In this document: positions 1 through 64,000 of the stretch, piece by piece | How positions within the stretch are numbered: the stretch's first letter is position 1 | Layout of the letters: each line of letters starts with the position of its first letter | NCBI RefSeq assembly: GCF_025666195.1 | Contig: NZ_CP102592.1 | Span: 682,001-746,000 of the forward strand | Origin: Xanthomonas sp. CFBP 8443 | GTDB taxonomy: Bacteria; Pseudomonadota; Gammaproteobacteria; Xanthomonadales; Xanthomonadaceae | Length of the DNA: 64,000 nt | Reading direction: 5' to 3' | Notes under the pieces: model-generated | Seen by the model: the letters and a program-made list of their open reading frames with translations, nothing else | What the model was told of the DNA's origin: nothing | Database searches by the model: none | Made by a program: the position numbers and the translations under genes

Positions 1-125
1 GGGAGATCACCGCGGTGCCGGAACTGCGCGCGGGCGCGCAGCGCCTGGCCGCGGAGCTGGCGGCGCTGGGGCAGGCGCGGAGCGCAGGTGGCGGCGTCGG
101 CGAGGCGCAGCGGCAAGCGCTTTAG
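1..125 (+). CDS. 3' end of an unidentified gene (partial)
   Basis: The frame with codons starting at position 3 is open from the window edge to a TAG at 123-125. It encodes about 40 residues rich in Ala, Leu, Gln and Arg that look like the helical C-terminus of a protein. No family can be recognised from so short a tail. The only support is the open frame with high G/C at third positions and the following intergenic REP-like palindrome, which fits a gene end. The other two frames are also partly open, so the reading frame is likely but not certain. Confidence 0.4.
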   Translation, partial: EITAVPELRAGAQRLAAELAALGQARSAGGGVGEAQRQAL

Positions 126-166
126 CGGGACCCGATCGAGGCGAGGCCCGGTGTGGCCGCGGCTAC

Positions 167-194
167 TGTGGGAGCGACTGAAGTCGCTCCCACA
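167..194. repeat. REP-like perfect palindrome
   Basis: Two 13-bp arms, TGTGGGAGCGACT and its exact reverse complement, are separated by two bases. This is the GTGGGAGCGACTTCAGTC type of repetitive extragenic palindrome that recurs many times in this window. It sits between a gene end and a decayed gene fragment. Confidence 0.85.
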
Positions 195-305
195 ATGATT
201 AATGATTGCGGCCAGCGGACCGGACCGCCACCAGGCCGGATCAAGCGCGATCGCGCCGGTCGCCACCAAGGCCGTTCAAACAAGAAGCTGAAGCTTCAGT
301 CCGAT

Positions 306-434
306 CGCGCCCAGTGCTCCGCTTCGCCCGGCGCGAACGGGCCGAGTTTCTGCTTGATGCGGCCGTCGGCGTCGATCGGCGCGCTGTACGGCATCAGGCT
401 CTGGGCCTCGCCCAGGCGCACGCTGGCGTCGGCG
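306..434 (-). pseudogene. Decayed duplicate of the tlpA-like gene 3' end
   Basis: About 130 bp on the minus strand closely match the 3' end of the intact thioredoxin-like gene at 1549-1679. Shared words include the stretches around ATGCGGCCGTCGGCG and CCCAGGCGCACGCTGG. Read on the minus strand it gives pieces such as FADASVRLGEAQ and KLGPFA, which parallel the end of the intact protein. Small length differences break the frame, and there is no CxxC active site or start. It is best read as a remnant of a second tlpA-like gene or of a local duplication around the membrane-protein gene between the two copies. Confidence 0.7.
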
Positions 435-515
435 AAGTTGCGATTGTTTTAGACGGATGTTTCTTATGGCGGGCGCTGCCGCGGCGCGAAACGCGCCTGG
501 GCGGCCGGCTCGCCC

Positions 516-1070
516 TCATCCGCCGGCGCCCGATTCGCGTCCCCGTGCCCGTCTGGCGAGCCACATGGCCGCCGGCCATGCGATGCGATGGGCCGCAGCG
601 GAGATCCCCGCCACCACCAGGGCGATGATGCCTGGAAGCACCGAGCCGAACACGAACGTCATGCCGAGCACGAAACCGAAGCCGTACTCCGCGCGGTAGG
701 CGGGCACCACGAGGCCCGAGGCCAATATCGCCAGAAACAGCGCCGACGCCGCTGGCTCGTTGCCGGCGACGAAGGCCGCCGACAGCGCCGCGCCCGCGGC
801 GAGCGCGGCGACGAAAGCGGCCAGCGCGCGCGGCAGTGCCGAAGGGCTGGCGTGCGCCCTGCGGCAGACCGACCGGCCGGCCAGGGCGCCCAGCAGCGGA
901 AGCACGATCAAGCCCCACCAGTTCGAAATCGCGGGCAGGTCGGCGCGGTCGAGCAAGTGATGGCTCTTGACCCCGCCGTGCGTGTATTCCCAGCCCAGGT
1001 GCAGTGCGGCCGCCGCGAGGGCAAGTCCCAGCGCGACCGGCATCAGCCAACGACGATCCTGTTTCGGCAT
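516..1070 (-). CDS. Uncharacterised small integral membrane protein
   Basis: 184 residues from the ATG at 1070, whose reading starts MPKQDRRW; a purine-rich GGGGATGGG lies just upstream. Several hydrophobic segments are visible: a first near residues 9-28, then around 55-70, 85-110, 115-135 and 140-165, so four to five membrane spans are expected. After the first span comes a short loop (HLGWEYTHGGVKSHH) that may lie in the periplasm. The C-terminus is basic. No family is recognised and no catalytic motif stands out. The gene is monocistronic, between the tlpA remnant and the intact tlpA-like gene on the same strand. Confidence 0.65.
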   Translation of the reverse strand: MPKQDRRWLMPVALGLALAAAALHLGWEYTHGGVKSHHLLDRADLPAISNWWGLIVLPLLGALAGRSVCRRAHASPSALPRALAAFVAALAAGAALSAAFVAGNEPAASALFLAILASGLVVPAYRAEYGFGFVLGMTFVFGSVLPGIIALVVAGISAAAHRIAWPAAMWLARRARGRESGAGG

Positions 1071-1538
1071 TCCCATCCCCAGTGCGAGCAGCCGTCTTGG
1101 CCAGGTTGAACCGCTGCGGCCGCGCGTGGCGCGGGCGGCCGCTTTGTTCGATTCGATGGTAGGCCGTGCTTGAACGCACACAACGTGCTGGGCGGCATCG
1201 TGACTTCCAGCCCTTGGCCGCGGATTTCGCCCCCCGACCCTCACCCCAGCCCCTCTCGGGCGAGAGGCTTGTTGCTTGCCCATTGCTTGCCATGCGCCGC
1301 AGCGAGGGATCCCGCTCCGGTTCGGCCAGCCGTTCGGCGGCCGTCAAGCCAGCGCGGTGCGCCGCGTGCCCGGTGTGGCGAGCAAGCCTGGCTTCGCGAG
1401 CAGGATGGGCTTGGAGCGGCCGCGTTGACTACGCCGCCGCGAAGATGTCAGCAGTCGGTGTCGGATGCCGCGCCGTCTGCGCAAGCACGCGCGCGACGGC
1501 ACATGCGCAGGCCGCAGCATCGTTCCGGAAGATCGCGC
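1071..1538. other. Intergenic stretch with no recognised gene
   Basis: GC-rich, with open frames on both strands that have no recognisable protein content. Around 1233-1270 there is a CCCTCACCCCAGCCCCTCTC / GGGCGAGAGG element, which looks like a dispersed intergenic repeat. No terminator or promoter could be assigned. Confidence 0.5.
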
Positions 1539-2123
1539 CTACGGCAGTCGCGCCCAGCGCTCCGCTTCGCCGGGCGCGAATGGGCCCAGCTTCTGCCGCA
1601 CGATGCGGCCGTCGGCGCCGATCAGCACGCTGTAGGGCAGCAGGCCCTGGGTGTCGCCCAGGCGCACGCTGGCGTCGGCCGGGCCGGGCGTTTCCAGCGC
1701 GATCGGGTAGGCGATCGGCACCCGTTGCAGGAAGGCGCGCACGTCCTCGGGGCGGTCCAGGGCGATGCCGAGCACCTGCAGGCCGTCGGCCGGCTGCGCC
1801 TGCGCCAGGCGGTCGAGCTCGGGCATCTCGCGCACGCACGGCTCGCACCAGCTGGCCCAGACGTTGACCAGCAGCGGGCGGCCACGGAACCGTTCCAGGG
1901 TCAGGCTGCCGCCGTCGAGCGTGGGCAGGCGCAGCGCCGGCGCCATGTCGCCGGGGCGGGCCGCGGCGACGCGTGCGGGTGCGGCGGGAGCAGTTGTCGC
2001 GGTGCCGGTGGCCGGCGTCGGCGACGAGGTCGTCGGCACGCGCCACCACAGCTGCGCGGCGGCCACGCCCAGCACCGCCGCCACCGCGGCGACCGCGAGC
2101 AGCCGCGGCGGCGTGGCCTTCAT
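1539..2123 (-). CDS. TlpA-family thioredoxin-like thiol-disulfide protein
   Basis: 194 residues. An N-terminal hydrophobic segment (residues 7-27) anchors it in the inner membrane or serves as a signal peptide, followed by a Pro/Ala/Thr linker and a thioredoxin fold from about residue 58. The active site is WCEPC in the context VWASWCEPC, and the family cis-Pro region is in the stretch LLPYSVLIGADG. It should reduce or isomerise periplasmic disulfides, as TlpA/ResA/DsbE proteins do. Its ATG overlaps the dsbD stop codon (ATGA at 2120-2123). It is therefore translationally coupled to DsbD, which could supply its electrons. A broken second copy lies downstream at 306-434. Confidence 0.88.
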   Translation of the reverse strand: MKATPPRLLAVAAVAAVLGVAAAQLWWRVPTTSSPTPATGTATTAPAAPARVAAARPGDMAPALRLPTLDGGSLTLERFRGRPLLVNVWASWCEPCVREMPELDRLAQAQPADGLQVLGIALDRPEDVRAFLQRVPIAYPIALETPGPADASVRLGDTQGLLPYSVLIGADGRIVRQKLGPFAPGEAERWARLP

Positions 2124-4405
2124 CGCGCCGCGCGTAGCAGGGCGTCCTCGACCACCGCCTGGCTCAGCACCGGCGGCAGCACGGTCGGCGGCGCGCCGGG
2201 GCCGTAGACCACGTACAGCGGCACGCCGACCGCTTTGTGCTCGGCGAGGAAGGCGCTGATGCGCTGGTCCTCGTTGGTCCAGTCGCCTTTCATGTACACC
2301 GCATCGACGCGCTTAAGCGTGTCGCGGAAGGCGTCGCCGCTGAACACGTTGCGCTCGTTGGCCTTGCAGGTCACGCACCAGTCGGCGGTCATATTGACGA
2401 ACACCACGCGGTTGTCGGTGCGCAGCCGGTCCAGCATCTCCGGCGAATAGGCCACCGTGTTGCGCTCCACCGTGGCGCCGGGCGCCGGCAGCCGGGTCAC
2501 GCCCCAGGCCGGCACCAGCGCCAGCAGCAGCAACACGCTGGCCAGGCGCATGCCCGCCTTGTGTCCGCGCCAGCGCGCGCGCTCGAACCACCACAGGCCC
2601 AGCGCCAGCAGCGTGGCGCCGACCAGCAGCAGCGCCACCGCATCCACGCCGCGCTGCTTGCCCAGCACCCACAGCAACCAGATCGCGGTCAGGTACATCG
2701 GGAACGCCAGCACCTGCTTGAGCGTTTCCATCCACGCGCCGGGCTTGGGCAGGCGCCTGGCCAGCGAGGGCACGAAGCCGATCAGCAGGAACGGCAGCGC
2801 CAGCCCCAGGCCCAGGGTCAGGAACACCAGCATCGCCATCGCCGGCGGCGCGGTCAGCGCATAGCCCAGCGCCGGGCCCATGAACGGGCCGATGCAGGCG
2901 CTGGACACCACGCAGGCCAGCACGCCGGTGAAGAAGTCGCCGACCGGGCCGCTGCGGGTGGACAGCGATTGGCCCAGGCCGCCGAGGTTGGCGCTCAGGG
3001 TGAACACGCCCGACAGGCTCAGGCCGACCACGAACATCAGGTACACCAGCACCGCGACGAAGCCCGGGCGCTGCAACTGGAAGCCCCACAGCAGGCGCGC
3101 GGCGACGGCGATGCCGCCGACCACGGCGAAGGACACCAGCACGCCCAGCGTGTACCACAGCGCATGGCTGCGCGCGCGGCTGCGGCTCTCGCCGCTCTGC
3201 GCCACGCCCAGCACCTTCAGCGACAGGATCGGCAGCACGCACGGCAGCAGGTTCAGCACCAGCCCGCCGCCCAGCGCCAGCAGCAGCATCCACAGCAGGT
3301 TCTGCGGCTCGGCCTGCGGCGCGGTGCTGCGCGCGGCGTTGTGCACCGACGCATCGGGCGGCGTCGCCGCGTCGGCCGCGGTCACCGGGGTCGCGGTGTC
3401 GGCGGCCGCGGCGCTGGCGTCGGCCTGGCTGCTGTTGAGCGGCGTCACCAGCAACGGCGCCACCTCGGCCTGGCCGTCGGGGCTGACCTTGCCCTTGGGC
3501 AGCGACAGCTTCACCCGCCGGGTCATCGGCGGATAGCAGATGCCCTCGCTCTGGCAGCCCTGGAAGGTGGCGACCAGGGTCGCCTCGGCCGCATCGGCGC
3601 GCTGGCGCTGCAGCGGCACGGTGACCTCGGCCTGGTCGAAATACACCACCACGTTGCCGAAATGCTCGTCCTTGTGCGAGCGGCCCTGCGGCCACTGCGG
3701 CATGCCGGTGCGGATGCCGGCGGCGCCTTCCAGCGCCAGCGCGGTGCGGTCGCGATACAGGTAGTAGCCCGGCGCCGGGGTGAAGCGCAGCAGCAGGGTG
3801 TTGCCGTCGCCGACGATGGCCTCGAAACCGAACGCCTGGTCCGACGGCAGCGGCAGCCCCTGCACGGCGTTGGCGCCAGCGCCGAACAGCGGCTTGGCGG
3901 CAGGGCCGGCGTTGCCCGGACCGCTGCCGGGCAGCGGCGAGGACGCGGCCGCGGCCGCGCCGGTCTCTTCCGCCGGCAGCGCCACGCTGAGCAGGCGCTT
4001 CTGCGGCGGATAGCAGACCCCGGCATCGGCGCAGCCCTGGTAGCGCACTTCCACCTGCAGCGTGTCCACGCCGCTGGCGGCGGCGCCGGTCTGCACCGCG
4101 CTCAGCTGGCCGCGGTAGGTTTCCACCTCGCCGAAGTAGGGGTCGGTCTTCTTGTGCCCGGCGGGAAGTTGCAGGGTCGGGTTGGCCTTGAAGCCGCTCT
4201 CCACCCGCACCGCGATCCGGTGCCGGTACAGGTAGTAGCCGTCGGCGATCTTCCAGTGCAGCGCGATGCGGCCGCGCTCCGGCGCCTGCGCGGTAAGCAC
4301 GAAGGCCTGGTCGACCGGCAGCAGGTCCTTTTCGTTGATCGCCAGGGCGGGGAAGGCGGCCATGGCCAGCAGGCACAGGGCGGCGAGACGGTGCAGCAAG
4401 GTCAT
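2120..4405 (-). CDS. dsbD: Thiol:disulfide interchange protein DsbD with a doubled N-terminal domain
   Basis: 761 residues from the ATG at 4405 (MTLLHRLAAL, a typical signal peptide ending PALA); an in-frame ATG at 4435 would overlap cutA. DsbD carries electrons from cytoplasmic thioredoxin across the inner membrane to periplasmic partners. The C-terminal thioredoxin domain has WCVTC. The membrane domain of about eight spans has the cysteines in LLPCVLPILSLK and SSACIGPFMG. Unusually, the periplasmic alpha domain occurs twice: GYYLYRHR with CADAGVCYPP, then GYYLYRDR with CQSEGICYPP. This explains the length, well above the roughly 565 residues of E. coli DsbD. An Ala/Thr-rich linker precedes the membrane domain. 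It lies between cutA and the tlpA-like gene in one operon. Confidence 0.93.
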   Translation of the reverse strand: MTLLHRLAALCLLAMAAFPALAINEKDLLPVDQAFVLTAQAPERGRIALHWKIADGYYLYRHRIAVRVESGFKANPTLQLPAGHKKTDPYFGEVETYRGQLSAVQTGAAASGVDTLQVEVRYQGCADAGVCYPPQKRLLSVALPAEETGAAAAASSPLPGSGPGNAGPAAKPLFGAGANAVQGLPLPSDQAFGFEAIVGDGNTLLLRFTPAPGYYLYRDRTALALEGAAGIRTGMPQWPQGRSHKDEHFGNVVVYFDQAEVTVPLQRQRADAAEATLVATFQGCQSEGICYPPMTRRVKLSLPKGKVSPDGQAEVAPLLVTPLNSSQADASAAAADTATPVTAADAATPPDASVHNAARSTAPQAEPQNLLWMLLLALGGGLVLNLLPCVLPILSLKVLGVAQSGESRSRARSHALWYTLGVLVSFAVVGGIAVAARLLWGFQLQRPGFVAVLVYLMFVVGLSLSGVFTLSANLGGLGQSLSTRSGPVGDFFTGVLACVVSSACIGPFMGPALGYALTAPPAMAMLVFLTLGLGLALPFLLIGFVPSLARRLPKPGAWMETLKQVLAFPMYLTAIWLLWVLGKQRGVDAVALLLVGATLLALGLWWFERARWRGHKAGMRLASVLLLLALVPAWGVTRLPAPGATVERNTVAYSPEMLDRLRTDNRVVFVNMTADWCVTCKANERNVFSGDAFRDTLKRVDAVYMKGDWTNEDQRISAFLAEHKAVGVPLYVVYGPGAPPTVLPPVLSQAVVEDALLRAAR

Positions 4406-4409
4406 CGGC

Positions 4410-4742
4410 TTACGGTTCCTCACGGGTTTCGGCATGCACCCACTGCAGGTAGGCGGGCAGGCCGCCGGCGACCTCGAGCTCGATCAGTTCGGGGACGTCG
4501 TAGGGATGCAGTTCGCTCAGCCGCCGCTGCAACGCGGGGACGCGGTCGGCAGCGGTCTTGATCAGCAGCAGCACTTCCTCGGCCTGCTCCACGGCGTCCT
4601 GCCAGCGATAGGTCGACTGCACGCCGGGCAAGCGGCTCACGCACGCGGCCAACCGTTCCTCGACCAAGACCTGCGCGATGCGCGCGGCGCTGGCCGGATC
4701 GGGGCAGGTGCTGAACAGCAAACGGAGCGGGGGCGAAGACAT
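4410..4742 (-). CDS. cutA: Divalent cation tolerance protein CutA
   Basis: 110 residues, the usual CutA length, from the ATG at 4742. Family hallmarks are visible: LLFSTCPD near the start, LVEERLAACVSRLPGVQSTY with the strand-forming YRWQ, EEVLLLIKT, and the ending HPYDVPELIEL followed by YLQWV. CutA forms a compact trimer of ferredoxin-like folds. It was named for divalent-cation tolerance but its biochemical role is unsettled. The stop is four bases before the dsbD ATG, so the two genes are cotranscribed, a common arrangement in proteobacteria. Confidence 0.93.
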   Translation of the reverse strand: MSSPPLRLLFSTCPDPASAARIAQVLVEERLAACVSRLPGVQSTYRWQDAVEQAEEVLLLIKTAADRVPALQRRLSELHPYDVPELIELEVAGGLPAYLQWVHAETREEP

Positions 4743-5218
4743 GCGGCCGACAGTATAGGGACGCCGGCAGGGCTTTGCCGGCGCGTATGGGCAGTGGGTC
4801 CGCGGACGGCGGCGGCCGGTTGCGATGGCGTGCGCGGCAGTCGGCGATGGCCGCGCGGCCCTTGGCCGGCATGGCCCGTGGCCGCGGCGCCGCGCCTGCG
4901 CCGGTACCGCCGCAAGGGGCGGGGCGGACGCGTGCGGATGCCGCCGGCGGGCGGCGGTTCTAACCAGACAAGCAGATTTCATGACGCAGGCAGCGGTGCC
5001 GGCGTGTCCTCGTGTCACGCGATTGCCGCAGGCACGGCACGCAGCGTCGCGACACCTCGTGCAGCCGTGGAGCCCGGTCGTGTGTGTGCCGGTCGTCCCA
5101 GGGCCTGCGGAATGCGGCGATGGCGGCGATGCGCGCGCCGCGCGCAGGAGCGACCGGGGCGATGCCCAGGCCGCGCCGCCAACCCCGGCGCGCCGCGATC
5201 GGCGCGCCGGGGGTTACG
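4743..5218. other. Intergenic stretch with no recognised gene
   Basis: 476 bp between cutA and the endonuclease gene. Very GC-rich. Frames remain open only because of composition and show no recognisable domain. The promoter of the cutA operon should lie near 4745-4800 but no clear boxes could be chosen. Confidence 0.5.
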
Positions 5219-6985
5219 TCAGTTGAGCAGCTGGCAGCTCGCCGGCTTGGCCGAGGTGAACAGCCCGGAGGTCGCCCACTCCGGATGGTCGATGAACGGA
5301 TTGCGGTTGCCCTGGAAGCTGTAGATCACTTCGTTGCGGGCGCGCTCGGCATCGTCCGGCGGATCCAGCTGGCTCCACGCGATCAGCGTCGACAGCAGGC
5401 CCATGTAGGCCGGCGAGGCCGAGGTCTGCACGATCTTGCTGCGGTCGTCGGTCAGCTCCAGGTCCGGCTCGGACTGCCCGGTGCCGGCGTCGGTGCCGCC
5501 TTCGTAGCGGATCGCCATGTACATCACCGCGCGCGCCATGTCGCCCTTGCGGTGGTTCCACACCTCGAAGCTGCCGCCGTTGCCGTCCGGGGTGCGCACC
5601 CAGTTGGAATTGCCCGGGTAGCTGCCGCTGCCGCCGCCGAAACCGGCATTGGCCTCGGTGATGCGCTCGCCGCAGTTGCTGTCGCAGTTCGCGTAGGGCT
5701 TGTTGCCGCGGTCGGCGTTCCAGGTGGCGTCGGTCAGGTACAGCATGTGCGTGTCGGTGTACGGCGCGTAGGGCAGGCCCTTGTCGCCGCTGGCCGAGCC
5801 GAAGCCGAGCGAATTCGGCCAGCTGTGCTCGCGGTTGTAGCGCAGGCCGCTGCCGCTGCCGGCACGGTCGCTGACCTTGGCGTAGCTGCGGTTGCGGTAG
5901 GCGTCGAGGATGCGCCCGCTGTTGTTCGGGTCCTCGTCGGCGATCTCCAGGATGGTCCAGGTGCTGGTGCCGGAGCTGCTGCTGTACGGGTAGACGGTGT
6001 GGCCCTTGATCGTCTCGTGCAGCGAGCAACGCAACTGGCTGGCATTGGCGGTGTTGACCCGCGAGTAGTAGCCGGTGCTGCCGCCGCCACCGCTGGCGAC
6101 GCTGAAGGCGATGCTGCCGTCCTGCGCCGGATGCGCGCCGCCGGCGTCGCTGACGCGTGCGGCGAGGATGCTCAGGCTGCAGCTTTCGCCGGCGGCCAGC
6201 GCGGTGTTGGTGGAGATCGCGAACTGGCTGCCGCTGTTCGGGTAGCTCAGCGCCACCGTGCCGGACTGGCTGCAGCTCAGCGCGAACGCGCCGCTGGCCA
6301 GGCTCACCGTCTCGCTGAAGGTCACCGCCAGGTCGCCGGCGGCGGGGAAGTTGCTGGCGCCCTGGGTGGGCGTGGTCGAGACCACCGACGGCGCGGTGTT
6401 GCTGCTGCCGCCGCTGAAGGTCTGGCCGCTGTTGCAGGCGCCGAAGCTGCTGGCCGAGCTGCCGGCCCAGGTGAAATTGGCGGCCGCGCTGCCGTTGCTG
6501 CCGCGCAGCTGCAGCGAGGTGCCGGCCGCGGTGCTGTTGCTCTCGCTGACCGGCAGGTTCTGGCTGGTCAGGCCGGCGGCCGGGCCGCCGCCGCCGGTGA
6601 TCGCGCCCTCGTAGCTGAGGAACTGCACCACCTGGCCGCTGCCGTCGACCAGCGCCAGGCCGTCGTTGGCGCCGTTCTGCACGCCGTTGCTGGCATAGCC
6701 GACGGTGGCGATGCGCACCTGCCCGCCGCAGCTGACCAGGTTGCCGGCCGGCACCGCGGTATTGGCGTACGCCACCGCGGCGCCCGGATTGCTGCCGTTG
6801 TACAGGTAGACCTTGTAGCCGCTCAGGCTCTCGCCGGCGGTGGCGACGATCTCCACGCCCTCGCCGGTGTCGCCGGCGGCGGTGGCATCGTCGTAGTGCA
6901 ATTCGTTGATGAATACGGCGGCCTGGGCGGGGCCGGCCAGGGCCAGCAGACAGGCGAGGGGTAGCGCAACGGCGGATGGCTTCAT
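5219..6985 (-). CDS. Secreted endonuclease I family nuclease with N-terminal beta domains
   Basis: 588 residues from the ATG at 6985, which has AAGGAG nine bases upstream. The signal peptide ends near PAQA. The first roughly 170 residues (VFINELHYDD, GYKVYLYNG, LVSCGGQVRIA) resemble a lamin-tail-like beta domain. A Big_5/Ig-like segment follows, with TPTQGASNFPAAGDLAVTFSE-type sequence. The last 230 residues are an endonuclease I (EndA/NucM/Vvn) domain with the metal-site motif NREHSWPNSLG, then THMLYLTDATWNADRG and NRNPFIDHPEWA. Such enzymes degrade DNA and RNA outside the cell or in the periplasm. Cysteines near the C-terminus suggest disulfides. It is transcribed divergently from groES. 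Confidence 0.9.
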   Translation of the reverse strand: MKPSAVALPLACLLALAGPAQAAVFINELHYDDATAAGDTGEGVEIVATAGESLSGYKVYLYNGSNPGAAVAYANTAVPAGNLVSCGGQVRIATVGYASNGVQNGANDGLALVDGSGQVVQFLSYEGAITGGGGPAAGLTSQNLPVSESNSTAAGTSLQLRGSNGSAAANFTWAGSSASSFGACNSGQTFSGGSSNTAPSVVSTTPTQGASNFPAAGDLAVTFSETVSLASGAFALSCSQSGTVALSYPNSGSQFAISTNTALAAGESCSLSILAARVSDAGGAHPAQDGSIAFSVASGGGGSTGYYSRVNTANASQLRCSLHETIKGHTVYPYSSSSGTSTWTILEIADEDPNNSGRILDAYRNRSYAKVSDRAGSGSGLRYNREHSWPNSLGFGSASGDKGLPYAPYTDTHMLYLTDATWNADRGNKPYANCDSNCGERITEANAGFGGGSGSYPGNSNWVRTPDGNGGSFEVWNHRKGDMARAVMYMAIRYEGGTDAGTGQSEPDLELTDDRSKIVQTSASPAYMGLLSTLIAWSQLDPPDDAERARNEVIYSFQGNRNPFIDHPEWATSGLFTSAKPASCQLLN

Positions 6986-7113
6986 CGACAACTCCTTTTG
7001 GATGGTCCCCCCTGGGTCTGCGAGACTAGCCTGCCTCTGTGACAGCGTGCGGAATCCGGGTACCAGTTCCGCAGCCCGGGCGGGCAGCAGGGCGAAATTT
7101 TTTGCGGCCGGCC

Positions 7114-7143
7114 CTTGAAAGGGCGCCGGCCAGCACCACATCA
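7114..7143 (+). promoter_or_regulatory. Candidate sigma32 heat-shock promoter of groESL
   Basis: CTTGAAA at 7114-7120 matches the sigma32 -35 consensus, and CCACATCA at 7136-7143 is close to the CCCCATNT -10 box, with a 15-base spacer. It lies about 115 bp upstream of groES and before the CIRCE-like element. The assignment rests on motif matching only. Confidence 0.5.
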
Positions 7144-7181
7144 AGCGCATCCCGGCACACCGGGTTTTTTCGCGAGCGTTG

Positions 7182-7208
7182 CTGGCAGTCGTCACATGCG
7201 AGTGCTAA
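7182..7208 (+). promoter_or_regulatory. CIRCE-like HrcA operator with one degenerate arm
   Basis: The right arm GAGTGCTAA (7200-7208) is a perfect CIRCE half-site. Nine bases upstream, CTGGCAGTC (7182-7190) matches the expected TTAGCACTC at six of nine positions. CIRCE is bound by the repressor HrcA, which depends on GroE for activity. Position about 50 bp upstream of groES fits. Confidence 0.6.
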
Positions 7209-7258
7209 CATCGCCAGCCTTTCCTAGACCAATCAATCACTTAAGAGGGTCTCTCTCA

Positions 7259-7546
7259 ATGAGCATCAAGCCGCTTCACGACCGCGTCGTAGTCAAGCCG
7301 ATCGAAGCCGACGAAATTTCCGCCGGTGGCATCGTGATCCCGGACTCGGCCAAGGAAAAGTCCACCAAGGGCGAGATCGTGGCCATCGGCAGCGGCAAGC
7401 CGCTGGACAACGGCAGCGTCCGCGCTCCGGCGGTCAAGGTCGGTGACAAGGTTATCTACGGCCAGTACGCCGGCTCCAGCTACAAGTCCGAAGGCGTCGA
7501 GTACAAGGTGCTGCGCGAAGACGACATCCTGGCGATCGTCGGCTAA
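7259..7546 (+). CDS. groES: Co-chaperonin GroES (Hsp10)
   Basis: 95 residues, standard length, starting [14 protein letters not shown]. The mobile loop region ([19 protein letters not shown]) and the roof hairpin are present, and the C-terminus ends EDDILAIVG. GroES caps the GroEL ring and closes the folding chamber in the cytoplasm. The start has AGAGGG about nine bases upstream. It is first in the groES-groEL operon, with a sigma32-like promoter and a CIRCE-like element in front. Confidence 0.98.
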
Positions 7547-7556
7547 AACGCCGCCG

Positions 7557-9330
<1,774 letters not shown>

Positions 9331-9371
9331 TCCGCGCCGGCGCAAGCCGACCTGCAGTACGCAGTCGAAAG

Positions 9372-9402
9372 GAGCCCCGCAGCGATGCGGGGCTCTTTTT
9401 TT
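9372..9402 (+). terminator. Intrinsic terminator of groESL
   Basis: Ten-base arms GAGCCCCGCA and TGCGGGGCTC with a GCGA loop are followed by seven T. It lies 42 bp after the groEL stop. Confidence 0.92.
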
Positions 9403-9431
9403 GTGCGCGGTGGGATGTGTTCGACTTGAGC

Positions 9432-9538
9432 CGGGACTCGGGACAGGGGACTCGGGACTCGGAAGAGCCGAGAGCCGGCCTGCGCGCGAGAACCTGCCCT
9501 GCGAGTCCCGAGTCCCGAGTCCCGAGTCCCGAGTCCCG
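9432..9538. repeat. Tandem 7-bp repeats in inverted arms
   Basis: The left arm has three partly degenerate GGGACTC copies (9434-9460). The right arm (9501-9538) has five clean CGAGTCC copies in a row. The arms are complementary and separated by about 40 bp. They resemble the GGGATTCGGGA arrays between groES and groEL, so they likely belong to the same kind of intergenic expansion. Confidence 0.75.
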
Positions 9539-9599
9539 CAGCCACAGTTGCATCAGCAACTGTGGCACCCGCAAAAATCCTGTGCTATCAATGCATCCC

Positions 9600-9680
9600 A
9601 TGAACGCCAACCGCAGCTTTTATTTTTGGTACTACGGTTTTCCGATGCCGCTGGCGGAGGAAGGAATGCGTTCACCCTGA
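9600..9680 (+). CDS. Aromatic-rich leader peptide of the DAHP synthase gene
   Basis: A 26-residue open frame starting MNANRS; an in-frame ATG three codons earlier at 9591 is also possible. Residues 7-14 read FYFWYYGF, seven aromatics in eight positions. The stop at 9678-9680 is 25 bases before an intrinsic terminator that precedes aroG. This layout matches classical transcription attenuation: a ribosome stalled at Phe, Tyr or Trp codons when charged tRNAs are scarce would favour an antiterminator and let polymerase reach the first gene of aromatic synthesis. No strong Shine-Dalgarno is visible. Too short for ordinary gene calling, but content and position are telling. Confidence 0.8.
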   Translation: MNANRSFYFWYYGFPMPLAEEGMRSP

Positions 9681-9704
9681 AGGAAACTTCAGCCGCATCC
9701 CCGA

Positions 9705-9733
9705 AAGCCGCCAGCGAACCTGGCGGCTTTTTT
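9705..9733 (+). terminator. Attenuator terminator before aroG
   Basis: AAGCCGCCAG and CTGGCGGCTT form a ten-base stem with a five-base loop, followed by a run of T to 9733. It lies between the aromatic leader peptide and the DAHP synthase start, 50 bp before the ATG, so it can only act as a conditional terminator for the downstream gene. Confidence 0.85.
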
Positions 9734-9782
9734 CATGCCGCCGGACCTGGCTCCCCACCCAGACCCCCGACGAGAGATTCCC

Positions 9783-10856
9783 ATGGCTCCCCACACCGAC
9801 GATCTGCGCATCCGCAAGATCGAACCGCTGACCCCGCCCGCCCAGTTGCAGTCGCTGCTGCCCTGCGACGAAGAAGCCTCGCAGACCGTCGCGGCTTCGC
9901 GCGCGGCGCTGCATGAAATCCTGCACGGCCGCGACGACCGCCTGGCGGTGGTGATCGGTCCGTGCTCGATCCACGACCCGGTGGCGGCGATGGAGTACGC
10001 GCAGCGCCTCCGTCCGCTGCGCGACGCCTACGGCGATGCGCTGGAGATCGTGATGCGGGTGTACTTCGAGAAGCCGCGCACCACGGTCGGCTGGAAGGGC
10101 CTGATCAACGACCCCAACCTCGACGGCAGCTTCGACATCAACAAGGGCCTGCGCCTGGCGCGCGGCCTGCTGCGCGACATCAATCGCCTCGGCCTGCCGG
10201 CCGGCGTGGAATTCCTCGACATCATCTCGCCGCAGTACATCGCCGACCTGGTGGCCTGGGGCGCGATTGGCGCGCGTACCACCGAAAGCCAGGTGCACCG
10301 GGAAATGGCGTCGGGGCTGTCGTGCCCGGTCGGGTTCAAGAACGGCACCAGCGGCGACGTCAAGATCGCGGTCGATGCGGTCGGCGCGGCCTCGCATCCG
10401 CATCATTTCCTGGCGGTGACCAAGGACGGGCAGACCGCGGTCGCCGCGACCACCGGCAATCCCGATTGCCACGTGATCCTGCGCGGCGGCAAGCTGCCCA
10501 ACTACGATGCGGCCAGCGTCGACGCCGCCGGCCAGGTGCTGGAGAAGGCCGGGCTGCCGGCGCGGCTGATGGTCGATGCGAGCCACGCCAACAGCGGCAA
10601 GAACCCGGACAACCAGCCGAAGGTGGTCGAGGACATCGCCACGCAGCTGGAGGCCGGACAGACCCGCATCGTCGGAGTGATGGTGGAAAGCCACCTGGTC
10701 GGCGGGCGCCAGGAACTGGTCGACGGCCAGCCGCTGGTCTATGGGCAGAGCATCACCGACGGCTGCATCGATTGGGACAGCTCGGTGCAGGTGCTGGAGC
10801 GGCTGGCGCAGGCGGTGCGCGCACGGCGCCAGGCGCGGTTGTCGCAGGCGGCCTGA
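9783..10856 (+). CDS. aroG: 3-deoxy-D-arabino-heptulosonate 7-phosphate synthase, class I (AroF/G/H type)
   Basis: 357 residues, matching the roughly 350 of E. coli AroG. The enzyme joins phosphoenolpyruvate and erythrose 4-phosphate, the first step of the shikimate pathway. Recognisable motifs are VVIGPCSIHDP, YFEKPRTTVGWKGLINDP, GARTTESQVHRE, GFKNGTSGD and the metal-site region MVDASHANSGKNP. The ATG at 9783 follows GAGAG and fits the family N-terminus (DDLRIRKIEPL); the upstream ATG at 9735 would include terminator sequence. Regulation by the leader peptide and terminator in front suggests attenuation in addition to the allosteric control usual in this family. Confidence 0.96.
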   Translation: MAPHTDDLRIRKIEPLTPPAQLQSLLPCDEEASQTVAASRAALHEILHGRDDRLAVVIGPCSIHDPVAAMEYAQRLRPLRDAYGDALEIVMRVYFEKPRTTVGWKGLINDPNLDGSFDINKGLRLARGLLRDINRLGLPAGVEFLDIISPQYIADLVAWGAIGARTTESQVHREMASGLSCPVGFKNGTSGDVKIAVDAVGAASHPHHFLAVTKDGQTAVAATTGNPDCHVILRGGKLPNYDAASVDAAGQVLEKAGLPARLMVDASHANSGKNPDNQPKVVEDIATQLEAGQTRIVGVMVESHLVGGRQELVDGQPLVYGQSITDGCIDWDSSVQVLERLAQAVRARRQARLSQAA

Positions 10857-11464
10857 GCAAAGCGGCAACACCACACGGAACGCGTGCCGCTCTCACGCGT
10901 GCCGCTCTTCTGTAGGAGCGGCTTCAGCCGCGACGAGCGAAGGAGTGATCTCTCCACCTACGATGACAACAGGGGTGGAAGCTCTTCCACAGCGCGCGTA
11001 GCAGGGGCGCAGTCCTTATAGGCGGCTTCAGCGCGACATGCCGGCGTCGCCAGCAAAGGCTGGGGGCGCGTCCGATGCGGCGCCAGACATGGGCCGTCGA
11101 AGCGCTGTTGATCCGGTGACGGATCACAGGCAACGTCCGAGATGTCCGTTGCGTACCGCAAAAAAGACCCGGCCGTGCCGTCGAATCCAAAGGGAGAGAG
11201 CCTCGTCATCGACGGCATCCGGCCGGTGGTGAATTTATGCGCCCGCGCCGTGGCTGCGGTTTGCCGGCGTGTGCCAGCGACTGGCAAGGTGTTCGGGTTG
11301 CGTTAAAGCCGGTTTCGTAGCGGTTCAGCGCGGCGAGGCGATCGCGATGATCGGCATCGATGGGATGGGTTGGATCGGCAGAGACATGCCCAGAGGTCGA
11401 GCGCATAGGGCAATGCAATGCTGCGGACGGTGGCGCGAAGCGCGCGCTGGCCGATAATGCGCGC
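10857..11464. other. Intergenic stretch with one REP-like half and no recognised gene
   Basis: 608 bp. A GTAGGAGCGGCTTCAGCCGCGAC element lies at 10912-10934 and a degenerate copy around 11019-11036. The remainder has no domain-like open frame and no clear terminator. Confidence 0.5.
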
Positions 11465-11749
11465 ATGGCCGACTCCACGCCCTGGTTCCTGTATCTGCTC
11501 GAATGCCGCAACGGCAGCTACTACGCGGGCATCACCATCGACCTCGAGGCGCGCTTCCAGGCGCATCTGCGCGGCACCGGCGCCAAGTACACCCGCGCCA
11601 ACCCGCCGCTGCGGCTGCTGGCCAGCCGCGCCTACCCGGATCGCGCCGCCGCCTCGCGCGCCGAATGGGCGCTCAAGCAACTGCCGCGCGCACGCAAACT
11701 AGCGTTCCTGCACGAGCCTGAGTTGGTTCTTTCGTCCATCGATTCATAG
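11465..11749 (+). CDS. GIY-YIG family protein (UPF0213/YhbQ-like)
   Basis: 94 residues from the ATG at 11465. It is a single small GIY-YIG domain: [18 protein letters not shown] carries the YLL and YAGIT signature strands, followed by [19 protein letters not shown] with the conserved Arg, and [13 protein letters not shown]0213 members such as YhbQ have DNA-cleaving folds, but the role of most is not known; repair or mobile-DNA functions have been suggested. The gene is monocistronic with no clear Shine-Dalgarno. Longer in-frame starts exist at 11360 but lack domain content. Confidence 0.85.
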
Positions 11750-11810
11750 CGGAGGTTGTCGAGGTTCGGCCCCGGCAACTCCCGAAGTCGGCGGGTCCCT
11801 TCCTTCGTTC

Positions 11811-11888
11811 GTCGCGGCTGAAGCCGCTCCTACAGGGACTTGCGGCAAGCTTGCTGGGTGCACTGTAGGAGGGGCTTCAGCCCCGACA
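11811..11888. repeat. Pair of REP-like elements
   Basis: GTCGCGGCTGAAGCCGCTCC at 11811-11830 and an inverted variant GTAGGAGGGGCTTCAGCCCC at 11865-11884 face each other across about 30 bp in the gap between two convergent genes. Confidence 0.8.
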
Positions 11889-11982
11889 GTATCCTAGGCC
11901 GGCAGCCGTGCCGCTTCGCTCGTCGCGGCCGAAGTTGCAAGAAGCGAGGAAGCCGCGACGGCGACGTGCGCACCGCTCTCGA

Positions 11983-13503
11983 TCAACCCGCGGCGTGCAT
12001 GCTGCCGGTATCCAGCCAGCGCTGATGCCAGGACAGCGCCTCGGGCAGCAGGTGCGGGGTGTGCTTGCCGTAGCTGTCGTGCAGCGCGCGGTCGAAATAG
12101 TCCTGCAGCTGCGCGCGGTAGCTCGGGTCCACGCAGTGGTCGATCAGCTGGCGTGCGCGATGCCGCGGCGGCAGGCCGCGCAGGTCGGCCAGGCCGTGTT
12201 CGGTGACGACGATGGAGACGTCGTGCTCGGTGTGGTCGACATGGCTGACCATCGGCACGATCGCCGAGATGCTGCCCTGCTTTGCGGTGCTGGGGCTGAG
12301 GAAGATCGACAGGAAACTGTTGCGGGCGAAGTCGCCGGAGCCGCCGATGCCGTTCATGATGCGGCTGCCCATCACGTGGGTGGAGTTGACGTTGCCGTAC
12401 AGGTCGGCCTCGATCATGCCGTTCATCGCGATGCAGCCCAGCCGCCGCACCAGCTCCGGATGGTTGGAGATCTCCTGCGTGCGCAGGATGATGCGCTCGC
12501 GGTAGAAATCGATGTTGCGCTTGAACTCCTCGTTCGCCTCCGGGCTCAGCGCGAAGCCGGTGCACGACGCGACCTTCAGTACGCCGCTGCGCAGCAGGTC
12601 GAGCATGCCGTCCTGGATCACCTCGGTGAAGGCGCTCAGGTCGCGGAAGCCGCTGCTGGCCAGCCCGGCCAGCACCGCATTGGGGATGTTGCCCACGCCC
12701 GACTGCAGCGGCAGCAGGTTGGCCGGCAGCCGGCCCTTGCCGACTTCGTGCTTGAGGAAGTCGATCAGGTGCGCGGCGATGCGCTCGCTGGTGGCGTCGG
12801 CCGCGGCGAACGGGCTGTTGCGGTCCGGGCCGTGGGTGCGCACCACCGCCACGATCTTGTCCGGATCGCAGCGCAGCGACGGTTCGCCGATGCGATCGTC
12901 GGCGTGCAGCAGCGGGATCGGCTTGCGCTGCGGCGGCAGCGCGGTGCCGTAGTACACGTCGTGCATGCCGTCGATGCCGGCCGGCTGCCAGTCGTTGACC
13001 TCCACGATCACTTTCTTGGCCAGGTCTAGCCAGGTCTTGTTGTTGCCGATCGAGGTCGACGGAATCAGGCTGCCGTCCTCGCGGATGCCGGCCACTTCGA
13101 CCACCGCGGTGTCGATCTCGCCGTAGAAGCCGAACCACACGTGCTGGGCGACGTGGCTGAGGTGGATGTCGATGTAGTCCAGGGTGCCGGCGTTGATGCG
13201 CTGGCGCGCGTCCGGGTCGGTCTGGAACGGCATGCGCAGGGCGATGCCGTCGGCCTTGGCCAGCGCGCCGTCCAGTTCCGGCGCGGTGGAGGCGCCGGTC
13301 ATCAGCTGGATCTTGAACGCCTGGCCCTGCAGGTGCGCGGCCTCGATCCGCTGCGCCAGCGCGATCGGCACCGCCTTCGGGTAGCCGGAGCCGGTGAAGC
13401 CGCTCATCGCCACCGTCTCGCCAGGCTGGATCAGCGCGGCCGCGGCCTCGGCGGTGACGACGCGCTCGCGCAGGCGCGCGTGGAGGATGCGTTCGGCGGA
13501 CAT
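11983..13503 (-). CDS. Acetyl-CoA hydrolase / succinyl-CoA:acetate CoA-transferase family protein
   Basis: 506 residues from the ATG at 13503 (MSAERILHARLRERV), the family length. Landmarks are TVAMSGFTGSGYPKAVP, GNNKTWLDLAKKVIVEVND, the glycine-rich SGVGNIPNAVLAGL, and the segment SAFTEVIQDGMLDLL, in which the Glu corresponds to the CoA-thioester-forming residue of the family. C-terminal motifs include GSGDFARNS and VVTEHGLADLRGL. The enzyme moves CoA between acyl groups, usually acetate and succinate, or hydrolyses acetyl-CoA; sequence alone cannot decide. Monocistronic, divergent from the AsmA-like gene. Confidence 0.92.
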   Translation of the reverse strand: MSAERILHARLRERVVTAEAAAALIQPGETVAMSGFTGSGYPKAVPIALAQRIEAAHLQGQAFKIQLMTGASTAPELDGALAKADGIALRMPFQTDPDARQRINAGTLDYIDIHLSHVAQHVWFGFYGEIDTAVVEVAGIREDGSLIPSTSIGNNKTWLDLAKKVIVEVNDWQPAGIDGMHDVYYGTALPPQRKPIPLLHADDRIGEPSLRCDPDKIVAVVRTHGPDRNSPFAAADATSERIAAHLIDFLKHEVGKGRLPANLLPLQSGVGNIPNAVLAGLASSGFRDLSAFTEVIQDGMLDLLRSGVLKVASCTGFALSPEANEEFKRNIDFYRERIILRTQEISNHPELVRRLGCIAMNGMIEADLYGNVNSTHVMGSRIMNGIGGSGDFARNSFLSIFLSPSTAKQGSISAIVPMVSHVDHTEHDVSIVVTEHGLADLRGLPPRHRARQLIDHCVDPSYRAQLQDYFDRALHDSYGKHTPHLLPEALSWHQRWLDTGSMHAAG

Positions 13504-13633
13504 GGGCAACCGTGTGGAAAGAGAGGGAGCGCCGATTATCGCGGATCGCGCCGGGTCCGGGTTTGCGCCGATGGGGCACTGGCGGCGCGCGGCTTTCACG
13601 CGCCCGACGCCGTAGCGCAGCGATAGTGCCGCA

Positions 13634-15850
13634 GTGCCGCCCTTCGCCCGCCTCTCGTTGAACGCCGCCCTCGAACGCTACCGGCGCTGGCCGCGGCCGT
13701 GGCGCCTGCTGCTGCGTGGGCTGCTGGTCGCCTATCTGCTGTACCTGCTGCTGGGCAACGTGTTCCTCAACACGCCGCTGTTCGACATGGCGACCAACCG
13801 CAAGCCGGAAAAATTCCGCATGCAGACCGGCCCGGCGCTGACCGTGCTGCCGGGCTTCGTCACCGCCTGGAACGTGCGCATGCGCGGCCATGTGCAGCGC
13901 ACCGTGTGGACCCTGCGCGCCGACCGCGCCAGCGCGCGCATCGCGTTGCTGCCGCTGCTGCACCGCGAAGTGCGGCTGCCGTGGCTGGAGGCGGTGAACG
14001 TGATCGGCGAGATCGACCGCGTCGCCGACACCATCCCGCCGCCGCCGCCCAGCGACCAGGGCTGGACGCTGCGCTTCGATGCGATCCACAGCGGCACGCT
14101 GCGTCGCGCGCGCTTCGGCGACCTGGCGATCGAGGGCAAGGGCCACGGCACCGTGGGCTTCCTCAAGCAGTTGCGCGGCGGGCCGTCGGAACTGTTCCCG
14201 TCGCAGATCGTGTTCGACGACGCCAGCGTGCGCTACGGCAAGCGCCAAGTCGCCGACCAGGCGCACGTGGACGCGCGCTTCTCGTTCCCGCGCCACTACC
14301 GGGCGCAGGCGCCGGGCCTGCGCAAGCTGGGCATCGCCGACGTGGCGCTGCAAGTGCACGGACGCAGCGTGGCGCTGCGTATCGATACGGCCGGCGGCCA
14401 GACCCGGCTGAGTACCGAACCCGGACTCGGACACGTCGAAGCGAACCTGCGCATGCTGCGTGGCGAACTGCAGCCGGGCAGCAAACTCAACTGGCGGGTG
14501 CCGCTGCACGCCGGCGTCGGCGCCACCGACCGCGGCGTGCTGGCGCTGCTGCTCGACGTCGATCGCGACATCCGGCTGCGCGCGCGCCTGCCCGGCCAGG
14601 TCGACCCGCGCAGCATGATCGATGCCGACCTGCGCATCGCCGGGCGCAGCATTCCCTTCGCCGACCCGGCAGCGCTGCTGCCGCGGCTGTCCGGCACGCT
14701 GCAGGGGCGTTGGCATTTCGAATCGCTGAACTGGATCAGCGACCTGCTGGTGCGCAAGCCGTGGTTCCGGCTCGACGGCGGCGGCGACGTGTCCGCCGAT
14801 CTGCGTCTGGCGCAGGGTGCGCTGCAGCCGGGCAGCCGCCTCGACGTCCCCGACGTGCAGGCGGTGGCCGACGTGCTGCAGGTGCGGATTCGCGGCAAGG
14901 CGCAGGCGATCGGACGCATCGTCGGCAGCGCCGCGCAGCCGCGCACGCAGGTGAACGTGCGCATGCACACGTTCGCGTTGACGCCGGTGGCCGAGCCCAA
15001 GGCGATCTTCGTGCAGGGCGAGGACCTGCGCCTGGACCTGGACGGCGACGGCACGCTGGCGACGCTGAAGGAATCGCTGCAGGCACGCCTGCGTTTCGAC
15101 GATGCGCGCGTGCCCGACCTGCGCGCTTACAACCGCTACCTGCCGGCATCGCAGGTACGCGTGCTCGGCGGCAACGGCTCGCTCAGCGGTGACCTGCATC
15201 TGGACGCTGCCGGGCAGGTCGGCGCAGGCAACGTGCGCCTGCGCGGCCGCCAGGCGCAGTTGCAGGCCGCCGGGCTGGCGCTGGTGGGCGACCTCGACCT
15301 GGACGCGCGCTTGCGGCGTGCGGAACTGCACGGCAAGCGCTTCGATCTGAGCGGCAGCACGCTGCGCCTGCAAGGCGTGCGCTACGGCGAAGCGGCGAAA
15401 CAGCGCGACTGGTGGGCCACGCTGCGCGTGCCGCGCGGCCGCATCGTCGCCGAGCCGGCCAAGCAGGCCGATGCGCAAGTACAGATCCAGATGCGCGACG
15501 CCGGCCCGGTGCTGGCGGTGTTCGCGCAGCGCAGCGAGGCGCCGGCGTGGCTGCTCAAGCTGGCCGATGCCGGACAGCTGGATGCGAGCGGTCAACTGCG
15601 TTGGCGCAAGGACGCGCTGTGGCTGGATCGCCTGTCCGCGGAAAACCAGCGCGTGTCGCTGCGCGCGCGCCTGCGCGTCGGCGATGCCGGCACCCAGGGC
15701 GACCTGTACGCGCGCTGGGGCGTGCTCGGCGTCGGCGTGGCGCTGCGCGGCGAACAGCGGCAATGGCATCTGCTCAACGCGCGCGAGTGGTACGAGCGGC
15801 AGCCGGCGTGGTTGCCGGACAGCGCGGCGCCGCCCGCGTCGAAACCCTGA
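13634..15850 (+). CDS. AsmA-like large periplasmic/envelope protein
   Basis: 738 residues from a GTG at 13634. One N-terminal transmembrane helix (about residues 25-45, LLLRGLLVAYLLYLLLGNVF) anchors a very long region of repeated amphipathic beta strands, with many short alternating-hydrophobic segments such as LTVLPGFVTAWNVRM and DLDLDARLRRAELHG. This architecture is that of AsmA/TamB/YdbH-type proteins, which form elongated beta channels for lipid transfer or outer-membrane assembly. No enzyme motif is seen. It stands alone, divergent from the CoA-transferase gene and upstream of glnE on the same strand, but 600 bp away. Confidence 0.6.
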   Translation: MPPFARLSLNAALERYRRWPRPWRLLLRGLLVAYLLYLLLGNVFLNTPLFDMATNRKPEKFRMQTGPALTVLPGFVTAWNVRMRGHVQRTVWTLRADRASARIALLPLLHREVRLPWLEAVNVIGEIDRVADTIPPPPPSDQGWTLRFDAIHSGTLRRARFGDLAIEGKGHGTVGFLKQLRGGPSELFPSQIVFDDASVRYGKRQVADQAHVDARFSFPRHYRAQAPGLRKLGIADVALQVHGRSVALRIDTAGGQTRLSTEPGLGHVEANLRMLRGELQPGSKLNWRVPLHAGVGATDRGVLALLLDVDRDIRLRARLPGQVDPRSMIDADLRIAGRSIPFADPAALLPRLSGTLQGRWHFESLNWISDLLVRKPWFRLDGGGDVSADLRLAQGALQPGSRLDVPDVQAVADVLQVRIRGKAQAIGRIVGSAAQPRTQVNVRMHTFALTPVAEPKAIFVQGEDLRLDLDGDGTLATLKESLQARLRFDDARVPDLRAYNRYLPASQVRVLGGNGSLSGDLHLDAAGQVGAGNVRLRGRQAQLQAAGLALVGDLDLDARLRRAELHGKRFDLSGSTLRLQGVRYGEAAKQRDWWATLRVPRGRIVAEPAKQADAQVQIQMRDAGPVLAVFAQRSEAPAWLLKLADAGQLDASGQLRWRKDALWLDRLSAENQRVSLRARLRVGDAGTQGDLYARWGVLGVGVALRGEQRQWHLLNAREWYERQPAWLPDSAAPPASKP

Positions 15851-16251
15851 TCGAGTCGCAAGACGGCATCGGCTTCGCGCGTGGCTGCGGTCATGCAAAC
15901 GCGCAGCCGGATGCAGCGTGCCGCGCCGCCGTCGCGATGCAGGCAAAGCGTTTGCGCATGGTCGATGACAGCGTATGGAGTCGGCTCGGAAGCGGCTGGG
16001 GTCATTTGATCGCGGCGGGCATAATCGATGAAGCGCTTCGCGATCGATGTCGACCGCGCCCGCAGATCGCAACATGCGGGGGGCGACAATTGCGCATCCG
16101 ACAAGGCAACGCGCGTACGGCGTGAACAGCCCTCGGTGTATCCCGCAGCGCAGCAGAATGTACCGCCCGGTATCGTTTTGCAGTGCAGCGTGCAATGTGC
16201 AAACAAAGCGCCCAAGATCGTCCTGCATCCCGACGTGGGGGAGGGAGCAAG
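15851..16251. other. Intergenic stretch ahead of a free-standing terminator; possible small RNA
   Basis: No protein-coding frame with recognisable content. It is less GC-rich than its surroundings and includes CATAATC at 16020-16026, which resembles a -10 box. It ends at a textbook terminator at 16252-16287 that is 400 bp past the nearest upstream stop codon. A transcript of roughly 250 nt would fit, but the promoter is uncertain. Confidence 0.35.
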
Positions 16252-16287
16252 GCCCGCTGGCAGTTCGCTGCAAGCGGGCTTTTTTTT
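16252..16287 (+). terminator. Strong intrinsic terminator with TTCG loop
   Basis: GCCCGCT pairs with AGCGGGC around an inner GCAG-TTCG-CTGC hairpin, followed by eight T. The TTCG tetraloop is especially stable. It is too far from the AsmA-like gene to be its obvious end and lies 160 bp upstream of glnE. Confidence 0.9.
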
Positions 16288-16448
16288 GCCTGGATTTCGG
16301 CCGAGCCGAAGACGCCAGACCGTCTTTTAAGACAAGACCAGGCAATGGCGCCGAACGCATGCGGCGCGGCCTCGAATCCTGAGCGCAAACATCGTCCGGC
16401 GACATGCGGCCCCTGTCTGCGGACGCGGCGGGATGCCAGAATCGGCGG

Positions 16449-19277
16449 ATGCCTGCGCCCTCCCTGCTTGTTCCCGACACCGTGCAGCCCTTGCTGGACC
16501 GCAACCTGGCGCGCCTGCGCCAAGCCGTCGGCGCCTTGCCCTGGCCCAACCGTCCGGGCCTAGACGCCGACCTGCAGCGCGTCGTGTTGGCCAGCGAGTT
16601 CCTGCTCGACACGCTGTGCCGGCAACCGACGCTGCTCGCGCACCTGGCGCAGCCCGATCCGCCGCCGTTGCCGCCGCCGCAGCTGGACCCGGCGCAGCCG
16701 GCGCAATGGCCGGCGCAACTGCGCCGCCATCGCGCCGCCGCGTCGGCGCGGCTGGTATGGCGCGACGTGCTGGGCCTGGACGATGTCGACGCGACCCTGG
16801 CCGGCAGCACGCAGCTGGCCGAGACCTGCCTGGACCTGGCGCTGCAGGCGCTGGAAGGCGAGTTCGCCACCCGCCACGGCGTGGTCCGCGCCGCCGACGG
16901 CAGCGCGCAGCGGCTGGTGGTGTTCGGCCTGGGCAAGCTCGGCGGCGGCGAACTGAATTTTTCCTCGGACGTGGACCTGGTCTACGCGTATCCGCAGGGC
17001 GGCGAGTCCGATGGCGCGCGTCCGCTCGCCGCCGAGGAATATTTCGCCCGCCTCGGCCAGCGCCTGGCGCGGCTGCTGGACGAGACCACCGCCGACGGTT
17101 TCTCGCACCGCGTGGACCTGCGCCTGCGGCCGTTCGGCACCGCAGGGCGGGTGGCGCTGTCGTTCGCCGGCATGGACCACTACTTCCAGCGCGAAGGCCG
17201 CGACTGGGAGCGCTATGCGTGGCTGAAGGCGCGCGCGGTGGCCGGCGACATCGCCGCCGGCGAGGACTGGCTGCAGACCCTGCGCCCGTTCGTGTACCGG
17301 CGCTATCTCGACTTCACCGCGCTCGACGGGCTGCGCGAGATGAAGGCGGCGATCACCGCCGAGGTCGCGCGCCACGATCGCTTGGACGACATCAAGCGCG
17401 GCCCCGGCGGCATCCGCGAGATCGAATTCCTGGTGCAGTCGCTGCAGTTGATCCGCGGCGGCCGCGAGCCGGCGTTGCGCGAGCGCCGCTTGCTGCCGGC
17501 GCTGCAGGCATTGGTCGCCGGCGGCCAGGTCGCGGCCGCGGATGGCGCCGCGCTGGCCCACGCGTACCGCTTTCTGCGCCAGGTCGAGAACCGCCTGCAG
17601 ATGCTGCGCGACGCGCAGACGCATGCGCTGCCGGAAGACCCGCTGGACCGCACACGCATCGCGCTCGGCCTCGGCTACGCCGACTGGGCGCAGCTGTATG
17701 CCGCGTTGCAGGTGCAGCGCGACCGCGTCGCCGCCGAATTCGCCGAGCTGCTGGCGCCGCGGGTGCAGGCCGCGGCGCCGGATGCGCTGGCCAGCTACTG
17801 GCGCGGCCTGCCGCACGAGGCTGGCTCCCAGGTGCTGGCTGCGGCCGGGTTCGCCGATGCCGACGGCACCGACCAGGCGCTGCGCGGTTTCGTGCAGTCG
17901 CTCGGCGTGCGCACGCTGTCGGACGTGGCGCGCGCGCGCCTGGACCGGGTGCTGCCGGCGCTGCTGCATGCCGCCACGCGTTCGCCGCAGGCCGATGCCG
18001 CGCTGCACCGCGTGCTCGGCCTGTTGCAGGCGATTTTGCGCCGCGCCAGCTACCTGGCGCTGCTCGACGAACAGCCCAGCGCGCTGGCGCGGCTGGTCGA
18101 CGTGCTGGCGCGCAGCGCGTTCCTGTCCGAACGCCTGGCCGCGTATCCGCTGCTGCTCGACGAACTGCTCGACAGCCGCGTCGCCGGGCCGATGCCGGAT
18201 CGGGCGGCGATGCAGCGGCTGTGCGACAGCGCGGTCGCCGCCGCCGGCGACGATCCGGAAGCCGCGCTGCGCGGCCTCAACGAAGCGCGCCAGGCCTTGA
18301 GTTTCCGCATCGCGCTGGCCGCGCTGGACCGGCGCCAGCCGGCGGTGCGCAGCGCCCGCCAACTGGCGGAACTGGCCGAGGGTGTGGTGCTGACGGTGCT
18401 GCGCCTGGCCCGCGCCGAACTGGCCGCCGCCCATGGCGAAGTATCCGGCGGCAGCTTCGCGATCATCGGCTACGGCAGCCTGGGCGGCATCGAACTGGGC
18501 ATCGGCTCGGACCTGGACCTGGTGTTCCTGTACGACCACGCCGCCGGCGTGGAGGCCTCGGACGGCGCGCGCCCGCTGGAGAGCGGACGCTGGTTCGCGC
18601 GGTTGGCGCAGAAGGTGATCGCCCTGCTCGGCGCGGTCACCGGCGGCGGCCGCCTGTACGACATCGACGTGCGCCTGCGCCCGGACGGCGGCAAAGGCGC
18701 ATTGGTGTCGTCGTTGGCCAGCTACACCGACTACCAGCGCGAGCGTGCCTGGACCTGGGAGCACCAGGCACTGGTGCGCGCGCGCGGCGTGGCCGGCGAC
18801 GCCGACCTGCTGCAACGCTTCGAGCAGGTGCGGGCGCAGACCCTGGCACGCCCGCGCGAGGCTGCGCAGTTGCGCGAGGAAGTGCTGAAGATGCGCGCAC
18901 GCATGCGCGCCGAACTGGACCGCAGCGATGCGGCGCGTTTCGACCTCAAGCAGGGCGCCGGCGGCCTGGTCGACCTGGAGTTCCTGCTGCAGGCCGGCGT
19001 GCTGCTCGGCGCCGCGCAGCATCCCGAGCTGACCCAGCCGCGCGATACGCCGGCGCTGATCGACGCCTTGGCGGCCAGCGCATGGTTCGATGCGTCGACC
19101 GCCGCCAGGTTGCACGACGCACACGCGACCCTGGTCGACGCCGGCCTGGCCTGCACGCTGGACCGGCGCCCGCGGCTGACCGCGAGCACCGAGGCGATCG
19201 CGCACGCACGCGCCGCGATCACCGCCGCGGCGCAGGCCAAGGAGTTGGCGTTCGAGCCGGGGCGCAGCGGACGATAG
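16449..19277 (+). CDS. glnE: Bifunctional glutamine synthetase adenylyltransferase/deadenylase
   Basis: 942 residues from the ATG at 16449 ([10 protein letters not shown]). GlnE adds AMP to, or removes it from, glutamine synthetase in response to PII and glutamine. Two nucleotidyltransferase domains are visible. The N-terminal deadenylase has [18 protein letters not shown] and the C-terminal adenylyltransferase has [20 protein letters not shown], each keeping the DxD pair. Between and after them are helical linker regions with [13 protein letters not shown] and [13 protein letters not shown]. Length is that of E. coli GlnE (about 946). An ATG 15 codons upstream is possible but adds non-conserved sequence. 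Confidence 0.96.
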
Positions 19278-19367
19278 CGCGGCTGGCCCGCCGACGGCGC
19301 GCCGGATCCCACCCGGCCTGCCCGGAAGTGGATGGCACGCCCCTGAGGCGAACATGGGGCGTGCCCG

Positions 19368-19595
19368 TCATCTGGGGTTGACGCGCTTTTTGAGCCAAAG
19401 CGCCCTGATGAGCATGAGCACAAGCAGAAGAAAGCCGCAGAGTCCTTGCAGTAGTTCCGGCCAGCCGGGGCCGAGGTCGCATGCGGCCGCAATTTTCTGC
19501 CACAGAACGCCTGCGGAAAGCGCATTCAAAAGCGAGGCGAGCAATAACGGAAGAAGCAGTGGATCGCGGAGCATGCGCCTGTGGTTCGATGTCAT
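19368..19595 (-). CDS. Small two-span membrane protein
   Basis: 75 residues from the ATG at 19595, with AGGAAG eight bases upstream, a good ribosome site. Two hydrophobic helices are clear: LLLPLLLASLLNALSAGVLW and LLQGLCGFLLLVLMLIRALW, with a basic C-terminus (KKRVNPR). No family is recognised. It faces glnE convergently, so the 90 bp between them should hold terminators; a GGGGCGTGCC/GGCACGCCCC pair around 19332-19368 overlaps the gene end. Confidence 0.65.
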   Translation of the reverse strand: MTSNHRRMLRDPLLLPLLLASLLNALSAGVLWQKIAAACDLGPGWPELLQGLCGFLLLVLMLIRALWLKKRVNPR

Positions 19596-19900
19596 CTGTC
19601 TTCGCTTCCTTTCGTTTGTGAGGTGGCCGATTCGCGTCCGAGTCGTGGCGCCGTCGATGCGTCGCGGGGAAGAATTCGAAGCGTGTATTGGGTCCGAGTC
19701 ACGTGCGCGTCCGCACGTAGCGGCGTTGTTCGATCCGTCGTACTGGCGCGGCGACGATGTTGCCGACGTCGGCCTGGCGTGGCGAGTGCCGACGGGTCGG
19801 TCCATTGGCGTTTGCGTGGCTGCGCGTTGCCAGGCCGGGACGTTGCGCAAACGCCGGGTGCCTGATTCCATGGCGGCCGCCAAGCGGATCGCGGTTCGCC
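19596..19900. other. Intergenic stretch with no recognised gene
   Basis: 305 bp of somewhat lower GC than neighbours. It should contain the promoter of the small membrane protein. Nothing else could be assigned. Confidence 0.45.
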
Positions 19901-20494
19901 CTAACGCGGCGGCGCGCGCGTGGCCGATGCATCGTCGGCGGCCGGCGGGGCGGTCCGCCACAGCAGTGCGCGGAACGGCGCCAGCAGGAACACGCCGATG
20001 CCCAGCTTCACCGCCAGGTCGCCGGCGGCCCAGCTGACCCACGGCAGCGCCGAACCGGCGAAGGCGATCGACCAGAAGATCGCGGTGTCCAGCGTCGCGC
20101 TGCAGGTGGTGGCGACGATCGGCGCGCGCCACCAGCGCCCGCGGCGCAGGCGGTCGAATACGGTGATGTCCAGCAGTTGCGCGGCGATGAACGCCAGGCA
20201 CGAGGCGGCGGCGATGCGCGGGGTGGCGATCCAGATCGACAGCAGCACCGCCAGCGCGAAGCCGCACCAAGCCACGCGCCGTGCCGCGCGCGGACCGAAG
20301 CGGCGATTGATCAGGTTGCTGACCAGGAACGCCACCGGATAGCTGAAGGCGCCCCAGGTCAGCCAATCGTTGATCGGGAACTGCACCAGCACGTTCGACA
20401 GCAGCACCACCGCACCCATCGCCAGCACCGCCAGCAGCAGGGCGCGCGGGGTCAGCGCGGCGAAGGTCGGCGATGGCGAGGATGGTTGGTTCAC
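19901..20494 (-). CDS. VUT family transporter (YhhQ/queuosine-precursor type)
   Basis: 197 residues from a GTG at 20494. Upstream in-frame sequence is REP-derived (SRLKPLLQEA), so the earlier ATG is unlikely. About six membrane helices are seen. Family-like features are SYPVAFLVSNLINRRFGPRAA, a hallmark loop of the VUT/YhhQ family, and ASCLAFIAAQLLDITVFDRLR with TTCSATLDTAIFWSIAF, where Asp residues inside helices are conserved. YhhQ imports the queuosine precursors preQ0/preQ1 for tRNA modification; other VUT members may carry related compounds. No queuosine synthesis gene is nearby. Confidence 0.8.
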   Translation of the reverse strand: MNQPSSPSPTFAALTPRALLLAVLAMGAVVLLSNVLVQFPINDWLTWGAFSYPVAFLVSNLINRRFGPRAARRVAWCGFALAVLLSIWIATPRIAAASCLAFIAAQLLDITVFDRLRRGRWWRAPIVATTCSATLDTAIFWSIAFAGSALPWVSWAAGDLAVKLGIGVFLLAPFRALLWRTAPPAADDASATRAPPR

Positions 20495-20599
20495 GGGCGG
20501 CGGCGCTAGGGCGAGGCGAAGCGGCGCATTATCGCGATGCGGCGGCGTGGCGGCCAGCGCGGTGTGCCGCGGACCACGGATGCGCCCTGTAGATGCTTC

Positions 20600-20775
20600 C
20601 TGTAGGAGCGGCTTCAGCCGCGACAAGATCTTACTGGTGAAGCCCGGTCGCGGCTGAAGCCGCTCCTACAGGGAGAAGCGATCCTTGCGAATCCCTTGGG
20701 CCCTTCTGTGGGAGCGACTTCAGTCGCGACGGGCTTTCCCGATAGAGCCCGTCGCGACTGAAGTCGCCCCCACAG
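20600..20775. repeat. Two REP-like inverted pairs
   Basis: Elements at 20600-20624 and 20647-20670 (GTAGGAGCGGCTTCAGCC type) form one inverted pair. Elements at 20706-20730 and 20751-20775 (GTGGGAGCGACTTCAGTC type) form a second. They occupy the gap between two minus-strand genes. Confidence 0.88.
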
Positions 20776-20802
20776 GATCGCTAGGTGTCCCTGCAGAGCG
20801 CT

Positions 20803-21915
20803 TCAGCGCTCGCGCGACACCGCCGTCCCATCCACTGCCGCACGACCCACCGCCGGGTCGTCGGTGAAGAACCCATCGACGCCTGCGGCAATGAACGCGC
20901 GCATCTCGGCGATGCTGCCATCGGCATTCACCGCCGCCGGACCGCGCGCGTCCTGCAATTGCTTGGGCAGGAAATAGTTCTCCGGACGGAACGTATACGG
21001 CACCACCTGCAGCCCGGCCGCATGCGCGTCGGCGACGAAGGCGGTGGGCGCGGCCAGCGCGCCGTCGGCATCGACCGGGACGATGGCGCGCAGGCTGGGA
21101 CTGACCAGCTGCGCGTACTTGGCGATCGCGCGCAGGCCCTGCGCGCTGCCCATCTGCGCATAGGTCGGGCCGTCGCGCAGCTGGTCGCCCGGGCGTTCCT
21201 CCGGGTCGCCCAGCAACTGCACCAGGCGCACGTTCGGATGGGTGTCGCCGAGCTTGCGGTGCAGCGACTGCAGGTTGCCGATCTCGAACGACTGCACGAT
21301 CACCGGTGCGCTGCGCGTGTACGCATGCGCGTCCAGCGTGGTCAGCACCTTGTCTTCCATCGCCAGGCCCAGCGCCTGGAAATAGGTGCCGTGCTTGATC
21401 TCCGGGATCAGCCCGATCGGACGCCCGCGCGTGGCCGATTCGGCCGCGGCGAAATCGATGATCTCGTCGAAGGTGAGCAACTGGAACTGCCCGTCGAACG
21501 CGGTGCCGCGCAGTTGCGGCAGGCGCTCGCGCGCGCGCAGCGTCTTCAGCTCGGCCAGGGTGAAGTCTTCGGTGAACCAGCCTTCCACCTGCTGCCCGTC
21601 GATGGTCTTGCGCGTCTTGCGCGCGGCGAACTCCGGATGCGCGGCGACGTCGGTGGTGGCGCCGATCTCGTTCTCGTGGCGCGCCACCAGCGCACCGTCC
21701 TTGGTCGAGACCAGGTCCGGCTCGATGAAATCGGCGCCGTCGGCGATGGCCTTGGCATACGCCGCCAGCGTGTGCTCCGGGCGCAGCGCGCTGGCGCCGC
21801 GGTGACCGATCACCAGCGGCTTGTGCGGACCCGCAGCCGCGGCGTTTTCGGCCGCGGCGATCAGCGACGACAGCGCCATCGAACATCCCAGCAACCAGAC
21901 AATCGGTTTCATCAT
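20803..21915 (-). CDS. Periplasmic glycerophosphodiester phosphodiesterase (GlpQ type)
   Basis: 370 residues with a signal peptide (WLLGCSMALSSLIAAAENA). The TIM-barrel GDPD signature is clear: VIGHRGASALRPEHTLAAY holds the catalytic His and Arg, DFIEPDLVSTKDG the metal-binding acids, and VARHENEI the second His. The length and insertions resemble E. coli GlpQ, which splits glycerophosphodiesters to glycerol-3-phosphate and an alcohol. It follows the TonB-dependent receptor gene by 41 bp on the same strand, suggesting that the receptor imports phosphodiesters or other substrates for this enzyme. Confidence 0.93.
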   Translation of the reverse strand: MMKPIVWLLGCSMALSSLIAAAENAAAAGPHKPLVIGHRGASALRPEHTLAAYAKAIADGADFIEPDLVSTKDGALVARHENEIGATTDVAAHPEFAARKTRKTIDGQQVEGWFTEDFTLAELKTLRARERLPQLRGTAFDGQFQLLTFDEIIDFAAAESATRGRPIGLIPEIKHGTYFQALGLAMEDKVLTTLDAHAYTRSAPVIVQSFEIGNLQSLHRKLGDTHPNVRLVQLLGDPEERPGDQLRDGPTYAQMGSAQGLRAIAKYAQLVSPSLRAIVPVDADGALAAPTAFVADAHAAGLQVVPYTFRPENYFLPKQLQDARGPAAVNADGSIAEMRAFIAAGVDGFFTDDPAVGRAAVDGTAVSRER

Positions 21916-21956
21916 CGCATGCGTTCCGGAGCGAAGTGGCGACAGGATGCGCGCGT

Positions 21957-24281
21957 TCAGAAGCGCGCGTCCAGGGTCAGGAACACCTGCCGTGGCGCGC
22001 TGGCATGGAACGCCAGCGAACGCCCGTTCGGGTCACTGTTGCTGAAGGCGGTGAGGTTGGAGGCGTAGCGCTTGTCGGTGAGGTTGGTCACGTTGAGCGA
22101 CAGCTTCAGGTCCTGCAGGAACGACACCGCGCCGAAGTCGTAGCCGGTGCCGGCGTCGAACGCGGTGTAGCCGCCGAAGCCCTGGTCGTTGGTGTAGGTG
22201 TAGTAGCGCTGGCCGGTGTACTTGCCGCGCAGGTTCGCGTTCCAGCCGTTGTAGTTCCAGCTGATCTCGCTGGTGAACATGCGCTTGGGCGTGTCCACCG
22301 TGTACTTGCCGGCGGTCGGAATGGTCACACCGTTCTGCACGTAGTTGTCGTCGTAGGTGGAGCGGTTGATCGAGGCCGAGTTGTACCACTGCAGGTGCGC
22401 GGTCGGCTTCCAGATGAAGGTCAGCTCGCCGCCGCGGCTGCTGACCGAGCCGACGTTGAAGAAGCGCGTGGTGCACGCCGGCGTGGTGCCCTGCTGGATG
22501 CTCGGACAGGGATTGAGCGAGAGCAGGCGGTTGTCGAAGGTGACGTCGTAGCCGACCAGCGAGGCCTCGAAGGTATCGCGCACCAGGCGGTAGCCGGCCT
22601 CGAAGGTCTTGGACTTCTCCGGCTCCAGCGTGCCGGCGCTGGCATCGAACGAAGCCTGCGTGACCAGCAGCGGTCCGCCGGCGCCGCCGCCCTGGAACGC
22701 GGCGATGTTTTCGGCGTAGGAGGCGAACAGTTCCTGGCCTTCGGCCAAGCGGTAGCTCACGCCCACCTGCGGCAGCAGCGCCTCACTCGCCTTCAGAGTG
22801 CCATTGGCGACCGGCGCTTCCACCGCGATCCCCGGCGTCTCGCGCGCGGTCATCGTGGTGTGCGGGCTCTTCACGCCCAGGTCCAGGGTCAGGCGCTCGT
22901 CGAGCAGCTTGAAGGTGCCCTGCAGGTAGGCCTGCTTGGTGGTGATCGTGTAGTCCTGCGAGAACAGCCGGCGGTCCGGGCCGCTGAGGAACAGGTCGTC
23001 GTCGATCGGGCCGTCGATCCAGTAGAAGTTGCGCTCCACGTGATGCTTGTTGCGCTCGTACCACACGCCGGCTTCCAGGTGGTGCGGGCCCAGGTCCCAG
23101 CCCAGCGAGGCGATGCCGCCGGTGCGGTTGATCGTGTAGTTGGTGCTGCGGATCGAGATCGGCAGTGCCTGCGGCGTGCCCGGATTCGACGCCTGGCCCG
23201 GCGACCACCAATGGCCCTGGCCTTCGTTCTCGTGGTGGTAGACCTGGGTGTGCACGCTCACCGTGTCCGATGGCTGGAAGTCGCCGGCCAGGTAGTACAG
23301 GTCGTCGTTGCGCAACGCGCGGCTCTGGTAGTACGCGTCGTCGATGTTGTCCACGCCGCCGCTGTAGGCGCAGCGGCTGGCGTCGCGGGTGGCGGGCGCG
23401 CAATAGGCCGCGGCCAACGCGCGTTGCCAGTCCGGCGCGTACAGGTTCCAGTCCCAGCCCAGGCCGCGGCGCATGCCGCTCTTGGACAGGTAGGCGTAGT
23501 CGGCCTGCGAGGTGTGCGAGGTATCGACGAAGGCAGTGATCTTGCCGCCGTCGAACTGGTACACGCCCTTGCCGTTGAACTGCGCGGTGCTGGTCGGCGA
23601 GTCCGGCTTGGCCCACATGTCGGCGCTGGCGTAGATGCCGGACAGGTAGGCGGAGAAGCCGTTGTGCTCGCCGGTGTCCAGGCGCAGGTAGGTGCGGCGG
23701 TTGGCGTCCGAGCCCACGGTCTGCGACAGGCGCACGCCGGTTTCGGTGGCCGGATCGTCCGAGAAGTACTGCACGGTGCCGCCGAGGTTGCTGGTGGAGG
23801 CGGTGCCCAGGCTGCCGATGCCCGAGGCCAGTTCCACCCCGCCAAAGTTCTCGGCGATCAGCGCGCGGCTGATGTTCAGGCCGTTGTAGTTGCCGTAGGC
23901 GTTGTCGCCCAGCGGCAGGCCGTCGAGCGTATAGCCCAGGCGCGTGCCGTTGAAGCCGCGCAGGCTCACCGTCTGCGATTCCTCGTTGGCGCCGAACGCG
24001 TCGTTGGACTGCACGTTGACGCCGGGGATGCGGTTGAGCAGCTTCTGGATGCTGGTGCCCGGCGGCAGCACCGGCACGTCCTGACGGGTGATGCGCTGCA
24101 CCTGGCGGGTCTCGCCCTGGCCGATCACCGACACCGCGTCGAGTTGCTGCACGCTACCGGTGCCTGTGTCGGCGTCGGCCGAGGCGGCATCGGCCGCGGC
24201 CGGATCGGCATCGGCGGCCTGAGCGGCGAAGGACGACAGGACGAGCGCCAGCGCGGCGGCGAGCGGGTAGGGACGGGGCAT
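21957..24281 (-). CDS. TonB-dependent outer-membrane receptor
   Basis: 774 residues from the ATG at 24281 with a signal peptide ending AAQA. A TonB-box-like segment is DAVSVIGQG. The plug domain spans about residues 60-170 (IQKLLNRIPGVNVQSND, SLRGFNGTRLGYTLDGLPLGD). A long beta barrel follows with PEKSKTFEAGYR and the C-terminal aromatic residue of outer-membrane proteins in FLTLDARF. The substrate cannot be named from sequence. It is first in an operon with the GlpQ-type phosphodiesterase, so glycerophosphodiesters are a fair guess. Confidence 0.92.
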   Translation of the reverse strand: MPRPYPLAAALALVLSSFAAQAADADPAAADAASADADTGTGSVQQLDAVSVIGQGETRQVQRITRQDVPVLPPGTSIQKLLNRIPGVNVQSNDAFGANEESQTVSLRGFNGTRLGYTLDGLPLGDNAYGNYNGLNISRALIAENFGGVELASGIGSLGTASTSNLGGTVQYFSDDPATETGVRLSQTVGSDANRRTYLRLDTGEHNGFSAYLSGIYASADMWAKPDSPTSTAQFNGKGVYQFDGGKITAFVDTSHTSQADYAYLSKSGMRRGLGWDWNLYAPDWQRALAAAYCAPATRDASRCAYSGGVDNIDDAYYQSRALRNDDLYYLAGDFQPSDTVSVHTQVYHHENEGQGHWWSPGQASNPGTPQALPISIRSTNYTINRTGGIASLGWDLGPHHLEAGVWYERNKHHVERNFYWIDGPIDDDLFLSGPDRRLFSQDYTITTKQAYLQGTFKLLDERLTLDLGVKSPHTTMTARETPGIAVEAPVANGTLKASEALLPQVGVSYRLAEGQELFASYAENIAAFQGGGAGGPLLVTQASFDASAGTLEPEKSKTFEAGYRLVRDTFEASLVGYDVTFDNRLLSLNPCPSIQQGTTPACTTRFFNVGSVSSRGGELTFIWKPTAHLQWYNSASINRSTYDDNYVQNGVTIPTAGKYTVDTPKRMFTSEISWNYNGWNANLRGKYTGQRYYTYTNDQGFGGYTAFDAGTGYDFGAVSFLQDLKLSLNVTNLTDKRYASNLTAFSNSDPNGRSLAFHASAPRQVFLTLDARF

Positions 24282-24632
24282 CGGGCGATTCCATGGCAAC
24301 GGGGGAGGAGAGGAATCGGCCCGGCGCAGGACGCGTTCGTGCGAGCGGCAGCGATGGCGAGGCGGCGCCGATTCCAGAAGCCAGGGTGTTGCCGAACTGT
24401 TAACGGCAGATGCAACGCCGCTGACACTGCGGTGACAGTGGCGGCGAATGCGACGGCGTTTGCCGTGTGCGCCGCATGCGTATGCGGTTGTCTCTGTGGT
24501 GTTGGAAGTGCATGCCGCGTTGCGTGGAGCGACAAGGCGAGCGGCGGAGATCGCGTTTGCGCCACTATCGTGGCTGCTGGCCGAAGCCACCGAACACCGC
24601 CTGCAGTGCACGTACCAATGCCGGCAGAGCTC
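24282..24632. other. Intergenic leader region of the TonB-receptor operon
   Basis: About 350 bp that should hold the receptor promoter. No convincing Fur or PhoB box could be drawn by eye, and no coding frame with protein character is present. Confidence 0.4.
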
Positions 24633-24836
24633 CTGTAGGAGCGGCTTCAGCCGCGACGCTTTTCTCCAGCTCGATCGATCCGATCGTTTCATTTTCCGGT
24701 CGCGGCTGAAGCCGCTCCTACAAAGGTATTTGGCGATGCGGGAGCCAAGGTTCCGCTCGTCGGGACTGAAGTCCCTCCCACAGTGCATCCAGGACGCCGG
24801 CCGCGATTCCTTGTGGGAGCGACTTCAGTCGCGACG
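24633..24836. repeat. REP-like cluster
   Basis: Four elements: a GTAGGAGCGGCTTCAGCC inverted pair (24634-24656 and 24699-24721), then GTCGGGACTGAAGTCCCTCC (24759-24778) and GTGGGAGCGACTTCAGTC (24813-24836) facing each other. The first pair encloses a GATCGATCCGATCG spacer similar to that at 27.66 kb. Confidence 0.88.
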
Positions 24837-24934
24837 AACGAAGCGGTGTCCCTGACGGATCCGGAACAAGTCGGATGCCCCCATCCGGTGGTGCATGCAC
24901 AGCGTCTCGCCGCAGCAGACGAACGAAGCGGGCG

Positions 24935-25906
24935 TTACGCCTCGTCCAGGCCCAGCATCGCGCGCAGCCGCGTGGCGATGCGCGCTGTCTCGCGCAGTGG
25001 GGTACAGGCGGCGCCGATGTCGCCGGGCACCGTTTCGTCCAGGCGGCCGCGCGCGCGCAGCGCCGCATGGAAGTCGCGCGCCCTGCCGCGTGCCAGCGCC
25101 GGCATCGCCACGCGCACAGGCATCCGCGTCGCGCACGCCTCCGACAGCAGGTTCACCGAATCGGGCGTGCAGACGATACGGTCGGCCCAGCCCAGCATGC
25201 CGGCGTACGGGTTCGGGCCGTCCTGCTCGCCGCACCAGACCAGCCCCGGCACGCCGGCGAACGCACTGCGCAGCGCGGCGGCCACCGCGGGCGGCGTGCG
25301 CCGCGAGGTGCTGGCGAGCACGCTGCCGCCGCTGTCGCGCAACTGCGCGGCCAGTTGCCTGAACAGCGCCGCCGCCGCGTCGGCGGTCCATGGCGCCAGC
25401 GCGGCGGGACCGCCGACCAGCAGGGCGGTGCGCGGCGATGGCAGCGCGCCGAACGCCGGGAACGCCGCGCGCGCAGTGGCCAGCCAGGCATCGTCGACCG
25501 GATGCAGGCTGCCGAGCAGGGTGAGCACGTTGTCGCCACGCAGGCGATCGTGGTCGGGCACCACCACCACGTCCCAGTGCCGCGGCGGCAGGCGCGGATC
25601 CAGTACCTGCACCACGCGGCTGCCGCGCGCGCGCAGCAACCGCGTCGCCAATGCCGCCTGGCGGCCGCAGCCGATCGCCAGCGCCGGCGGTTGCCGCAAC
25701 AGGTCGGCAAGGCCGGGGCCGTAGGCGTGCGCCGCGCCGGGCAACCGCCGCGGCGCCAGCCAGCGCCAGGGCATGTGCGGGTGCAATACCAGCGCCGCGG
25801 TGGGCGTCGCCGCGTCCCGGGCCAGCGCGGCGGCCAGCGCCTCGGCCTGGCGCGCATTGCCGGCGCGATCATCGCTAATCGCCCAGAGCGCGCCCGATCG
25901 TTTCAC
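24935..25906 (-). CDS. ELM1/GtrOC1-like protein (mitochondrial fission ELM1 family)
   Basis: 323 residues from a GTG at 25906 giving [13 protein letters not shown]. The start [18 protein letters not shown], the core [16 protein letters not shown] and [16 protein letters not shown], and the later [21 protein letters not shown] are typical of bacterial ELM1-family proteins. These have a glycosyltransferase-B-like fold and often sit with lipopolysaccharide genes; a role in sugar transfer is suspected but not shown. It is divergent from the nitroreductase gene. The C-terminus is Arg/Leu-rich and ends MLGLDEA. Confidence 0.85.
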
Positions 25907-26033
25907 GTTTGGTAGTAATCCGTTGCATTGCGGCTGGGTGTTGCGGCTATCGTGCCACTCTACACTGGCCGTCTTGCGCCGAGACCGCCCCCTGGGGCGC
26001 CGGCGTCCCACTGAAGACAAAAGGAATGCCCGC

Positions 26034-26624
26034 ATGTCCGACGCCCTGCACGACGCCGCCCTGGATCAGCTGTTCCGTTCCGCCCGCACCCAGAACGCCT
26101 TCCGCGACACGCCGGTCGGCGAAGACACCCTGCGCGCCCTCTACGACCTGTTGAAGTGGGGCCCGACCGCAGCCAACGGCAGCCCGGCGCGGTTCGTGTT
26201 CGTGACCTCGGCCGCGGGCAAGGAGAAGCTCAAGCCCACGCTGTCCGAAGGCAACCTGGCCAAGACCATGGCCGCGCCGGTGACGGTGATCGTCGCCCAC
26301 GACGAAGACTTCCATGAGAAGCTGCCGTACCTGTTCCCGCACGCCGATGCCAAGAGCTGGTTCGACGGCCCGCGCGAAGGCCGCAGTGAATCGGCGTTCC
26401 GCAACGGCTCGCTGCAGGGCGCCTACCTGATCCTGGCCGCGCGTTCGCTGGGCCTGGATGCCGGCCCGATGTCGGGCTTCGACAACGCCAAGGTCGATGC
26501 GGCATTCTTCGCCGGCACCGCGATCAAGTCCAACTTCCTGGTCAACCTAGGCTACGGCGATCCCGCCGGCCTGTTCCCGCGCCTGCCGCGGCTGAGCTTC
26601 GACGAGGCCGCGCGCATCGAGTAA
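26034..26624 (+). CDS. RutE/HadB-like nitroreductase (malonic semialdehyde reductase family)
   Basis: 196 residues, exactly the RutE length. The nitroreductase fold is shown by [16 protein letters not shown] with the FMN-binding Arg, [45 protein letters not shown], and [17 protein letters not shown]. RutE reduces malonic semialdehyde to 3-hydroxypropionate in pyrimidine breakdown. No other rut gene is nearby, so the substrate may be a different aldehyde or quinone. The ATG at 26034 follows AAAGGA. Confidence 0.8.
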
Positions 26625-26712
26625 GCCGCAACAGTTCCGCTTCATCCTCACACCGCTGTACCTGCGCTTGCCGCAGTTTCCCAACCACCGATTTCCCAGG
26701 AGCTCCTCGCCC

Positions 26713-27351
26713 ATGAACAAGACCCGCAAACTGCTGCTTCCGCTCGCCCTGGCGCTGGCCGTCGTCGTCGCCCAGCCGGCCACCACCGCTTTCGCCGCGC
26801 CGGCCGCAGCAGCCGCCACCGCGATCAAGGGCACCTCCGGCACCTACAAGCTGGACCCGACCCACACCGACGTGCTGGTGCAGTGGAACCACCTCGGCTT
26901 CTCCAACCCCACCGCGCACTTCGGCGACGTCGACGGCACCCTGGTCTACAACGCCGAGAACGTGGGCAAGTCCAGCGTCCAGGTGACCCTGCCGCTGTCG
27001 GGCCTCAACAGCTTCACCGCCAAGTTCGACGAACACCTGAAGAGCGGCGACTTCTTCGACGCCGCCAAGTTCCCGACCGCCACCTTCAAGAGCACCAAGG
27101 TGAGCGCGGCCGGCACCAACAAGCTGAGCGTGGCCGGCGACCTGACCATCAAGGGCGTCACCAAGCCGGTGGTGCTGGCGGTGACTCTCAACGGCGCAGG
27201 CCCGCATCCGATGAAGAAGGTGCCGGCGCTGGGCTTCGACGCCTCCACCACGATCAAGCGCAGCGACTTCGGCCTGGGCGCGTACGTGCCCAACGTCAGC
27301 GACGAGGTCAAGATCCGCATCACCACCGAGGCGCTGCAGGACGCGAAGTAA
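26713..27351 (+). CDS. YceI family periplasmic lipid-binding protein
   Basis: 212 residues from the ATG at 26713 after AGGAG. A long signal peptide ends near TTAFA. The mature protein is one YceI lipocalin-like beta barrel: GTYKLDPTHTDVLVQWNHLGFS, DVDGTLVYNAENV, LNSFTAKFDEHLKSGDFFDAAKFP and the ending VPNVSDEVKIRITTEAL. YceI proteins bind isoprenoid-like lipids. E. coli yceI responds to base and osmotic stress; the physiological role is poorly defined. A strong terminator follows directly. Confidence 0.93.
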   Translation: MNKTRKLLLPLALALAVVVAQPATTAFAAPAAAAATAIKGTSGTYKLDPTHTDVLVQWNHLGFSNPTAHFGDVDGTLVYNAENVGKSSVQVTLPLSGLNSFTAKFDEHLKSGDFFDAAKFPTATFKSTKVSAAGTNKLSVAGDLTIKGVTKPVVLAVTLNGAGPHPMKKVPALGFDASTTIKRSDFGLGAYVPNVSDEVKIRITTEALQDAK

Positions 27352-27403
27352 GCCTGCGCACTGCGGTGAAAGCGGCAGCCTGAACCGGGCCGTCGCTTTC
27401 GAT

Positions 27404-27433
27404 GAAAACGCCCGCCATCCGGCGGGCGTTTTC
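27404..27433. terminator. Intrinsic terminator of yceI, near-symmetrical
   Basis: GAAAACGCCCGCC pairs perfectly with GGCGGGCGTTTTC around an ATCC loop. T runs occur on both strands, so it can work in both directions. Confidence 0.9.
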
Positions 27434-27522
27434 GTGTGTGCCCTCGCGGCGCGACATGTTGGCGCCGCTGGCGGGAGTGCGCGGTGCCCGCGCGCAGCCG
27501 CAGGTGTTTTCGGCTGTCTGCA

Positions 27523-27935
27523 GTCGGGACTGAAGTCCCTCCCACAAGGAGCGATGCGTTTTGTGGGAGGGACTTCAGTCCCGACGCATGGCACCTTGGC
27601 ACCACACCGCCAAGCGCTTATATAGGAGCGGCTTCAGCCGCGACAGGAGAATGAAGCAGTCGGATCGATCGAGCCGAGAAAAGCGTCGCGGCTGAAGCCG
27701 CTCCTACAGTGGCTCTGCAAGGAAGCATGCTTTTTTGTGGGAGGGACTTCAGTCCCGACGCATGGCGCCTTGGCTCCCGCATGGACAAGCGCCTGTGTAG
27801 GAGCGGCTTCAGCCGCGACAGGAGAATGAAACAGTCGGATCGATCGAGCTGAGAAAAACGTCGCGGCTGAAGCCGCTCCTACAGTGGCTCCGCGAGGATG
27901 CATGCTTTTTGTGGGAGGGACTTCAGTCCCGACGC
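27523..27935. repeat. REP-like cluster with 174-bp tandem units
   Basis: TGTGGGAGGGACTTCAGTCC starts at 27562, 27736 and 27910, exactly 174 bp apart. Each 174-bp unit contains one such element, then a GTAGGAGCGGCTTCAGCC element, an AGTCGGATCGATCGAGC spacer, and its inverted mate. The units are similar but diverged in the CCTTGGC region. Another element precedes them at 27523. The whole fills the gap between the convergent yceI and siderophore-reductase genes. Confidence 0.88.
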
Positions 27936-28043
27936 GGGACATCTCGGCTGCCGCATTTCCACCGCCCAGGCCATCCGGAACCGCCCCTGCACATCGCCAT
28001 GCAGGTTGCGGCAAAACAACGGCACCCACATTGAGCGCCAAGC

Positions 28044-28835
28044 CTACGCCTGCTCCTCGCGCCCCGACTTCCAATACCCCGTCGCGCGGATCCAGTCCCT
28101 GGGTACGTTGAGGCGGCCTTCGACGAACTTGCGCATCATCCGCGCGCGTGCCGATTCGCAGGCGATCCAGTAGAACGCGTCGCCGTCCGGTGCCTCGAAA
28201 TCGCGCAGTGCGTCTTCCAGCAACTGGCTGCTCAGCATGGGCACGCCGTTGCGCTCCAGCCAGGTGATGTCGACCTGCGCGCGCGACGGCAGCGCCTGCC
28301 GATCGGCGCCGCCGGCGATCTGGATCAGGGCGTGCACCCGGGCGCTGGCCGGCAGTTCCTCCAGCCAGCGGCCGATCGCCGGCAGCGCGGTCTCGTCGCC
28401 GATCAGCACGTAGGCGTCGTAGTCGTCGGCCACGACGAACGAGCCGCGCGGGCCGCCGACCACCAACGGGTCGCCCGGGTTGGCGCGTGCCGCCCAGCGG
28501 CAGGCCGGACCGTCGCCATGCAGCACGAAATCCAGGGTCAGTTCCTGCGCCGCCGCGTCGTAGTGGCGTGGCGTGTAGTCGCGCGCCGGCGAGGGCGCGG
28601 CGTCGGCCGGGTAGACCGGGCCGCTGTCGGTCATCGTCGGCAGCACGAACGCGCCGTCGGCGTTGGGGAAGAACAGCTTGACGTGATCGTCGGGACCGGC
28701 GCTGACGAAGCCGTCCAGGTCCGGGCCGCCGACCACGATGCGGCGCATGTGCGGGGTCAGCGGCTGGGTGCGCAGCACCTGCAGGTGGCGCATCTTCAGT
28801 GGATGGCGCAGCAGGCGGTTTTCATGGGGGGTCAT
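28044..28835 (-). CDS. Siderophore-interacting FAD/NADPH ferric reductase (YqjH-like)
   Basis: 263 residues from the ATG at 28835 with AAAGGAT upstream. The SIP family pattern is clear: LTPHMRRIVVGGPDL, the FAD-binding ARDYTPRHYD (R-x-Y-[ST]), DFVLHGDGPACRWAARANPGD, VGGPRGSFVV, then the NADPH domain with YVLIGDETALPAIGRWLEEL and a C-terminal YWIACESARARMMRKF. Such proteins free iron from ferric siderophores in the cytoplasm. The upstream PadR-type gene, 77 bp away on the same strand, matches the E. coli YqjI-YqjH pairing, where YqjI represses yqjH and responds to nickel and iron. Confidence 0.9.
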   Translation of the reverse strand: MTPHENRLLRHPLKMRHLQVLRTQPLTPHMRRIVVGGPDLDGFVSAGPDDHVKLFFPNADGAFVLPTMTDSGPVYPADAAPSPARDYTPRHYDAAAQELTLDFVLHGDGPACRWAARANPGDPLVVGGPRGSFVVADDYDAYVLIGDETALPAIGRWLEELPASARVHALIQIAGGADRQALPSRAQVDITWLERNGVPMLSSQLLEDALRDFEAPDGDAFYWIACESARARMMRKFVEGRLNVPRDWIRATGYWKSGREEQA

Positions 28836-28912
28836 GCGAAATCCTTTGGGGAAAGGGGGCGGCGCGGTGCGCCTGCATAGAAGAAGGAAAGGCGGTAGGG
28901 CGCGGGCAGGTT

Positions 28913-29473
28913 TCAGTCATCGCCGTCGTGCTCCATGCCGTCGGCGGCCTGCGTCAGCAGCTGCGCGACGCGGGCGACTTCGGCCTCGCTCCAGCGGCCG
29001 TGGCGCGCCAGCAAGGCGTGTTTGATCCGGCGCATCGCCTCGCGCACCGGTGCCGGCACGTTGGCGCGCACCAGCGCGCGGGCGCTGTGATGGGTGCGTT
29101 CCACTGCCGCATCCAGCTGCGCGCGTTGCGCCTGCACGAAGGCGCGGCCGTCGGCGGTGATCGCGTAGCGCTTGCGCCCTGCATCGGCGTCGGCCTGCAC
29201 CAGGCCCTGCGCCTCCAACTGCGCCAGGGTCGGGTAGACGGTGCCGGCGCTGGGCGTGTACAGGCCATGGAACAGGTCGGCGACCGCACGGATCAATTCG
29301 TAGCCGTGGCGCGGTTGGGTCTCGATCATCGCCAGCAGCAGCAGGCGCAGGTCGCCATGGCCGAGCGGGCGCCCGCCACGCCCGCCGCTGCGGCCATGCG
29401 GGCCGCGGCCGGGGCTGTCCTCGTCGAACAGGCGGTGCGGGTGGCGGTGGCTGGAATCGGTCGGGCGCGGCAT
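28913..29473 (-). CDS. PadR family transcriptional regulator (YqjI-like)
   Basis: 186 residues. The N-terminal 40 residues are rich in His, Gly and Arg (SSHRHPHRLF, GRGPHGRSGGRGGR), like the metal-binding extension of E. coli YqjI. The PadR winged helix follows: LRLLLLAMIETQPRHGYELI, AGTVYPTLAQLEAQGLV and KRYAITADGRAF. A helical dimerisation region forms the C-terminus. It probably represses its own operon with the siderophore reductase and releases DNA on binding nickel or iron. The start codon lies inside a palindromic operator candidate. Confidence 0.87.
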   Translation of the reverse strand: MPRPTDSSHRHPHRLFDEDSPGRGPHGRSGGRGGRPLGHGDLRLLLLAMIETQPRHGYELIRAVADLFHGLYTPSAGTVYPTLAQLEAQGLVQADADAGRKRYAITADGRAFVQAQRAQLDAAVERTHHSARALVRANVPAPVREAMRRIKHALLARHGRWSEAEVARVAQLLTQAADGMEHDGDD

Positions 29474-29513
29474 CGTTTCGATATGTCTAAGTGTTGCGAA
29501 ACGATATATCGAA
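29474..29513. promoter_or_regulatory. Candidate PadR/YqjI operator
   Basis: CGTTTCG (29474-29480) and CGAAACG (29497-29503) form an inverted repeat, overlapped by TCGATAT and ATATCGA half-sites, the latter inside the palindrome CGATATATCG. The site touches the PadR start codon, as expected for autorepression. Confidence 0.65.
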
Positions 29514-29631
29514 TCTAGTCTGCGGGCAAGGCAAGAGCGGTGGGTGGGGCGAATGGAATGGGCGCGCGTTCAGCCAGGGGCTGCTCACCGATGCGGCGCG
29601 TTCGGGATGGTCGAAGGATTCAGTTGGTCGC

Positions 29632-30420
29632 GTCGCGACTGAAGTCGCTCCCACAACAAGCGCGAGGCTGGAGCACCCGGCGAGCTGGTCGCAAGCTTTT
29701 TGTAGGAGCGGCTTCAGCCGCGACAGGGTGTCTCACTCGGTCAAAGGGTTTCAGTTCCCTGTCGAAGTCGAATCGCCTTCGGTTGCTGTCGGGACAGAAG
29801 CCCCCACAGTGCAGCGAGCCAGCACTCCTAATTGTGGGAGCGACTTCAGTCGCGACGCGCGTGGCGGCATATCTAGCGCTTGCAGATCCTGTCGGGGCTG
29901 AAGCCCCTCCTACAGAAGCGGGCGCAAGGATCCACCAAGCGCCCTCTGTAGGAGCGGCTTCAGCCGCGACAAGGTGCCCACTCGGTCGACCGGCTTCAGT
30001 TCCCCTGTCGAGTCGAATAGGCTTCGTTTGCTGTCGGGACTGAAGTCCCTCCCACAGTGCAGCAAGCCAGCACTCCGAACGCATGCCTGTGGGAGCGACT
30101 TCAGTCGCGACGCGGAGTGGGTCAGCAGCCGGCTCCGGAGGCTGTCGGCGCTGAAGTCCCTCTCAACAGTGCAGCGAGCCAGCGCTTCGGATGCCTCCTT
30201 GTGAGAGCGACTTCAGTCGCGCCGCGTGTGGCGTACATATCGCGCGCGTGCAGATCCGGTCGGGGCTGAAGCCCTCCTACAGAAGCGATGCACGCTCCAG
30301 CAGATACCCCTGTAGGAGCGGCTTCAGCCGCGACAGGTGTGATGCCCGGCCGACCGGCTTCAGCTCCCTGTCGAATCGATCGGCTTCAGAAGCAGTCGGG
30401 ACTGAAGTCCCTCCGACAGG
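29632..30420. repeat. Dense REP-like cluster
   Basis: At least twelve elements in 790 bp, of the GTGGGAGCGACTTCAGTC, GTAGGAGCGGCTTCAGCC, GTCGGGACTGAAGTCCC and GTCGGGGCTGAAGCCCC types, in alternating orientation at roughly 25-60 bp spacing. Examples start at 29632, 29700, 29832, 29888, 29945, 30030, 30087, 30141, 30197, 30258, 30309 and 30394. No coding frame is convincing. Confidence 0.9.
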
Positions 30421-30462
30421 GCACCCAACAGGCCACGACACAGCCGAACACCCGCGCCCAAC

Positions 30463-30849
30463 TCAGCCACCATCGCCGTCCTCAAGCACCCTGCGCTGCA
30501 TCTCGTCCAGGTACTCGTCCAGCTCCTGTACCGAGGTGAAGATCTCGTTCAACGGCACCGCCTTGACCACGTCGAACACCTTGCGGATCTGCGGTTGCGG
30601 GTTGACCACCAGCACGCGGCCCTCGCGCGTGGCCAGCACCTTGCGCGCCTTGAAGATCGAGCGGATGCCGGCGCTGCTGATGTAGTCCAGGTGCGACAGG
30701 TCCAGCACCAAGGTGGTGATCTGGGTGGCCAGCAACGGCGCCAGCGCCTCGTCCAGCGCCTGGTAGGTGTGCGTGTCCAGGCGGCCGCTGAGGGTGATGC
30801 GCTGGCGCCTGTCTTGCGTCGGTTCGATCTGCAGGCTCAACGTGGTCAT
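30463..30849 (-). CDS. STAS-domain anti-anti-sigma factor
   Basis: 128 residues in one STAS domain. ITLSGRLDTHTYQALDEAL leads to VLDLSHLDYISSAGIRSIFKARK, which contains the Ser-Ser-Ala-Gly site phosphorylated in SpoIIAA-type proteins. It ends in an acidic helix. When dephosphorylated, such proteins bind the partner kinase and free its target. Its ATG overlaps the HATPase stop (30846-30849), and the phosphatase gene is upstream, giving a complete partner-switching operon of three coupled genes. Confidence 0.9.
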   Translation of the reverse strand: MTTLSLQIEPTQDRRQRITLSGRLDTHTYQALDEALAPLLATQITTLVLDLSHLDYISSAGIRSIFKARKVLATREGRVLVVNPQPQIRKVFDVVKAVPLNEIFTSVQELDEYLDEMQRRVLEDGDGG

Positions 30850-31286
30850 GCGGGGAACTCCTGGGGGATGGGGTCGAAGGGCTGCAGCAAGGTGATGCGC
30901 ACGACGTTGCGGCCGGCGTCGTGACGATAGTCGATGTGGTCGGCCAGCTGCCGCACCAGGTGCAGACCGAGGCCGCCGATCGGGCGCTCGGCGATGTCCG
31001 CGTCCAGGTCCGGCGATGGCGCGCTGCGCAGATCGAAGGCCGGGCCGCTGTCGTGGAATTCCAGCACCAGCGCGCCGCTGTCCACCTGCAAGGTCACCTC
31101 CACCGGCGGCTGTTCGCCGCTCAGGTGGCCGTGCTCGAGCGTGTTGCAGGCCAGTTCCTCCACGATCAGCCGCGCCCGGTGCACGTGCTCCAGCACCACG
31201 CCGTGGCGCAGTAGCGCGGCCTCCAGGGCGTCGCTCAGCTGCGCCAGCGTGTCCAGCGCCGGCACCATCTGCAGCCGTAGTTTCAT
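30846..31286 (-). CDS. Anti-sigma factor-like serine kinase (HATPase, RsbW/SpoIIAB type)
   Basis: 146 residues. A GHKL ATPase is shown by the N-box HRARLIVEELACNTLEHG, FHDSGPAFDLR (G1) and GGLGLHLVRQLADHIDYR (G2). It should phosphorylate the STAS protein on serine and bind either it or another partner. No sigma factor gene is in the window. It overlaps the phosphatase stop by four bases upstream and the STAS start downstream. Confidence 0.88.
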   Translation of the reverse strand: MKLRLQMVPALDTLAQLSDALEAALLRHGVVLEHVHRARLIVEELACNTLEHGHLSGEQPPVEVTLQVDSGALVLEFHDSGPAFDLRSAPSPDLDADIAERPIGGLGLHLVRQLADHIDYRHDAGRNVVRITLLQPFDPIPQEFPA

Positions 31287-33361
31287 GTGCTCGCCTCCCG
31301 CGTCGGGTCCTGGCGCAACCGGATCGCCAGCAACGTAATGTCGTCGGACTGCGGTGCGGCCGCGGTGAACGCATGCACGTCGGCCAGCACCCGCGCGCAT
31401 TGCGCCTGCGCATCGATGCCCGGCCGCAGCGCCGCCAGCAGCCGCGCTTCGCCGTACGCCTGGTCCTGCGCGTCCATCGCTTCGGTAATGCCGTCGGTGT
31501 AGCTCAGCAGCGTGGCGCCGGCGGCCAGGCGCCCGCGCACCACCGGGTAGCGCGTCTGCGGCTCGATCCCCAGTGGCGGGCCCGATTCCACCGCCAGCAG
31601 CTGCACGTGGCCGTCGGCACCGAGCAGCACCGGCGGATCGTGGCCGGCGCTGGACAGCCAGTAGTCGCCGCTGTGCACGTCGATCAGCCCGCACAGCACG
31701 GTGGCGAACATGCAGGTGTCGTTGCCGTCCACCATGCGCTGCGAGGCCGCGATCAGGATCGCGTCCGGCCGGGTGTGGCGGCGCGCGGCCACTTCCAGCA
31801 CGGTCATCGCCCGCGCCATGAACAGCGCCGCCGGCACGCCCTTGTCGGACACGTCGCCGACCACGAACCACAGCAGCCCCGGCTCGGTCTCGAAGAACTG
31901 GTAGAAATCCCCGCCCACCATCGTCGCCGGCTCCAGCAGCGCGTAGGTCTCCAGGTGCTTGTGCGCGCTGTCGAAGGTGCGCCCGTCCGGCAGCATCGCC
32001 TGCTGGATGTCGCGCGCGATCGACAGCTCGCTCTGCATCCGCTGCCGCGCCTGCGCCAGCGCGGCGATCTCTTCTAGCTGCAGCTTGATCGAGCCGCGCG
32101 CGCGGTCGAACGCGCGCGCCATCACCCCCACCTCGTCCTGCCGCTCCACGTGCCGCAGCGGGTAGTCGAACTCGCCCTGGCTGAAGTGCCCGGCCGAGTT
32201 GGTCAGGTCCTCGATCGGTCGCGCCAGCCGCACCGTGTAGCGGCGCAGCAGCCACAGCCACAGCAGCAGCGCGGTGCCGCCGCCCAGCCCCACCCACAGC
32301 GCGATGCGGTTGAGCCCGGCCACGATGTAGCGCTCGGACACGGTCAGCGCGAAGGTCCAGCCGGTGTCGCCGACCGCCGCGCTCTGGGTCAGGTAGCGCT
32401 CGCCGTCGGGCGCGGTGTGGGAAAAGCGCACCGGCCGGTGCGCGGCCACGGCGGCGGCCAGCGGCGACAGGTCCGGCCGCGCGCGCGCCACGTGCGCCTC
32501 CAGGGTGCGGCGGAAGCGCAGCGCCGGGTCCGGATGCAGCACGAACAGCCCGTCCGGCGACAGCAGCATCGGTTGCAGCCCGGCGCTGGCCGGCAGCTCG
32601 CCGACGATGGACTGCAACCGCTTCAGCGGCACGTCCACGCTGACCATGCCGATCGCCGGCGCCCCCGTATCGTCGCCGGGCAGGCGCAGCGGCAGGTTGT
32701 AGGTGGTGAGGAAATCGCCGCCGGTGGAGGCGTCGCTGTACGGCTCGGACCACCACGGCGCCGACGCCGCCAGCGTGCGCCGGTACCAGGGCATGCTGCG
32801 GTAGTCGAAGCCCAGCGCCTCGGCCGGCTGCTCGATGATCTTGCCGCGCGTGCGCCGCAGGTGCCAGGCGAAACCGCGGTCGTCGCCCTTCAGCGCGCCC
32901 GGCTCGATCACCAGCAGCGCCCCAGCGATGTCCGGGTCGCCCTCCAGCGTGGCGTGCAGCAGGCTGCGCAGGTTGAACGGCTGGCGCCCGACCCCGGAAG
33001 CGCCGGCGGCCAGGGTGCGGCCGCTCACCTGCACCGAGCCCAGCGTCGCGTCCAGGCTGCGCGCGGTCTGCTGCGCCAGCCCAGCCACCTCCTCGCGCGC
33101 ATTGCGCACCACCACCTGGCGCGCGCCCAGGTAGAACAGCAGCGCCAGGCCCAGCAGCAACGCCACCTGGATCAGGCTGCCCCACAGCATCAGCCGGGTG
33201 CGCAGGCTGTGCCGCCAGGCGACCGCGGAAGCGTCCTGCACGGAGGATAGGGCGGCGATGGCGGCGCTCCGCGGGAGTCGGCCACGATCATAAGCGCAGC
33301 CGCGCCCCGCCGCGCATCCGTGTCCCGCGCTGTCCCGGGCCAATGTGACAGTGCGTTCCAT
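31283..33361 (-). CDS. Membrane sensor PP2C (SpoIIE/RsbU-type) phosphatase
   Basis: About 692 residues from the ATG at 33361; the first 50 are not conserved-looking and a GTG at 33241 is a possible later start. A transmembrane helix (LMLWGSLIQVALLLGLALLF) is followed by a large periplasmic Cache-like sensor with SMPWYRRTLA and DFLTTYNLPLRL. A second helix follows, then a HAMP domain (RLARPIEDLTNSAGHFSQGE), a short coiled coil and a PP2C phosphatase: SIARDIQQAMLP, MVGGDFYQFFE, VGDVSDKGVPAALFMA and LLSYTDGITEA. It should dephosphorylate the STAS partner in response to an extracytoplasmic signal. Confidence 0.9.
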   Translation of the reverse strand: MERTVTLARDSAGHGCAAGRGCAYDRGRLPRSAAIAALSSVQDASAVAWRHSLRTRLMLWGSLIQVALLLGLALLFYLGARQVVVRNAREEVAGLAQQTARSLDATLGSVQVSGRTLAAGASGVGRQPFNLRSLLHATLEGDPDIAGALLVIEPGALKGDDRGFAWHLRRTRGKIIEQPAEALGFDYRSMPWYRRTLAASAPWWSEPYSDASTGGDFLTTYNLPLRLPGDDTGAPAIGMVSVDVPLKRLQSIVGELPASAGLQPMLLSPDGLFVLHPDPALRFRRTLEAHVARARPDLSPLAAAVAAHRPVRFSHTAPDGERYLTQSAAVGDTGWTFALTVSERYIVAGLNRIALWVGLGGGTALLLWLWLLRRYTVRLARPIEDLTNSAGHFSQGEFDYPLRHVERQDEVGVMARAFDRARGSIKLQLEEIAALAQARQRMQSELSIARDIQQAMLPDGRTFDSAHKHLETYALLEPATMVGGDFYQFFETEPGLLWFVVGDVSDKGVPAALFMARAMTVLEVAARRHTRPDAILIAASQRMVDGNDTCMFATVLCGLIDVHSGDYWLSSAGHDPPVLLGADGHVQLLAVESGPPLGIEPQTRYPVVRGRLAAGATLLSYTDGITEAMDAQDQAYGEARLLAALRPGIDAQAQCARVLADVHAFTAAAPQSDDITLLAIRLRQDPTREAST

Positions 33362-33459
33362 ACGCTGGCGTACGAGGTCCGGCGGGGCGGTTGCGCTACA
33401 CTTGGAGGCTTCGAAAAACACATGCAATCGCGCGCGTGCGTGCGACCGACGGGAGCGCT

Positions 33460-36150
33460 ATGAACTGGTTGAACGAGGTGCTGCAGAACGATCCGAACCC
33501 CACTGAGACCCAGGAGTGGATCGAATCGCTCAAGGCCGTCATCGATGTGGCGGGCCCCGAGCGCGCGCATCAGCTGCTGGAGGACATGGTCGAACTGACC
33601 CGCCGCTCCGGTGCCTACCTGCCGTTCTCGCCGACCACCGAGTACGTCAACACCATCGCGCCCGCCAACGAGGCCAAGAGCCCGGGCGATGCGGCCATCG
33701 AGTGGAAGATCCGCTCGATCATCCGCTGGAACGCCATGGCCACCGTGGTCCGCGCCAACCGCAAGCCGGGCGACCTGGGCGGCCACATCGCCTCCTTCGC
33801 CTCCAGCGCCACCCTGTACGACGTGGGCTTCAACCACTTCTGGCGCGCGCCCTCGGACAACCACCCGGGCGACCTGCTCTACATCCAGGGCCACAGCTCC
33901 CCGGGCATCTACGCCCGCGCCTTCCTGGAAGGCCGCATCAGCGAAGACCAGCTCAACAACTTCCGCATGGAAGTGGACGGCCAGGGCATCTCCTCCTACC
34001 CGCACCCGTGGCTGATGCCGGACTTCTGGCAGACCCCCACCGTGTCGATGGGCCTGGGCCCACTCAGCGCCATCTACCAGGCGCAGTTCATGAAGTACCT
34101 GGAGCACCGCGGCCTGATCGAGAAGTCCGACCGCAAGGTGTGGTGCTTCATCGGCGACGGCGAGAGCGACGAGCCGGAAACCCTGGGCGCCATCGCCCTG
34201 GCCGGCCGCGAGGGCCTGGATAACCTCATCTTCGTGGTGAACTGCAACCTGCAGCGCCTGGACGGCCCGGTGCGCGGCAACGGCAAGATCATCCAGGAAC
34301 TGGAAGGCGTGTTCCGCGGCGGCGGCTGGAACGTCATCAAGCTGCTGTGGGGCGGCTACTGGGACGCGCTGCTGGCGCGCGATACCGACGGCGTGCTGCG
34401 CAAGCTGATGATGGAAACCGTCGACGGCGAATACCAGAACTGCAAGGCCTTCGGCGGCGCCTACACCCGCGCCAACTTCTTCGGCAAGTACCCGGAAACC
34501 GCGGCCATGGTCGCCGGCCTGTCCGACGACGACATCTGGCGCCTCAACCGCGGCGGCCACGATCCGCACAAGGTGTACGCCGCCTACCACCAGGCGGTGA
34601 ACACCAAGGGCATGCCCACCGTGATCCTGGCCAAGACCGTCAAGGGCTACGGCATGGGCTCCTCGGGCGAATCGCTCAACCCCACCCACCAGACCAAGAA
34701 GCTGGACGACGACGCCGTGCGCGCGTTCCGCGACCGCTTCAACATCCCGCTCAGCGACAAGCAGCTGGCCGATGCCGAGCAGGTGCCGTTCTACCACCCC
34801 GGCCCGGATTCGCCGGAAGTGCAGTACCTGCAGGAGCGCCGCGCCTCCCTCGGTGGCCACCTGCCGCAGCGCCGCCGCAAGGCCGACCAGTCCTTCGACG
34901 TGCCCGGCCTGGACAAGTACGACCGCCTGCTCAAGTCCAGCGGCGAGCGCAGCTACTCCACCACCATGGCCTTCGTGCAGAGCCTCAACATCGCCCTGCG
35001 CGACAAGGACCTGGGCCCGCGCATCGTGCCCATCGTGGCCGACGAAGCGCGCACCTTCGGCATGGAAGGCATGTTCCGCCAGATCGGCATCTACGCCCCG
35101 TTCGGCCAGAAGTACAAGCCGGTGGACGCCGACCAGCTGATGTTCTACCGCGAGGACCAGTCCGGCCAGGTGCTGCAGCAGGGCATCAGCGAGCCGGGCG
35201 CCATCTCCTCGTGGATGGCCGCCGGCACCAGCTACTCGGTCAGCAACGTGCCGATGCTGCCGTTCTACATCTACTACTCCATGTTCGGCTTCCAGCGCGT
35301 GGGCGACATCGCCTGGCAGGCGGCGGACATGCGCACCCGCGGCTTCCTGCTCGGCGGCACCGCCGGCCGCACCACCTTGAACGGTGAAGGCCTGCAGCAC
35401 GAAGACGGCTTCAGCCAGGTCATCGCCGGGTCGATCCCGAACGTGCGCAGCTACGACCCCACCTTCGGCTACGAAGTCACCGTGGTCATGCAGTACGGCA
35501 TGAAGCGGATGATGCAAGAGCAGGTGGACGAGTACTACTACATCACCCTGATGAACGAAAACTACACCCACCCGGAAATGCCGGCCGGTGCAGAGGACGG
35601 CATCATCAAGGGCATGTACCTGCTGACCGACGCCGGCAAACCCAAGAAGGGCGAACTGCGCGTGCAGCTGCTGGGCTCGGGCACCATCCTGCGCGAAGCC
35701 ATCGCCGCGGCCGAACTGCTGGACAAGGACTTCGGCGTCACCGCCGACATCTGGTCCTGCCCCAGCTTCAACGAACTGCGCCGCGACGGCTTCGACGCCG
35801 AGCGCTGGAACCGCCTGCATCCGGAAGGCGAGCAGCGCAAGCCGTACGTGACCCAGCTGCTGGAAGGCCGCCAGGGCCCGGTGATCGCCGCCACGGACTA
35901 TGTGCGCGCCTTTGCCGACCAGATCCGTGCGTTCGTGCCGGCGCATTACACCGTGCTGGGGACCGATGGCTTCGGCCGCTCCGACACCCGCGCCAACCTG
36001 CGCCGCTTCTTCGAAGTGGACCGGTACTACATCGCGCATGCCGCGATTGCGGCGCTGGCGAAGGATGGGAAGATGACCGGCAAGGATGTGGCTCGGGCGA
36101 TCAAGCAGTACAAGATTGATCCGGAGAAGTCGAATCCGGTTGGGGTTTGA
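33460..36150 (+). CDS. aceE: Pyruvate dehydrogenase E1 component (homodimeric)
   Basis: 896 residues, start MNWLNEVLQNDPNPTETQEW with GGGAG upstream. This is the decarboxylating, thiamine-diphosphate-dependent E1 of the pyruvate dehydrogenase complex. The ThDP motif is IGDGESDEPE leading to FVVNCN. Other blocks are GGHIASFASSATLYDVGFNHF, HQTKKLDDD and the C-terminal domain from SCPSFNELRRDG. The last 96 bp (36055-36150) recur in diverged form at 39209-39304. The final ten codons may therefore have been renewed by an insertion event. Divergent from the phosphatase operon. Confidence 0.97.
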   Translation: MNWLNEVLQNDPNPTETQEWIESLKAVIDVAGPERAHQLLEDMVELTRRSGAYLPFSPTTEYVNTIAPANEAKSPGDAAIEWKIRSIIRWNAMATVVRANRKPGDLGGHIASFASSATLYDVGFNHFWRAPSDNHPGDLLYIQGHSSPGIYARAFLEGRISEDQLNNFRMEVDGQGISSYPHPWLMPDFWQTPTVSMGLGPLSAIYQAQFMKYLEHRGLIEKSDRKVWCFIGDGESDEPETLGAIALAGREGLDNLIFVVNCNLQRLDGPVRGNGKIIQELEGVFRGGGWNVIKLLWGGYWDALLARDTDGVLRKLMMETVDGEYQNCKAFGGAYTRANFFGKYPETAAMVAGLSDDDIWRLNRGGHDPHKVYAAYHQAVNTKGMPTVILAKTVKGYGMGSSGESLNPTHQTKKLDDDAVRAFRDRFNIPLSDKQLADAEQVPFYHPGPDSPEVQYLQERRASLGGHLPQRRRKADQSFDVPGLDKYDRLLKSSGERSYSTTMAFVQSLNIALRDKDLGPRIVPIVADEARTFGMEGMFRQIGIYAPFGQKYKPVDADQLMFYREDQSGQVLQQGISEPGAISSWMAAGTSYSVSNVPMLPFYIYYSMFGFQRVGDIAWQAADMRTRGFLLGGTAGRTTLNGEGLQHEDGFSQVIAGSIPNVRSYDPTFGYEVTVVMQYGMKRMMQEQVDEYYYITLMNENYTHPEMPAGAEDGIIKGMYLLTDAGKPKKGELRVQLLGSGTILREAIAAAELLDKDFGVTADIWSCPSFNELRRDGFDAERWNRLHPEGEQRKPYVTQLLEGRQGPVIAATDYVRAFADQIRAFVPAHYTVLGTDGFGRSDTRANLRRFFEVDRYYIAHAAIAALAKDGKMTGKDVARAIKQYKIDPEKSNPVGV

Positions 36151-36210
36151 TTGACATACATGCCTTCACAGACGTAATGCGATTACCACTGTTCCGATGC
36201 AATACTGGAC

Positions 36211-36234
36211 AAGGCCCGCAGTTGCGGGCCTTTG
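36211..36234 (+). terminator. Intrinsic terminator after aceE
   Basis: AAGGCCCGCA pairs with TGCGGGCCTT around a GT loop, ending in TTTGTC. The T-tract is short but the stem is perfect. It lies 60 bp after the stop. Confidence 0.75.
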
Positions 36235-36322
36235 TCTTTCAGGGCCTTTGAGCCTTCGATGCGATTTGGCTGAGTCCCTAATTTAGTTGTTGGCGAGCCG
36301 AAAGATTGTGGTGAAAATGTCG

Positions 36323-36967
36323 TCACTTCAGAGGCGAGAAATTCATGACCACACCAAAGTGCCTTACACGATAGTCAAGGCCGGATTTCGAATGTTTATG
36401 GGCCGACTCAAAGCGAAGAGGGTTCTTCTGGTGATCCGGAGTGATTGAGATTTTGCCGAAAGTACCAGCGCTTCTCGTGACAAGTTCTTCTCTCCACTTA
36501 AGAACAACGCCCTCCGCATCCACGTTCCTTATGTAAATAACCAGGCCACCTCTGTGGCCGTCATAAGTTCCAATGGAATATCTGGTGGCAAGTTGGCAGA
36601 AACCTTCGTACAGCCATTGATATGAGTCGTGGATTTTGGCTTCACCAATCCAGGTGTAATGGTTGAATTTGGAGCTGACTACAATATCGGAATGGCCGTT
36701 GATATATGTGTCGTGACTCGCTTGGTAGCCCATGGCTTTGAGGCCAAGTATGAGCTCGTCGGTAAGTCGATCTTCGCCGTCCTTAGTTCTTAAGGAAGCG
36801 CCCTCCTCTATAGTTTTAATGAGCGATTCGAGATCTGACTCTAAGGCGTCAACAAAACTGTCGTAATCGTATGCCGCGAGACGTGCGAACTGGCTGCGAA
36901 ATAACGGCCCTAAAAGCGGGTCATTAAAGAGCGTGCCTAACGACGCAGAAAGGATCAAGTCACTCAC
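36323..36967 (-). CDS. PD-(D/E)XK-like nuclease, candidate defence component
   Basis: 214 residues. A central block fits a PD-(D/E)XK active site: Asp94 in GHSDIVV, then Glu109 and Lys111 in WIGEAKI, and Gln125 in GFCQLATRY. The N-terminal 80 residues are helical and acidic. The family is common in restriction and phage-defence enzymes, and the protein probably cuts DNA or RNA. It is last of a three-gene operon and overlaps the upstream gene by eight bases. Composition is far lower in GC than in the core genes, with codons such as ATA and AGA, which fits acquisition by transfer. No close family name is recognised. Confidence 0.65.
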   Translation of the reverse strand: MSDLILSASLGTLFNDPLLGPLFRSQFARLAAYDYDSFVDALESDLESLIKTIEEGASLRTKDGEDRLTDELILGLKAMGYQASHDTYINGHSDIVVSSKFNHYTWIGEAKIHDSYQWLYEGFCQLATRYSIGTYDGHRGGLVIYIRNVDAEGVVLKWREELVTRSAGTFGKISITPDHQKNPLRFESAHKHSKSGLDYRVRHFGVVMNFSPLK

Positions 36968-37361
36968 TGTGGCCTGAAGCTATGTTGGCTGGAGTAAAAT
37001 AAGGAAAGATATGTCTATAGAAGTCTATCTTCTCAATTGATTCTCCGCGAGGATCATAATAGCGTTGAAGTTTTTCGCTCTCCTGAATCTCATCAATGGA
37101 TATCTCATGTGTATCCTGATCTTCAGTTATGAACTCAAAGTGCATCTGAAGGATGCCAACGTCTCCTGCTAAATAATGTAAAGACTTGGCAATCACTTCG
37201 CTGGGGGCGCCAATGTCTCTGAATTGCCCGTAAGTAATGTGAGCCAAGTTTGGGCCAGCTGTCCGCTGTAGTGCGTCAACTATAACCTCGCACGCGCGTA
37301 GCAGATCTGGATCTTGAAGATCCGACCTGATTCGCGCGAGTTTGTGAGCGTCAACAATCAT
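36960..37361 (-). CDS. Unknown small protein, middle gene of candidate defence operon
   Basis: 133 residues, not recognised. It starts with a mostly helical region (HKLARIRSDLQDPDLLRACEVIVDAL), then TYGQFRDIGAPSEVIAKSLHYLAGDVGILQM, which could be a winged-helix-like domain. An acidic middle and a C-terminal FYRHIFPYFTPANI follow. It overlaps the upstream 377-residue gene by four bases (ATGA) and the nuclease gene by eight bases, so the three products are made together and probably act together. Low GC as in its neighbours. Confidence 0.6.
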   Translation of the reverse strand: MIVDAHKLARIRSDLQDPDLLRACEVIVDALQRTAGPNLAHITYGQFRDIGAPSEVIAKSLHYLAGDVGILQMHFEFITEDQDTHEISIDEIQESEKLQRYYDPRGESIEKIDFYRHIFPYFTPANIASGHSE

Positions 37362-38491
37362 AGTGTTGCAATGAGATGCTCAAGAACCAAAAGGTAATCA
37401 GACTGACAAGCTGCTCCGTGAATTTCACCATGTGCTAAATAGGGCTCAGTTGAGCTTGCTATAGACAAGGTTCCCGGCAATACCAAGTTTGGTGTGGTCT
37501 CATACACGGTTGAATCCCAAGTCTTAAGTAAATTGTGCCCATTGAACTTCCCCGTTGCTTGGACACCATGTTTGTGGAACGGGTCCTGACGGAGATCTAA
37601 ACTACTCCTGCGCATCTTTTCATCTCTCACAGAAGCAGACGGAGAAGATGAACCAGCTTGCCGCACGCGGCCCTCGGGCTCGTTGTAGAGAGCGGCGATC
37701 GAAGGGAAGAGATTGACGGCGCCCTTAAGAAGAGATTCAGTCCCAGTCTTTGACTTAAATAGCTGATTAGTCCAGCCTTTCACGAACAAAAAGTGTTTTT
37801 CGAGTTCACCCGCCAGCCAAGAACTGCTGCAATCTAAGCGAAGCTCTACAAAGTAGCGACCACTGGTCTCATGAACTGCGACGACATGGTTGAACTGGAA
37901 TGCAATCCGTCTAATGGCGACGATCTGGTCGTAATCTTGCAATGCGGACGGTACGCTCTTCAGGTCGTTGATGTCGTACTCTGCTCTTAGCGTTTTGTAC
38001 CTTTTGCCGCTAAGGGCGACCGTGGGAATCGCTCGTGATGAGAAAGTGGTGCTGTCAAAAAATCTCGCTTCTCCGTCCTCATCAAATTCATCTATGTCTT
38101 CCTCGTTCAGCGAGGCAGAAACATTGATGGTGCGAGTAGCTGCGCGCAGTTCGGTTTCACTTAGGTCGTAGGGAAAGCGAGCTGCAAATGCATTGGTCGG
38201 CTTGTAATTGGTGAGGATGTCACCCAACGTAGATGCCGCACCTGCGGAGATCTTAAATAACTGAAAAGCCTTCTCCGAGTACAGCGCAAGGCTTAAATGA
38301 AGTCTTTTTAGGAGGGCTTGTGCGTAGATCAGTTCTTCATGTTTTAGATCTTTAATTTTTTCTATCTGAGTTTCCCATCCTTGAGCGGTAGGGAGCTCAT
38401 GAGCTCTTAAAACAGCCCTAACGACAGGAAACGGATATCCATGAGCATGAATGTCCTCCAGCCGTGCACTGAGCTCATCCTTAATTGACAT
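37358..38491 (-). CDS. Unknown protein, first gene of candidate defence operon
   Basis: 377 residues from the ATG at 38491, chosen because CGGAGAG lies eight bases upstream; an in-frame ATG at 38575 has none. The N-terminus is helical (MSIKDELSARLEDIHAHGYP). The middle has an acidic patch (NEEDIDEFDEDGEARFFD) and a beta-rich part with FQFNHVVAVHETSGRYFVELRLD. The C-terminal third includes GVQATGKFNGHNLLKTWD. No known family is recognised. Its size and place at the head of an overlapping operon ending in a nuclease suggest a sensor or recognition subunit; this is inference. Confidence 0.6.
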   Translation of the reverse strand: MSIKDELSARLEDIHAHGYPFPVVRAVLRAHELPTAQGWETQIEKIKDLKHEELIYAQALLKRLHLSLALYSEKAFQLFKISAGAASTLGDILTNYKPTNAFAARFPYDLSETELRAATRTINVSASLNEEDIDEFDEDGEARFFDSTTFSSRAIPTVALSGKRYKTLRAEYDINDLKSVPSALQDYDQIVAIRRIAFQFNHVVAVHETSGRYFVELRLDCSSSWLAGELEKHFLFVKGWTNQLFKSKTGTESLLKGAVNLFPSIAALYNEPEGRVRQAGSSSPSASVRDEKMRRSSLDLRQDPFHKHGVQATGKFNGHNLLKTWDSTVYETTPNLVLPGTLSIASSTEPYLAHGEIHGAACQSDYLLVLEHLIATL

Positions 38492-38934
38492 TCCGCTCTC
38501 CGTATTTTGGGAATTAGGCCGCGCGCCCGTGACAGGGCGCATGGCTGACACGTAAATCATTAATATTCGAGCCAACGATGCGGATGGTCTTCGTCCAAAT
38601 ATCGTAAGTCGGGCTATTCTTCGATCTGGAAATTGACCCCATATTGGTGTCCAACATGCGCATCACCTTGAACAAGCGTTTTGCTAACCAAGCTCCATCG
38701 GTGAACAAGCCCTAATAAATGCTGGTATCTTCGTTTGGGCTGATACTGCGTGTTCAGACCGCCGGGCGCAAGTATGGATTGTAACCTGGGCGCATGGCGA
38801 GCGTCGCACGCCTGCTAAGTATAGGAAATCACGTTGGAACAGGCTCGGGAGCAAACGATCTTGCAATCGCTGAACGCGTACAGGCAGGTTTGCACGCGTT
38901 GGGGAAGGCAAAGCCCAGCAGCTGCGTGCTTGCA
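38492..38934. other. Island intergenic region with no recognised gene
   Basis: About 440 bp of mixed composition upstream of the candidate defence operon. It should contain the operon promoter. No integrase, tRNA or intact transposase frame is present. Confidence 0.45.
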
Positions 38935-39170
38935 GAGTAACGGGGTCAGATTGACCTACTTAATGGCCGTGTTGGATTTGCTTGGCCGATGGGCCGGACT
39001 GACCCCCGCAAAGCGGCGGGTCTTGGCCTCGACCAGGGCCGCGAAGCGCATCGTGGCAGAGTCGCAGTAACGGGGTCGGTTGACTTATTCGGTGTAGTGA
39101 CGGGTTTGCATGGTCGATGGGCCGGCCTGACGCCGGCGAAGCATTGACGCTCGGCCTCGATGTCGTGTTC
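38935..39170 (+). repeat. Two copies of an AGTAACGGGGTC dispersed repeat
   Basis: Copies begin at 38935 and 39066 with AGTAACGGGGTC, followed by a TTGAC, then TTTGC-TGG-CGATGGGCCGG about 50 bases later and GGCCTCGA about 95 bases after the start. A third, more diverged copy begins at 40873. Each is about 100 bp. No coding capacity; the origin is unknown, possibly the ends of a mobile element. Confidence 0.65.
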
Positions 39171-39208
39171 AAGGCGGAGCGTAAAAAGTGAACCTGACCC
39201 TTATTCTC

Positions 39209-39304
39209 CTGGCGAAGGACGGCAAGATGACCGGGAAGGATGTGGCTCGGGCAATCAAGCAGTACAAGATTGATCCGGAGAAGGCCAATCCGGGTGGGGT
39301 CTAA
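39209..39304 (+). pseudogene. Displaced 3' end of aceE
   Basis: The 96 bases translate to LAKDGKMTGKDVARAIKQY and onward to PGGV and a TAA stop. They match the last 31 codons of aceE except for two residue changes and several synonymous ones. There is no upstream coding sequence. The second copy of a gene 3' end about 3.1 kb downstream is what integration or recombination at the aceE 3' end leaves behind. Confidence 0.9.
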
Positions 39305-39442
39305 CCGGCCCATCAGACAGTAACGCTCTGCTCGTCTCCCGCCAGGCGGGAGACGGGCCGCAGCGGAAGAGAGTGCTCTTCCTCTGTGGCAGTCTCGCAT
39401 ACGCAAGGACGGCCAACACGCCCGAAATCCACGACGTGCTGC

Positions 39443-40825
39443 TCAGTTAAGCTTGGCTGCCTTCTTTTTTTTGATATGGTTTGCTGGGAGTGCCTTTTTT
39501 CGTGGTGAGCGCTTTGCCTTCTCATTAATTTCGTTCGATACAGATATTGATGCAGCAATGGGCTTTCCTGTCATGGGCACGCTTTCAGAATATGCCTCAC
39601 CATAAATACTTTCATAGGCCGAATAGAATTCCGGAGTATCTCGAAGTTTTTGGAAAAGCGGCCAGGTATGATAGGCGCCCTGGTTAACAAGTTCACCCTT
39701 TTTTCCAATGTCCTTCATTAGGCGAACTGCCTCTTCATTATTTTCTTTGAGTATTGCGATAGCCAATTTAAAATCCCGATAGGATGCGCTCCAATCCATT
39801 GAGGATATCATCTGGGCGCATGCTTTCTCGTCGCCGGAAAATTTAAGTGCAATCGCATTGTTAACTACCCTGATCCTCAGGTCGAGATCGGGCAAGGATC
39901 TTTTCATTGGGTCAGTCAACGAGAACGCTCCAATAGCTGCAGCCACTGGCCATTGCTTATCCTCGAGGCAGCGATAGAGGGCCGAGCCGATAGAATCTTG
40001 CATTTTTTCCACGTCGTCCGGAAATATTTTACTCCAAAGCGTGTGGCAGAGCATGAATCCTATTTTGGAGATCACCGTGGCGGTGCGGAACAGGTAATTT
40101 GGTGAGACGTCAAGTTGCGCCCCGACTTTCAGGTCACTATCTAATTTGCAGCCTTCCCTTATGCAAATGGATAAGTATTGGCTGCTAACGATGCCGTCAT
40201 TGTGAGTGAAAATATTTCTTCGTTGACTCATTTCCACGAACTCACTCCACTCTGGAAACTTTTTCAGCTGTAGGCTGAACCGTTTCTCAAGTTGAGAAAA
40301 TTGTTCTACATAGCTCTCTCGGCGAAAGCTATCAATCTCTTTGTCGATAATGGAGGACTTTGCAGCCTCAATGCTTTCGAAAGTGACAAGCTCAGAGATT
40401 GGAATTTCTCTGGAAATTGTATTTAGTAAGTCGGCTTTGTCGCTATAAACTTGTCTTAAAAGCGATCCCATAAAGGCGTCCAGCTCAGAGAACATCTGGA
40501 TGACTAGGCTTCTTGCTAAAATACTCATCGAGCGATCATCGCGGAGCTGGGCGAGCCGACGCATTGATGCATTGAAATCGGCAAAGTCCTTTGCCTTCTG
40601 GAACCTGATTTCAATTTCTGGCTCTGCGTTCTTTGGAATAAATACCTCGACCTTCTTTTGTTCCTTTTTAATCTCATTAATGGTCCACTTTGCAAGGTGT
40701 GGCATAACGATAATTATCGCCTGCTTAATATTGCGAAGAGACTCAAGGAATTCGTCAGAAAGCTTCTGTAGTGGTGCGTCGCGGTCATTATGATCTTCGT
40801 CTTCATTAACAATGTCTTGAGGCAT
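39443..40825 (-). CDS. Uncharacterised protein with HEPN-like RNxxxH motif
   Basis: 460 residues from the ATG at 40825, which has GGAAA seven bases upstream; an ATG at 40837 is possible. A long helical N-terminal half contains SLVIQMFSELDAFMGSLLRQ and then RRNIFTHNDGIVSSQYL, in which Arg203-Asn204-x3-His208 fits the R-x4-H motif of HEPN ribonucleases. The C-terminal half looks like short helical repeats. The tail is very basic (PRKKALPANHIKKKKAAK). Low GC points to horizontal transfer. A role as an RNase in defence is a reasonable guess, but the motif is short. The next gene upstream is a membrane protein 147 bp away on the same strand. Confidence 0.6.
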   Translation of the reverse strand: MPQDIVNEDEDHNDRDAPLQKLSDEFLESLRNIKQAIIIVMPHLAKWTINEIKKEQKKVEVFIPKNAEPEIEIRFQKAKDFADFNASMRRLAQLRDDRSMSILARSLVIQMFSELDAFMGSLLRQVYSDKADLLNTISREIPISELVTFESIEAAKSSIIDKEIDSFRRESYVEQFSQLEKRFSLQLKKFPEWSEFVEMSQRRNIFTHNDGIVSSQYLSICIREGCKLDSDLKVGAQLDVSPNYLFRTATVISKIGFMLCHTLWSKIFPDDVEKMQDSIGSALYRCLEDKQWPVAAAIGAFSLTDPMKRSLPDLDLRIRVVNNAIALKFSGDEKACAQMISSMDWSASYRDFKLAIAILKENNEEAVRLMKDIGKKGELVNQGAYHTWPLFQKLRDTPEFYSAYESIYGEAYSESVPMTGKPIAASISVSNEINEKAKRSPRKKALPANHIKKKKAAKLN

Positions 40826-40872
40826 GCTGATTTCCATGGATAAAGGTTGCGAGAAATAGGGTTTGGAGCGTG

Positions 40873-40970
40873 AGTAACGGGGTCAGGATCAATTATTCGG
40901 CTGTGCTGGTTTGCGTGGCCGATAGCTGAACTGAAGACAGTGAAGCGGTGGGCACCGCCTGTCGTAAGAC
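40873..40970 (+). repeat. Third copy of the AGTAACGGGGTC dispersed repeat
   Basis: Begins AGTAACGGGGTCAG, followed by TTATTCGGCTGTG and TTTGCGTGGCCGAT, in the same order as the copies at 38935 and 39066. The downstream part is diverged. Confidence 0.6.
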
Positions 40971-40972
40971 CA

Positions 40973-42031
40973 TTATTTACCTGCTGCCGCCGGGCATGGA
41001 ACGTGGGCAATGACGTCTGCTTCCGGAATGCGGTAAACAGCTTGGTCGTGACTATGCGGATCGCGGACTAGGTAAATTTCAGATGCATTTGAAAGAATAT
41101 TTATGGGGACGGTATTTGTGCTGTGTTGGGAAAGAATTTTCTTGAATTTAACGGCTGAATCTCCAAGCTCGAGTTGAATGCACTTCGTGTATCCAGAGGC
41201 GCTCCCTCCCAGTACATGGCCGGCCAGGAATGCGCCCGTGGTAGGTGCTATGCAAAGCATCGAAATCAAGCAGAAAGAACCCAGGAAGGCTTGCATTACG
41301 AAGCCATAGTGTTGACTTGTGAGTTCAACCAGCAACACGACAAAAATTTGCAAAAAAGGTAGAGCGAAAACTGCAATTACTATTGCGATAACGGCTTCGG
41401 TGTTGGTAGGGGAGCTTCCAAAAATTCTTAGCGACACCTGCATCAAAGAAATTGCTAGCAGCATCTGTAGGAAGCTGATAGGTATGTTTATCATTGTGTC
41501 TGGCGAAATTAAGTTCTTTAATTTATTTCCTTTAATTAGGTGAACTAGTGCGACAAATATAAGGCTCGCCAGAATGGCTGCGCTAGTAACTGGCCATCTA
41601 CTGTTTGGGAACCAAAGGGTGCTTGCACAGACGCCAAGTGCAACGATGGCGCCTGGGATCATGAATGCGCTAAACCAATAAATGGCATCCTTTATTCTCT
41701 TGGATGTGTCATTTGAAAGGACGTGAAGGCGTCCGTTTGCATCTCGTTTAGCGCCTTCAAACATCAGTAATACTGGAATTAAAGGTAAGGTCGTTAAGGC
41801 TAATACCAAAAAAGCTATAGCCGCGAATACGGATGGCAAGGCCGATATGATGTCAGTGGACGCGATCGATAGCGGGACTTGCTCGGTTCGCGTGTAATGA
41901 TAGATGCTAATGCTGGGAACCAGAATGGCATAGCTGCCTAATAGTAGGGGGTGGCTCTCGATCCATGTTTGTATCGAGCGCAGTTCTGTAAGCCATATGT
42001 AAGTTACCTGTTGGGAAACGTCATTTTTCAT
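40973..42031 (-). CDS. Multi-pass membrane protein of unknown function
   Basis: 352 residues with about eight hydrophobic segments, for instance PLLLGSYAILVPSISIYHY, ALPSVFAAIAFLVLALTTLP, SAFMIPGAIVALGVCAST, TSAAILASLIFVALVHLI and AVIAIVIAVFALPFLQIFVV. The C-terminal 70 residues are soluble and lie after the last helix. No transporter or enzyme motif is seen. Composition is AT-rich like the HEPN-like gene downstream, so the two may form one acquired unit; membrane proteins often serve as effectors or anchors in defence systems. Confidence 0.6.
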   Translation of the reverse strand: MKNDVSQQVTYIWLTELRSIQTWIESHPLLLGSYAILVPSISIYHYTRTEQVPLSIASTDIISALPSVFAAIAFLVLALTTLPLIPVLLMFEGAKRDANGRLHVLSNDTSKRIKDAIYWFSAFMIPGAIVALGVCASTLWFPNSRWPVTSAAILASLIFVALVHLIKGNKLKNLISPDTMINIPISFLQMLLAISLMQVSLRIFGSSPTNTEAVIAIVIAVFALPFLQIFVVLLVELTSQHYGFVMQAFLGSFCLISMLCIAPTTGAFLAGHVLGGSASGYTKCIQLELGDSAVKFKKILSQHSTNTVPINILSNASEIYLVRDPHSHDQAVYRIPEADVIAHVPCPAAAGK

Positions 42032-42200
42032 GAGTTGAATAGTTGAAAAGAAGTGTTGTTGTGTGAAAAGAAAGTGCTCTCACTCGAGGTGGGCAGAGCG
42101 CGACTTCCTTCAGCTGGTTGAGGATCGGCGGTACTTGCAGCGCTATTTGAACTATAGCGATCTGTTGACATTCGCAACTTCCAGTAGCAGTCTTGTCTAC

Positions 42201-42400
42201 AAGGAGCGTCGAAACTCCCCTCATAGCGGTACCCACCTCCGACAAACCGGTGGGTTTTTTGTGCCCGAAGCTCGGGCGCAAGCCGACGCGATGCCTACGT
42301 CGGGAGGGCGGCTAATACAACACCCTTCGGGGAAATACGCCCGCCGTCTATGAGCGGTTTCGAACCTCCCGACTTCCCGTCCGCCATGCGTGGCGGGCGG
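42201..42400 (+). ncRNA. Candidate structured RNA leader
   Basis: A series of perfect stems can be drawn over 200 bases upstream of the XAC0095-like start. They are GGAG/CTCC (42203/42215); ACCCACC/GGTGGGT with a T6 tract (42231-42260, terminator-like); GCCCGA/TCGGGC (42263-42277); CCGACG/CGTCGG (42283-42303); GTCGGGAGG/CCTCCCGAC (42299-42307 with 42365-42373) enclosing CCC-TTC-GGG and flanking GGCGG/CCGCC; and CCGCCA/TGGCGG (42381-42396). The fourth and fifth share bases and so are mutually exclusive, as in a switch. The ribosome site GAGGAGG follows at 42417. Confidence 0.55.
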
Positions 42401-42427
42401 AACCCTTCATGGAACGAGGAGGCAACG

Positions 42428-43027
42428 ATGTCGTACGACCGTTTGGACGATGAAGACATGCCCGGCTATTTCCTGCCGGAGGAGAGCCAGTTCCGGCTGG
42501 CGAAGCTGCGCGATCACGTGAGGTTCCTGGTCCGGCTGGCGCAGCCGCGCACGCCGGACGAGGAGCGTGCCGCCGAGCCCAAGGTGCGCATGGGCGAGCT
42601 GGCGCTCTGTCTGGAGCTGTTGGCCGACCAAGCGGAGCTGGTGCTGGACGCGCTGTCCTATCCTGCGCAGCGGACCGACACGGCGCGCGGCGCCCGGCCC
42701 GCTGCCACCGTCGAGGTGGCGCCGGACGTGGGCGGCGGCGCCTTCCGCGTCACGCAGGCGCAACTCGACCAGCTCACCCTGCTGGCCGAGACCGTCTCGG
42801 CCCATGCCCGGGTGGTGGCGGCCGGCGATGCAACCGCGCGTGCCGGCCAGGCATTGCCAGAGGTGGGCGACACGCTCTGCGAGGCAGCGAACGCGATGCG
42901 GGCGCTGCTGCAGCAGATCGAGCGCCAGCCGCTGCGCGAACCCACGCCCAACGGCGTACGCGAGGAGCGGGCGGTCTATGCGGTGGAGTGGGTCACGCCA
43001 CCTGCGGGAGGCGGGCGGCTGCATTGA
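42428..43027 (+). CDS. Small Xanthomonas-type protein resembling the XAC0095 family
   Basis: 199 residues from the ATG at 42428 with GAGGAGG five bases upstream. The start is MSYDRLDDEDMPGYFLPEE, followed by a helical region (QFRLAKLRDHVRFLVRLAQP, LALCLELLADQAELVLDAL, LDQLTLLAETVSAHARVVAA). I recall this N-terminal pattern from the Xanthomonas-specific XAC0095 family, whose function is unknown; in X. citri the neighbouring locus XAC0096 is a type IV effector. Here too an effector pair follows 440 bp downstream. A long structured leader precedes the gene. Confidence 0.65.
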   Translation: MSYDRLDDEDMPGYFLPEESQFRLAKLRDHVRFLVRLAQPRTPDEERAAEPKVRMGELALCLELLADQAELVLDALSYPAQRTDTARGARPAATVEVAPDVGGGAFRVTQAQLDQLTLLAETVSAHARVVAAGDATARAGQALPEVGDTLCEAANAMRALLQQIERQPLREPTPNGVREERAVYAVEWVTPPAGGGRLH

Positions 43028-43229
43028 TCGCGGCATGGGTGGGATGAGGCAGGGATGCGTCGCTGGAGAGGCTGGCCTCGTGTTGCGGGGTCGGCCCTGG
43101 ATGCAGCGGGCGTCAGTGCGCGAGCAAAGGGAGTGAGGTATCTGAGGTCACAAGCGGCCGTCATGCGACCAGCCGGCCCATTGCGCCCCCGGCCTATCCG
43201 TGTTGCATCGTCAGACCGGCCCGCCGCGC

Positions 43230-43364
43230 CCGGTCCTGCGCCTGAGTGGCCTATGGCTGGAGCAGATGGGCTTCGCTATCGGCAGCAAGCTGCAGATCAC
43301 CGCGCGAGCCGGCGAGCTGGTGGTGTCAACGGTCGAGGGCGAGACGGTACGCACACGGGACTAG
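43230..43364 (+). pseudogene. SymE-like toxin remnant, copy 1
   Basis: An open stretch reads PVLRLSGLWLEQMGFAIGSK and onward to a TAG at 43364, matching the C-terminal SpoVT/AbrB-like part of SymE-type toxins (LRLxGxWLExxGF). No start codon or intact N-terminal half is present in frame. A very similar copy lies at 45340-45468, on the other side of the effector pair. The rest of 43028-43468 has no recognised gene. Confidence 0.6.
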
Positions 43365-43468
43365 CCCGCGAAAGGCGGCGGATTTGTCGCTACCATGGTT
43401 GCGAGCGACCTGGGCAGGTTGGTCCAGCGCTCTCAGCTGCGACATCGACACCATCTGGAGGGTTACGT

Positions 43469-44110
43469 GTGCCCATCGCAAAGGACCGAGTGCGCCTTCC
43501 ACTGTTGGCGCTGCTGATCGGCTTGATCGCCGGGTGCAGCGGGCCGTCACAGCCCGCAAACAAGTCCATCGCAAAGGAGCGGAGTGAAATGCGAACCGTC
43601 GTGCCATTGGTGCGTGACCTGGCCCCACATGATGCCGGGCCGATTGAAGTTGAGTTCGATTTGCCCGCACAGGTCGATGATGCGGAGCCGCCGATCTTTA
43701 TCGGAGTGCGACTGACAGGCCATGACGCAACTGCGGTTGCCGATGCAGCCGATCGACTGGCACGTGCCGATGTTGTGGCGGTGGTGCAGCTGGAGCGCGT
43801 TCAGTCATCTGGCTTGGCCAAGGTGGAATTGGAGCGTAGCCAACGCGTCGGCAGGGATCAGGAAGCGCCCGTTGCCTTGGCGGCCGACGGTGTTGCGCCA
43901 GGCCTGTTCGCGTTCGATGCAGATCCGATGGCGATGCAGGACGCTGGCCTGTCTTCGGCGGAGACGGTGTCCAAAGAGTTCGCATTCGCTTACAGCCCAT
44001 CACTCCCCGCGGGTCGCTATCGGCTCAGCTTGCGGATTGATCGAAATCGCGAAGCGCTGATCGATGCGAACGCAAAGCTCTTGATTGCCTACACCAGGAA
44101 AGCAAAGTAA
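43469..44110 (+). CDS. Lipoprotein, probable immunity protein of the adjacent effector
   Basis: 213 residues from a GTG at 43469 with GGAGGG six bases upstream. The signal peptide ends in a lipobox, LIAGC, with Cys23 as the acylation site, so the protein is held in the periplasm. The mature part is a single beta-rich domain (IEVEFDLPAQVDDAEPPIFI, VRLTGHD, AGRYRLSLRID). It resembles the DUF5625 type of lipoproteins found beside XVIPCD effectors; that family name is from memory. The effector gene starts 11 bp after its stop. Type IV effectors of Xanthomonas that attack the cell wall are neutralised by periplasmic lipoprotein immunity proteins, which is the expected role here. Confidence 0.78.
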   Translation: MPIAKDRVRLPLLALLIGLIAGCSGPSQPANKSIAKERSEMRTVVPLVRDLAPHDAGPIEVEFDLPAQVDDAEPPIFIGVRLTGHDATAVADAADRLARADVVAVVQLERVQSSGLAKVELERSQRVGRDQEAPVALAADGVAPGLFAFDADPMAMQDAGLSSAETVSKEFAFAYSPSLPAGRYRLSLRIDRNREALIDANAKLLIAYTRKAK

Positions 44111-44121
44111 GGGACGCCACC

Positions 44122-45114
44122 ATGGACGATCATGACAAGCGCTACACGCTCACAGTTTACGTAGCGGCACCAGGCACGCCGCTTTTGCTTTCGAAAGGCA
44201 CGTCCAATGCAGGACATGTCTACTATTCCATCGACGATGGCACGGCGGCAAACAGCTATGGCTTCGCTCCGGCGAAGCATGGTGAATCCAGTGGGCCAGG
44301 GAAAGTCTTTTACAGCGATGCCAAGGACTACAAGGATCCCTATTACTCGCGCACGATGGAAATTGACAAGGCGCAGTACGAGAGGCTGAAAGAATTTGGC
44401 GCGGCTCCAGATAAGTATGGCTTTAGCATGGAATATGGCGGCGCCACGAACAGTTGCGTCGACTTCACCTGGGGAGCACTCAATCACGCCGGCTTGCATC
44501 GCAAGAGCGTCAAGGGCATCGAGGACAAGGGTTTCGAGGGCGATCTCAGGCCGCTGGAGAACGTGGACGACATCAAGAGCATTCCGGCGCCGATGCCTGG
44601 AAGCGACTTGAACAAGGAGCACCACAACCCCAAGCCTGAGCAAACATGGCTGCAGAAGGCGATCAGCGAAGCGCAGCCGCCCGGGGAGAGGACGTTTCCA
44701 AGCGAGGCCACGACGCAAGCTGCCAGCGAACGGGCACGGGATCCGTTGCACACGCAAGCGGAGTCAGCGGTATTGAAGCTGGAGCAAGGGCTTGGCCGGG
44801 ACTACGACGCCGACAGCGCCAAGCTCGCCGCGAGCGCCGCGTATCTGGCGAAAGAGAACGGCTTGTCGCGGATCGATCACGTGGTGCTCAGCGAAGACTC
44901 GCGCAAGGTCCGCGCGGGAGAGAACCTGTTCGTCGTCCAGGGCGCATTGAACGATCCCGCGCACCTGCGCGCGCACATGCCCACCGAGGACGCGCTGAGC
45001 AAGCCTGTGGAGCAATCGCTGGCGCAGCTGCAGTCGTTGAGCGAAGCGCAGCACCAGACCAAGGACATCCAGCAGCCCGATCAGGTGCAAACCAAGCCCC
45101 ATCAGATAGGCTGA
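44122..45114 (+). CDS. XVIPCD type IV secretion effector with papain-like N-terminal domain
   Basis: 330 residues. The C-terminal 100 residues are a Xanthomonas VirD4-interacting domain: QGLGRDYDADSAKLAASAAY, NGLSRIDHVVLSED, ENLFVVQGALNDPAHLRA, MPTEDALSKPVEQSLAQLQ, then a Gln-rich tail. This domain delivers toxins through the bacterial-killing X-T4SS. The N-terminal domain has His32 in SNAGHVYYSID and Cys112 in TNSCVDFTWGALNHAG, an order typical of permuted NlpC/P60-like or LRAT-like folds. It may be a peptidoglycan peptidase or amidase. Operonic with the lipoprotein upstream. The secretion apparatus itself is not in the window. Confidence 0.88.
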   Translation: MDDHDKRYTLTVYVAAPGTPLLLSKGTSNAGHVYYSIDDGTAANSYGFAPAKHGESSGPGKVFYSDAKDYKDPYYSRTMEIDKAQYERLKEFGAAPDKYGFSMEYGGATNSCVDFTWGALNHAGLHRKSVKGIEDKGFEGDLRPLENVDDIKSIPAPMPGSDLNKEHHNPKPEQTWLQKAISEAQPPGERTFPSEATTQAASERARDPLHTQAESAVLKLEQGLGRDYDADSAKLAASAAYLAKENGLSRIDHVVLSEDSRKVRAGENLFVVQGALNDPAHLRAHMPTEDALSKPVEQSLAQLQSLSEAQHQTKDIQQPDQVQTKPHQIG

Positions 45115-45153
45115 TAAAGGCAACCCACCGCATCTCCGCAAAGATGGGCCTGC

Positions 45154-45468
45154 GTGGGAGCTGCCGTTCACTCCGCTGCCCACCGACGACGAGTTGTGTG
45201 GCGGGCTGCTCGAGGACGCCAACGAGGCCACGCTCCGCCGCTGCCGCCCGCGCGTCGCGCCAACCCACCCATTGCACCGTCGGCTCCGATTCCTATCCCG
45301 GCCCCACTGCCCCACCGCCACACCGGCGACCGCCGCATCCCGGTCCTGCGCCTGAGCGGGCTATGGCTGGAGCAATTTGGCTTCTCCATTGGCAGCAAGC
45401 TGCAGATCATCGCTCGCGCCGGCGAATTGGTCGCAAAACGCAGTTGGTTAGATGCTGCGATGAAGTAG
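45154..45468 (+). pseudogene. SymE-like toxin remnant, copy 2
   Basis: The end of this frame (45340-45468) reads RIPVLRLSGLWLEQFGFSIG and on to a TAG, matching copy 1 at 43230. Upstream, a different frame around 45268-45310 reads TVGSDSYPGPTAPP, like the usual TVGYxSYP start of SymE-like proteins. A frameshift therefore probably split an original gene. Intact SymE proteins are SOS-induced, nucleic-acid-binding toxins. Confidence 0.55.
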
Positions 45469-45834
45469 AAAGTCTCCCGTTGGAGAAGGAGCCCATTTGG
45501 TCTGTGCGACTATCGGCTGTTGAGTCAATCGTGATGGTCGGTAGGAGCGGCTAGGAGGAGTAGGAAAGCGCGGGAGGACAGCGCGCGATTGGGTGCCACG
45601 TTGGTGCATAGCTTGTACGTGTTGTGTCTACCAATCGTTCAGATTAATGCGATATAAGTCACGTCAGGCCGCCGTCACTATCGGTTTGCCTAAAGCGATG
45701 CTAGGTGGTCGGGGGGACTGCTTGGAAGAAGGGGGCAATCATAAAGGTGCATAGACGCTTGGCATTAGGCTTGGCGGATACGTCCGTGGCTTTGATTTTT
45801 TCGTGCGAAAAGAATCCTATCAGCGGAGAACGTC
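45469..45834. other. Intergenic stretch with no recognised gene
   Basis: 366 bp of lower GC leading into the coiled-coil lipoprotein gene. A GGAGGAGTAGGA purine tract lies at 45551-45563 without an open frame behind it. Nothing else could be assigned. Confidence 0.45.
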
Positions 45835-46599
45835 ATGAAAGCTGGGTTGCGATTTCTGATTGTGTCTTGCCTAGTGCATTTGACTGCCTGCGCAACACTA
45901 ACGTCGCCGGCGCGGCTGCATAAGCTTGAAGCGGGTAGTAGCTATTGGTTCGACTATGATGCTTCTCGTCGTGGCATGGTCCTGGCGGCGACGACGAATA
46001 GCCAGGGGCGGATAGTAGTGCGTGCCTGCGCTGAGCCAGCGCCCGACGTGGCGATGCAGATGGCTGCTCAAGCAGAACTCAATGTAATGCCACAGGTGGG
46101 TGCCCCAGGCGGAAGTGGCAGTGGTAGCGGTGCCCAAGCTGCGAAACTGCTGTCAGAGCGATCGCAAATGGTAATGTTTTTCCGCGAGGCGTTATTCCGG
46201 GTATGTGAGATATCTATGAACCAGGAATTTCCTCCGGAGAAGTTGAGCGAGCTCTACACACAGATTATCAGCACGGCTCTGAGGCTCGGTTCCGACAAGG
46301 CTCTTGAAGTTGACATCATCCTGGCGCAGGCCGAGAAGTCCAGGCAGGAGGCCGAACTTAGTGCAGCTCAAACACGTATCAAGCTTGCGGAGGAGGCGTT
46401 GGCGGAGGCAAAGAACGAAGTGGCACGCGAGAGAGCGAGAAACCAGTTGGAGCTTGCTCAATTGGAAAAAAAAGTTGCTTCTACTCAGTTACAGAGAGCC
46501 AGTCAGCAGGTGGAGGACCTCATGCAGCCTAAAGCTGCAGCGTTATCTGAACAACCCGAGAAGGCTGATTCGGCCGAAGTGTCGCCTGAACGGAGGTAG
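45835..46599 (+). CDS. Lipoprotein with long C-terminal coiled coil
   Basis: 254 residues. The signal peptide ends in a lipobox, LTAC, with acylated Cys21. Residues 25-80 are a small domain (SSYWFDYDASRRGMVLAATT), followed by a Gly/Ser linker and a helical segment with SERSQMVMFFREALFRVC and LSELYTQIISTALRLG. From about residue 160 to 230 a charged heptad-like helix (AEEALAEAKNEVARERARNQ) forms a coiled coil. Function unknown. It lies 96 bp upstream of another coiled-coil protein on the same strand, so the two may be linked. GC is lower than in core genes. Confidence 0.7.
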   Translation: MKAGLRFLIVSCLVHLTACATLTSPARLHKLEAGSSYWFDYDASRRGMVLAATTNSQGRIVVRACAEPAPDVAMQMAAQAELNVMPQVGAPGGSGSGSGAQAAKLLSERSQMVMFFREALFRVCEISMNQEFPPEKLSELYTQIISTALRLGSDKALEVDIILAQAEKSRQEAELSAAQTRIKLAEEALAEAKNEVARERARNQLELAQLEKKVASTQLQRASQQVEDLMQPKAAALSEQPEKADSAEVSPERR

Positions 46600-46695
46600 C
46601 TGAAGACACAGGTTCGACATTTCAATATCAGTGCGCATCGATGCATTGCACATTTGTTTGTAGGCCGAGTTTCGAGCATCGCATATGGAGTAGGT

Positions 46696-48006
46696 ATGGA
46701 GGCAAAGCGAAAGATTCCGCTTTGGGGGGTAAGGCGCTTCGCACGTCAAGTTCTGGATGACCTGGCTGCGGTGTCGAAGGATCGAGATGAAATACACGCA
46801 ACGCTTTCGCGGATCGGAGGCATCAGCCAGCTGGAGCGCGAGCGAGAGATTGAGCGTTTGAACGTAGAGATAGCCTGCGCTTCAGCAACCTGGAAGGATC
46901 AGCTTGCAGCACTGACAGCGAAGCGAGATGAGCTGCTGCTGCAGCTCGATGAGTTGCAAAAACAGGTGGTTGAAACCCGCGAACGTGCATTGTTGCAGGA
47001 GTCGGGTGTGTACGAGTACGCACATCCGTTACAGGATGCTGTCGCGTACAAGGATCGGCTTGGCCAGATCCGTGAGCTAATAAAGGAGCTAAATAAGGCA
47101 GATGGCCATGCTGTTGTCGCGGCCATCGGCTGGACGGTCAACGGCTCAGAAGCACAAGGTAGGACCATGCTGCGGGACTACTGCAAGCTGATGTTGCGGG
47201 CTTTTAACGCGGAGGCAGATGTGCTGGTACGTGGCTTGAAGCCATATGCGCTTCCGGCCGCTATAGAGCGGATCGAGAAGGTGGCAAAGACGATCCAGCG
47301 CTTGGGCAAGACAATGAGCATCCGTATCACGGATGAGTACCTGCAACTCCGTATTGCAGAACTACAGCTGACAGCGGATTTCGTGCAAAAGAAGGCGGAG
47401 GAAAAGGAGGTGGAACGGCAGGAGCGCGAGCGGCTGCGTGAAGAGCGCAAGATCCAGCAGGAGATGGAGCGCGAGCGCCTAAAGCTAGAGAAGGAGCGAC
47501 AGCACTATGTGAACGCGCTGGCGGCCCTGGTGGCAAAGGGCGACTCAGAAGCTGCGGAGAGGATGCGTAATCAGGTGTCGGAAGTGGAGCGCGCAATTGC
47601 CGACGTTGATTACCGAGTAGCAAACATCAGGGCCGGCTACGTATATGTGATCTCAAACATTGGATCTTTTGGCGAATCTCTTATCAAGGTTGGAATGACC
47701 CGCCGTTTGGATCCTATGGATCGAATCCGTGAGCTCAGTGATGCATCTGTACCCTTCAATTTCGATGTTCACGCGCTCTTCTTCTCTAAGGATGCTGTCG
47801 GAATCGAAGCGGCAATGCATGCCAAGTTGGCTAAGAACCGTGCCAATCTCGTCAATCATCGTCGCGAGTTCTTCCGTGCCACGCCGCTGGACGCCAGAGA
47901 TATGCTCGCGGACCTCGCTGGCGATCTGCTTACATTTCACGATATTCCGGATGCGCTTGAATTCAGACAGAGCCAGAAGCTGCTCAATGGGGCTATTCCA
48001 ACGTAG
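46696..48006 (+). CDS. DUF4041-like coiled-coil protein with C-terminal GIY-YIG (T5orf172) domain
   Basis: 436 residues from the ATG at 46696 after GGAG. The N-terminal half is coiled coil (QLEREREIERLNVEI, LLQLDELQKQVVETRERALL). A central block with YKDRLGQIRELIKELNKA and DYCKLMLRAFNAEADVLV resembles DUF4041, followed by a highly charged helix. The C-terminal 95 residues are a T5orf172-type GIY-YIG nuclease: GYVYVISNIGSFGESLIKVGMTRRLDP (interrupted here at 20 by convention: GYVYVISN...IKVGMTRR), DRIRELSDASVPFNFDVHA and the distal HAKLAKNRANLVNHRREFFR. Such fusions are frequent in phages and defence islands. The substrate is unknown. Confidence 0.82.
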   Translation: MEAKRKIPLWGVRRFARQVLDDLAAVSKDRDEIHATLSRIGGISQLEREREIERLNVEIACASATWKDQLAALTAKRDELLLQLDELQKQVVETRERALLQESGVYEYAHPLQDAVAYKDRLGQIRELIKELNKADGHAVVAAIGWTVNGSEAQGRTMLRDYCKLMLRAFNAEADVLVRGLKPYALPAAIERIEKVAKTIQRLGKTMSIRITDEYLQLRIAELQLTADFVQKKAEEKEVERQERERLREERKIQQEMERERLKLEKERQHYVNALAALVAKGDSEAAERMRNQVSEVERAIADVDYRVANIRAGYVYVISNIGSFGESLIKVGMTRRLDPMDRIRELSDASVPFNFDVHALFFSKDAVGIEAAMHAKLAKNRANLVNHRREFFRATPLDARDMLADLAGDLLTFHDIPDALEFRQSQKLLNGAIPT

Positions 48007-48289
48007 AAATTAAGTGAACACGTAGCGGTTCTTCCGCCCAAGTCGCTAGGGCGTCCAACTCCTCTGGCCTGGCTCACCTCCAACACCAGGAGGCGCCGGT
48101 GCCCGCTTCCAACACGCTCACGGCTGTGCCAGCACGCTCATGGCGCCGCTGCGCAGTCGATCAAATGGGTCTACGTCCACGTGGCCGATTGCCGTGCACC
48201 GGCCACTTAGAGAGTTCACGCTTCCGAGAGAACATACGCGATCAGGCGATGGCGCGGCGTCGGCCAACTTGCGGCCTCGACCGCCGTGC

Positions 48290-48940
48290 CTACGGCTCCA
48301 GCAACTGGTGCAGCAGCTTGCGGTGCGTTTCCTTCATGCGTTCCACTTCTTCCGTGGCGGCGTCGCCGAACACCAGTTTGGCGATGCCGGCGTACACGAA
48401 CGGGGTCATGGCGAAGTGGAAGTGTTCGCTGAGCGGGCTGCGCTTCATCCGGCCCGCCGCCACCTGCTCGTCGATGATGGCCTGGCGCTCCGTGCGTGCG
48501 TTGACGTTGGATTCGTTCCACTTGGCCAGCACGTCCGGGATGCGATGCCCTTCGGCGATCATCAACCGCAGGATGGCCAGGGCCTCGGGCGTGAACGAGG
48601 CATAGGTGACATCGACCAGGTTGTCGATGAAGCCGGGCACGTCGTGGGTGTCCTCGATCTGGCGCCAGTTGCCTTGGCTCCTTCCCAGCGCGGACAGCGA
48701 CCGCAGCAGGGTCTCGAAGATCTCGTCCTTGCTGGAGAAATGCACGTAGACGTTGGCCTTGGAGATGCCGACGCGCCGCGCAATCATGGCGATGCTGGTG
48801 GCGGCGAAGCCCTGCGCGCTGAACTCGACCAGCGCGGCCTCCAGGATCTGCTTGCGGCGGATCTCCGGGGAAAGCCGCGTCCTTTTCTTCTTGGTGCCAT
48901 CCGCCGTTTCAGGCGTTTTTTTCGCGTTCTTCGTCGCCAT
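48290..48940 (-). CDS. TetR family transcriptional regulator
   Basis: 216 residues from the ATG at 48940, which has GGAGG just upstream. A Lys-rich start is followed by the TetR helix-turn-helix: RRKQILEAALVEFSAQGFAA, TSIAMIARRVGISKANVYVHF and SSKDEIFETLL. The C-terminal ligand domain contains NLVDVTYASFTPEALAILRLM and resembles TetR_C proteins of the AcrR/RutR broad group. It is divergent from the MipA gene, with two palindromic GACCG/CGGTC-type operators between them, so it probably represses mipA and itself. Confidence 0.88.
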   Translation of the reverse strand: MATKNAKKTPETADGTKKKRTRLSPEIRRKQILEAALVEFSAQGFAATSIAMIARRVGISKANVYVHFSSKDEIFETLLRSLSALGRSQGNWRQIEDTHDVPGFIDNLVDVTYASFTPEALAILRLMIAEGHRIPDVLAKWNESNVNARTERQAIIDEQVAAGRMKRSPLSEHFHFAMTPFVYAGIAKLVFGDAATEEVERMKETHRKLLHQLLEP

Positions 48941-49172
48941 CGGTGCCTCCATCGTTCGGGCCGTTCCGGTCCCGCCAGGGCCAAGCCGGGCAAGTCTGCA
49001 AACGCGGCAAGCGACCTTGACCCGTCAGTGTAGCGGGTGGCGCCACGGCGGCGGCAGTGGCTGGACCGGCTGCAGCATTGGGTTGGCTTGTGCTGCGCTG
49101 ACGCGGTGCATATCGGGATGCAGCGAGCGGCGGGCGCGCAAGCTGAACGCCCAGTTACCGCAGTCCGCCATG

Positions 49173-49192
49173 TAATGACCGTTCGGTCATTA
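49173..49192. promoter_or_regulatory. TetR operator, site 1
   Basis: TAATGACCG TT CGGTCATTA is a perfect 9-bp inverted repeat with a two-base centre. The GACCG/CGGTC core is typical of TetR sites. It lies in the tetR-mipA divergent gap. Confidence 0.8.
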
Positions 49193-49208
49193 TAACGCTA
49201 GGATCTCT

Positions 49209-49226
49209 ACTGTCCGATCGGTCAGT
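49209..49226. promoter_or_regulatory. TetR operator, site 2
   Basis: ACTGTCCGATCGGTCAGT is palindromic at all but one position pair and shares the CCG/CGG core with site 1. The centres of the two sites are 35 bp apart, close to three and a half turns of DNA. Confidence 0.72.
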
Positions 49227-49344
49227 AAGGCGGTGTTCCCACCACGCGACGCGGCGGCGATCGGGCGGGAGCGGCCGCTCTGCCGCCAGGGCAACCCCAA
49301 CCGCTTGCCGGCCACCGATGGCCGGCCCTATCGAGGATTCAAAG

Positions 49345-50157
49345 ATGCGTCATGAGGAATCTCGTCGTTCGTCGCCAAACACATCGTCGCCGCGCGCGGC
49401 TCTGGGGTGGGCCGGTGTTCTTTCCATCGGACTGGCCGCTGCGCTGCCCGCCGGCGCCCAGGAGGCCGAGGTGCCGGAGGCCAAGACATCGCGCTGGGGA
49501 ATCGGGCTGGGCGCCGCGGTGATCGACCGCCCTTACCGCGACTACGACCAGGAAACGAAGGGGCTGCCGATCGTCTATTTCGAGAACCGCTGGACGGAGA
49601 TCAATGCGGGACGGTTCGACTTCAAGATCAACGACAGCGACGTGCTGAACCTCCGCGTGCGGGCGCGCTACGCCATGGACGGCTACGACCCGGAGGACTC
49701 CGATTACCTGCAAGGCATGCAGGAGCGCGACGACAGCATCTGGGCAGGCGCTGCGGTGACCTGGAACAGCCCGTTTGCCGAGATCTCCGCCGAGTACCTG
49801 GTGGACGTGATGGACAAGAGCGAAGGCGCGCGCGGACGCGTGCAGGCCGAGCGCCGCTTCGGCATGGGCCGCTTCGGCCTGACACCGCGTGTGGCCGCGG
49901 AATGGGTCGACGACAAGTACGTGGCCTATTACTACGGCGTGCGTCCCGAGGAAGCCACGCTGGCCCGCCCAGCCTATGACGGCGAGGGCACGGCCAATGT
50001 CGAGCTGGGCCTGCGGCTGGACTACAGCCCTGCCGAGCGACACACGTTCTTCGTGGACGTGGCCGGCACCCAGTTCGGTGATGGGATCAAGGACAGCCCG
50101 TTGCTCGAGCAATCGCGACAGACCCGGATCTCGGCTGGCTATCTGTTCCGGTTCTGA
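49345..50157 (+). CDS. MipA/OmpV family outer-membrane protein
   Basis: 270 residues from the ATG at 49345; an ATG at 49318 has no ribosome site. The signal peptide ends ALPAGAQ. The mature protein is a beta barrel of the MipA/OmpV type: RWGIGLGAAVIDRPYRDYDQ, GLPIVYFENRWTEINAG, AAVTWNSPFAEISAEYLVDV and a C-terminal ISAGYLFRF with terminal Phe as BAM signal. MipA was described as a scaffold for murein enzymes, and OmpV-type porins carry small molecules. Control by the divergent TetR protein suggests induction by a small compound. Confidence 0.88.
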   Translation: MRHEESRRSSPNTSSPRAALGWAGVLSIGLAAALPAGAQEAEVPEAKTSRWGIGLGAAVIDRPYRDYDQETKGLPIVYFENRWTEINAGRFDFKINDSDVLNLRVRARYAMDGYDPEDSDYLQGMQERDDSIWAGAAVTWNSPFAEISAEYLVDVMDKSEGARGRVQAERRFGMGRFGLTPRVAAEWVDDKYVAYYYGVRPEEATLARPAYDGEGTANVELGLRLDYSPAERHTFFVDVAGTQFGDGIKDSPLLEQSRQTRISAGYLFRF

Positions 50158-50248
50158 CACGGCACCGCACCGGCGGCGCACGCGACGTTGCCATGCATGG
50201 GCAGCACGCGTGCGATGCCTTCCACCACAGTTGCAGATGGAGCGATGC

Positions 50249-50431
50249 ATGTTTCCTGGATCTTCGAAGCGAAACCAGTCTTCCCCGTCGCACCAAGACA
50301 GCGGCTACTGGTTCGACTTGCCCGACATCAAACGGCGCAACGCGCGCCGGCAGAGAGGACGTTTGGTCGGGATCGGCCTGGCCGTGGCGGCGGCGCTGCT
50401 GACGTTCGTGCTGTTCGGCGACAGTGCTTGA
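50249..50431 (+). CDS. 60-residue single-span membrane protein
   Basis: From the ATG at 50249 with GGAG six bases upstream. The N-terminal 40 residues are polar and basic (GYWFDLPDIKRRNARRQRGR), then one helix (LVGIGLAVAAALLTFVLFG) ends the protein. The positive charges just before the helix place the N-terminus in the cytoplasm. It may be cotranscribed with mipA, 91 bp upstream. Family unknown; coding appearance and ribosome site support it. Confidence 0.6.
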   Translation: MFPGSSKRNQSSPSHQDSGYWFDLPDIKRRNARRQRGRLVGIGLAVAAALLTFVLFGDSA

Positions 50432-50444
50432 GAACGCTGCGGCG

Positions 50445-50999
50445 CTACCGCTGCGGCACCGCAGGCACCTCGACCTCGACCCGTACCGGTACGCCAAGCG
50501 ACTGCGTCAGCTCCGCTTCCTTCGCCTTGCCGGCAGCACTGTCTGGCGCGATCGCGATGACGATCGCGCCGCTGCGTTCGTCCACGTAGCGGGCGTGCGC
50601 CGTCGGCAGCGCCGCCGCGATCTTGGCCGTGCTGTCGGCCATGATCCGGTTCAACTCCGCGAACGAGTGGGCAGCGCCGGGTTCGAACACCACCTGCAAC
50701 GAGCCGCCTGCCACGGTGTGCGTTTCCGGTGCCACGGGCTCCATGCCGGTGAGCCGGACCACGATCCGCTTCTGCTCGCGCTCGTAGTAGAGCCCGGCCA
50801 GGCGTTCGGCGTATTGCGTGCGGATACGCTCCACGATCGGGCCGGTGGCCGCCTCCACGCGTTCGTCCGGCGCGGCTGCCGCCGGCGCCGTTGCGGCCGC
50901 GTCGGCCGGCGCGCTCGCCGGCCCTGGCGTGGTGTCGTCTGCCGTGCCGCACCCCGTTGCGCCCAAGCACATCATCAATGCAATTCCCGGAACTCGCAT
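50445..50999 (-). CDS. Lipoprotein resembling the propeptide of the adjacent protease
   Basis: 184 residues from the ATG at 50999. The signal sequence has Cys17 in GATGC, a plausible but imperfect lipobox. An Ala/Pro linker follows, then a domain alignable with the propeptide of the upstream serine protease. Shared blocks are RTQYAERLAGLYYE against RTQYADRLAGMYLE, VVRLTG in both, VVFEPGAAHSFAEL against VTFVPGATHTVAQL, YVDERSGAIVIAI against YVDERTGTIVIEV, and GVPVRVEV against GVPVRIEV. It has no protease domain. The protease gene ends 88 bp upstream. A membrane-held propeptide could act as foldase or inhibitor in trans. Confidence 0.75.
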   Translation of the reverse strand: MRVPGIALMMCLGATGCGTADDTTPGPASAPADAAATAPAAAAPDERVEAATGPIVERIRTQYAERLAGLYYEREQKRIVVRLTGMEPVAPETHTVAGGSLQVVFEPGAAHSFAELNRIMADSTAKIAAALPTAHARYVDERSGAIVIAIAPDSAAGKAKEAELTQSLGVPVRVEVEVPAVPQR

Positions 51000-51087
51000 G
51001 GCGCTTCCCACGTTGGCCAGAAGATCGGCCATATATACACCGGCCGATCTCCAGTACACGCTGCGCAGCATCATGCTGCGCTTCGCT

Positions 51088-52344
51088 CTACGGATAGAGC
51101 AGGTTGAGCCCCATGCTGTCGTAGGCCCAGTCGGTGCTGGTGTAGTAGCACGGGCTGCCGCCTGCGGTGGGTCCGGCGAAGTGGATGCCCGCGGCGAGCG
51201 TGGTGCCGGTGAACCAGGGGCCGCCGCTGTCGCCGCCGATGCAGAACAGCGAGGCGCCGGCCACGCGCACGTACACCGCATTGCAGGCGGAGGTGTTGCT
51301 GGGGCCGCAGATGCTGCCGGGGTTGGCCACGGTCGACTGCACGCTGCCGCAGTTGTAGCCGCCGTTGCGACCGTAGTGGCAGTGCACGGCGCCGGTCGTG
51401 GTTGCGGCGCGGGTGCGACGGCCGGTCGCCGCGCGCCAGGCGTCGGCGTAGAAGTAACCACCGAACGCGACGGCGGTGTTGCCCAGGCGCAGCAGGTCCG
51501 CATTCGCGTTGGCCAGCAGCGCCACCTCGTTCAGCGTGTGCGATGCGCCATCGATGCCGGAGTAGGTCTGCGCCGCGCCGGTGTCGCAATGCCCGGCCGT
51601 CAGCACGCCGTGCTGGTTGCTGGCTGCATGGTTGACCGCGAAGCCCGTGGTGCACAGTGACGAGATACTGCCGCTGCCATAGACCGCCTGCGTCACCGCG
51701 CGTGGCGAAACCTCGATGCGCACCGGTACGCCCGCGAGCTGCTCGAGCTGCCTGGTCAGTCGGGCCGTGCTGCGGGTGTCCTGGTCCACCTCGATGACGA
51801 TCGTGCCGGTGCGTTCGTCGACGTAGCCGGCATGGACGCCGGATGCCTCGTCGCGCAGGCCGGTCGCCAGCGCACGTTCCAGTCCGCTGGTCAGTTGCGC
51901 GACGGTATGCGTCGCACCGGGCACGAAGGTGACTTCGAGCGGATCGGTGCCGAAGGTGTGGAACTGGGTGCGCACCGCCTGGTCGCCGGTCAGGCGCACG
52001 ACCAGCCTGTCGACCGGAGCGTGTTCGAGGTACATGCCCGCGAGCCGATCGGCGTATTGCGTGCGCAGCGTGTCCGCCAGGCCGGCGGCGTGCTCCTGCA
52101 CGTTGATGATGCTGCGGGCGCGCGTGGGATCGACATCCAGTGCGGCCGCAATGGCGGGCAGATCGTGCTCTACCGCCTGCGCCGCTGTCAGCGCATCGCT
52201 CGGCGCCGTCTGCGGCGCCGCTGCGTTCGCGGCACCTGCCGTCACCGCTGCCATGGCCGCTGCCAGGGCCAAGCCCATGCCGTGCATCTTTATCGTCTTG
52301 GTTCCTGTTGCCGACAGCCGCGCGCTCAACCGTTCGAGGTTCAT
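51088..52344 (-). CDS. Secreted chymotrypsin-like serine protease with propeptide (alpha-lytic/streptogrisin type)
   Basis: 418 residues from the ATG at 52344 with AGGAGA upstream. A signal peptide (to about residue 42) is followed by a propeptide of about 175 residues. The protease domain has the catalytic triad His252 in LTAGHC, Asp283 in NADLLRLG and Ser373 in GGDSGGPW. Cysteines at 231/253, 322/332 and 368/399 fit the disulfides of the alpha-lytic protease family. That family is secreted, and its propeptide is required for folding. A separate propeptide-like lipoprotein lies downstream in the same operon. Such proteases help bacteria lyse other cells or feed on protein. Confidence 0.92.
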   Translation of the reverse strand: MNLERLSARLSATGTKTIKMHGMGLALAAAMAAVTAGAANAAAPQTAPSDALTAAQAVEHDLPAIAAALDVDPTRARSIINVQEHAAGLADTLRTQYADRLAGMYLEHAPVDRLVVRLTGDQAVRTQFHTFGTDPLEVTFVPGATHTVAQLTSGLERALATGLRDEASGVHAGYVDERTGTIVIEVDQDTRSTARLTRQLEQLAGVPVRIEVSPRAVTQAVYGSGSISSLCTTGFAVNHAASNQHGVLTAGHCDTGAAQTYSGIDGASHTLNEVALLANANADLLRLGNTAVAFGGYFYADAWRAATGRRTRAATTTGAVHCHYGRNGGYNCGSVQSTVANPGSICGPSNTSACNAVYVRVAGASLFCIGGDSGGPWFTGTTLAAGIHFAGPTAGGSPCYYTSTDWAYDSMGLNLLYP

Positions 52345-52659
52345 CGTCGCTCTCCTGTGGATGGAAGGCCGCGGGACGCCGCGACCAAGGCGACTGTAGG
52401 AAGCACGCATTCGGTTTTTCTGTGATGGACAGGATGGTCTGGCCAGGGCGCCGACACTTGTCTACCCCAGGTGCCAGGGCACGGAATGCACTTCACTGCG
52501 AGAAGCATTGCGTGGCGCTTCGGTTTACTTGGTTTATCTGGAGAAAATCAAAGAAAACCTAGATCTGAAATCCATATTTGCGCGCTTGAGATGTCTACAA
52601 ACTATTTTTCGAATCGGCGTAGCGTCTATCCACATCTCTCTGAAACCGGGGCGGCCTTT
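52345..52659. other. Divergent promoter region between protease and borosin operon
   Basis: Contains a clearly AT-richer patch at about 52515-52620 (for example GAGAAAATCAAAGAAAACC) ahead of the methyltransferase. This is likely the promoter and leader of the RiPP operon. No palindromic operator was obvious. Confidence 0.45.
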
Positions 52660-54012
52660 ATGTCAAGCGGCGAGCAAGGTGCTGTGCGTGAGAAACAGGG
52701 AAGGCTGGTTGTCATCGGTTCCGGAATCAAGGCCGTGTCGCATTTCACGCTGGAAGCCCAGGCGCATATCCAGCAGGCGGACATCGTGCTGTACGCCGCC
52801 GCCGATCCGGTCACCGATATGTGGATCGAGGCGCAGAACTCCAATGCCTTCGATCTTTACGAGTACTACGCCGACGACAAGGCGCGAATCATCACCTACG
52901 TGCAGATGATCGAGCGGATCATGGCCGAAGTGCGTGCGGGAAAGTATGTTTGCGCACTGTTCTACGGCCATCCCGGGGTGTTCGTGACGCCATCCCACAA
53001 CGCGATCGAGATCGCGCGCCAGGAAGGCTACGACGCGGTGATGCTGCCAGCGGTGTCGGCTGAGGATTGCCTGTACGCCGATCTCGGTGTGGACCCGAGC
53101 GTGCCGGGCATGCAGATCTACGAGGCCACCGATTTCCTGCTGCGCCGGCGCAAGATCGATACCACCGCCAACTTCGTGCTGTGGCAGGTCGGTTGCATCG
53201 GCGATCTGGGCTTCAAGTTCGGCGGCTACAAGAACGACAAGTTCGATGTGCTGCTCGATTATCTCGAAGAGATCTACGGCCCCGATCATCCGGCGATCAA
53301 TTATGTCGCCAACATGTTCGCCGGCCCGCCGCAGATCGATCGCTATGTGATCCGCGACTATCGCGATCCGGAGGTGAAGGCGAAGGTGTCCGGCATCTCC
53401 ACGTTCTTCATTCCGGCCAAGGACGCGATCCAGTCCGATCCGGACATGCTCGCCAAGCTCGGCCTGGCCAAGATCAGCGAGGCGCGGCGCACGCCGCTGA
53501 TCTGCGACCGCGACGATTATCCGGTCTTGGCCGAGATCGCCCGCCGCAACATCCACAACCACAAGGTGCCTGCTGGCTACAAGTACAGCTTCGCCTCCGA
53601 GCCGCTATACCAGACGCTGCTCACGCTTGCACTGGACCAGCGCGCCCAGGGCGAGTTCCGCACCAACCCCAAGGCCTACCTCGACGCCCGCGCTGGCCTG
53701 ACCGCCGACGAGCGGCGTTCGCTGCTGCTGCAACACACCGGCGTGACCCGGATGATGTTCAAGCGCGATCCGGACAAGGAGGCGGTGCGCTTCGTTGGCG
53801 CCGCGCTGCTCGATCCGGCGTTGGCACGCGGCTATCGCGACCGGCAGGTCGCGGTCGCGCAGGCCGTCGCCGACCGCGAGATCGCCATCGGGGAATACGA
53901 AGGCCTGGTCGCGTCCTGGCTGCGGCAGCGCGGCTACGCCGCCACGCCCTCCGCGGTAACCCGCGCCATGGCCGAGGTCCACACCAGCAAAGACAGCTTG
54001 ATAGAAGCCTGA
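52660..54012 (+). CDS. Borosin-type peptide backbone alpha-N-methyltransferase
   Basis: 450 residues from the ATG at 52660; an ATG at 52591 is possible, and neither has a strong ribosome site. It aligns along its length with fungal OphMA: VVIGSGIKAVSHFTLEA, FYGHPGVFVTPSH, VSAEDCLYADLGVDPSVPG and GISTFFIPAKDA. The catalytic tyrosines and arginine of OphMA (Y63, Y66, R72, Y76) fall at Y67, Y70, R76 and Y80 here, in LYEYYADDKARIITY. A clasp-like region follows (residues 316-367, LLTLALDQRAQGEFRTNP, LTADERRSLLL). A further 80-residue extension comes next, with no hydrophobic core peptide at the C-terminus. It should methylate backbone amides of a separate substrate using S-adenosylmethionine. Confidence 0.9.
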   Translation: MSSGEQGAVREKQGRLVVIGSGIKAVSHFTLEAQAHIQQADIVLYAAADPVTDMWIEAQNSNAFDLYEYYADDKARIITYVQMIERIMAEVRAGKYVCALFYGHPGVFVTPSHNAIEIARQEGYDAVMLPAVSAEDCLYADLGVDPSVPGMQIYEATDFLLRRRKIDTTANFVLWQVGCIGDLGFKFGGYKNDKFDVLLDYLEEIYGPDHPAINYVANMFAGPPQIDRYVIRDYRDPEVKAKVSGISTFFIPAKDAIQSDPDMLAKLGLAKISEARRTPLICDRDDYPVLAEIARRNIHNHKVPAGYKYSFASEPLYQTLLTLALDQRAQGEFRTNPKAYLDARAGLTADERRSLLLQHTGVTRMMFKRDPDKEAVRFVGAALLDPALARGYRDRQVAVAQAVADREIAIGEYEGLVASWLRQRGYAATPSAVTRAMAEVHTSKDSLIEA

Positions 54013-54055
54013 TCTTCCGCCGCTCCTTCCATCTGCAGGACAAGAGGACACGACA

Positions 54056-54970
54056 ATGGCGACCTTCGATCCGTCCGGAACCTACATGACCAGCTGGCTG
54101 CAACCGGACGGGAAAACCTATATTCCCGGCCCGGTGGTGATCGATGCCAGCAGCCAGTCGATCACGCTCAATGGCGCGGCGATCAACTCCCCGGCGTTCA
54201 CCGCGACTGGAGTGAGCTGGTCCGCGTCGAGCAACAACGCGACCTCGGCGCAGCTGACGTTCTACCAGAATGCCGGCGTCAACGGCTTCGTCGGCCTGTT
54301 CGCGCAGGGCAGCGATCCGCTGCCGGCGGCCAACAATCTATTCGGCAATGCCGGCACCGCGACCCAGCAACTGTCGACGTGGAACGGCACCTACAACCTG
54401 TTCAGTCTGACCAGCGACGGCAAGAGCACGGAGCTCAGCGACAAGCTGGTGATCAATGCGCCCGAGGTCACCTATGCCGGATCGGTCGTCAACAAGCCGG
54501 TCTATACCGGCGAAAAGGGGCCGAACGGCGAGATCGACCAACTCGCATGGTTCAGCCAGAACGGCAATCCGCAGAACGCGATCATCCAGTTCTCCAATTC
54601 GCAGGCGCCGACGCTGACGCTTTACGGGGAGATGTGGAACAGCGGAGCGCAGCCCACCTACGTGAACCTCTCGGGGACCACCAAGTCGACGACCAGTCCG
54701 CCGAACATCACCGTGATCGCCGCGATGATCAGCAACACGTCGACCGAAGTGACCACCGAGGTGACGACGGAAGTCACCACGGAGGTGACCACCGAGGTCA
54801 CGACCGAAGTGACCACCGAAGTCATGACCGAGGTCGCGGTCGCGGTGGTCGAAGTGCTGGCGGAGGAAGACGACAATCCGTCGCTCGGGTCGGCGAAGGC
54901 GTCGCGTCCCAAGGACGATACGGTGGCGGCGGAAAACCTGCTCACCAAGGCGCTGGCGCTTGCGGGCTAG
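54056..54970 (+). CDS. Candidate borosin substrate protein with TEVT repeats
   Basis: 304 residues, 43 bp after the methyltransferase, with GAGG upstream. The first 215 residues are beta-rich and look like two related halves (TYIPGPVVIDASSQSITLNG, SDKLVINAPEVTYAGSVVNK; LTFYQNAGVNGFVGLFAQG, LAWFSQNGNPQNAIIQFSN). Then come a hydrophobic NITVIAAMIS, eight four-residue repeats (six TEVT, then TEVM and TEVA; residues 230-261), VAVVEVLAEEDD, and a tail ending ENLLTKALALAG. There is no signal peptide. Position, repeats and lack of an enzymatic motif suggest it is the peptide substrate of the methyltransferase; this is inference. The family is unknown to me. Confidence 0.65.
   Translation: MATFDPSGTYMTSWLQPDGKTYIPGPVVIDASSQSITLNGAAINSPAFTATGVSWSASSNNATSAQLTFYQNAGVNGFVGLFAQGSDPLPAANNLFGNAGTATQQLSTWNGTYNLFSLTSDGKSTELSDKLVINAPEVTYAGSVVNKPVYTGEKGPNGEIDQLAWFSQNGNPQNAIIQFSNSQAPTLTLYGEMWNSGAQPTYVNLSGTTKSTTSPPNITVIAAMISNTSTEVTTEVTTEVTTEVTTEVTTEVTTEVMTEVAVAVVEVLAEEDDNPSLGSAKASRPKDDTVAAENLLTKALALAG
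54743..54838 (+). repeat. Eight 12-bp coding repeats (TEVT units)
   Basis: In-frame units of ACC/ACG-GAA/GAG-GTG/GTC-ACC/ACG. The protein repeat is nearly exact while synonymous codons vary among units, which suggests selection on the peptide and not a recent slippage. Confidence 0.9.
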
Positions 54971-55015
54971 GCCGCGGCGCCGGTTCGGTGCGGTCGACGA
55001 AGGGTAGGGCCCGTC

Positions 55016-55657
55016 ATGGCATCCATCGCATCCCCCGTCCGGTTTTGCAGCCCGGCGACGGTCGACGTGGCAGGGCGTGCCCTGCCGCTGTCGTCGGTCT
55101 TCGCCTACGACACCGCACGCTGGGACCTGCGCGCGATCGTCGCCGACTTCTTCGGCACCGACGCGCTCGAGACGCTGCATCTGGATCCGCGCTGGAACCC
55201 TCGGGATGCGGACCTCGCGCTGCCGCACCACTTCGTCACCCGCAACAGCTGGGACGTCAGCAAGGCCTTGCGTGAGGCGGTGACCGAGCGCTCGATGGCG
55301 CTTATCCACTCGCTGGTCTTCGACCACATCGCCGGATTCGTCGGTCCGATCCGCAGCCTGCAGCCGGAGGCGATGATGCGCGTCAACTTCCATGGCTCGC
55401 GGGCGATCCTGCGCTTCCATCGCGACGAGGAGTACGGGCAGCGGCCGAATCTGGTCAACATCTGGTTGCCGGTGACCCGGACCCACGGCAGCAATTCGAT
55501 GTACGTGGAGTCCGCACCGGGCCTGAGCGACTTCAAGCCGGTCGAACTCGAGTACGGCGAAGGCTTCATGTTCTACGGCACGGAAATGGTGCACGGCACG
55601 CTGGACAATCTGAGCGGCGGCACCAGGATCTCCTACGACTTCCGTTTTTCGCTGTAG
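55016..55657 (+). CDS. Fe(II)/2-oxoglutarate-dependent oxygenase, candidate tailoring enzyme
   Basis: 213 residues, 45 bp after the candidate substrate gene. The double-stranded beta-helix facial triad is visible: His135 and Asp137 in RFHRDEEYG, His193 in EMVHGTLDN. Arg204 and Ser206 in GGTRISYDFRF are placed to bind 2-oxoglutarate. Other strands are VNIWLPVTRTHG and FMFYGTE. Such enzymes hydroxylate or desaturate unactivated carbons, often in natural-product pathways. In this operon it could hydroxylate Val or Thr residues of the repeat peptide. It is the last gene of the apparent operon. Confidence 0.8.
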   Translation: MASIASPVRFCSPATVDVAGRALPLSSVFAYDTARWDLRAIVADFFGTDALETLHLDPRWNPRDADLALPHHFVTRNSWDVSKALREAVTERSMALIHSLVFDHIAGFVGPIRSLQPEAMMRVNFHGSRAILRFHRDEEYGQRPNLVNIWLPVTRTHGSNSMYVESAPGLSDFKPVELEYGEGFMFYGTEMVHGTLDNLSGGTRISYDFRFSL

Positions 55658-55848
55658 CTACCGACGGTCCGGATCAAGCCATCGCGCCGGCATCGCAGCG
55701 CGAATGCCGTACAGGATCATTGGGGATTTGCAGGCCTTCCCGAGCGGCGGACGCTTCGGACCCTGAGCGCGGTCGAGGAACCGGGCGCCTGGCCGATAAC
55801 GCGTCCATCGGCATCGCGCTATCGCGCTTCGATGCTTCCCGCTCGACC

Positions 55849-56274
55849 ATGGAGGTCCTGTTTGAACCTGTTCCCTCGCGAGTTTTGCTGGCTGATGCTG
55901 TCGTCCTGCCGTTCTGCGCGGCTGCGGAAGGAGGCGCCGCCGATGGTCTGGTCGCCGCGCCTGCCCGCCTGCGTACGTTCGGCCAAAATGGCGTGGGCCT
56001 CACCCGGTACACCAACGCGATGTGCGAGGACCAGTACGACGAGGAAATCGAGGCGCCCGGTTCGCTCGGCAATGCGTTCCGTTCGATGGTCGGCGAGATT
56101 CCCGGCACCTCGCTCGGCATGCCCGAGAGCGGCAGCATACGCACGATCAACGAGGGCAAGGTGAGCATGGCCAAGCCGTACTACCACGAATATGCGTTGG
56201 TGGCGGGCCAGCCGGTCATGGTGCAGGCCGATATCCAGTCGGCCGCGAATATCAGATGCAGCGGAACACCATAG
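55849..56274 (+). CDS. Hypothetical protein, N-terminus uncertain
   Basis: The C-terminal part looks like a real protein: RLRTFGQNGVGLTRYTNAMC, SLGNAFRSMVGEIPGTSLGM and KPYYHEYALVAGQPVMVQAD. It resembles small secreted or lipoprotein-type Xanthomonas proteins with a cysteine near the C-terminus (IRCSGTP). The start is unclear. An alternative frame just upstream (from a TTG at 55861) reads NLFPREFCWLMLSSC, which looks like a lipoprotein signal. A frameshift between signal and mature part is therefore possible, and the gene may be broken. The ATG at 55849 is the best in-frame start but has no ribosome site. Confidence 0.4.
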   Translation: MEVLFEPVPSRVLLADAVVLPFCAAAEGGAADGLVAAPARLRTFGQNGVGLTRYTNAMCEDQYDEEIEAPGSLGNAFRSMVGEIPGTSLGMPESGSIRTINEGKVSMAKPYYHEYALVAGQPVMVQADIQSAANIRCSGTP

Positions 56275-56351
56275 CCGTGCGCTGGCGGCTGACGTCTTGT
56301 CCATGATCGGAGCCGGTTCAGCTCTGCAGGCGAGGTGATTGACGACGCTGC

Positions 56352-57845
56352 TCAACCCGCTTCCTGAGCTCGCAAGTGGCCGATCAGCAGCGCATGCAGC
56401 ACTGGCGGCATTGGCAGGTCGCGCTGGCCTTCGTCCCATTGCTGCAGGAACGGAGCCAGATGGTCGCGGTGCCAAGGGCTGAGGCGCTCGCGCGCGGCCT
56501 GGCGTGTCCGCAGGCGCTCGACGATCGCCGTGGCACCGGCCTCGTCGCCATGCTGCAGGTGATGGAAGACGAAGGCCAGCAACAGGCTGTCGGGGCTGTC
56601 GAACAGCACGTCCGGTGGCACCATGCCGTCGTCATCGCCTTCTTCCAGCAGGTGCAGCAGGCTATCGGCGCTGCGGGCGAAAAACGGCTCTGGGAACTGC
56701 TGGTCGATCAAGCCGAAGTAGTTCGCATCCACTGCGGGCAGCGCGGCAATCAGGCGCTCGATGGCGGCGCACAGCTGGGTATCGCTCTTGGAGGCATCCA
56801 GCGCCCAGCCGCCGAAATCGCCGATGTCCGCGCTCTGCTGCACCTCCTCGGCAAAGAATCCTGCGGCGATCGCGTAGAAATGCAGGTCGTGCAATTGCGG
56901 GGTGGCCTGGCGCCGTTGCCATGCCAGCAGTCGCGCGTGCTGCACGCCCACCTGGACCATCAGCATGCCCCGACCCATTTCATGGGTGGCCCAGAGGAAC
57001 TGGCGGCTGCCGTCGCGCTCGCGGATCCAGCACCATTGACGGTCCCTGCCGGCGTGCACCGGCGACCAGCCTGCGGCCTGCAGCGCGGCGCCGAGATTCT
57101 GCTCGACCAGCGCGGGAATCAGTTCACGCACCCTGGCCTGCTGGATCAACGCCTTGTCGCGCGCGGCCAGCAGGAGGGACGATTTGCGTTTGGGTTCCAG
57201 GAAGAAGCGCAGGCCGAAGCTGCGTTCGACCTCGTCGTGCTCGCTCTCCGTCAGCCGGGGCAGCGCCAGGTCCTCCGGAACGCCACGCCGGCGCTTGAGC
57301 CCACGGCGCGCTGCCAACGCACGGATCGCCTGGAAGTCGTCCGACGCGAGCAAGCCGTCGAGCGTGGGCGCCATGCCATCCTCGGCGGTGAATGTCTCGT
57401 CCAGCCAGCCGTTCACCAGCAGCGCATACCAGTCGCTGAACAGTTCGGTCTCGTTAGCCTGGTCGGCGAGCGTGAGTACGCTGCGCAGCAACGTTGGCAA
57501 CGGCAGGGCGTGGTTGGCATCGGCCTGCCGATAGAGCACGCGCGCCTGGCCTTCCCATTCGAGATAGCCCGCATCATCATCGCGCCCGAGCCAGCCCGGC
57601 TCAGTCGCAGCCAGCGCCTCGGCCCGCAGTCCGGCATCGGCGATGGCCTCCACTGGCGTACGCACCAGCACCCCGTGGCGCAGCAACACATCGGGCAACC
57701 GGAACCAGGTCAGGCTGGTGTCGTAGCGCGCTTGCAGATGTAACAGCCCGTGGATCAGCGAGGATTGGCGTGGGCCGTCCAGTGCGCTGCGGTCGACCAG
57801 ATGGATCGTGCTCTCGATCAGGTCCTCGATGGCGTGCTGCGACAT
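56352..57845 (-). CDS. Uncharacterised cytoplasmic protein
   Basis: 497 residues from the ATG at 57845 with AGAAGGA seven bases upstream. No signal peptide or membrane span. The sequence is helical and acidic, with features such as RQSSLIHGLLHLQARYDTSL, a basic middle (ALAARRGLKRRRGVP), GLRFFLEPKRKSSLLLAARD, and a C-terminal part with ADSLLHLLEEGDDDGMVPPD. No family is recognised. It is followed on the same strand by nothing close, and the next minus-strand gene upstream (DcrB-LRR-DUF1963) is 341 bp away. Confidence 0.7.
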   Translation of the reverse strand: MSQHAIEDLIESTIHLVDRSALDGPRQSSLIHGLLHLQARYDTSLTWFRLPDVLLRHGVLVRTPVEAIADAGLRAEALAATEPGWLGRDDDAGYLEWEGQARVLYRQADANHALPLPTLLRSVLTLADQANETELFSDWYALLVNGWLDETFTAEDGMAPTLDGLLASDDFQAIRALAARRGLKRRRGVPEDLALPRLTESEHDEVERSFGLRFFLEPKRKSSLLLAARDKALIQQARVRELIPALVEQNLGAALQAAGWSPVHAGRDRQWCWIRERDGSRQFLWATHEMGRGMLMVQVGVQHARLLAWQRRQATPQLHDLHFYAIAAGFFAEEVQQSADIGDFGGWALDASKSDTQLCAAIERLIAALPAVDANYFGLIDQQFPEPFFARSADSLLHLLEEGDDDGMVPPDVLFDSPDSLLLAFVFHHLQHGDEAGATAIVERLRTRQAARERLSPWHRDHLAPFLQQWDEGQRDLPMPPVLHALLIGHLRAQEAG

Positions 57846-58186
57846 CGTGCGTCCTTCTGCGTCCGTGGCGTCAAGTGGAGCTTAGCCGTCTGTCCTTTGC
57901 AGGGGCATGAACGCGCGCAACGGCTGTCGCGGCGTGGATAAAGGGACTTCCTAAAGCAGCGTCGAATGCGGGCGAGACACGTCGCCGCCAGGTCGCTAGC
58001 GCAGCGGCTGTATTGCTTGCGTGCGCACAAGTGACGCCGCGGCCCATGTACGCGTTGCCGATCCATCATGGCGAGCGTTCTCTCGGGAAGAGGGGCAGCA
58101 CCATGCGCGAAGTGGGAGGCGCGATGATGGAAGCGGGAAGCAGGCAGCAGGACGCCTGCTCAGATACCCGTTCTCAGGTCGAGCGC
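57846..58186. other. Intergenic stretch with no recognised gene
   Basis: 341 bp between two minus-strand genes. It should contain the promoter of the 497-residue protein near 57860-57950. No terminator with a T-tract or operator was evident. Confidence 0.4.
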
Positions 58187-60667
58187 CTAGCTGCTCTCCA
58201 ACCCGCAGTACACGTTGGAGAAATCACGCTTGGCGAGGTCGCTCTTGTGGATCACGAAATACAGCTCGCCTGCGTCCCAGAAGCAGAAGCCGGGGTTCGC
58301 ATCCGATGCGACGCGCAGCAGCACCATGAAATCCTCCGGGCGACCGTGCAGGCGGTTGGCGGCTTCGCTGAGCGGGGTGTCGTGTTGCTTGAACACGTGG
58401 CTGTTCACGCCGTGCACTGGGGAGACGACAGACTGCGCCGCAAGCCGATCGCGCAGCGATTCGACGAGCTCATACGCTTCCTCCAGGGCATCCAGGCCCT
58501 CGGCCGCGCCTTGGTAATACTCCTCGTCGGAATAGAAATGCGGCACGCTGATCCAGTGGGCGGCGCTGGCGCGGTAGGGAAGGGTGCCGTCGTCCTGGTC
58601 GTCGAGCAACGCTGCATCGCTCGCCAGGTCCGCAGCGGCCTGCAGCGCCGCGCGCGGACCGGCGTAATGGAAGACCTGCGGCGTGAGGTCTTCCTGGTCC
58701 GAGATGAAGAAATACAGCACGCCGTCCCGCGGCAGGTAGGTCTGTAGCGGGGCCAGCTGCGTGCAGTCCAGTTGCGCGATGAACTGCATGGGGCGGATCG
58801 TGCCGTCGAAGGCAGTGACCCGGGGGTAGGACATGTCCGGTGGCAGGTCGGGCAGTCCGCCAAAGCGCGTGTTGCCGCGCATCCGGTAGTCGTCCGCCTC
58901 GTCCGTGGCCAGCGCGATTGCGCGCCACGCCAGCGCCTGCATCCCGGACCGGTAGGGCGCCCACTGCGCGTCGCTTGCCAGCGCCTGCTCCAGTTGCTGG
59001 GCCAAACCCGGGTCGTTGCGCACGTAGTAGGCATCATCGTCGAAGGCGACCGTACCTTGACCGCCGGCGCCCTTGTAGCGGTAGTCCAGCAAGGCGTGCT
59101 TCTTCGGCAGTTCCAGTTCCAACCGTTCGATGCGCTCCAGTCCGGCGGGCAGCGCGGTCAACGGGTTGTTGGTGAGGTCCAGCCGTTGCAGCGCCGGCGA
59201 GGCCGCGACGCTGGCGGGCACGGTCTGCAACTGGTTGCCTGCGAGCGACAGGGTCTTGAGCGTGGCGGGGAACGATGCGTCGGGCAGCTGCTCGATGGCG
59301 TTGTCGTCCAGCACGCAATACATCAGTGGCAGCGATAGCAGTTCCGGCGGCACGGTGCGAATGCCGGTGCGGGTGACGTGCAGGCGCCGCAGTGCGCGCA
59401 GCGCCCCGAGCGCGGCGGGCAGACGCTCGAGGGCCTTGGCCCTGACGATGCTCAGGTCCTCCAGGGCGGAGAAGCGGGCGATCGCGTCCGGCAATTCCTG
59501 CAATCCGTTGGCGCCGGCGGCTTCGTCGTCGTAGTAGATGCTCAGCGAACGCAGCGACGTATAGGCGTACAACGCCTCCGGTAGCGTGGGGCCGGCCAGA
59601 TTGGATAGATGCGCGTGGCGCGGCAGGCCAGGCGGTGCGCTCGACAGCTCGTCCATCGAGGTGAAGCGGTAATTCGACCAGTCCAGGGTCTCCGTCGCCA
59701 GCTTGCGCGCGATGCGCACGGGATAGCGATGGCCGGCGCCGTACGCCTGCAGGTAGCCGCTGAAGCCGACCCAGCCCTGCTCCAGCACCAACTCTCCCCA
59801 GAGCTTGAGGTCGAAGCGCAGGCCGCCCGACCAGAGATAGGCCTGGTGGGCCGGCTCGCGATCGTCCTCGAAGCGGATACGGCCGGTCGGCACGCCCGCG
59901 CGGTGGACGCCCTTCACCGAGAAACGGAAATAGACCTTGGTATCGTCCACCAGATGTGCTCGGGCGGCCGCGTCCGCCTTGCGTGCACGCGCTTGCAGGT
60001 CGATGACCAGTTCGTCGCCACTGCTGCCCGTATTGCCGATGCTCGCCCCGGTCTCGCGCCGAAAGTCGAACGCCAGGTCGTCGATCCGAAAGACGTCGCG
60101 GCCGTCCTCGGGAATGCGGAACGGCTCCGCCGGCGCGGTCACGGGCGCGGGATGTCCATCGTCGTCGTCGCCGTCCTCGTCGTCCTGGCCGCCGAACATG
60201 TTCTGCATCCAGGCGTCGTGTGCCGCCAGCGCGGCGGCGGCGTCGCCGGTCACGCGCAGGCTGCGCAGCGCGGCGTCGAGCACTGGAACATGCTCGGCCT
60301 CGGTGCCGGCCGGACAGTCGCCCACAATGTCCAGGTACAACGCATCGTCCAAAAGCACCATGACGAACAGATACACATAGTCGTCGCCCTGCGCGGTCAC
60401 CTGGAATGCAGGACGGCCGTCGATCGTCAGTGCCTGCTCGGCCAACACCGCGACTTCGCCGCGTCGTGTCCGGCACTCGGCACGAAAGCCTTCCCAGGGA
60501 TCGGCGCCGGCATCGTGCGGGGTCTCGCGTCGCACGATGACGACGCCCAGCGAAACTTCATCATCGGCGACGGGGTACGCCGCTTTGACGAACTGGCCTA
60601 CCTGCCGCACGACGGTGAAGCGGTCGGGCAGGTCGATGGAGAGGGCATCGGTCTGAACGCGGCGCAT
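58187..60667 (-). CDS. DcrB-like / leucine-rich repeat / DUF1963 fusion protein
   Basis: 826 residues from the ATG at 60667; a GTG at 60754 would add 29 residues. Residues 1-140 resemble the DcrB/DUF1795 fold (LSIDLPDRFTVVRQVGQFVK, DGRPAFQVTAQGDDYVYLFV). An acidic linker (QDDEDGDDDDG) and a beta-rich domain follow. From about 370 to 520 are leucine-rich repeats (LPDAIARFSALEDLSIV, LPAALGALRALRRLHVT, LTALPAGLERIERLEL). The last 270 residues look like DUF1963/YwqG (GNTRFGGLPDLPPDMSYP, MQFIAQLDC, GVLYFFISDQ, NPGFCFWDAGELYFVI). No signal peptide, so probably cytoplasmic. DcrB and DUF1963 domains often occur near secretion or polymorphic-toxin loci, so an immunity or adaptor role is conceivable. 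Confidence 0.72.
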   Translation of the reverse strand: MRRVQTDALSIDLPDRFTVVRQVGQFVKAAYPVADDEVSLGVVIVRRETPHDAGADPWEGFRAECRTRRGEVAVLAEQALTIDGRPAFQVTAQGDDYVYLFVMVLLDDALYLDIVGDCPAGTEAEHVPVLDAALRSLRVTGDAAAALAAHDAWMQNMFGGQDDEDGDDDDGHPAPVTAPAEPFRIPEDGRDVFRIDDLAFDFRRETGASIGNTGSSGDELVIDLQARARKADAAARAHLVDDTKVYFRFSVKGVHRAGVPTGRIRFEDDREPAHQAYLWSGGLRFDLKLWGELVLEQGWVGFSGYLQAYGAGHRYPVRIARKLATETLDWSNYRFTSMDELSSAPPGLPRHAHLSNLAGPTLPEALYAYTSLRSLSIYYDDEAAGANGLQELPDAIARFSALEDLSIVRAKALERLPAALGALRALRRLHVTRTGIRTVPPELLSLPLMYCVLDDNAIEQLPDASFPATLKTLSLAGNQLQTVPASVAASPALQRLDLTNNPLTALPAGLERIERLELELPKKHALLDYRYKGAGGQGTVAFDDDAYYVRNDPGLAQQLEQALASDAQWAPYRSGMQALAWRAIALATDEADDYRMRGNTRFGGLPDLPPDMSYPRVTAFDGTIRPMQFIAQLDCTQLAPLQTYLPRDGVLYFFISDQEDLTPQVFHYAGPRAALQAAADLASDAALLDDQDDGTLPYRASAAHWISVPHFYSDEEYYQGAAEGLDALEEAYELVESLRDRLAAQSVVSPVHGVNSHVFKQHDTPLSEAANRLHGRPEDFMVLLRVASDANPGFCFWDAGELYFVIHKSDLAKRDFSNVYCGLESS

Positions 60668-60930
60668 GGGCGTGGCATCGGCAGCGGTTGAGTGGCCGCA
60701 GCTTACCTTGGTGTTTTTACGGTTGTCATGCGTGGGGAGGCGTGTTGATCCCACACGCGAGCCGGCATGGAAGCGCCTACGTCGTGCGATATCCAGGACG
60801 TTTCCGATGATGCAAAGCGCCCCGTCATAGGACTTGGCGGCACATGGAGGTACGATTGGAGAGAGGCAGCACGCGCGCTTCGGTCTATTGGCGAACGTGC
60901 TTGGCAGCTTGGGTAGAGAGAGGCAATCGA

Positions 60931-61851
60931 TTGGAAGCGACCCAGCATCACGCGCAACAGCGTCCCCCGGCCACGCGGCTCTACGCGCTGCTGGCGCGCG
61001 AGGCGCGCACTGGTGTGATCTTCCGCCGCGGACCCAGCAAACAGGTGCAGCTCATCCGCTGGGACCTGCGCGAGGACAGCTTCGAGCACGGGCAGTGGTT
61101 CAAGGGCCGCATCTACGAGCGACGTTGCGACCTGTCGCCGTCGGGCAGGTTGCTGGTGTATTTCGCATCCAAGCAAAAAGGCGATTTCGTCACCTGGACG
61201 GCGCTGTCGCGTCCGCCGTTCTTCACCGCGCTGGCGCTGTGGCCGAAGGGCGACTGCTGGGGTGGTGGCGGCATGTTCGAGGACGAAAGGACCCTGCTGT
61301 TGAACCATCGCCCGCAGGAGGGCCGCGATCCCTTTCCGTTGCCGACCGGCTTCCAGTTGCCGCACGACCTGCAGGTGCGGCCGTTCGGGCGCGGCTCGGG
61401 CGGCGGCGAGGACGAGCCGATCGACAGCGCGCTGCGGCAGCGCGACGGCTGGCAGGTGATCGATGCGGGTGTGGGCGAAACCGGTGGCCTGACATCGGAC
61501 GTGCTCTACCGCTTCACCCGTCCGCGCGTGTGGGAGAAGCCGGGCGCCAGCGGCCGCCGGCTGCAGTCGCTGCTGCAGGCTGTCGGCCGCGAAAACGAGG
61601 CGTGGTACGGCCTGGACCATCGTGTCCTGGACCGCGACGGCACGGTGCTGCTGGACCTGCCCGGCAGCGACTGGGCTGACTGGGATGGCGGCGACCTGGT
61701 CTTCGCACGCGATGGCTGTCTGTACCGGCTCACGAAAAGCGGTTTTCGGGACTACGCGCAGGACGGCGAACGGGTCTTCCGTCTGCTGCAGGATTTCAGG
61801 AGCGCACGATTCGCTCCGCTCGCGCCGACCGCGAACGCGCTCAAATATTGA
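60931..61851 (+). CDS. Uncharacterised protein
   Basis: 306 residues from a TTG at 60931 with GAGAGAGG eight bases upstream; the ATG at 60844 is in frame but adds a stretch of unlikely protein sequence. Strand-rich, with many Trp and Gly (LIRWDLREDSFEHGQWFKG, LSPSGRLLVYFASKQKGDFV, GGGGMFEDERTLLLNHRP). It ends with a repeat-like part (VLDRDGTVLLDLPGSDWADW, DLVFARDGCLYRLT) that suggests a beta-propeller. No signal peptide. Function unknown. Divergent from the DcrB-LRR-DUF1963 gene, with which it may form a functional unit. Confidence 0.65.
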   Translation: MEATQHHAQQRPPATRLYALLAREARTGVIFRRGPSKQVQLIRWDLREDSFEHGQWFKGRIYERRCDLSPSGRLLVYFASKQKGDFVTWTALSRPPFFTALALWPKGDCWGGGGMFEDERTLLLNHRPQEGRDPFPLPTGFQLPHDLQVRPFGRGSGGGEDEPIDSALRQRDGWQVIDAGVGETGGLTSDVLYRFTRPRVWEKPGASGRRLQSLLQAVGRENEAWYGLDHRVLDRDGTVLLDLPGSDWADWDGGDLVFARDGCLYRLTKSGFRDYAQDGERVFRLLQDFRSARFAPLAPTANALKY

Positions 61852-62096
61852 TCGCGAGGCGCCGGTGGATGGAGGCAATGCCTAGGTAGGATCGCGGCGC
61901 AGCGATCCGATGCATGGCGACAGACACATTCGACTGCCGCGCCTCTTCGTCCGAAACAGCCCATGGCCGTCGCGATTGACCATGCATCGGCACTTTCATC
62001 GTCACACTACAAAACTGAAGAATTCATCCCGATTGCATGATGCGTCTTCACCCGCGTAGCGCGATGCTGGCCTCCCCATTGGAGGAGGAATCGCAT

Positions 62097-62729
62097 ATGA
62101 AACATTCACTGTTGGTGCTGTCCATCGTCGGTGCGCTGGCCATCGCGGGCTGCAAGAACAAGGACAACGACGCTCCGGCACCCACCGCGGACACGCCGGC
62201 GGCCTCCACCGAGCCGACGCCGGTCGGCGGCGCCGCGACGCCCACCACGCCGCCGGTCGGCGAAGCCAGTCCGGCACCGGAAGGTGCGGCGCGCGCCAGC
62301 TCCGGGGACGACATCGCGCTCGGCCTGCTGGGTGCGGTCGACAAGAATGAAATCGCCGCGGCAAAGCAGGCGCAGGAAAAGCAGGTGACGGGGGCGGTGC
62401 TGGACTACGCCAAGATGATGGAGAAGGAACACTCCGCCAACCTGGAAAAGACCAAGGCGCTCGGTACGCTGGCCGAAACGCCGGACGTCAAGCAGCTGGA
62501 GACCAAGGGCGAGCAGGAGCTGACGACGCTGGGCGAGAAGTCCGGCAAGGACTACGCGGCGGCCTACATCGACGCGATGATCGCCGGGCACAAGGAGGCG
62601 CTGCAGCTGATCGACTCGCAGATGACGGCGGCGGCGTCGACCGATCCGGTCAAGAAGCACTTGACCGAGACCAGGACGCACGTCGAGCAGCATCTGGCGA
62701 AGGCGGAAGAGATCAAGAAGTCGATGTGA
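62097..62729 (+). CDS. DUF4142-type lipoprotein
   Basis: 210 residues from the ATG at 62097 with GGAGGAGG upstream, which decides against the ATG at 62037. The signal peptide ends in a lipobox, AIAGC, with Cys19. A 50-residue Pro/Thr/Ala linker follows. The C-terminal 140 residues are a ferritin-like four-helix DUF4142 domain: DDIALGLLGAVDKNEIAAAK, VLDYAKMMEKEHSANLEKTK, AAAYIDAMIAGHKEALQLID and THVEQHLAKAEEI, with His and Glu residues in helices. DUF4142 proteins are periplasmic or outer-membrane lipoproteins, often stress-linked, of unknown activity. Confidence 0.88.
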   Translation: MKHSLLVLSIVGALAIAGCKNKDNDAPAPTADTPAASTEPTPVGGAATPTTPPVGEASPAPEGAARASSGDDIALGLLGAVDKNEIAAAKQAQEKQVTGAVLDYAKMMEKEHSANLEKTKALGTLAETPDVKQLETKGEQELTTLGEKSGKDYAAAYIDAMIAGHKEALQLIDSQMTAAASTDPVKKHLTETRTHVEQHLAKAEEIKKSM

Positions 62730-62807
62730 TCCCATGGCGTGGCAGGTCGTCGATCTGTCACGCCTTGCTGGCGTAACGTCCGCACGTACGCGTTGGCATT
62801 CCTCGTA

Positions 62808-62875
62808 ACAACCGATCGGGCTCGCTTCTTTTCGTCCACTCCTTGGAATGGAAAGAAGCGAGCCCGCTTGGTTGT
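62808..62875. repeat. Long inverted repeat / large hairpin
   Basis: A 15-bp perfect stem CGGGCTCGCTTCTTT (62817-62831) and AAAGAAGCGAGCCCG (62852-62866) with a 20-base loop, extended outward by ACAACC/GGTTGT (62808-62813 and 62870-62875). T and A runs at the stem tip make it unlike a standard terminator. It lies between the DUF4142 and DUF5694-like genes. Confidence 0.85.
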
Positions 62876-62887
62876 TGCGCAACGATT

Positions 62888-62914
62888 CGCACGCACGCAC
62901 GCACGCACGCACGC
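62888..62914. repeat. ACGC tetranucleotide microsatellite
   Basis: Six uninterrupted ACGC units (62891-62914) preceded by CGC. It is intergenic, about 125 bp before the next start codon, and could vary in copy number by slippage. Confidence 0.9.
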
Positions 62915-63039
62915 GCCGCGGCGGCGGCGAAACCCATCGCACGTCACCGACGCATGCCTTTCGGCACGCCATCCAACGGCACGGGTGGCGGTGCACGCGT
63001 TTGGCGACACTGTCCGCTACAACCGGATGGAGGGATGGC

Positions 63040-64000
63040 ATGGCGCGATGGCGGTCGATGGTCGGATGGTGCGTGGCGCTGGCGCTGCCAGTCGTTGCGC
63101 AGGCGCAGGTGGATCTGACGACGTTGGACAAGGACATGCTGGGGCCGCGCACGCAGGTGCTGGTGCTGGGGTCGGTCCATCTCAGCGAGATCGACGGCGG
63201 CGTTGCGCCTGCGGCGCTGGACGCGCTGCTCGATCGCCTCGCGGCATTCAAGCCGGACATCATCGCCATCGAGGCCATCGGCGGCGAGCAGTGCGATCTC
63301 GCTGCGCGCCACCCCAGCGTCTATGGCGCCGACTATTGCCTGTCGACCAGCGAGGCGCAGGCAGCGACGGGGTTGGATGTGCCCGCCGCCCTCGCCGAGG
63401 TCGACACGGCGCTCGCCGCCTGGCCGGCGCAGCCGACGCCTGCGCAGCGGCGACGACTGGCGGCCGTGTTCCTGGCGGCCAACGAACGTGCTTCTGCCTA
63501 TGCGCAATGGCTGCAGTTGGTGCCGGCCGAGCGACACGCGGGCGATGGCCTGGACGCGGCGCTGGTGGCGGCGCTTGCCAAGATCGCCACGAGCAGCAAC
63601 GAGAACTACCGCATCGGTGCGCGCCTGGCGGCACGGCTGGGCTTGCCGCGCGTGTACCCGGTGGACGATCACACTGGCGACAACATCCGGGTCGCCGACA
63701 GGAAGGCGTTCGGCCAATCGATCGAGCAGGCGTGGAAGGATGGCAGGGCCGCGCTGGACGGGATCGAGCGGCAGGAACAGGCGTTGCAGCAGGGAAGCGA
63801 TCTGCTGCCGTTGTACCGCTTCATCAATCGCCCGGAGAACCTGGCGATCTACGCAGACGTCAATGCCGGCGCGGCGATGCGCGCGGCGTCGCCGCAGCAC
63901 TATCCGCAGATCTGGGTGAGCGGCTGGGAAATCCGTAACCTGCGCATGGTCGCCAACTTCCAGCAGACCTTCCGCGAGACGCCGGGCGCACGGGTGCTCT
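63040..64000 (+). CDS. Secreted DUF5694-like protein (partial, cut by window end)
   Basis: 320 residues visible from the ATG at 63040 with GGAGGG six bases upstream; the frame is open to the window edge. A signal peptide (WCVALALPVVAQA) is followed by QVLVLGSVHLSEIDGGVAPA and FKPDIIAIEAIGGEQCD, the G-x-x-H and IE pattern of TraB/DUF5694-type proteins. Later parts are YPVDDHTGDN, NRPENLAIYAD and HYPQIWVSGWEIRNLRMVAN. Related proteins may be metal-dependent hydrolases, but no function is proven. It follows the large hairpin and microsatellite. Confidence 0.75.
   Translation, partial: MARWRSMVGWCVALALPVVAQAQVDLTTLDKDMLGPRTQVLVLGSVHLSEIDGGVAPAALDALLDRLAAFKPDIIAIEAIGGEQCDLAARHPSVYGADYCLSTSEAQAATGLDVPAALAEVDTALAAWPAQPTPAQRRRLAAVFLAANERASAYAQWLQLVPAERHAGDGLDAALVAALAKIATSSNENYRIGARLAARLGLPRVYPVDDHTGDNIRVADRKAFGQSIEQAWKDGRAALDGIERQEQALQQGSDLLPLYRFINRPENLAIYADVNAGAAMRAASPQHYPQIWVSGWEIRNLRMVANFQQTFRETPGARVL

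What the first reader, a model, noticed from the sequence alone, without database searches (positions are those of the whole stretch)
52591..55657. Borosin-type RiPP cluster with methyltransferase, separate repeat protein and Fe/2OG oxygenase
The methyltransferase aligns with fungal OphMA along its catalytic domain, and all four key residues are collinear (Y67, Y70, R76, Y80). The fungal enzyme carries its core peptide at its own C-terminus; this one does not. Two more genes follow at 43- and 45-bp gaps: a repeat protein without enzyme motifs and an Fe(II)/2-oxoglutarate oxygenase. Together they look like a split borosin system in a Xanthomonas-like bacterium, with a large unusual substrate and an oxidative tailoring step. 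I know of no characterised product from such a trio.
Basis: partly seen in the sequence, partly recalled or inferred. Interest (0 to 1): 0.92.

Follow-up and report, generated by a model that had tools for sequence, protein, structure and literature searches.

The report
Split borosin with repeat-tail substrate
Three neighbouring bacterial genes look like a small assembly line in which one enzyme adds methyl groups to the backbone of a repetitive protein tail and a second enzyme probably oxidises it; the product is unknown, and the general kind of system has been described before.

Summary
52660-54012 encodes a borosin-type backbone N-methyltransferase (start 52660, not 52591), 54056-54970 a 304-residue protein, 55016-55657 an Fe(II)/2-oxoglutarate-type oxygenase. 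The likely substrate is the 304-residue protein: two related all-beta repeats, then a core of (T/S)TEV repeats. Evidence: (1) the trio recurs in the same order in 6 of 6 other loci with a close methyltransferase (two congeners, two nearly identical Burkholderia arboris strains, Sphingomonas, Microcystis), and is all-or-none in the genus (3 of 20 genomes); (2) homologous methyltransferases are naturally fused to the same beta part; (3) core codons against Burkholderia show no amino-acid change while 44% of synonymous sites differ; (4) a congener has the empty site, so this is a discrete cassette of about 3.8 kb. The methyltransferase carries an OphMA-like clasp/binding region, so the layout fits the published 'class 2' split architecture and may be published type VII; those papers were not available. 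Methylation, its sites, the oxygenase reaction and the product's function are inferred. A new variant, perhaps only a new member, of a known kind.

The parts
52660..54012 (+). Borosin-type backbone N-methyltransferase, 450 aa (start corrected from 52591)
53518..53754 (+). Clasp/borosin-binding-domain-like helices, MT residues 287-365
   Evidence: profile of MT residues 285-450 matches the MroMA/OphMA clasp (OphMA chain 301-378), E 1e-4 to 3e-4; helices in the model
53770..53970 (+). Extra helical segment of the MT, residues 371-437, beyond the region matched to OphMA; precedes the beta part in fused homologs
54056..54970 (+). Putative precursor (substrate) protein, 304 aa
54056..54700 (+). Two related beta repeats (residues about 1-104 and 105-215), perhaps barrels, the likely docking/leader part
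   Evidence: homologous to C-terminal parts of fused methyltransferases; AF2 all-beta, only residues about 21-100 at pLDDT 65-87
54740..54871 (+). Putative core: STEV, six TTEV, MTEV, then AVAVVEVLAEED (residues 229-272)
54908..54964 (+). C-terminal helix of the precursor (residues 285-303)
   Evidence: secondary structure in the AF2 model at low confidence
55016..55657 (+). Fe(II)/2-oxoglutarate-type oxygenase, 213 aa; H135, D137, H193, R204
   Evidence: PhyH 20.9 bits, just under cut-off; TIGR04324 E 4.4e-10 but 39.5 of the 150 bits required; invariant residues
52501..56273 (.). Cassette of about 3.77 kb, absent from a congener whose flanks are collinear

Best explanation
This is a horizontally spread, three-gene split borosin cassette. 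The methyltransferase, with its own clasp/binding region, probably docks the beta part of the separate 304-residue precursor and threads the disordered (T/S)TEV-repeat tail through its active site, adding SAM-derived methyl groups to backbone amides, most likely at the recurring Val and perhaps Thr positions. The Fe(II)/2-oxoglutarate oxygenase then probably oxidises the same tail. Shown here: gene order, co-occurrence, natural fusions, conserved catalytic residues, selection on the repeat core, empty site. Inferred: docking, methylation and its sites, the oxygenase's substrate and reaction, order of steps, release, export and function.
For: OphMA-like MT with the catalytic residues invariant in 33 rows. 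Trio in the same order in 6 of 6 other loci with an MT at 66% identity or more: two congeners, two B. arboris strains (99% identical to each other), Sphingomonas sp. ATCC 31555 and a Microcystis MAG. Each of the three genes is found in the same 3 of 20 congeneric genomes. Fusions: the profile of the precursor's N-part hits P0080 (4e-49), P0083 (1e-33), P0082 (2e-27), P0095 (5e-11) and 11 MTs with one repeat (9.5e-10 to 4.7e-6), against a best shuffled hit of 2.4; in P0083 the MT match ends at 437 and the precursor match begins at 437. Core codons against Burkholderia: pN 0, pS 0.44 over 45 codons. StrG-like oxygenase genes directly follow distant borosin MTs in 3 plasmid records of Azospirillum and Mycetohabitans, with large proteins upstream, of which P0129 and P0131 have long acidic repeats. 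Print: the bacterial fused borosin KchMA self-methylates its long C-terminal core, preferring A, V and L (PMC11395268).
Against: No product, mass or assay. A Glu in every repeat is unusual for a borosin core; KchMA modifies some acidic residues but AboMA only uncharged ones (PMC11395268). None of the 120 MT homologs listed carries a TTEV-like tail, the fusions included; the tails of P0082/P0083 are A/T/S/V-rich instead. Longer MTs such as P0100 and P0124-P0126 do not match the beta part above the shuffles, and P0097/P0090 only weakly (5.5e-4, 2.9e-3). Of 21 distant MT loci searched, none gave a precursor hit and 3 gave an oxygenase hit, although 16 of them carried at most about 1.5 kb of flank. 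The metagenomic precursor relatives P0001 and P0123 have shorter repeat tracts. No protease or transporter was recognised in the cassette. The precursor model is poor (pLDDT 54).
Confidence: 0.85

Rival explanations
1. The MT methylates the repeat protein, but the oxygenase acts on something else, or needs nothing from the methylated tail.
For: Against Sphingomonas and Microcystis the oxygenase is the least conserved of the three (62.4% and 51.6% identity, MT 75.1% and 67.2%), though not against Burkholderia; its family matches are below cut-off.
Against: It is all-or-none with the other two genes in 20 congeners, and StrG-like genes also follow distant borosin MTs in 3 plasmid records.
Confidence: 0.15
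2. The MT is an ordinary tetrapyrrole methylase and the neighbours are unrelated.
For: PF00590 match, and weak NCBIfam matches to siroheme/cobalamin enzymes, all far below their cut-offs.
Confidence: 0.02
3. The repeat protein is a partner or regulator rather than the substrate; the core lies elsewhere, for example in the MT's own C-terminal tail.
For: Several MT homologs end in a short similar motif such as ADLVAA (by eye); the fusions have no TTEV tail.
Against: The MT's tail is short and not repetitive; in the comparisons the repeat core is the most conserved part of the second protein; a low-complexity tail occupies the same place in the fused P0082/P0083.
Confidence: 0.1
4. The system is a member of published type VII split borosins (AinM and others), so nothing here is new except the host.
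For: A 2024 paper names RceM, AinM, PruM and PmoM as type V, VII and VIII MTs near bacterial type III (PMC11395268). MTs of Allosphingosinicella are close relatives (P0014, 81%) and a species A. indica exists, so 'Ain' may come from it: inference from initials only.
Against: Not testable here: two of the defining papers were looked up and are not held, and no AinM sequence was seen.
Confidence: 0.45

Closest known systems
OphMA / dbOphMA / MroMA (fused fungal borosins; omphalotin)
   Same: MT fold, catalytic Tyr/Arg set, clasp/BBD region
   Different: core on a separate protein; extra helical segment; repeat core containing Glu; oxygenase neighbour
SonM-SonA (type IV split borosin, Shewanella; PMC8429565, passages read)
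   Same: separate MT and precursor genes
   Different: in SonA the binding domain is on the precursor; here it is on the MT (SonM matches only residues 37-293 of the 473-aa reading); the precursor is far larger and has no PDB match
KchMA, bacterial type III fused borosin (PMC11395268; abstract, named sections and passages read)
   Same: bacterial; long C-terminal core (type III cores are described as alternating acidic and other residues); key residues Y70, Y73, R79, Y83
   Different: one polypeptide; here MT and core-bearing protein are separate. KchMA's sequence was not seen
Type VII/VIII split borosins (AinM, PruM, PmoM)
   Same: placed next to bacterial type III by PMC11395268; a class with MT and BBD joined and a separate core exists there
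   Different: could not be compared: papers and sequences not available
Borosin loci of Azospirillum lipoferum 4B and Mycetohabitans endofungorum plasmids (L023-L025)
   Same: borosin MT followed directly by a StrG-like oxygenase; an upstream large protein with a long acidic repeat in L023 and L024
   Different: MT 738-798 aa and about 40% identical; repeats are VD/TD/ID, upstream of the MT; no match to the beta part in the four upstream proteins tested
Pythonamide (EreM/EreI; PMC9259500 and PMC11285071, passages read)
   Same: backbone N-methylation paired with an oxygenase on one RiPP core
   Different: FkbM-family MT, proteusin leader, other oxygenase family

Membership tests
Borosin methyltransferase | Homology to the OphMA/SonM methyltransferase domain | tested here: met
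Borosin methyltransferase | Catalytic Tyr/Arg residues equivalent to OphA Y63, Y66, R72, Y76 | tested here: met
   invariant Y67, Y70, R76, Y80 in 33 rows; roles from PMC6108569 section 6
Borosin methyltransferase | Backbone N-methylation of a ribosomal peptide | not testable with these tools
   needs mass spectrometry
Split borosin | MT and core-bearing precursor encoded by separate, linked genes | tested here: met
   gene layout and absence of a repeat core on the MT; that the TTEV tail is the core is inferred
Class 2 split borosin (MT and BBD in one protein, core separate; PMC11395268 Figure 1 legend) | BBD/clasp region on the MT | tested here: met
   matches the OphMA/MroMA clasp; SonA itself was not hit
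Type IV split borosin (SonM-SonA) | BBD on the precursor | tested here: not met
   clasp/BBD region lies on the MT; precursor has no PDB match up to E 1
Fused borosin types I-III | Core at the MT's own C-terminus | tested here: not met
   no repeat core on the MT
Type VII split borosin | Relation to AinM/PruM and their precursors | not tested
   sequences and papers not available
Fe(II)/2-oxoglutarate oxygenase | HxD...H iron site and 2-oxoglutarate Arg | tested here: met
   H135, D137, H193, R204 invariant in 9 rows
PhyH family (PF05721) | Curated Pfam cut-off | tested here: inconclusive
   20.9 bits against 22

The most novel reading that the evidence does not exclude
The final product is not a small released peptide but a whole protein: a beta-barrel-like carrier that keeps a densely N-methylated and oxidised (T/S)TEV tail attached. 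No protease or transporter was recognised in the cassette, no export signal is apparent at the precursor's N-terminus by eye, and the five trio precursors measured keep 7-8 units while the rest of the protein drifts, although two metagenomic relatives have shorter tracts. This would be a mobile protein-tail-modification system that crosses phyla, rather than a classical natural-product pathway.
Probability: 0.25. Interest if true: 0.82.

Novelty: new variant of a known kind. Interest (0 to 1): 0.58.

Why it matters
Backbone N-methylation gives peptides protease resistance and membrane permeability, and separate (trans-acting) enzymes should be easier to use than fused ones. Here a trans-acting enzyme carries its own binding domain, and natural fused and split versions of the same pair exist, which makes the docking logic testable. 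A short, regular four-residue core under strong protein-level selection is a clean substrate for learning which positions are methylated, and the oxygenase partner offers an untested combination of N-methylation and oxidation.
Full report
What is there. Three + strand genes lie in a row with 43- and 45-bp gaps. The first encodes a tetrapyrrole-methylase-fold enzyme (PF00590, E 8.8e-17) whose closest solved relatives are the fungal borosin enzymes dbOphMA and OphMA (best 1.3e-86, over the catalytic domain and the clasp), then MroMA, then bacterial SonM (2.3e-44, catalytic domain only). The start given in the finding (52591) is not conserved: in two congeners the equivalent ATG runs into a stop or another frame, whereas ATG 52660 is kept, giving 450 residues. 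They correspond to OphA Y63, Y66, R72 and Y76, of which R72A and Y76F stayed unmethylated on overexpression (PMC6108569, section 6).

The repeat protein. The second gene encodes 304 residues with no Pfam or NCBIfam match up to E 0.1 and no PDB match up to E 1. Residues 1-215 are two related beta repeats: residues 107-212 also match the first repeat of P0083, E 1e-6. Residues 229-260 read STEV-(TTEV)6-MTEV, followed by AVAVVEVLAEED, a variable linker and a predicted C-terminal helix. The five trio precursors measured have 7-8 (T/S)TEV units; the metagenomic relatives P0001 and P0123 have fewer. Adjacent units differ at 1-4 of 12 bases, and, the units being found by their amino acids, only the first S/T position can be non-synonymous, so the repeat is not a fresh DNA slippage. 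Against Burkholderia the 45 core codons have no amino-acid change while 44% of synonymous sites differ; the beta part has pN 0.081 and the tail 0.167. The order core slowest, tail fastest also holds for Sphingomonas (0.094, 0.209, 0.416 for core, beta, tail) and Microcystis (0.129, 0.292, 0.563; synonymous sites saturated). Against the congener G525 the core is slowest too (0.010) but the tail (0.040) is not faster than the beta part (0.046). Alignment within repeats can slip register, which favours identity somewhat.

The oxygenase. The third gene has H135, D137, H193 and R204 invariant in nine rows, including distant StrG-like proteins. Its curated-family matches are below cut-off (PhyH 20.9 against 22 bits; TIGR04324 39.5 against 150 bits), so its subfamily and reaction are open.

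Co-occurrence. tblastn of all three proteins against the held loci finds the full trio, in the same order, in 6 of 6 other loci whose MT is at least 66% identical: G525, G662, B. arboris LMG 24066, B. arboris MEC_B345 (nearly identical to the former), Sphingomonas sp. ATCC 31555 and a Microcystis aeruginosa MAG. Among the 20 genomes held for the genus, each gene is found in the same 3, the window's own included. Wider searches: MT at E 1e-30 or better in 15 of 398 genomes of the phylum sample (the window's own, the rest 37-43% identical), MT at 1e-90 or better in 3 of 345 of the family sample (the same three), precursor profile in 1 of 369 of the class sample (its own). The close family is therefore rare and scattered. 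In 21 distant MT loci searched no precursor was found, and an oxygenase in 3; 16 of those loci carry at most about 1.5 kb of flank, so absence is weakly tested.

Fusions. A profile of the precursor's N-terminal part (8 sequences) was searched against 129 other proteins held and 20 shuffles of each of the 132 proteins held. It hits MTs with two repeats (P0080 4e-49, P0083 1e-33, P0082 2e-27, P0095 5e-11) and 11 MTs with one repeat (9.5e-10 to 4.7e-6); P0097 and P0090 follow weakly (5.5e-4, 2.9e-3), other long MTs such as P0100, P0112 and P0124-P0126 do not stand out from the shuffles, whose best hit is 2.4 (the protein count is). In P0083 the MT match ends at 437 and the precursor match starts at 437; in P0080, whose sequence begins inside the MT, they are 8-316 and 325-532. 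P0082 and P0083 continue into an A/T/S/V-rich tail and a final charged stretch, the same order as in the window's pair. None of the 120 MT homologs listed, fusions included, has a TTEV-like tail. A tree of 75 MTs (70 of the 132 proteins held, plus 5 window or locus rows) puts the window's MT in a clade of 56 that holds 44 stand-alone MTs (judged by length), 11 one-repeat fusions and 1 two-repeat fusion (99% SH-aLRT), with P0082/P0083 next to it (95%); it is a quick tree with some long branches. These fusions are the best independent evidence that the second protein is the MT's partner and probably its substrate.

Mobility. A congener without the trio (G503) is collinear with window 48288-52500 (91%) and 56274-60500 (89%), with 94 bp between the two matches. 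The cassette is about 3.77 kb and excludes the serine-protease-like genes upstream. Trio DNA is 83% identical to B. arboris across 2975 bp. The GC content of the trio genes (63-65%) is close to the window's (66%). Transfer between bacteria, including to or from a cyanobacterium, is the simplest reading, but direction is unknown.

Related but different loci. In Azospirillum lipoferum 4B and two Mycetohabitans megaplasmids, longer borosin MTs (738-798 aa) are followed directly by StrG-like oxygenases and preceded by two large proteins; I translated both in L023 and in L024, and one of each pair (P0129, P0131) has long VD/TD/ID repeats. This suggests that an oxygenase and a large acidic-repeat protein are a recurrent theme. 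The pythonamide pathway offers a functional parallel: the +16 Da product of its oxygenase was seen only on methylated cores (PMC9259500, passages).

Mechanism. Most likely the beta part docks the MT, the tail passes through the active site by the mechanism studied for OphA and SonM, and the oxygenase then oxidises the tail. KchMA, a bacterial fused borosin, showed up to 11 modifications, preferring A, V and L and including some D (PMC11395268), so Val (and possibly Thr) in TTEV are the favoured guesses. All of this chemistry is inference.

Known or new. Borosin types 0-XI are in print, and a class with MT and BBD joined and the core separate is one of four described (PMC11395268). Type VII (AinM or PruM) may be this very family: Allosphingosinicella MTs are close relatives and A. 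indica exists, but this rests on initials. Imani 2022 and Lee 2024 were looked up and are not held; Cho 2022 was not looked up by id, and a title-phrase search found only papers that cite it. I therefore call it a new variant of a known kind with reservations; if type VII proves identical, it is a new member.

Organism. It is unnamed.

Noticed in passing
window 46654-48006 (+): 450-aa protein matching PADLOC PD-Lambda-1 (E 3e-112) with DUF4041/T5orf172 domains: a candidate anti-phage defence gene a few kb from the cassette.
   Followed up: no
window 44122-45114 (+): Protein with a C-terminal X-Tfes XVIPCD domain (E 4e-26); from recall, such domains mark Xanthomonadales type IV secretion effectors.
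   Followed up: no
window 36323-42031 (-): Four ORFs with low third-position GC (0.47-0.53 against 0.92 and 0.85 in the ORFs on either side) and no Pfam or PADLOC match up to E 0.001: probably a foreign island.
   Followed up: partly
window 55720-56274 (+): 184-codon ORF inside the cassette behind the oxygenase, with a sub-threshold Mu-transposase C-terminal match (E 0.046): possibly a remnant of a mobile element, possibly chance.
   Followed up: no
L023 1121-4810 and L024 1052-4849: Two large proteins upstream of each distant borosin MT; P0129 and P0131 carry long VD/TD/ID repeats, P0130 and P0132 do not.
   Followed up: partly
L031 / L005 (G026): A borosin MT reading frame of over 900 residues whose C-terminal half looks, by eye, like several beta repeats of the same general type.
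   Followed up: no
protein P0002 (210 aa): Precursor-like beta repeat joined to a PF00196 domain (a LuxR-type HTH, name recalled); a real fusion or an assembly error.
   Followed up: no
window 58187-60754 (-): 855-aa protein with leucine-rich repeats and DUF1963; in G525 its homolog lies about 2 kb behind the trio, so the right flank of the cassette differs between congeners.
   Followed up: partly
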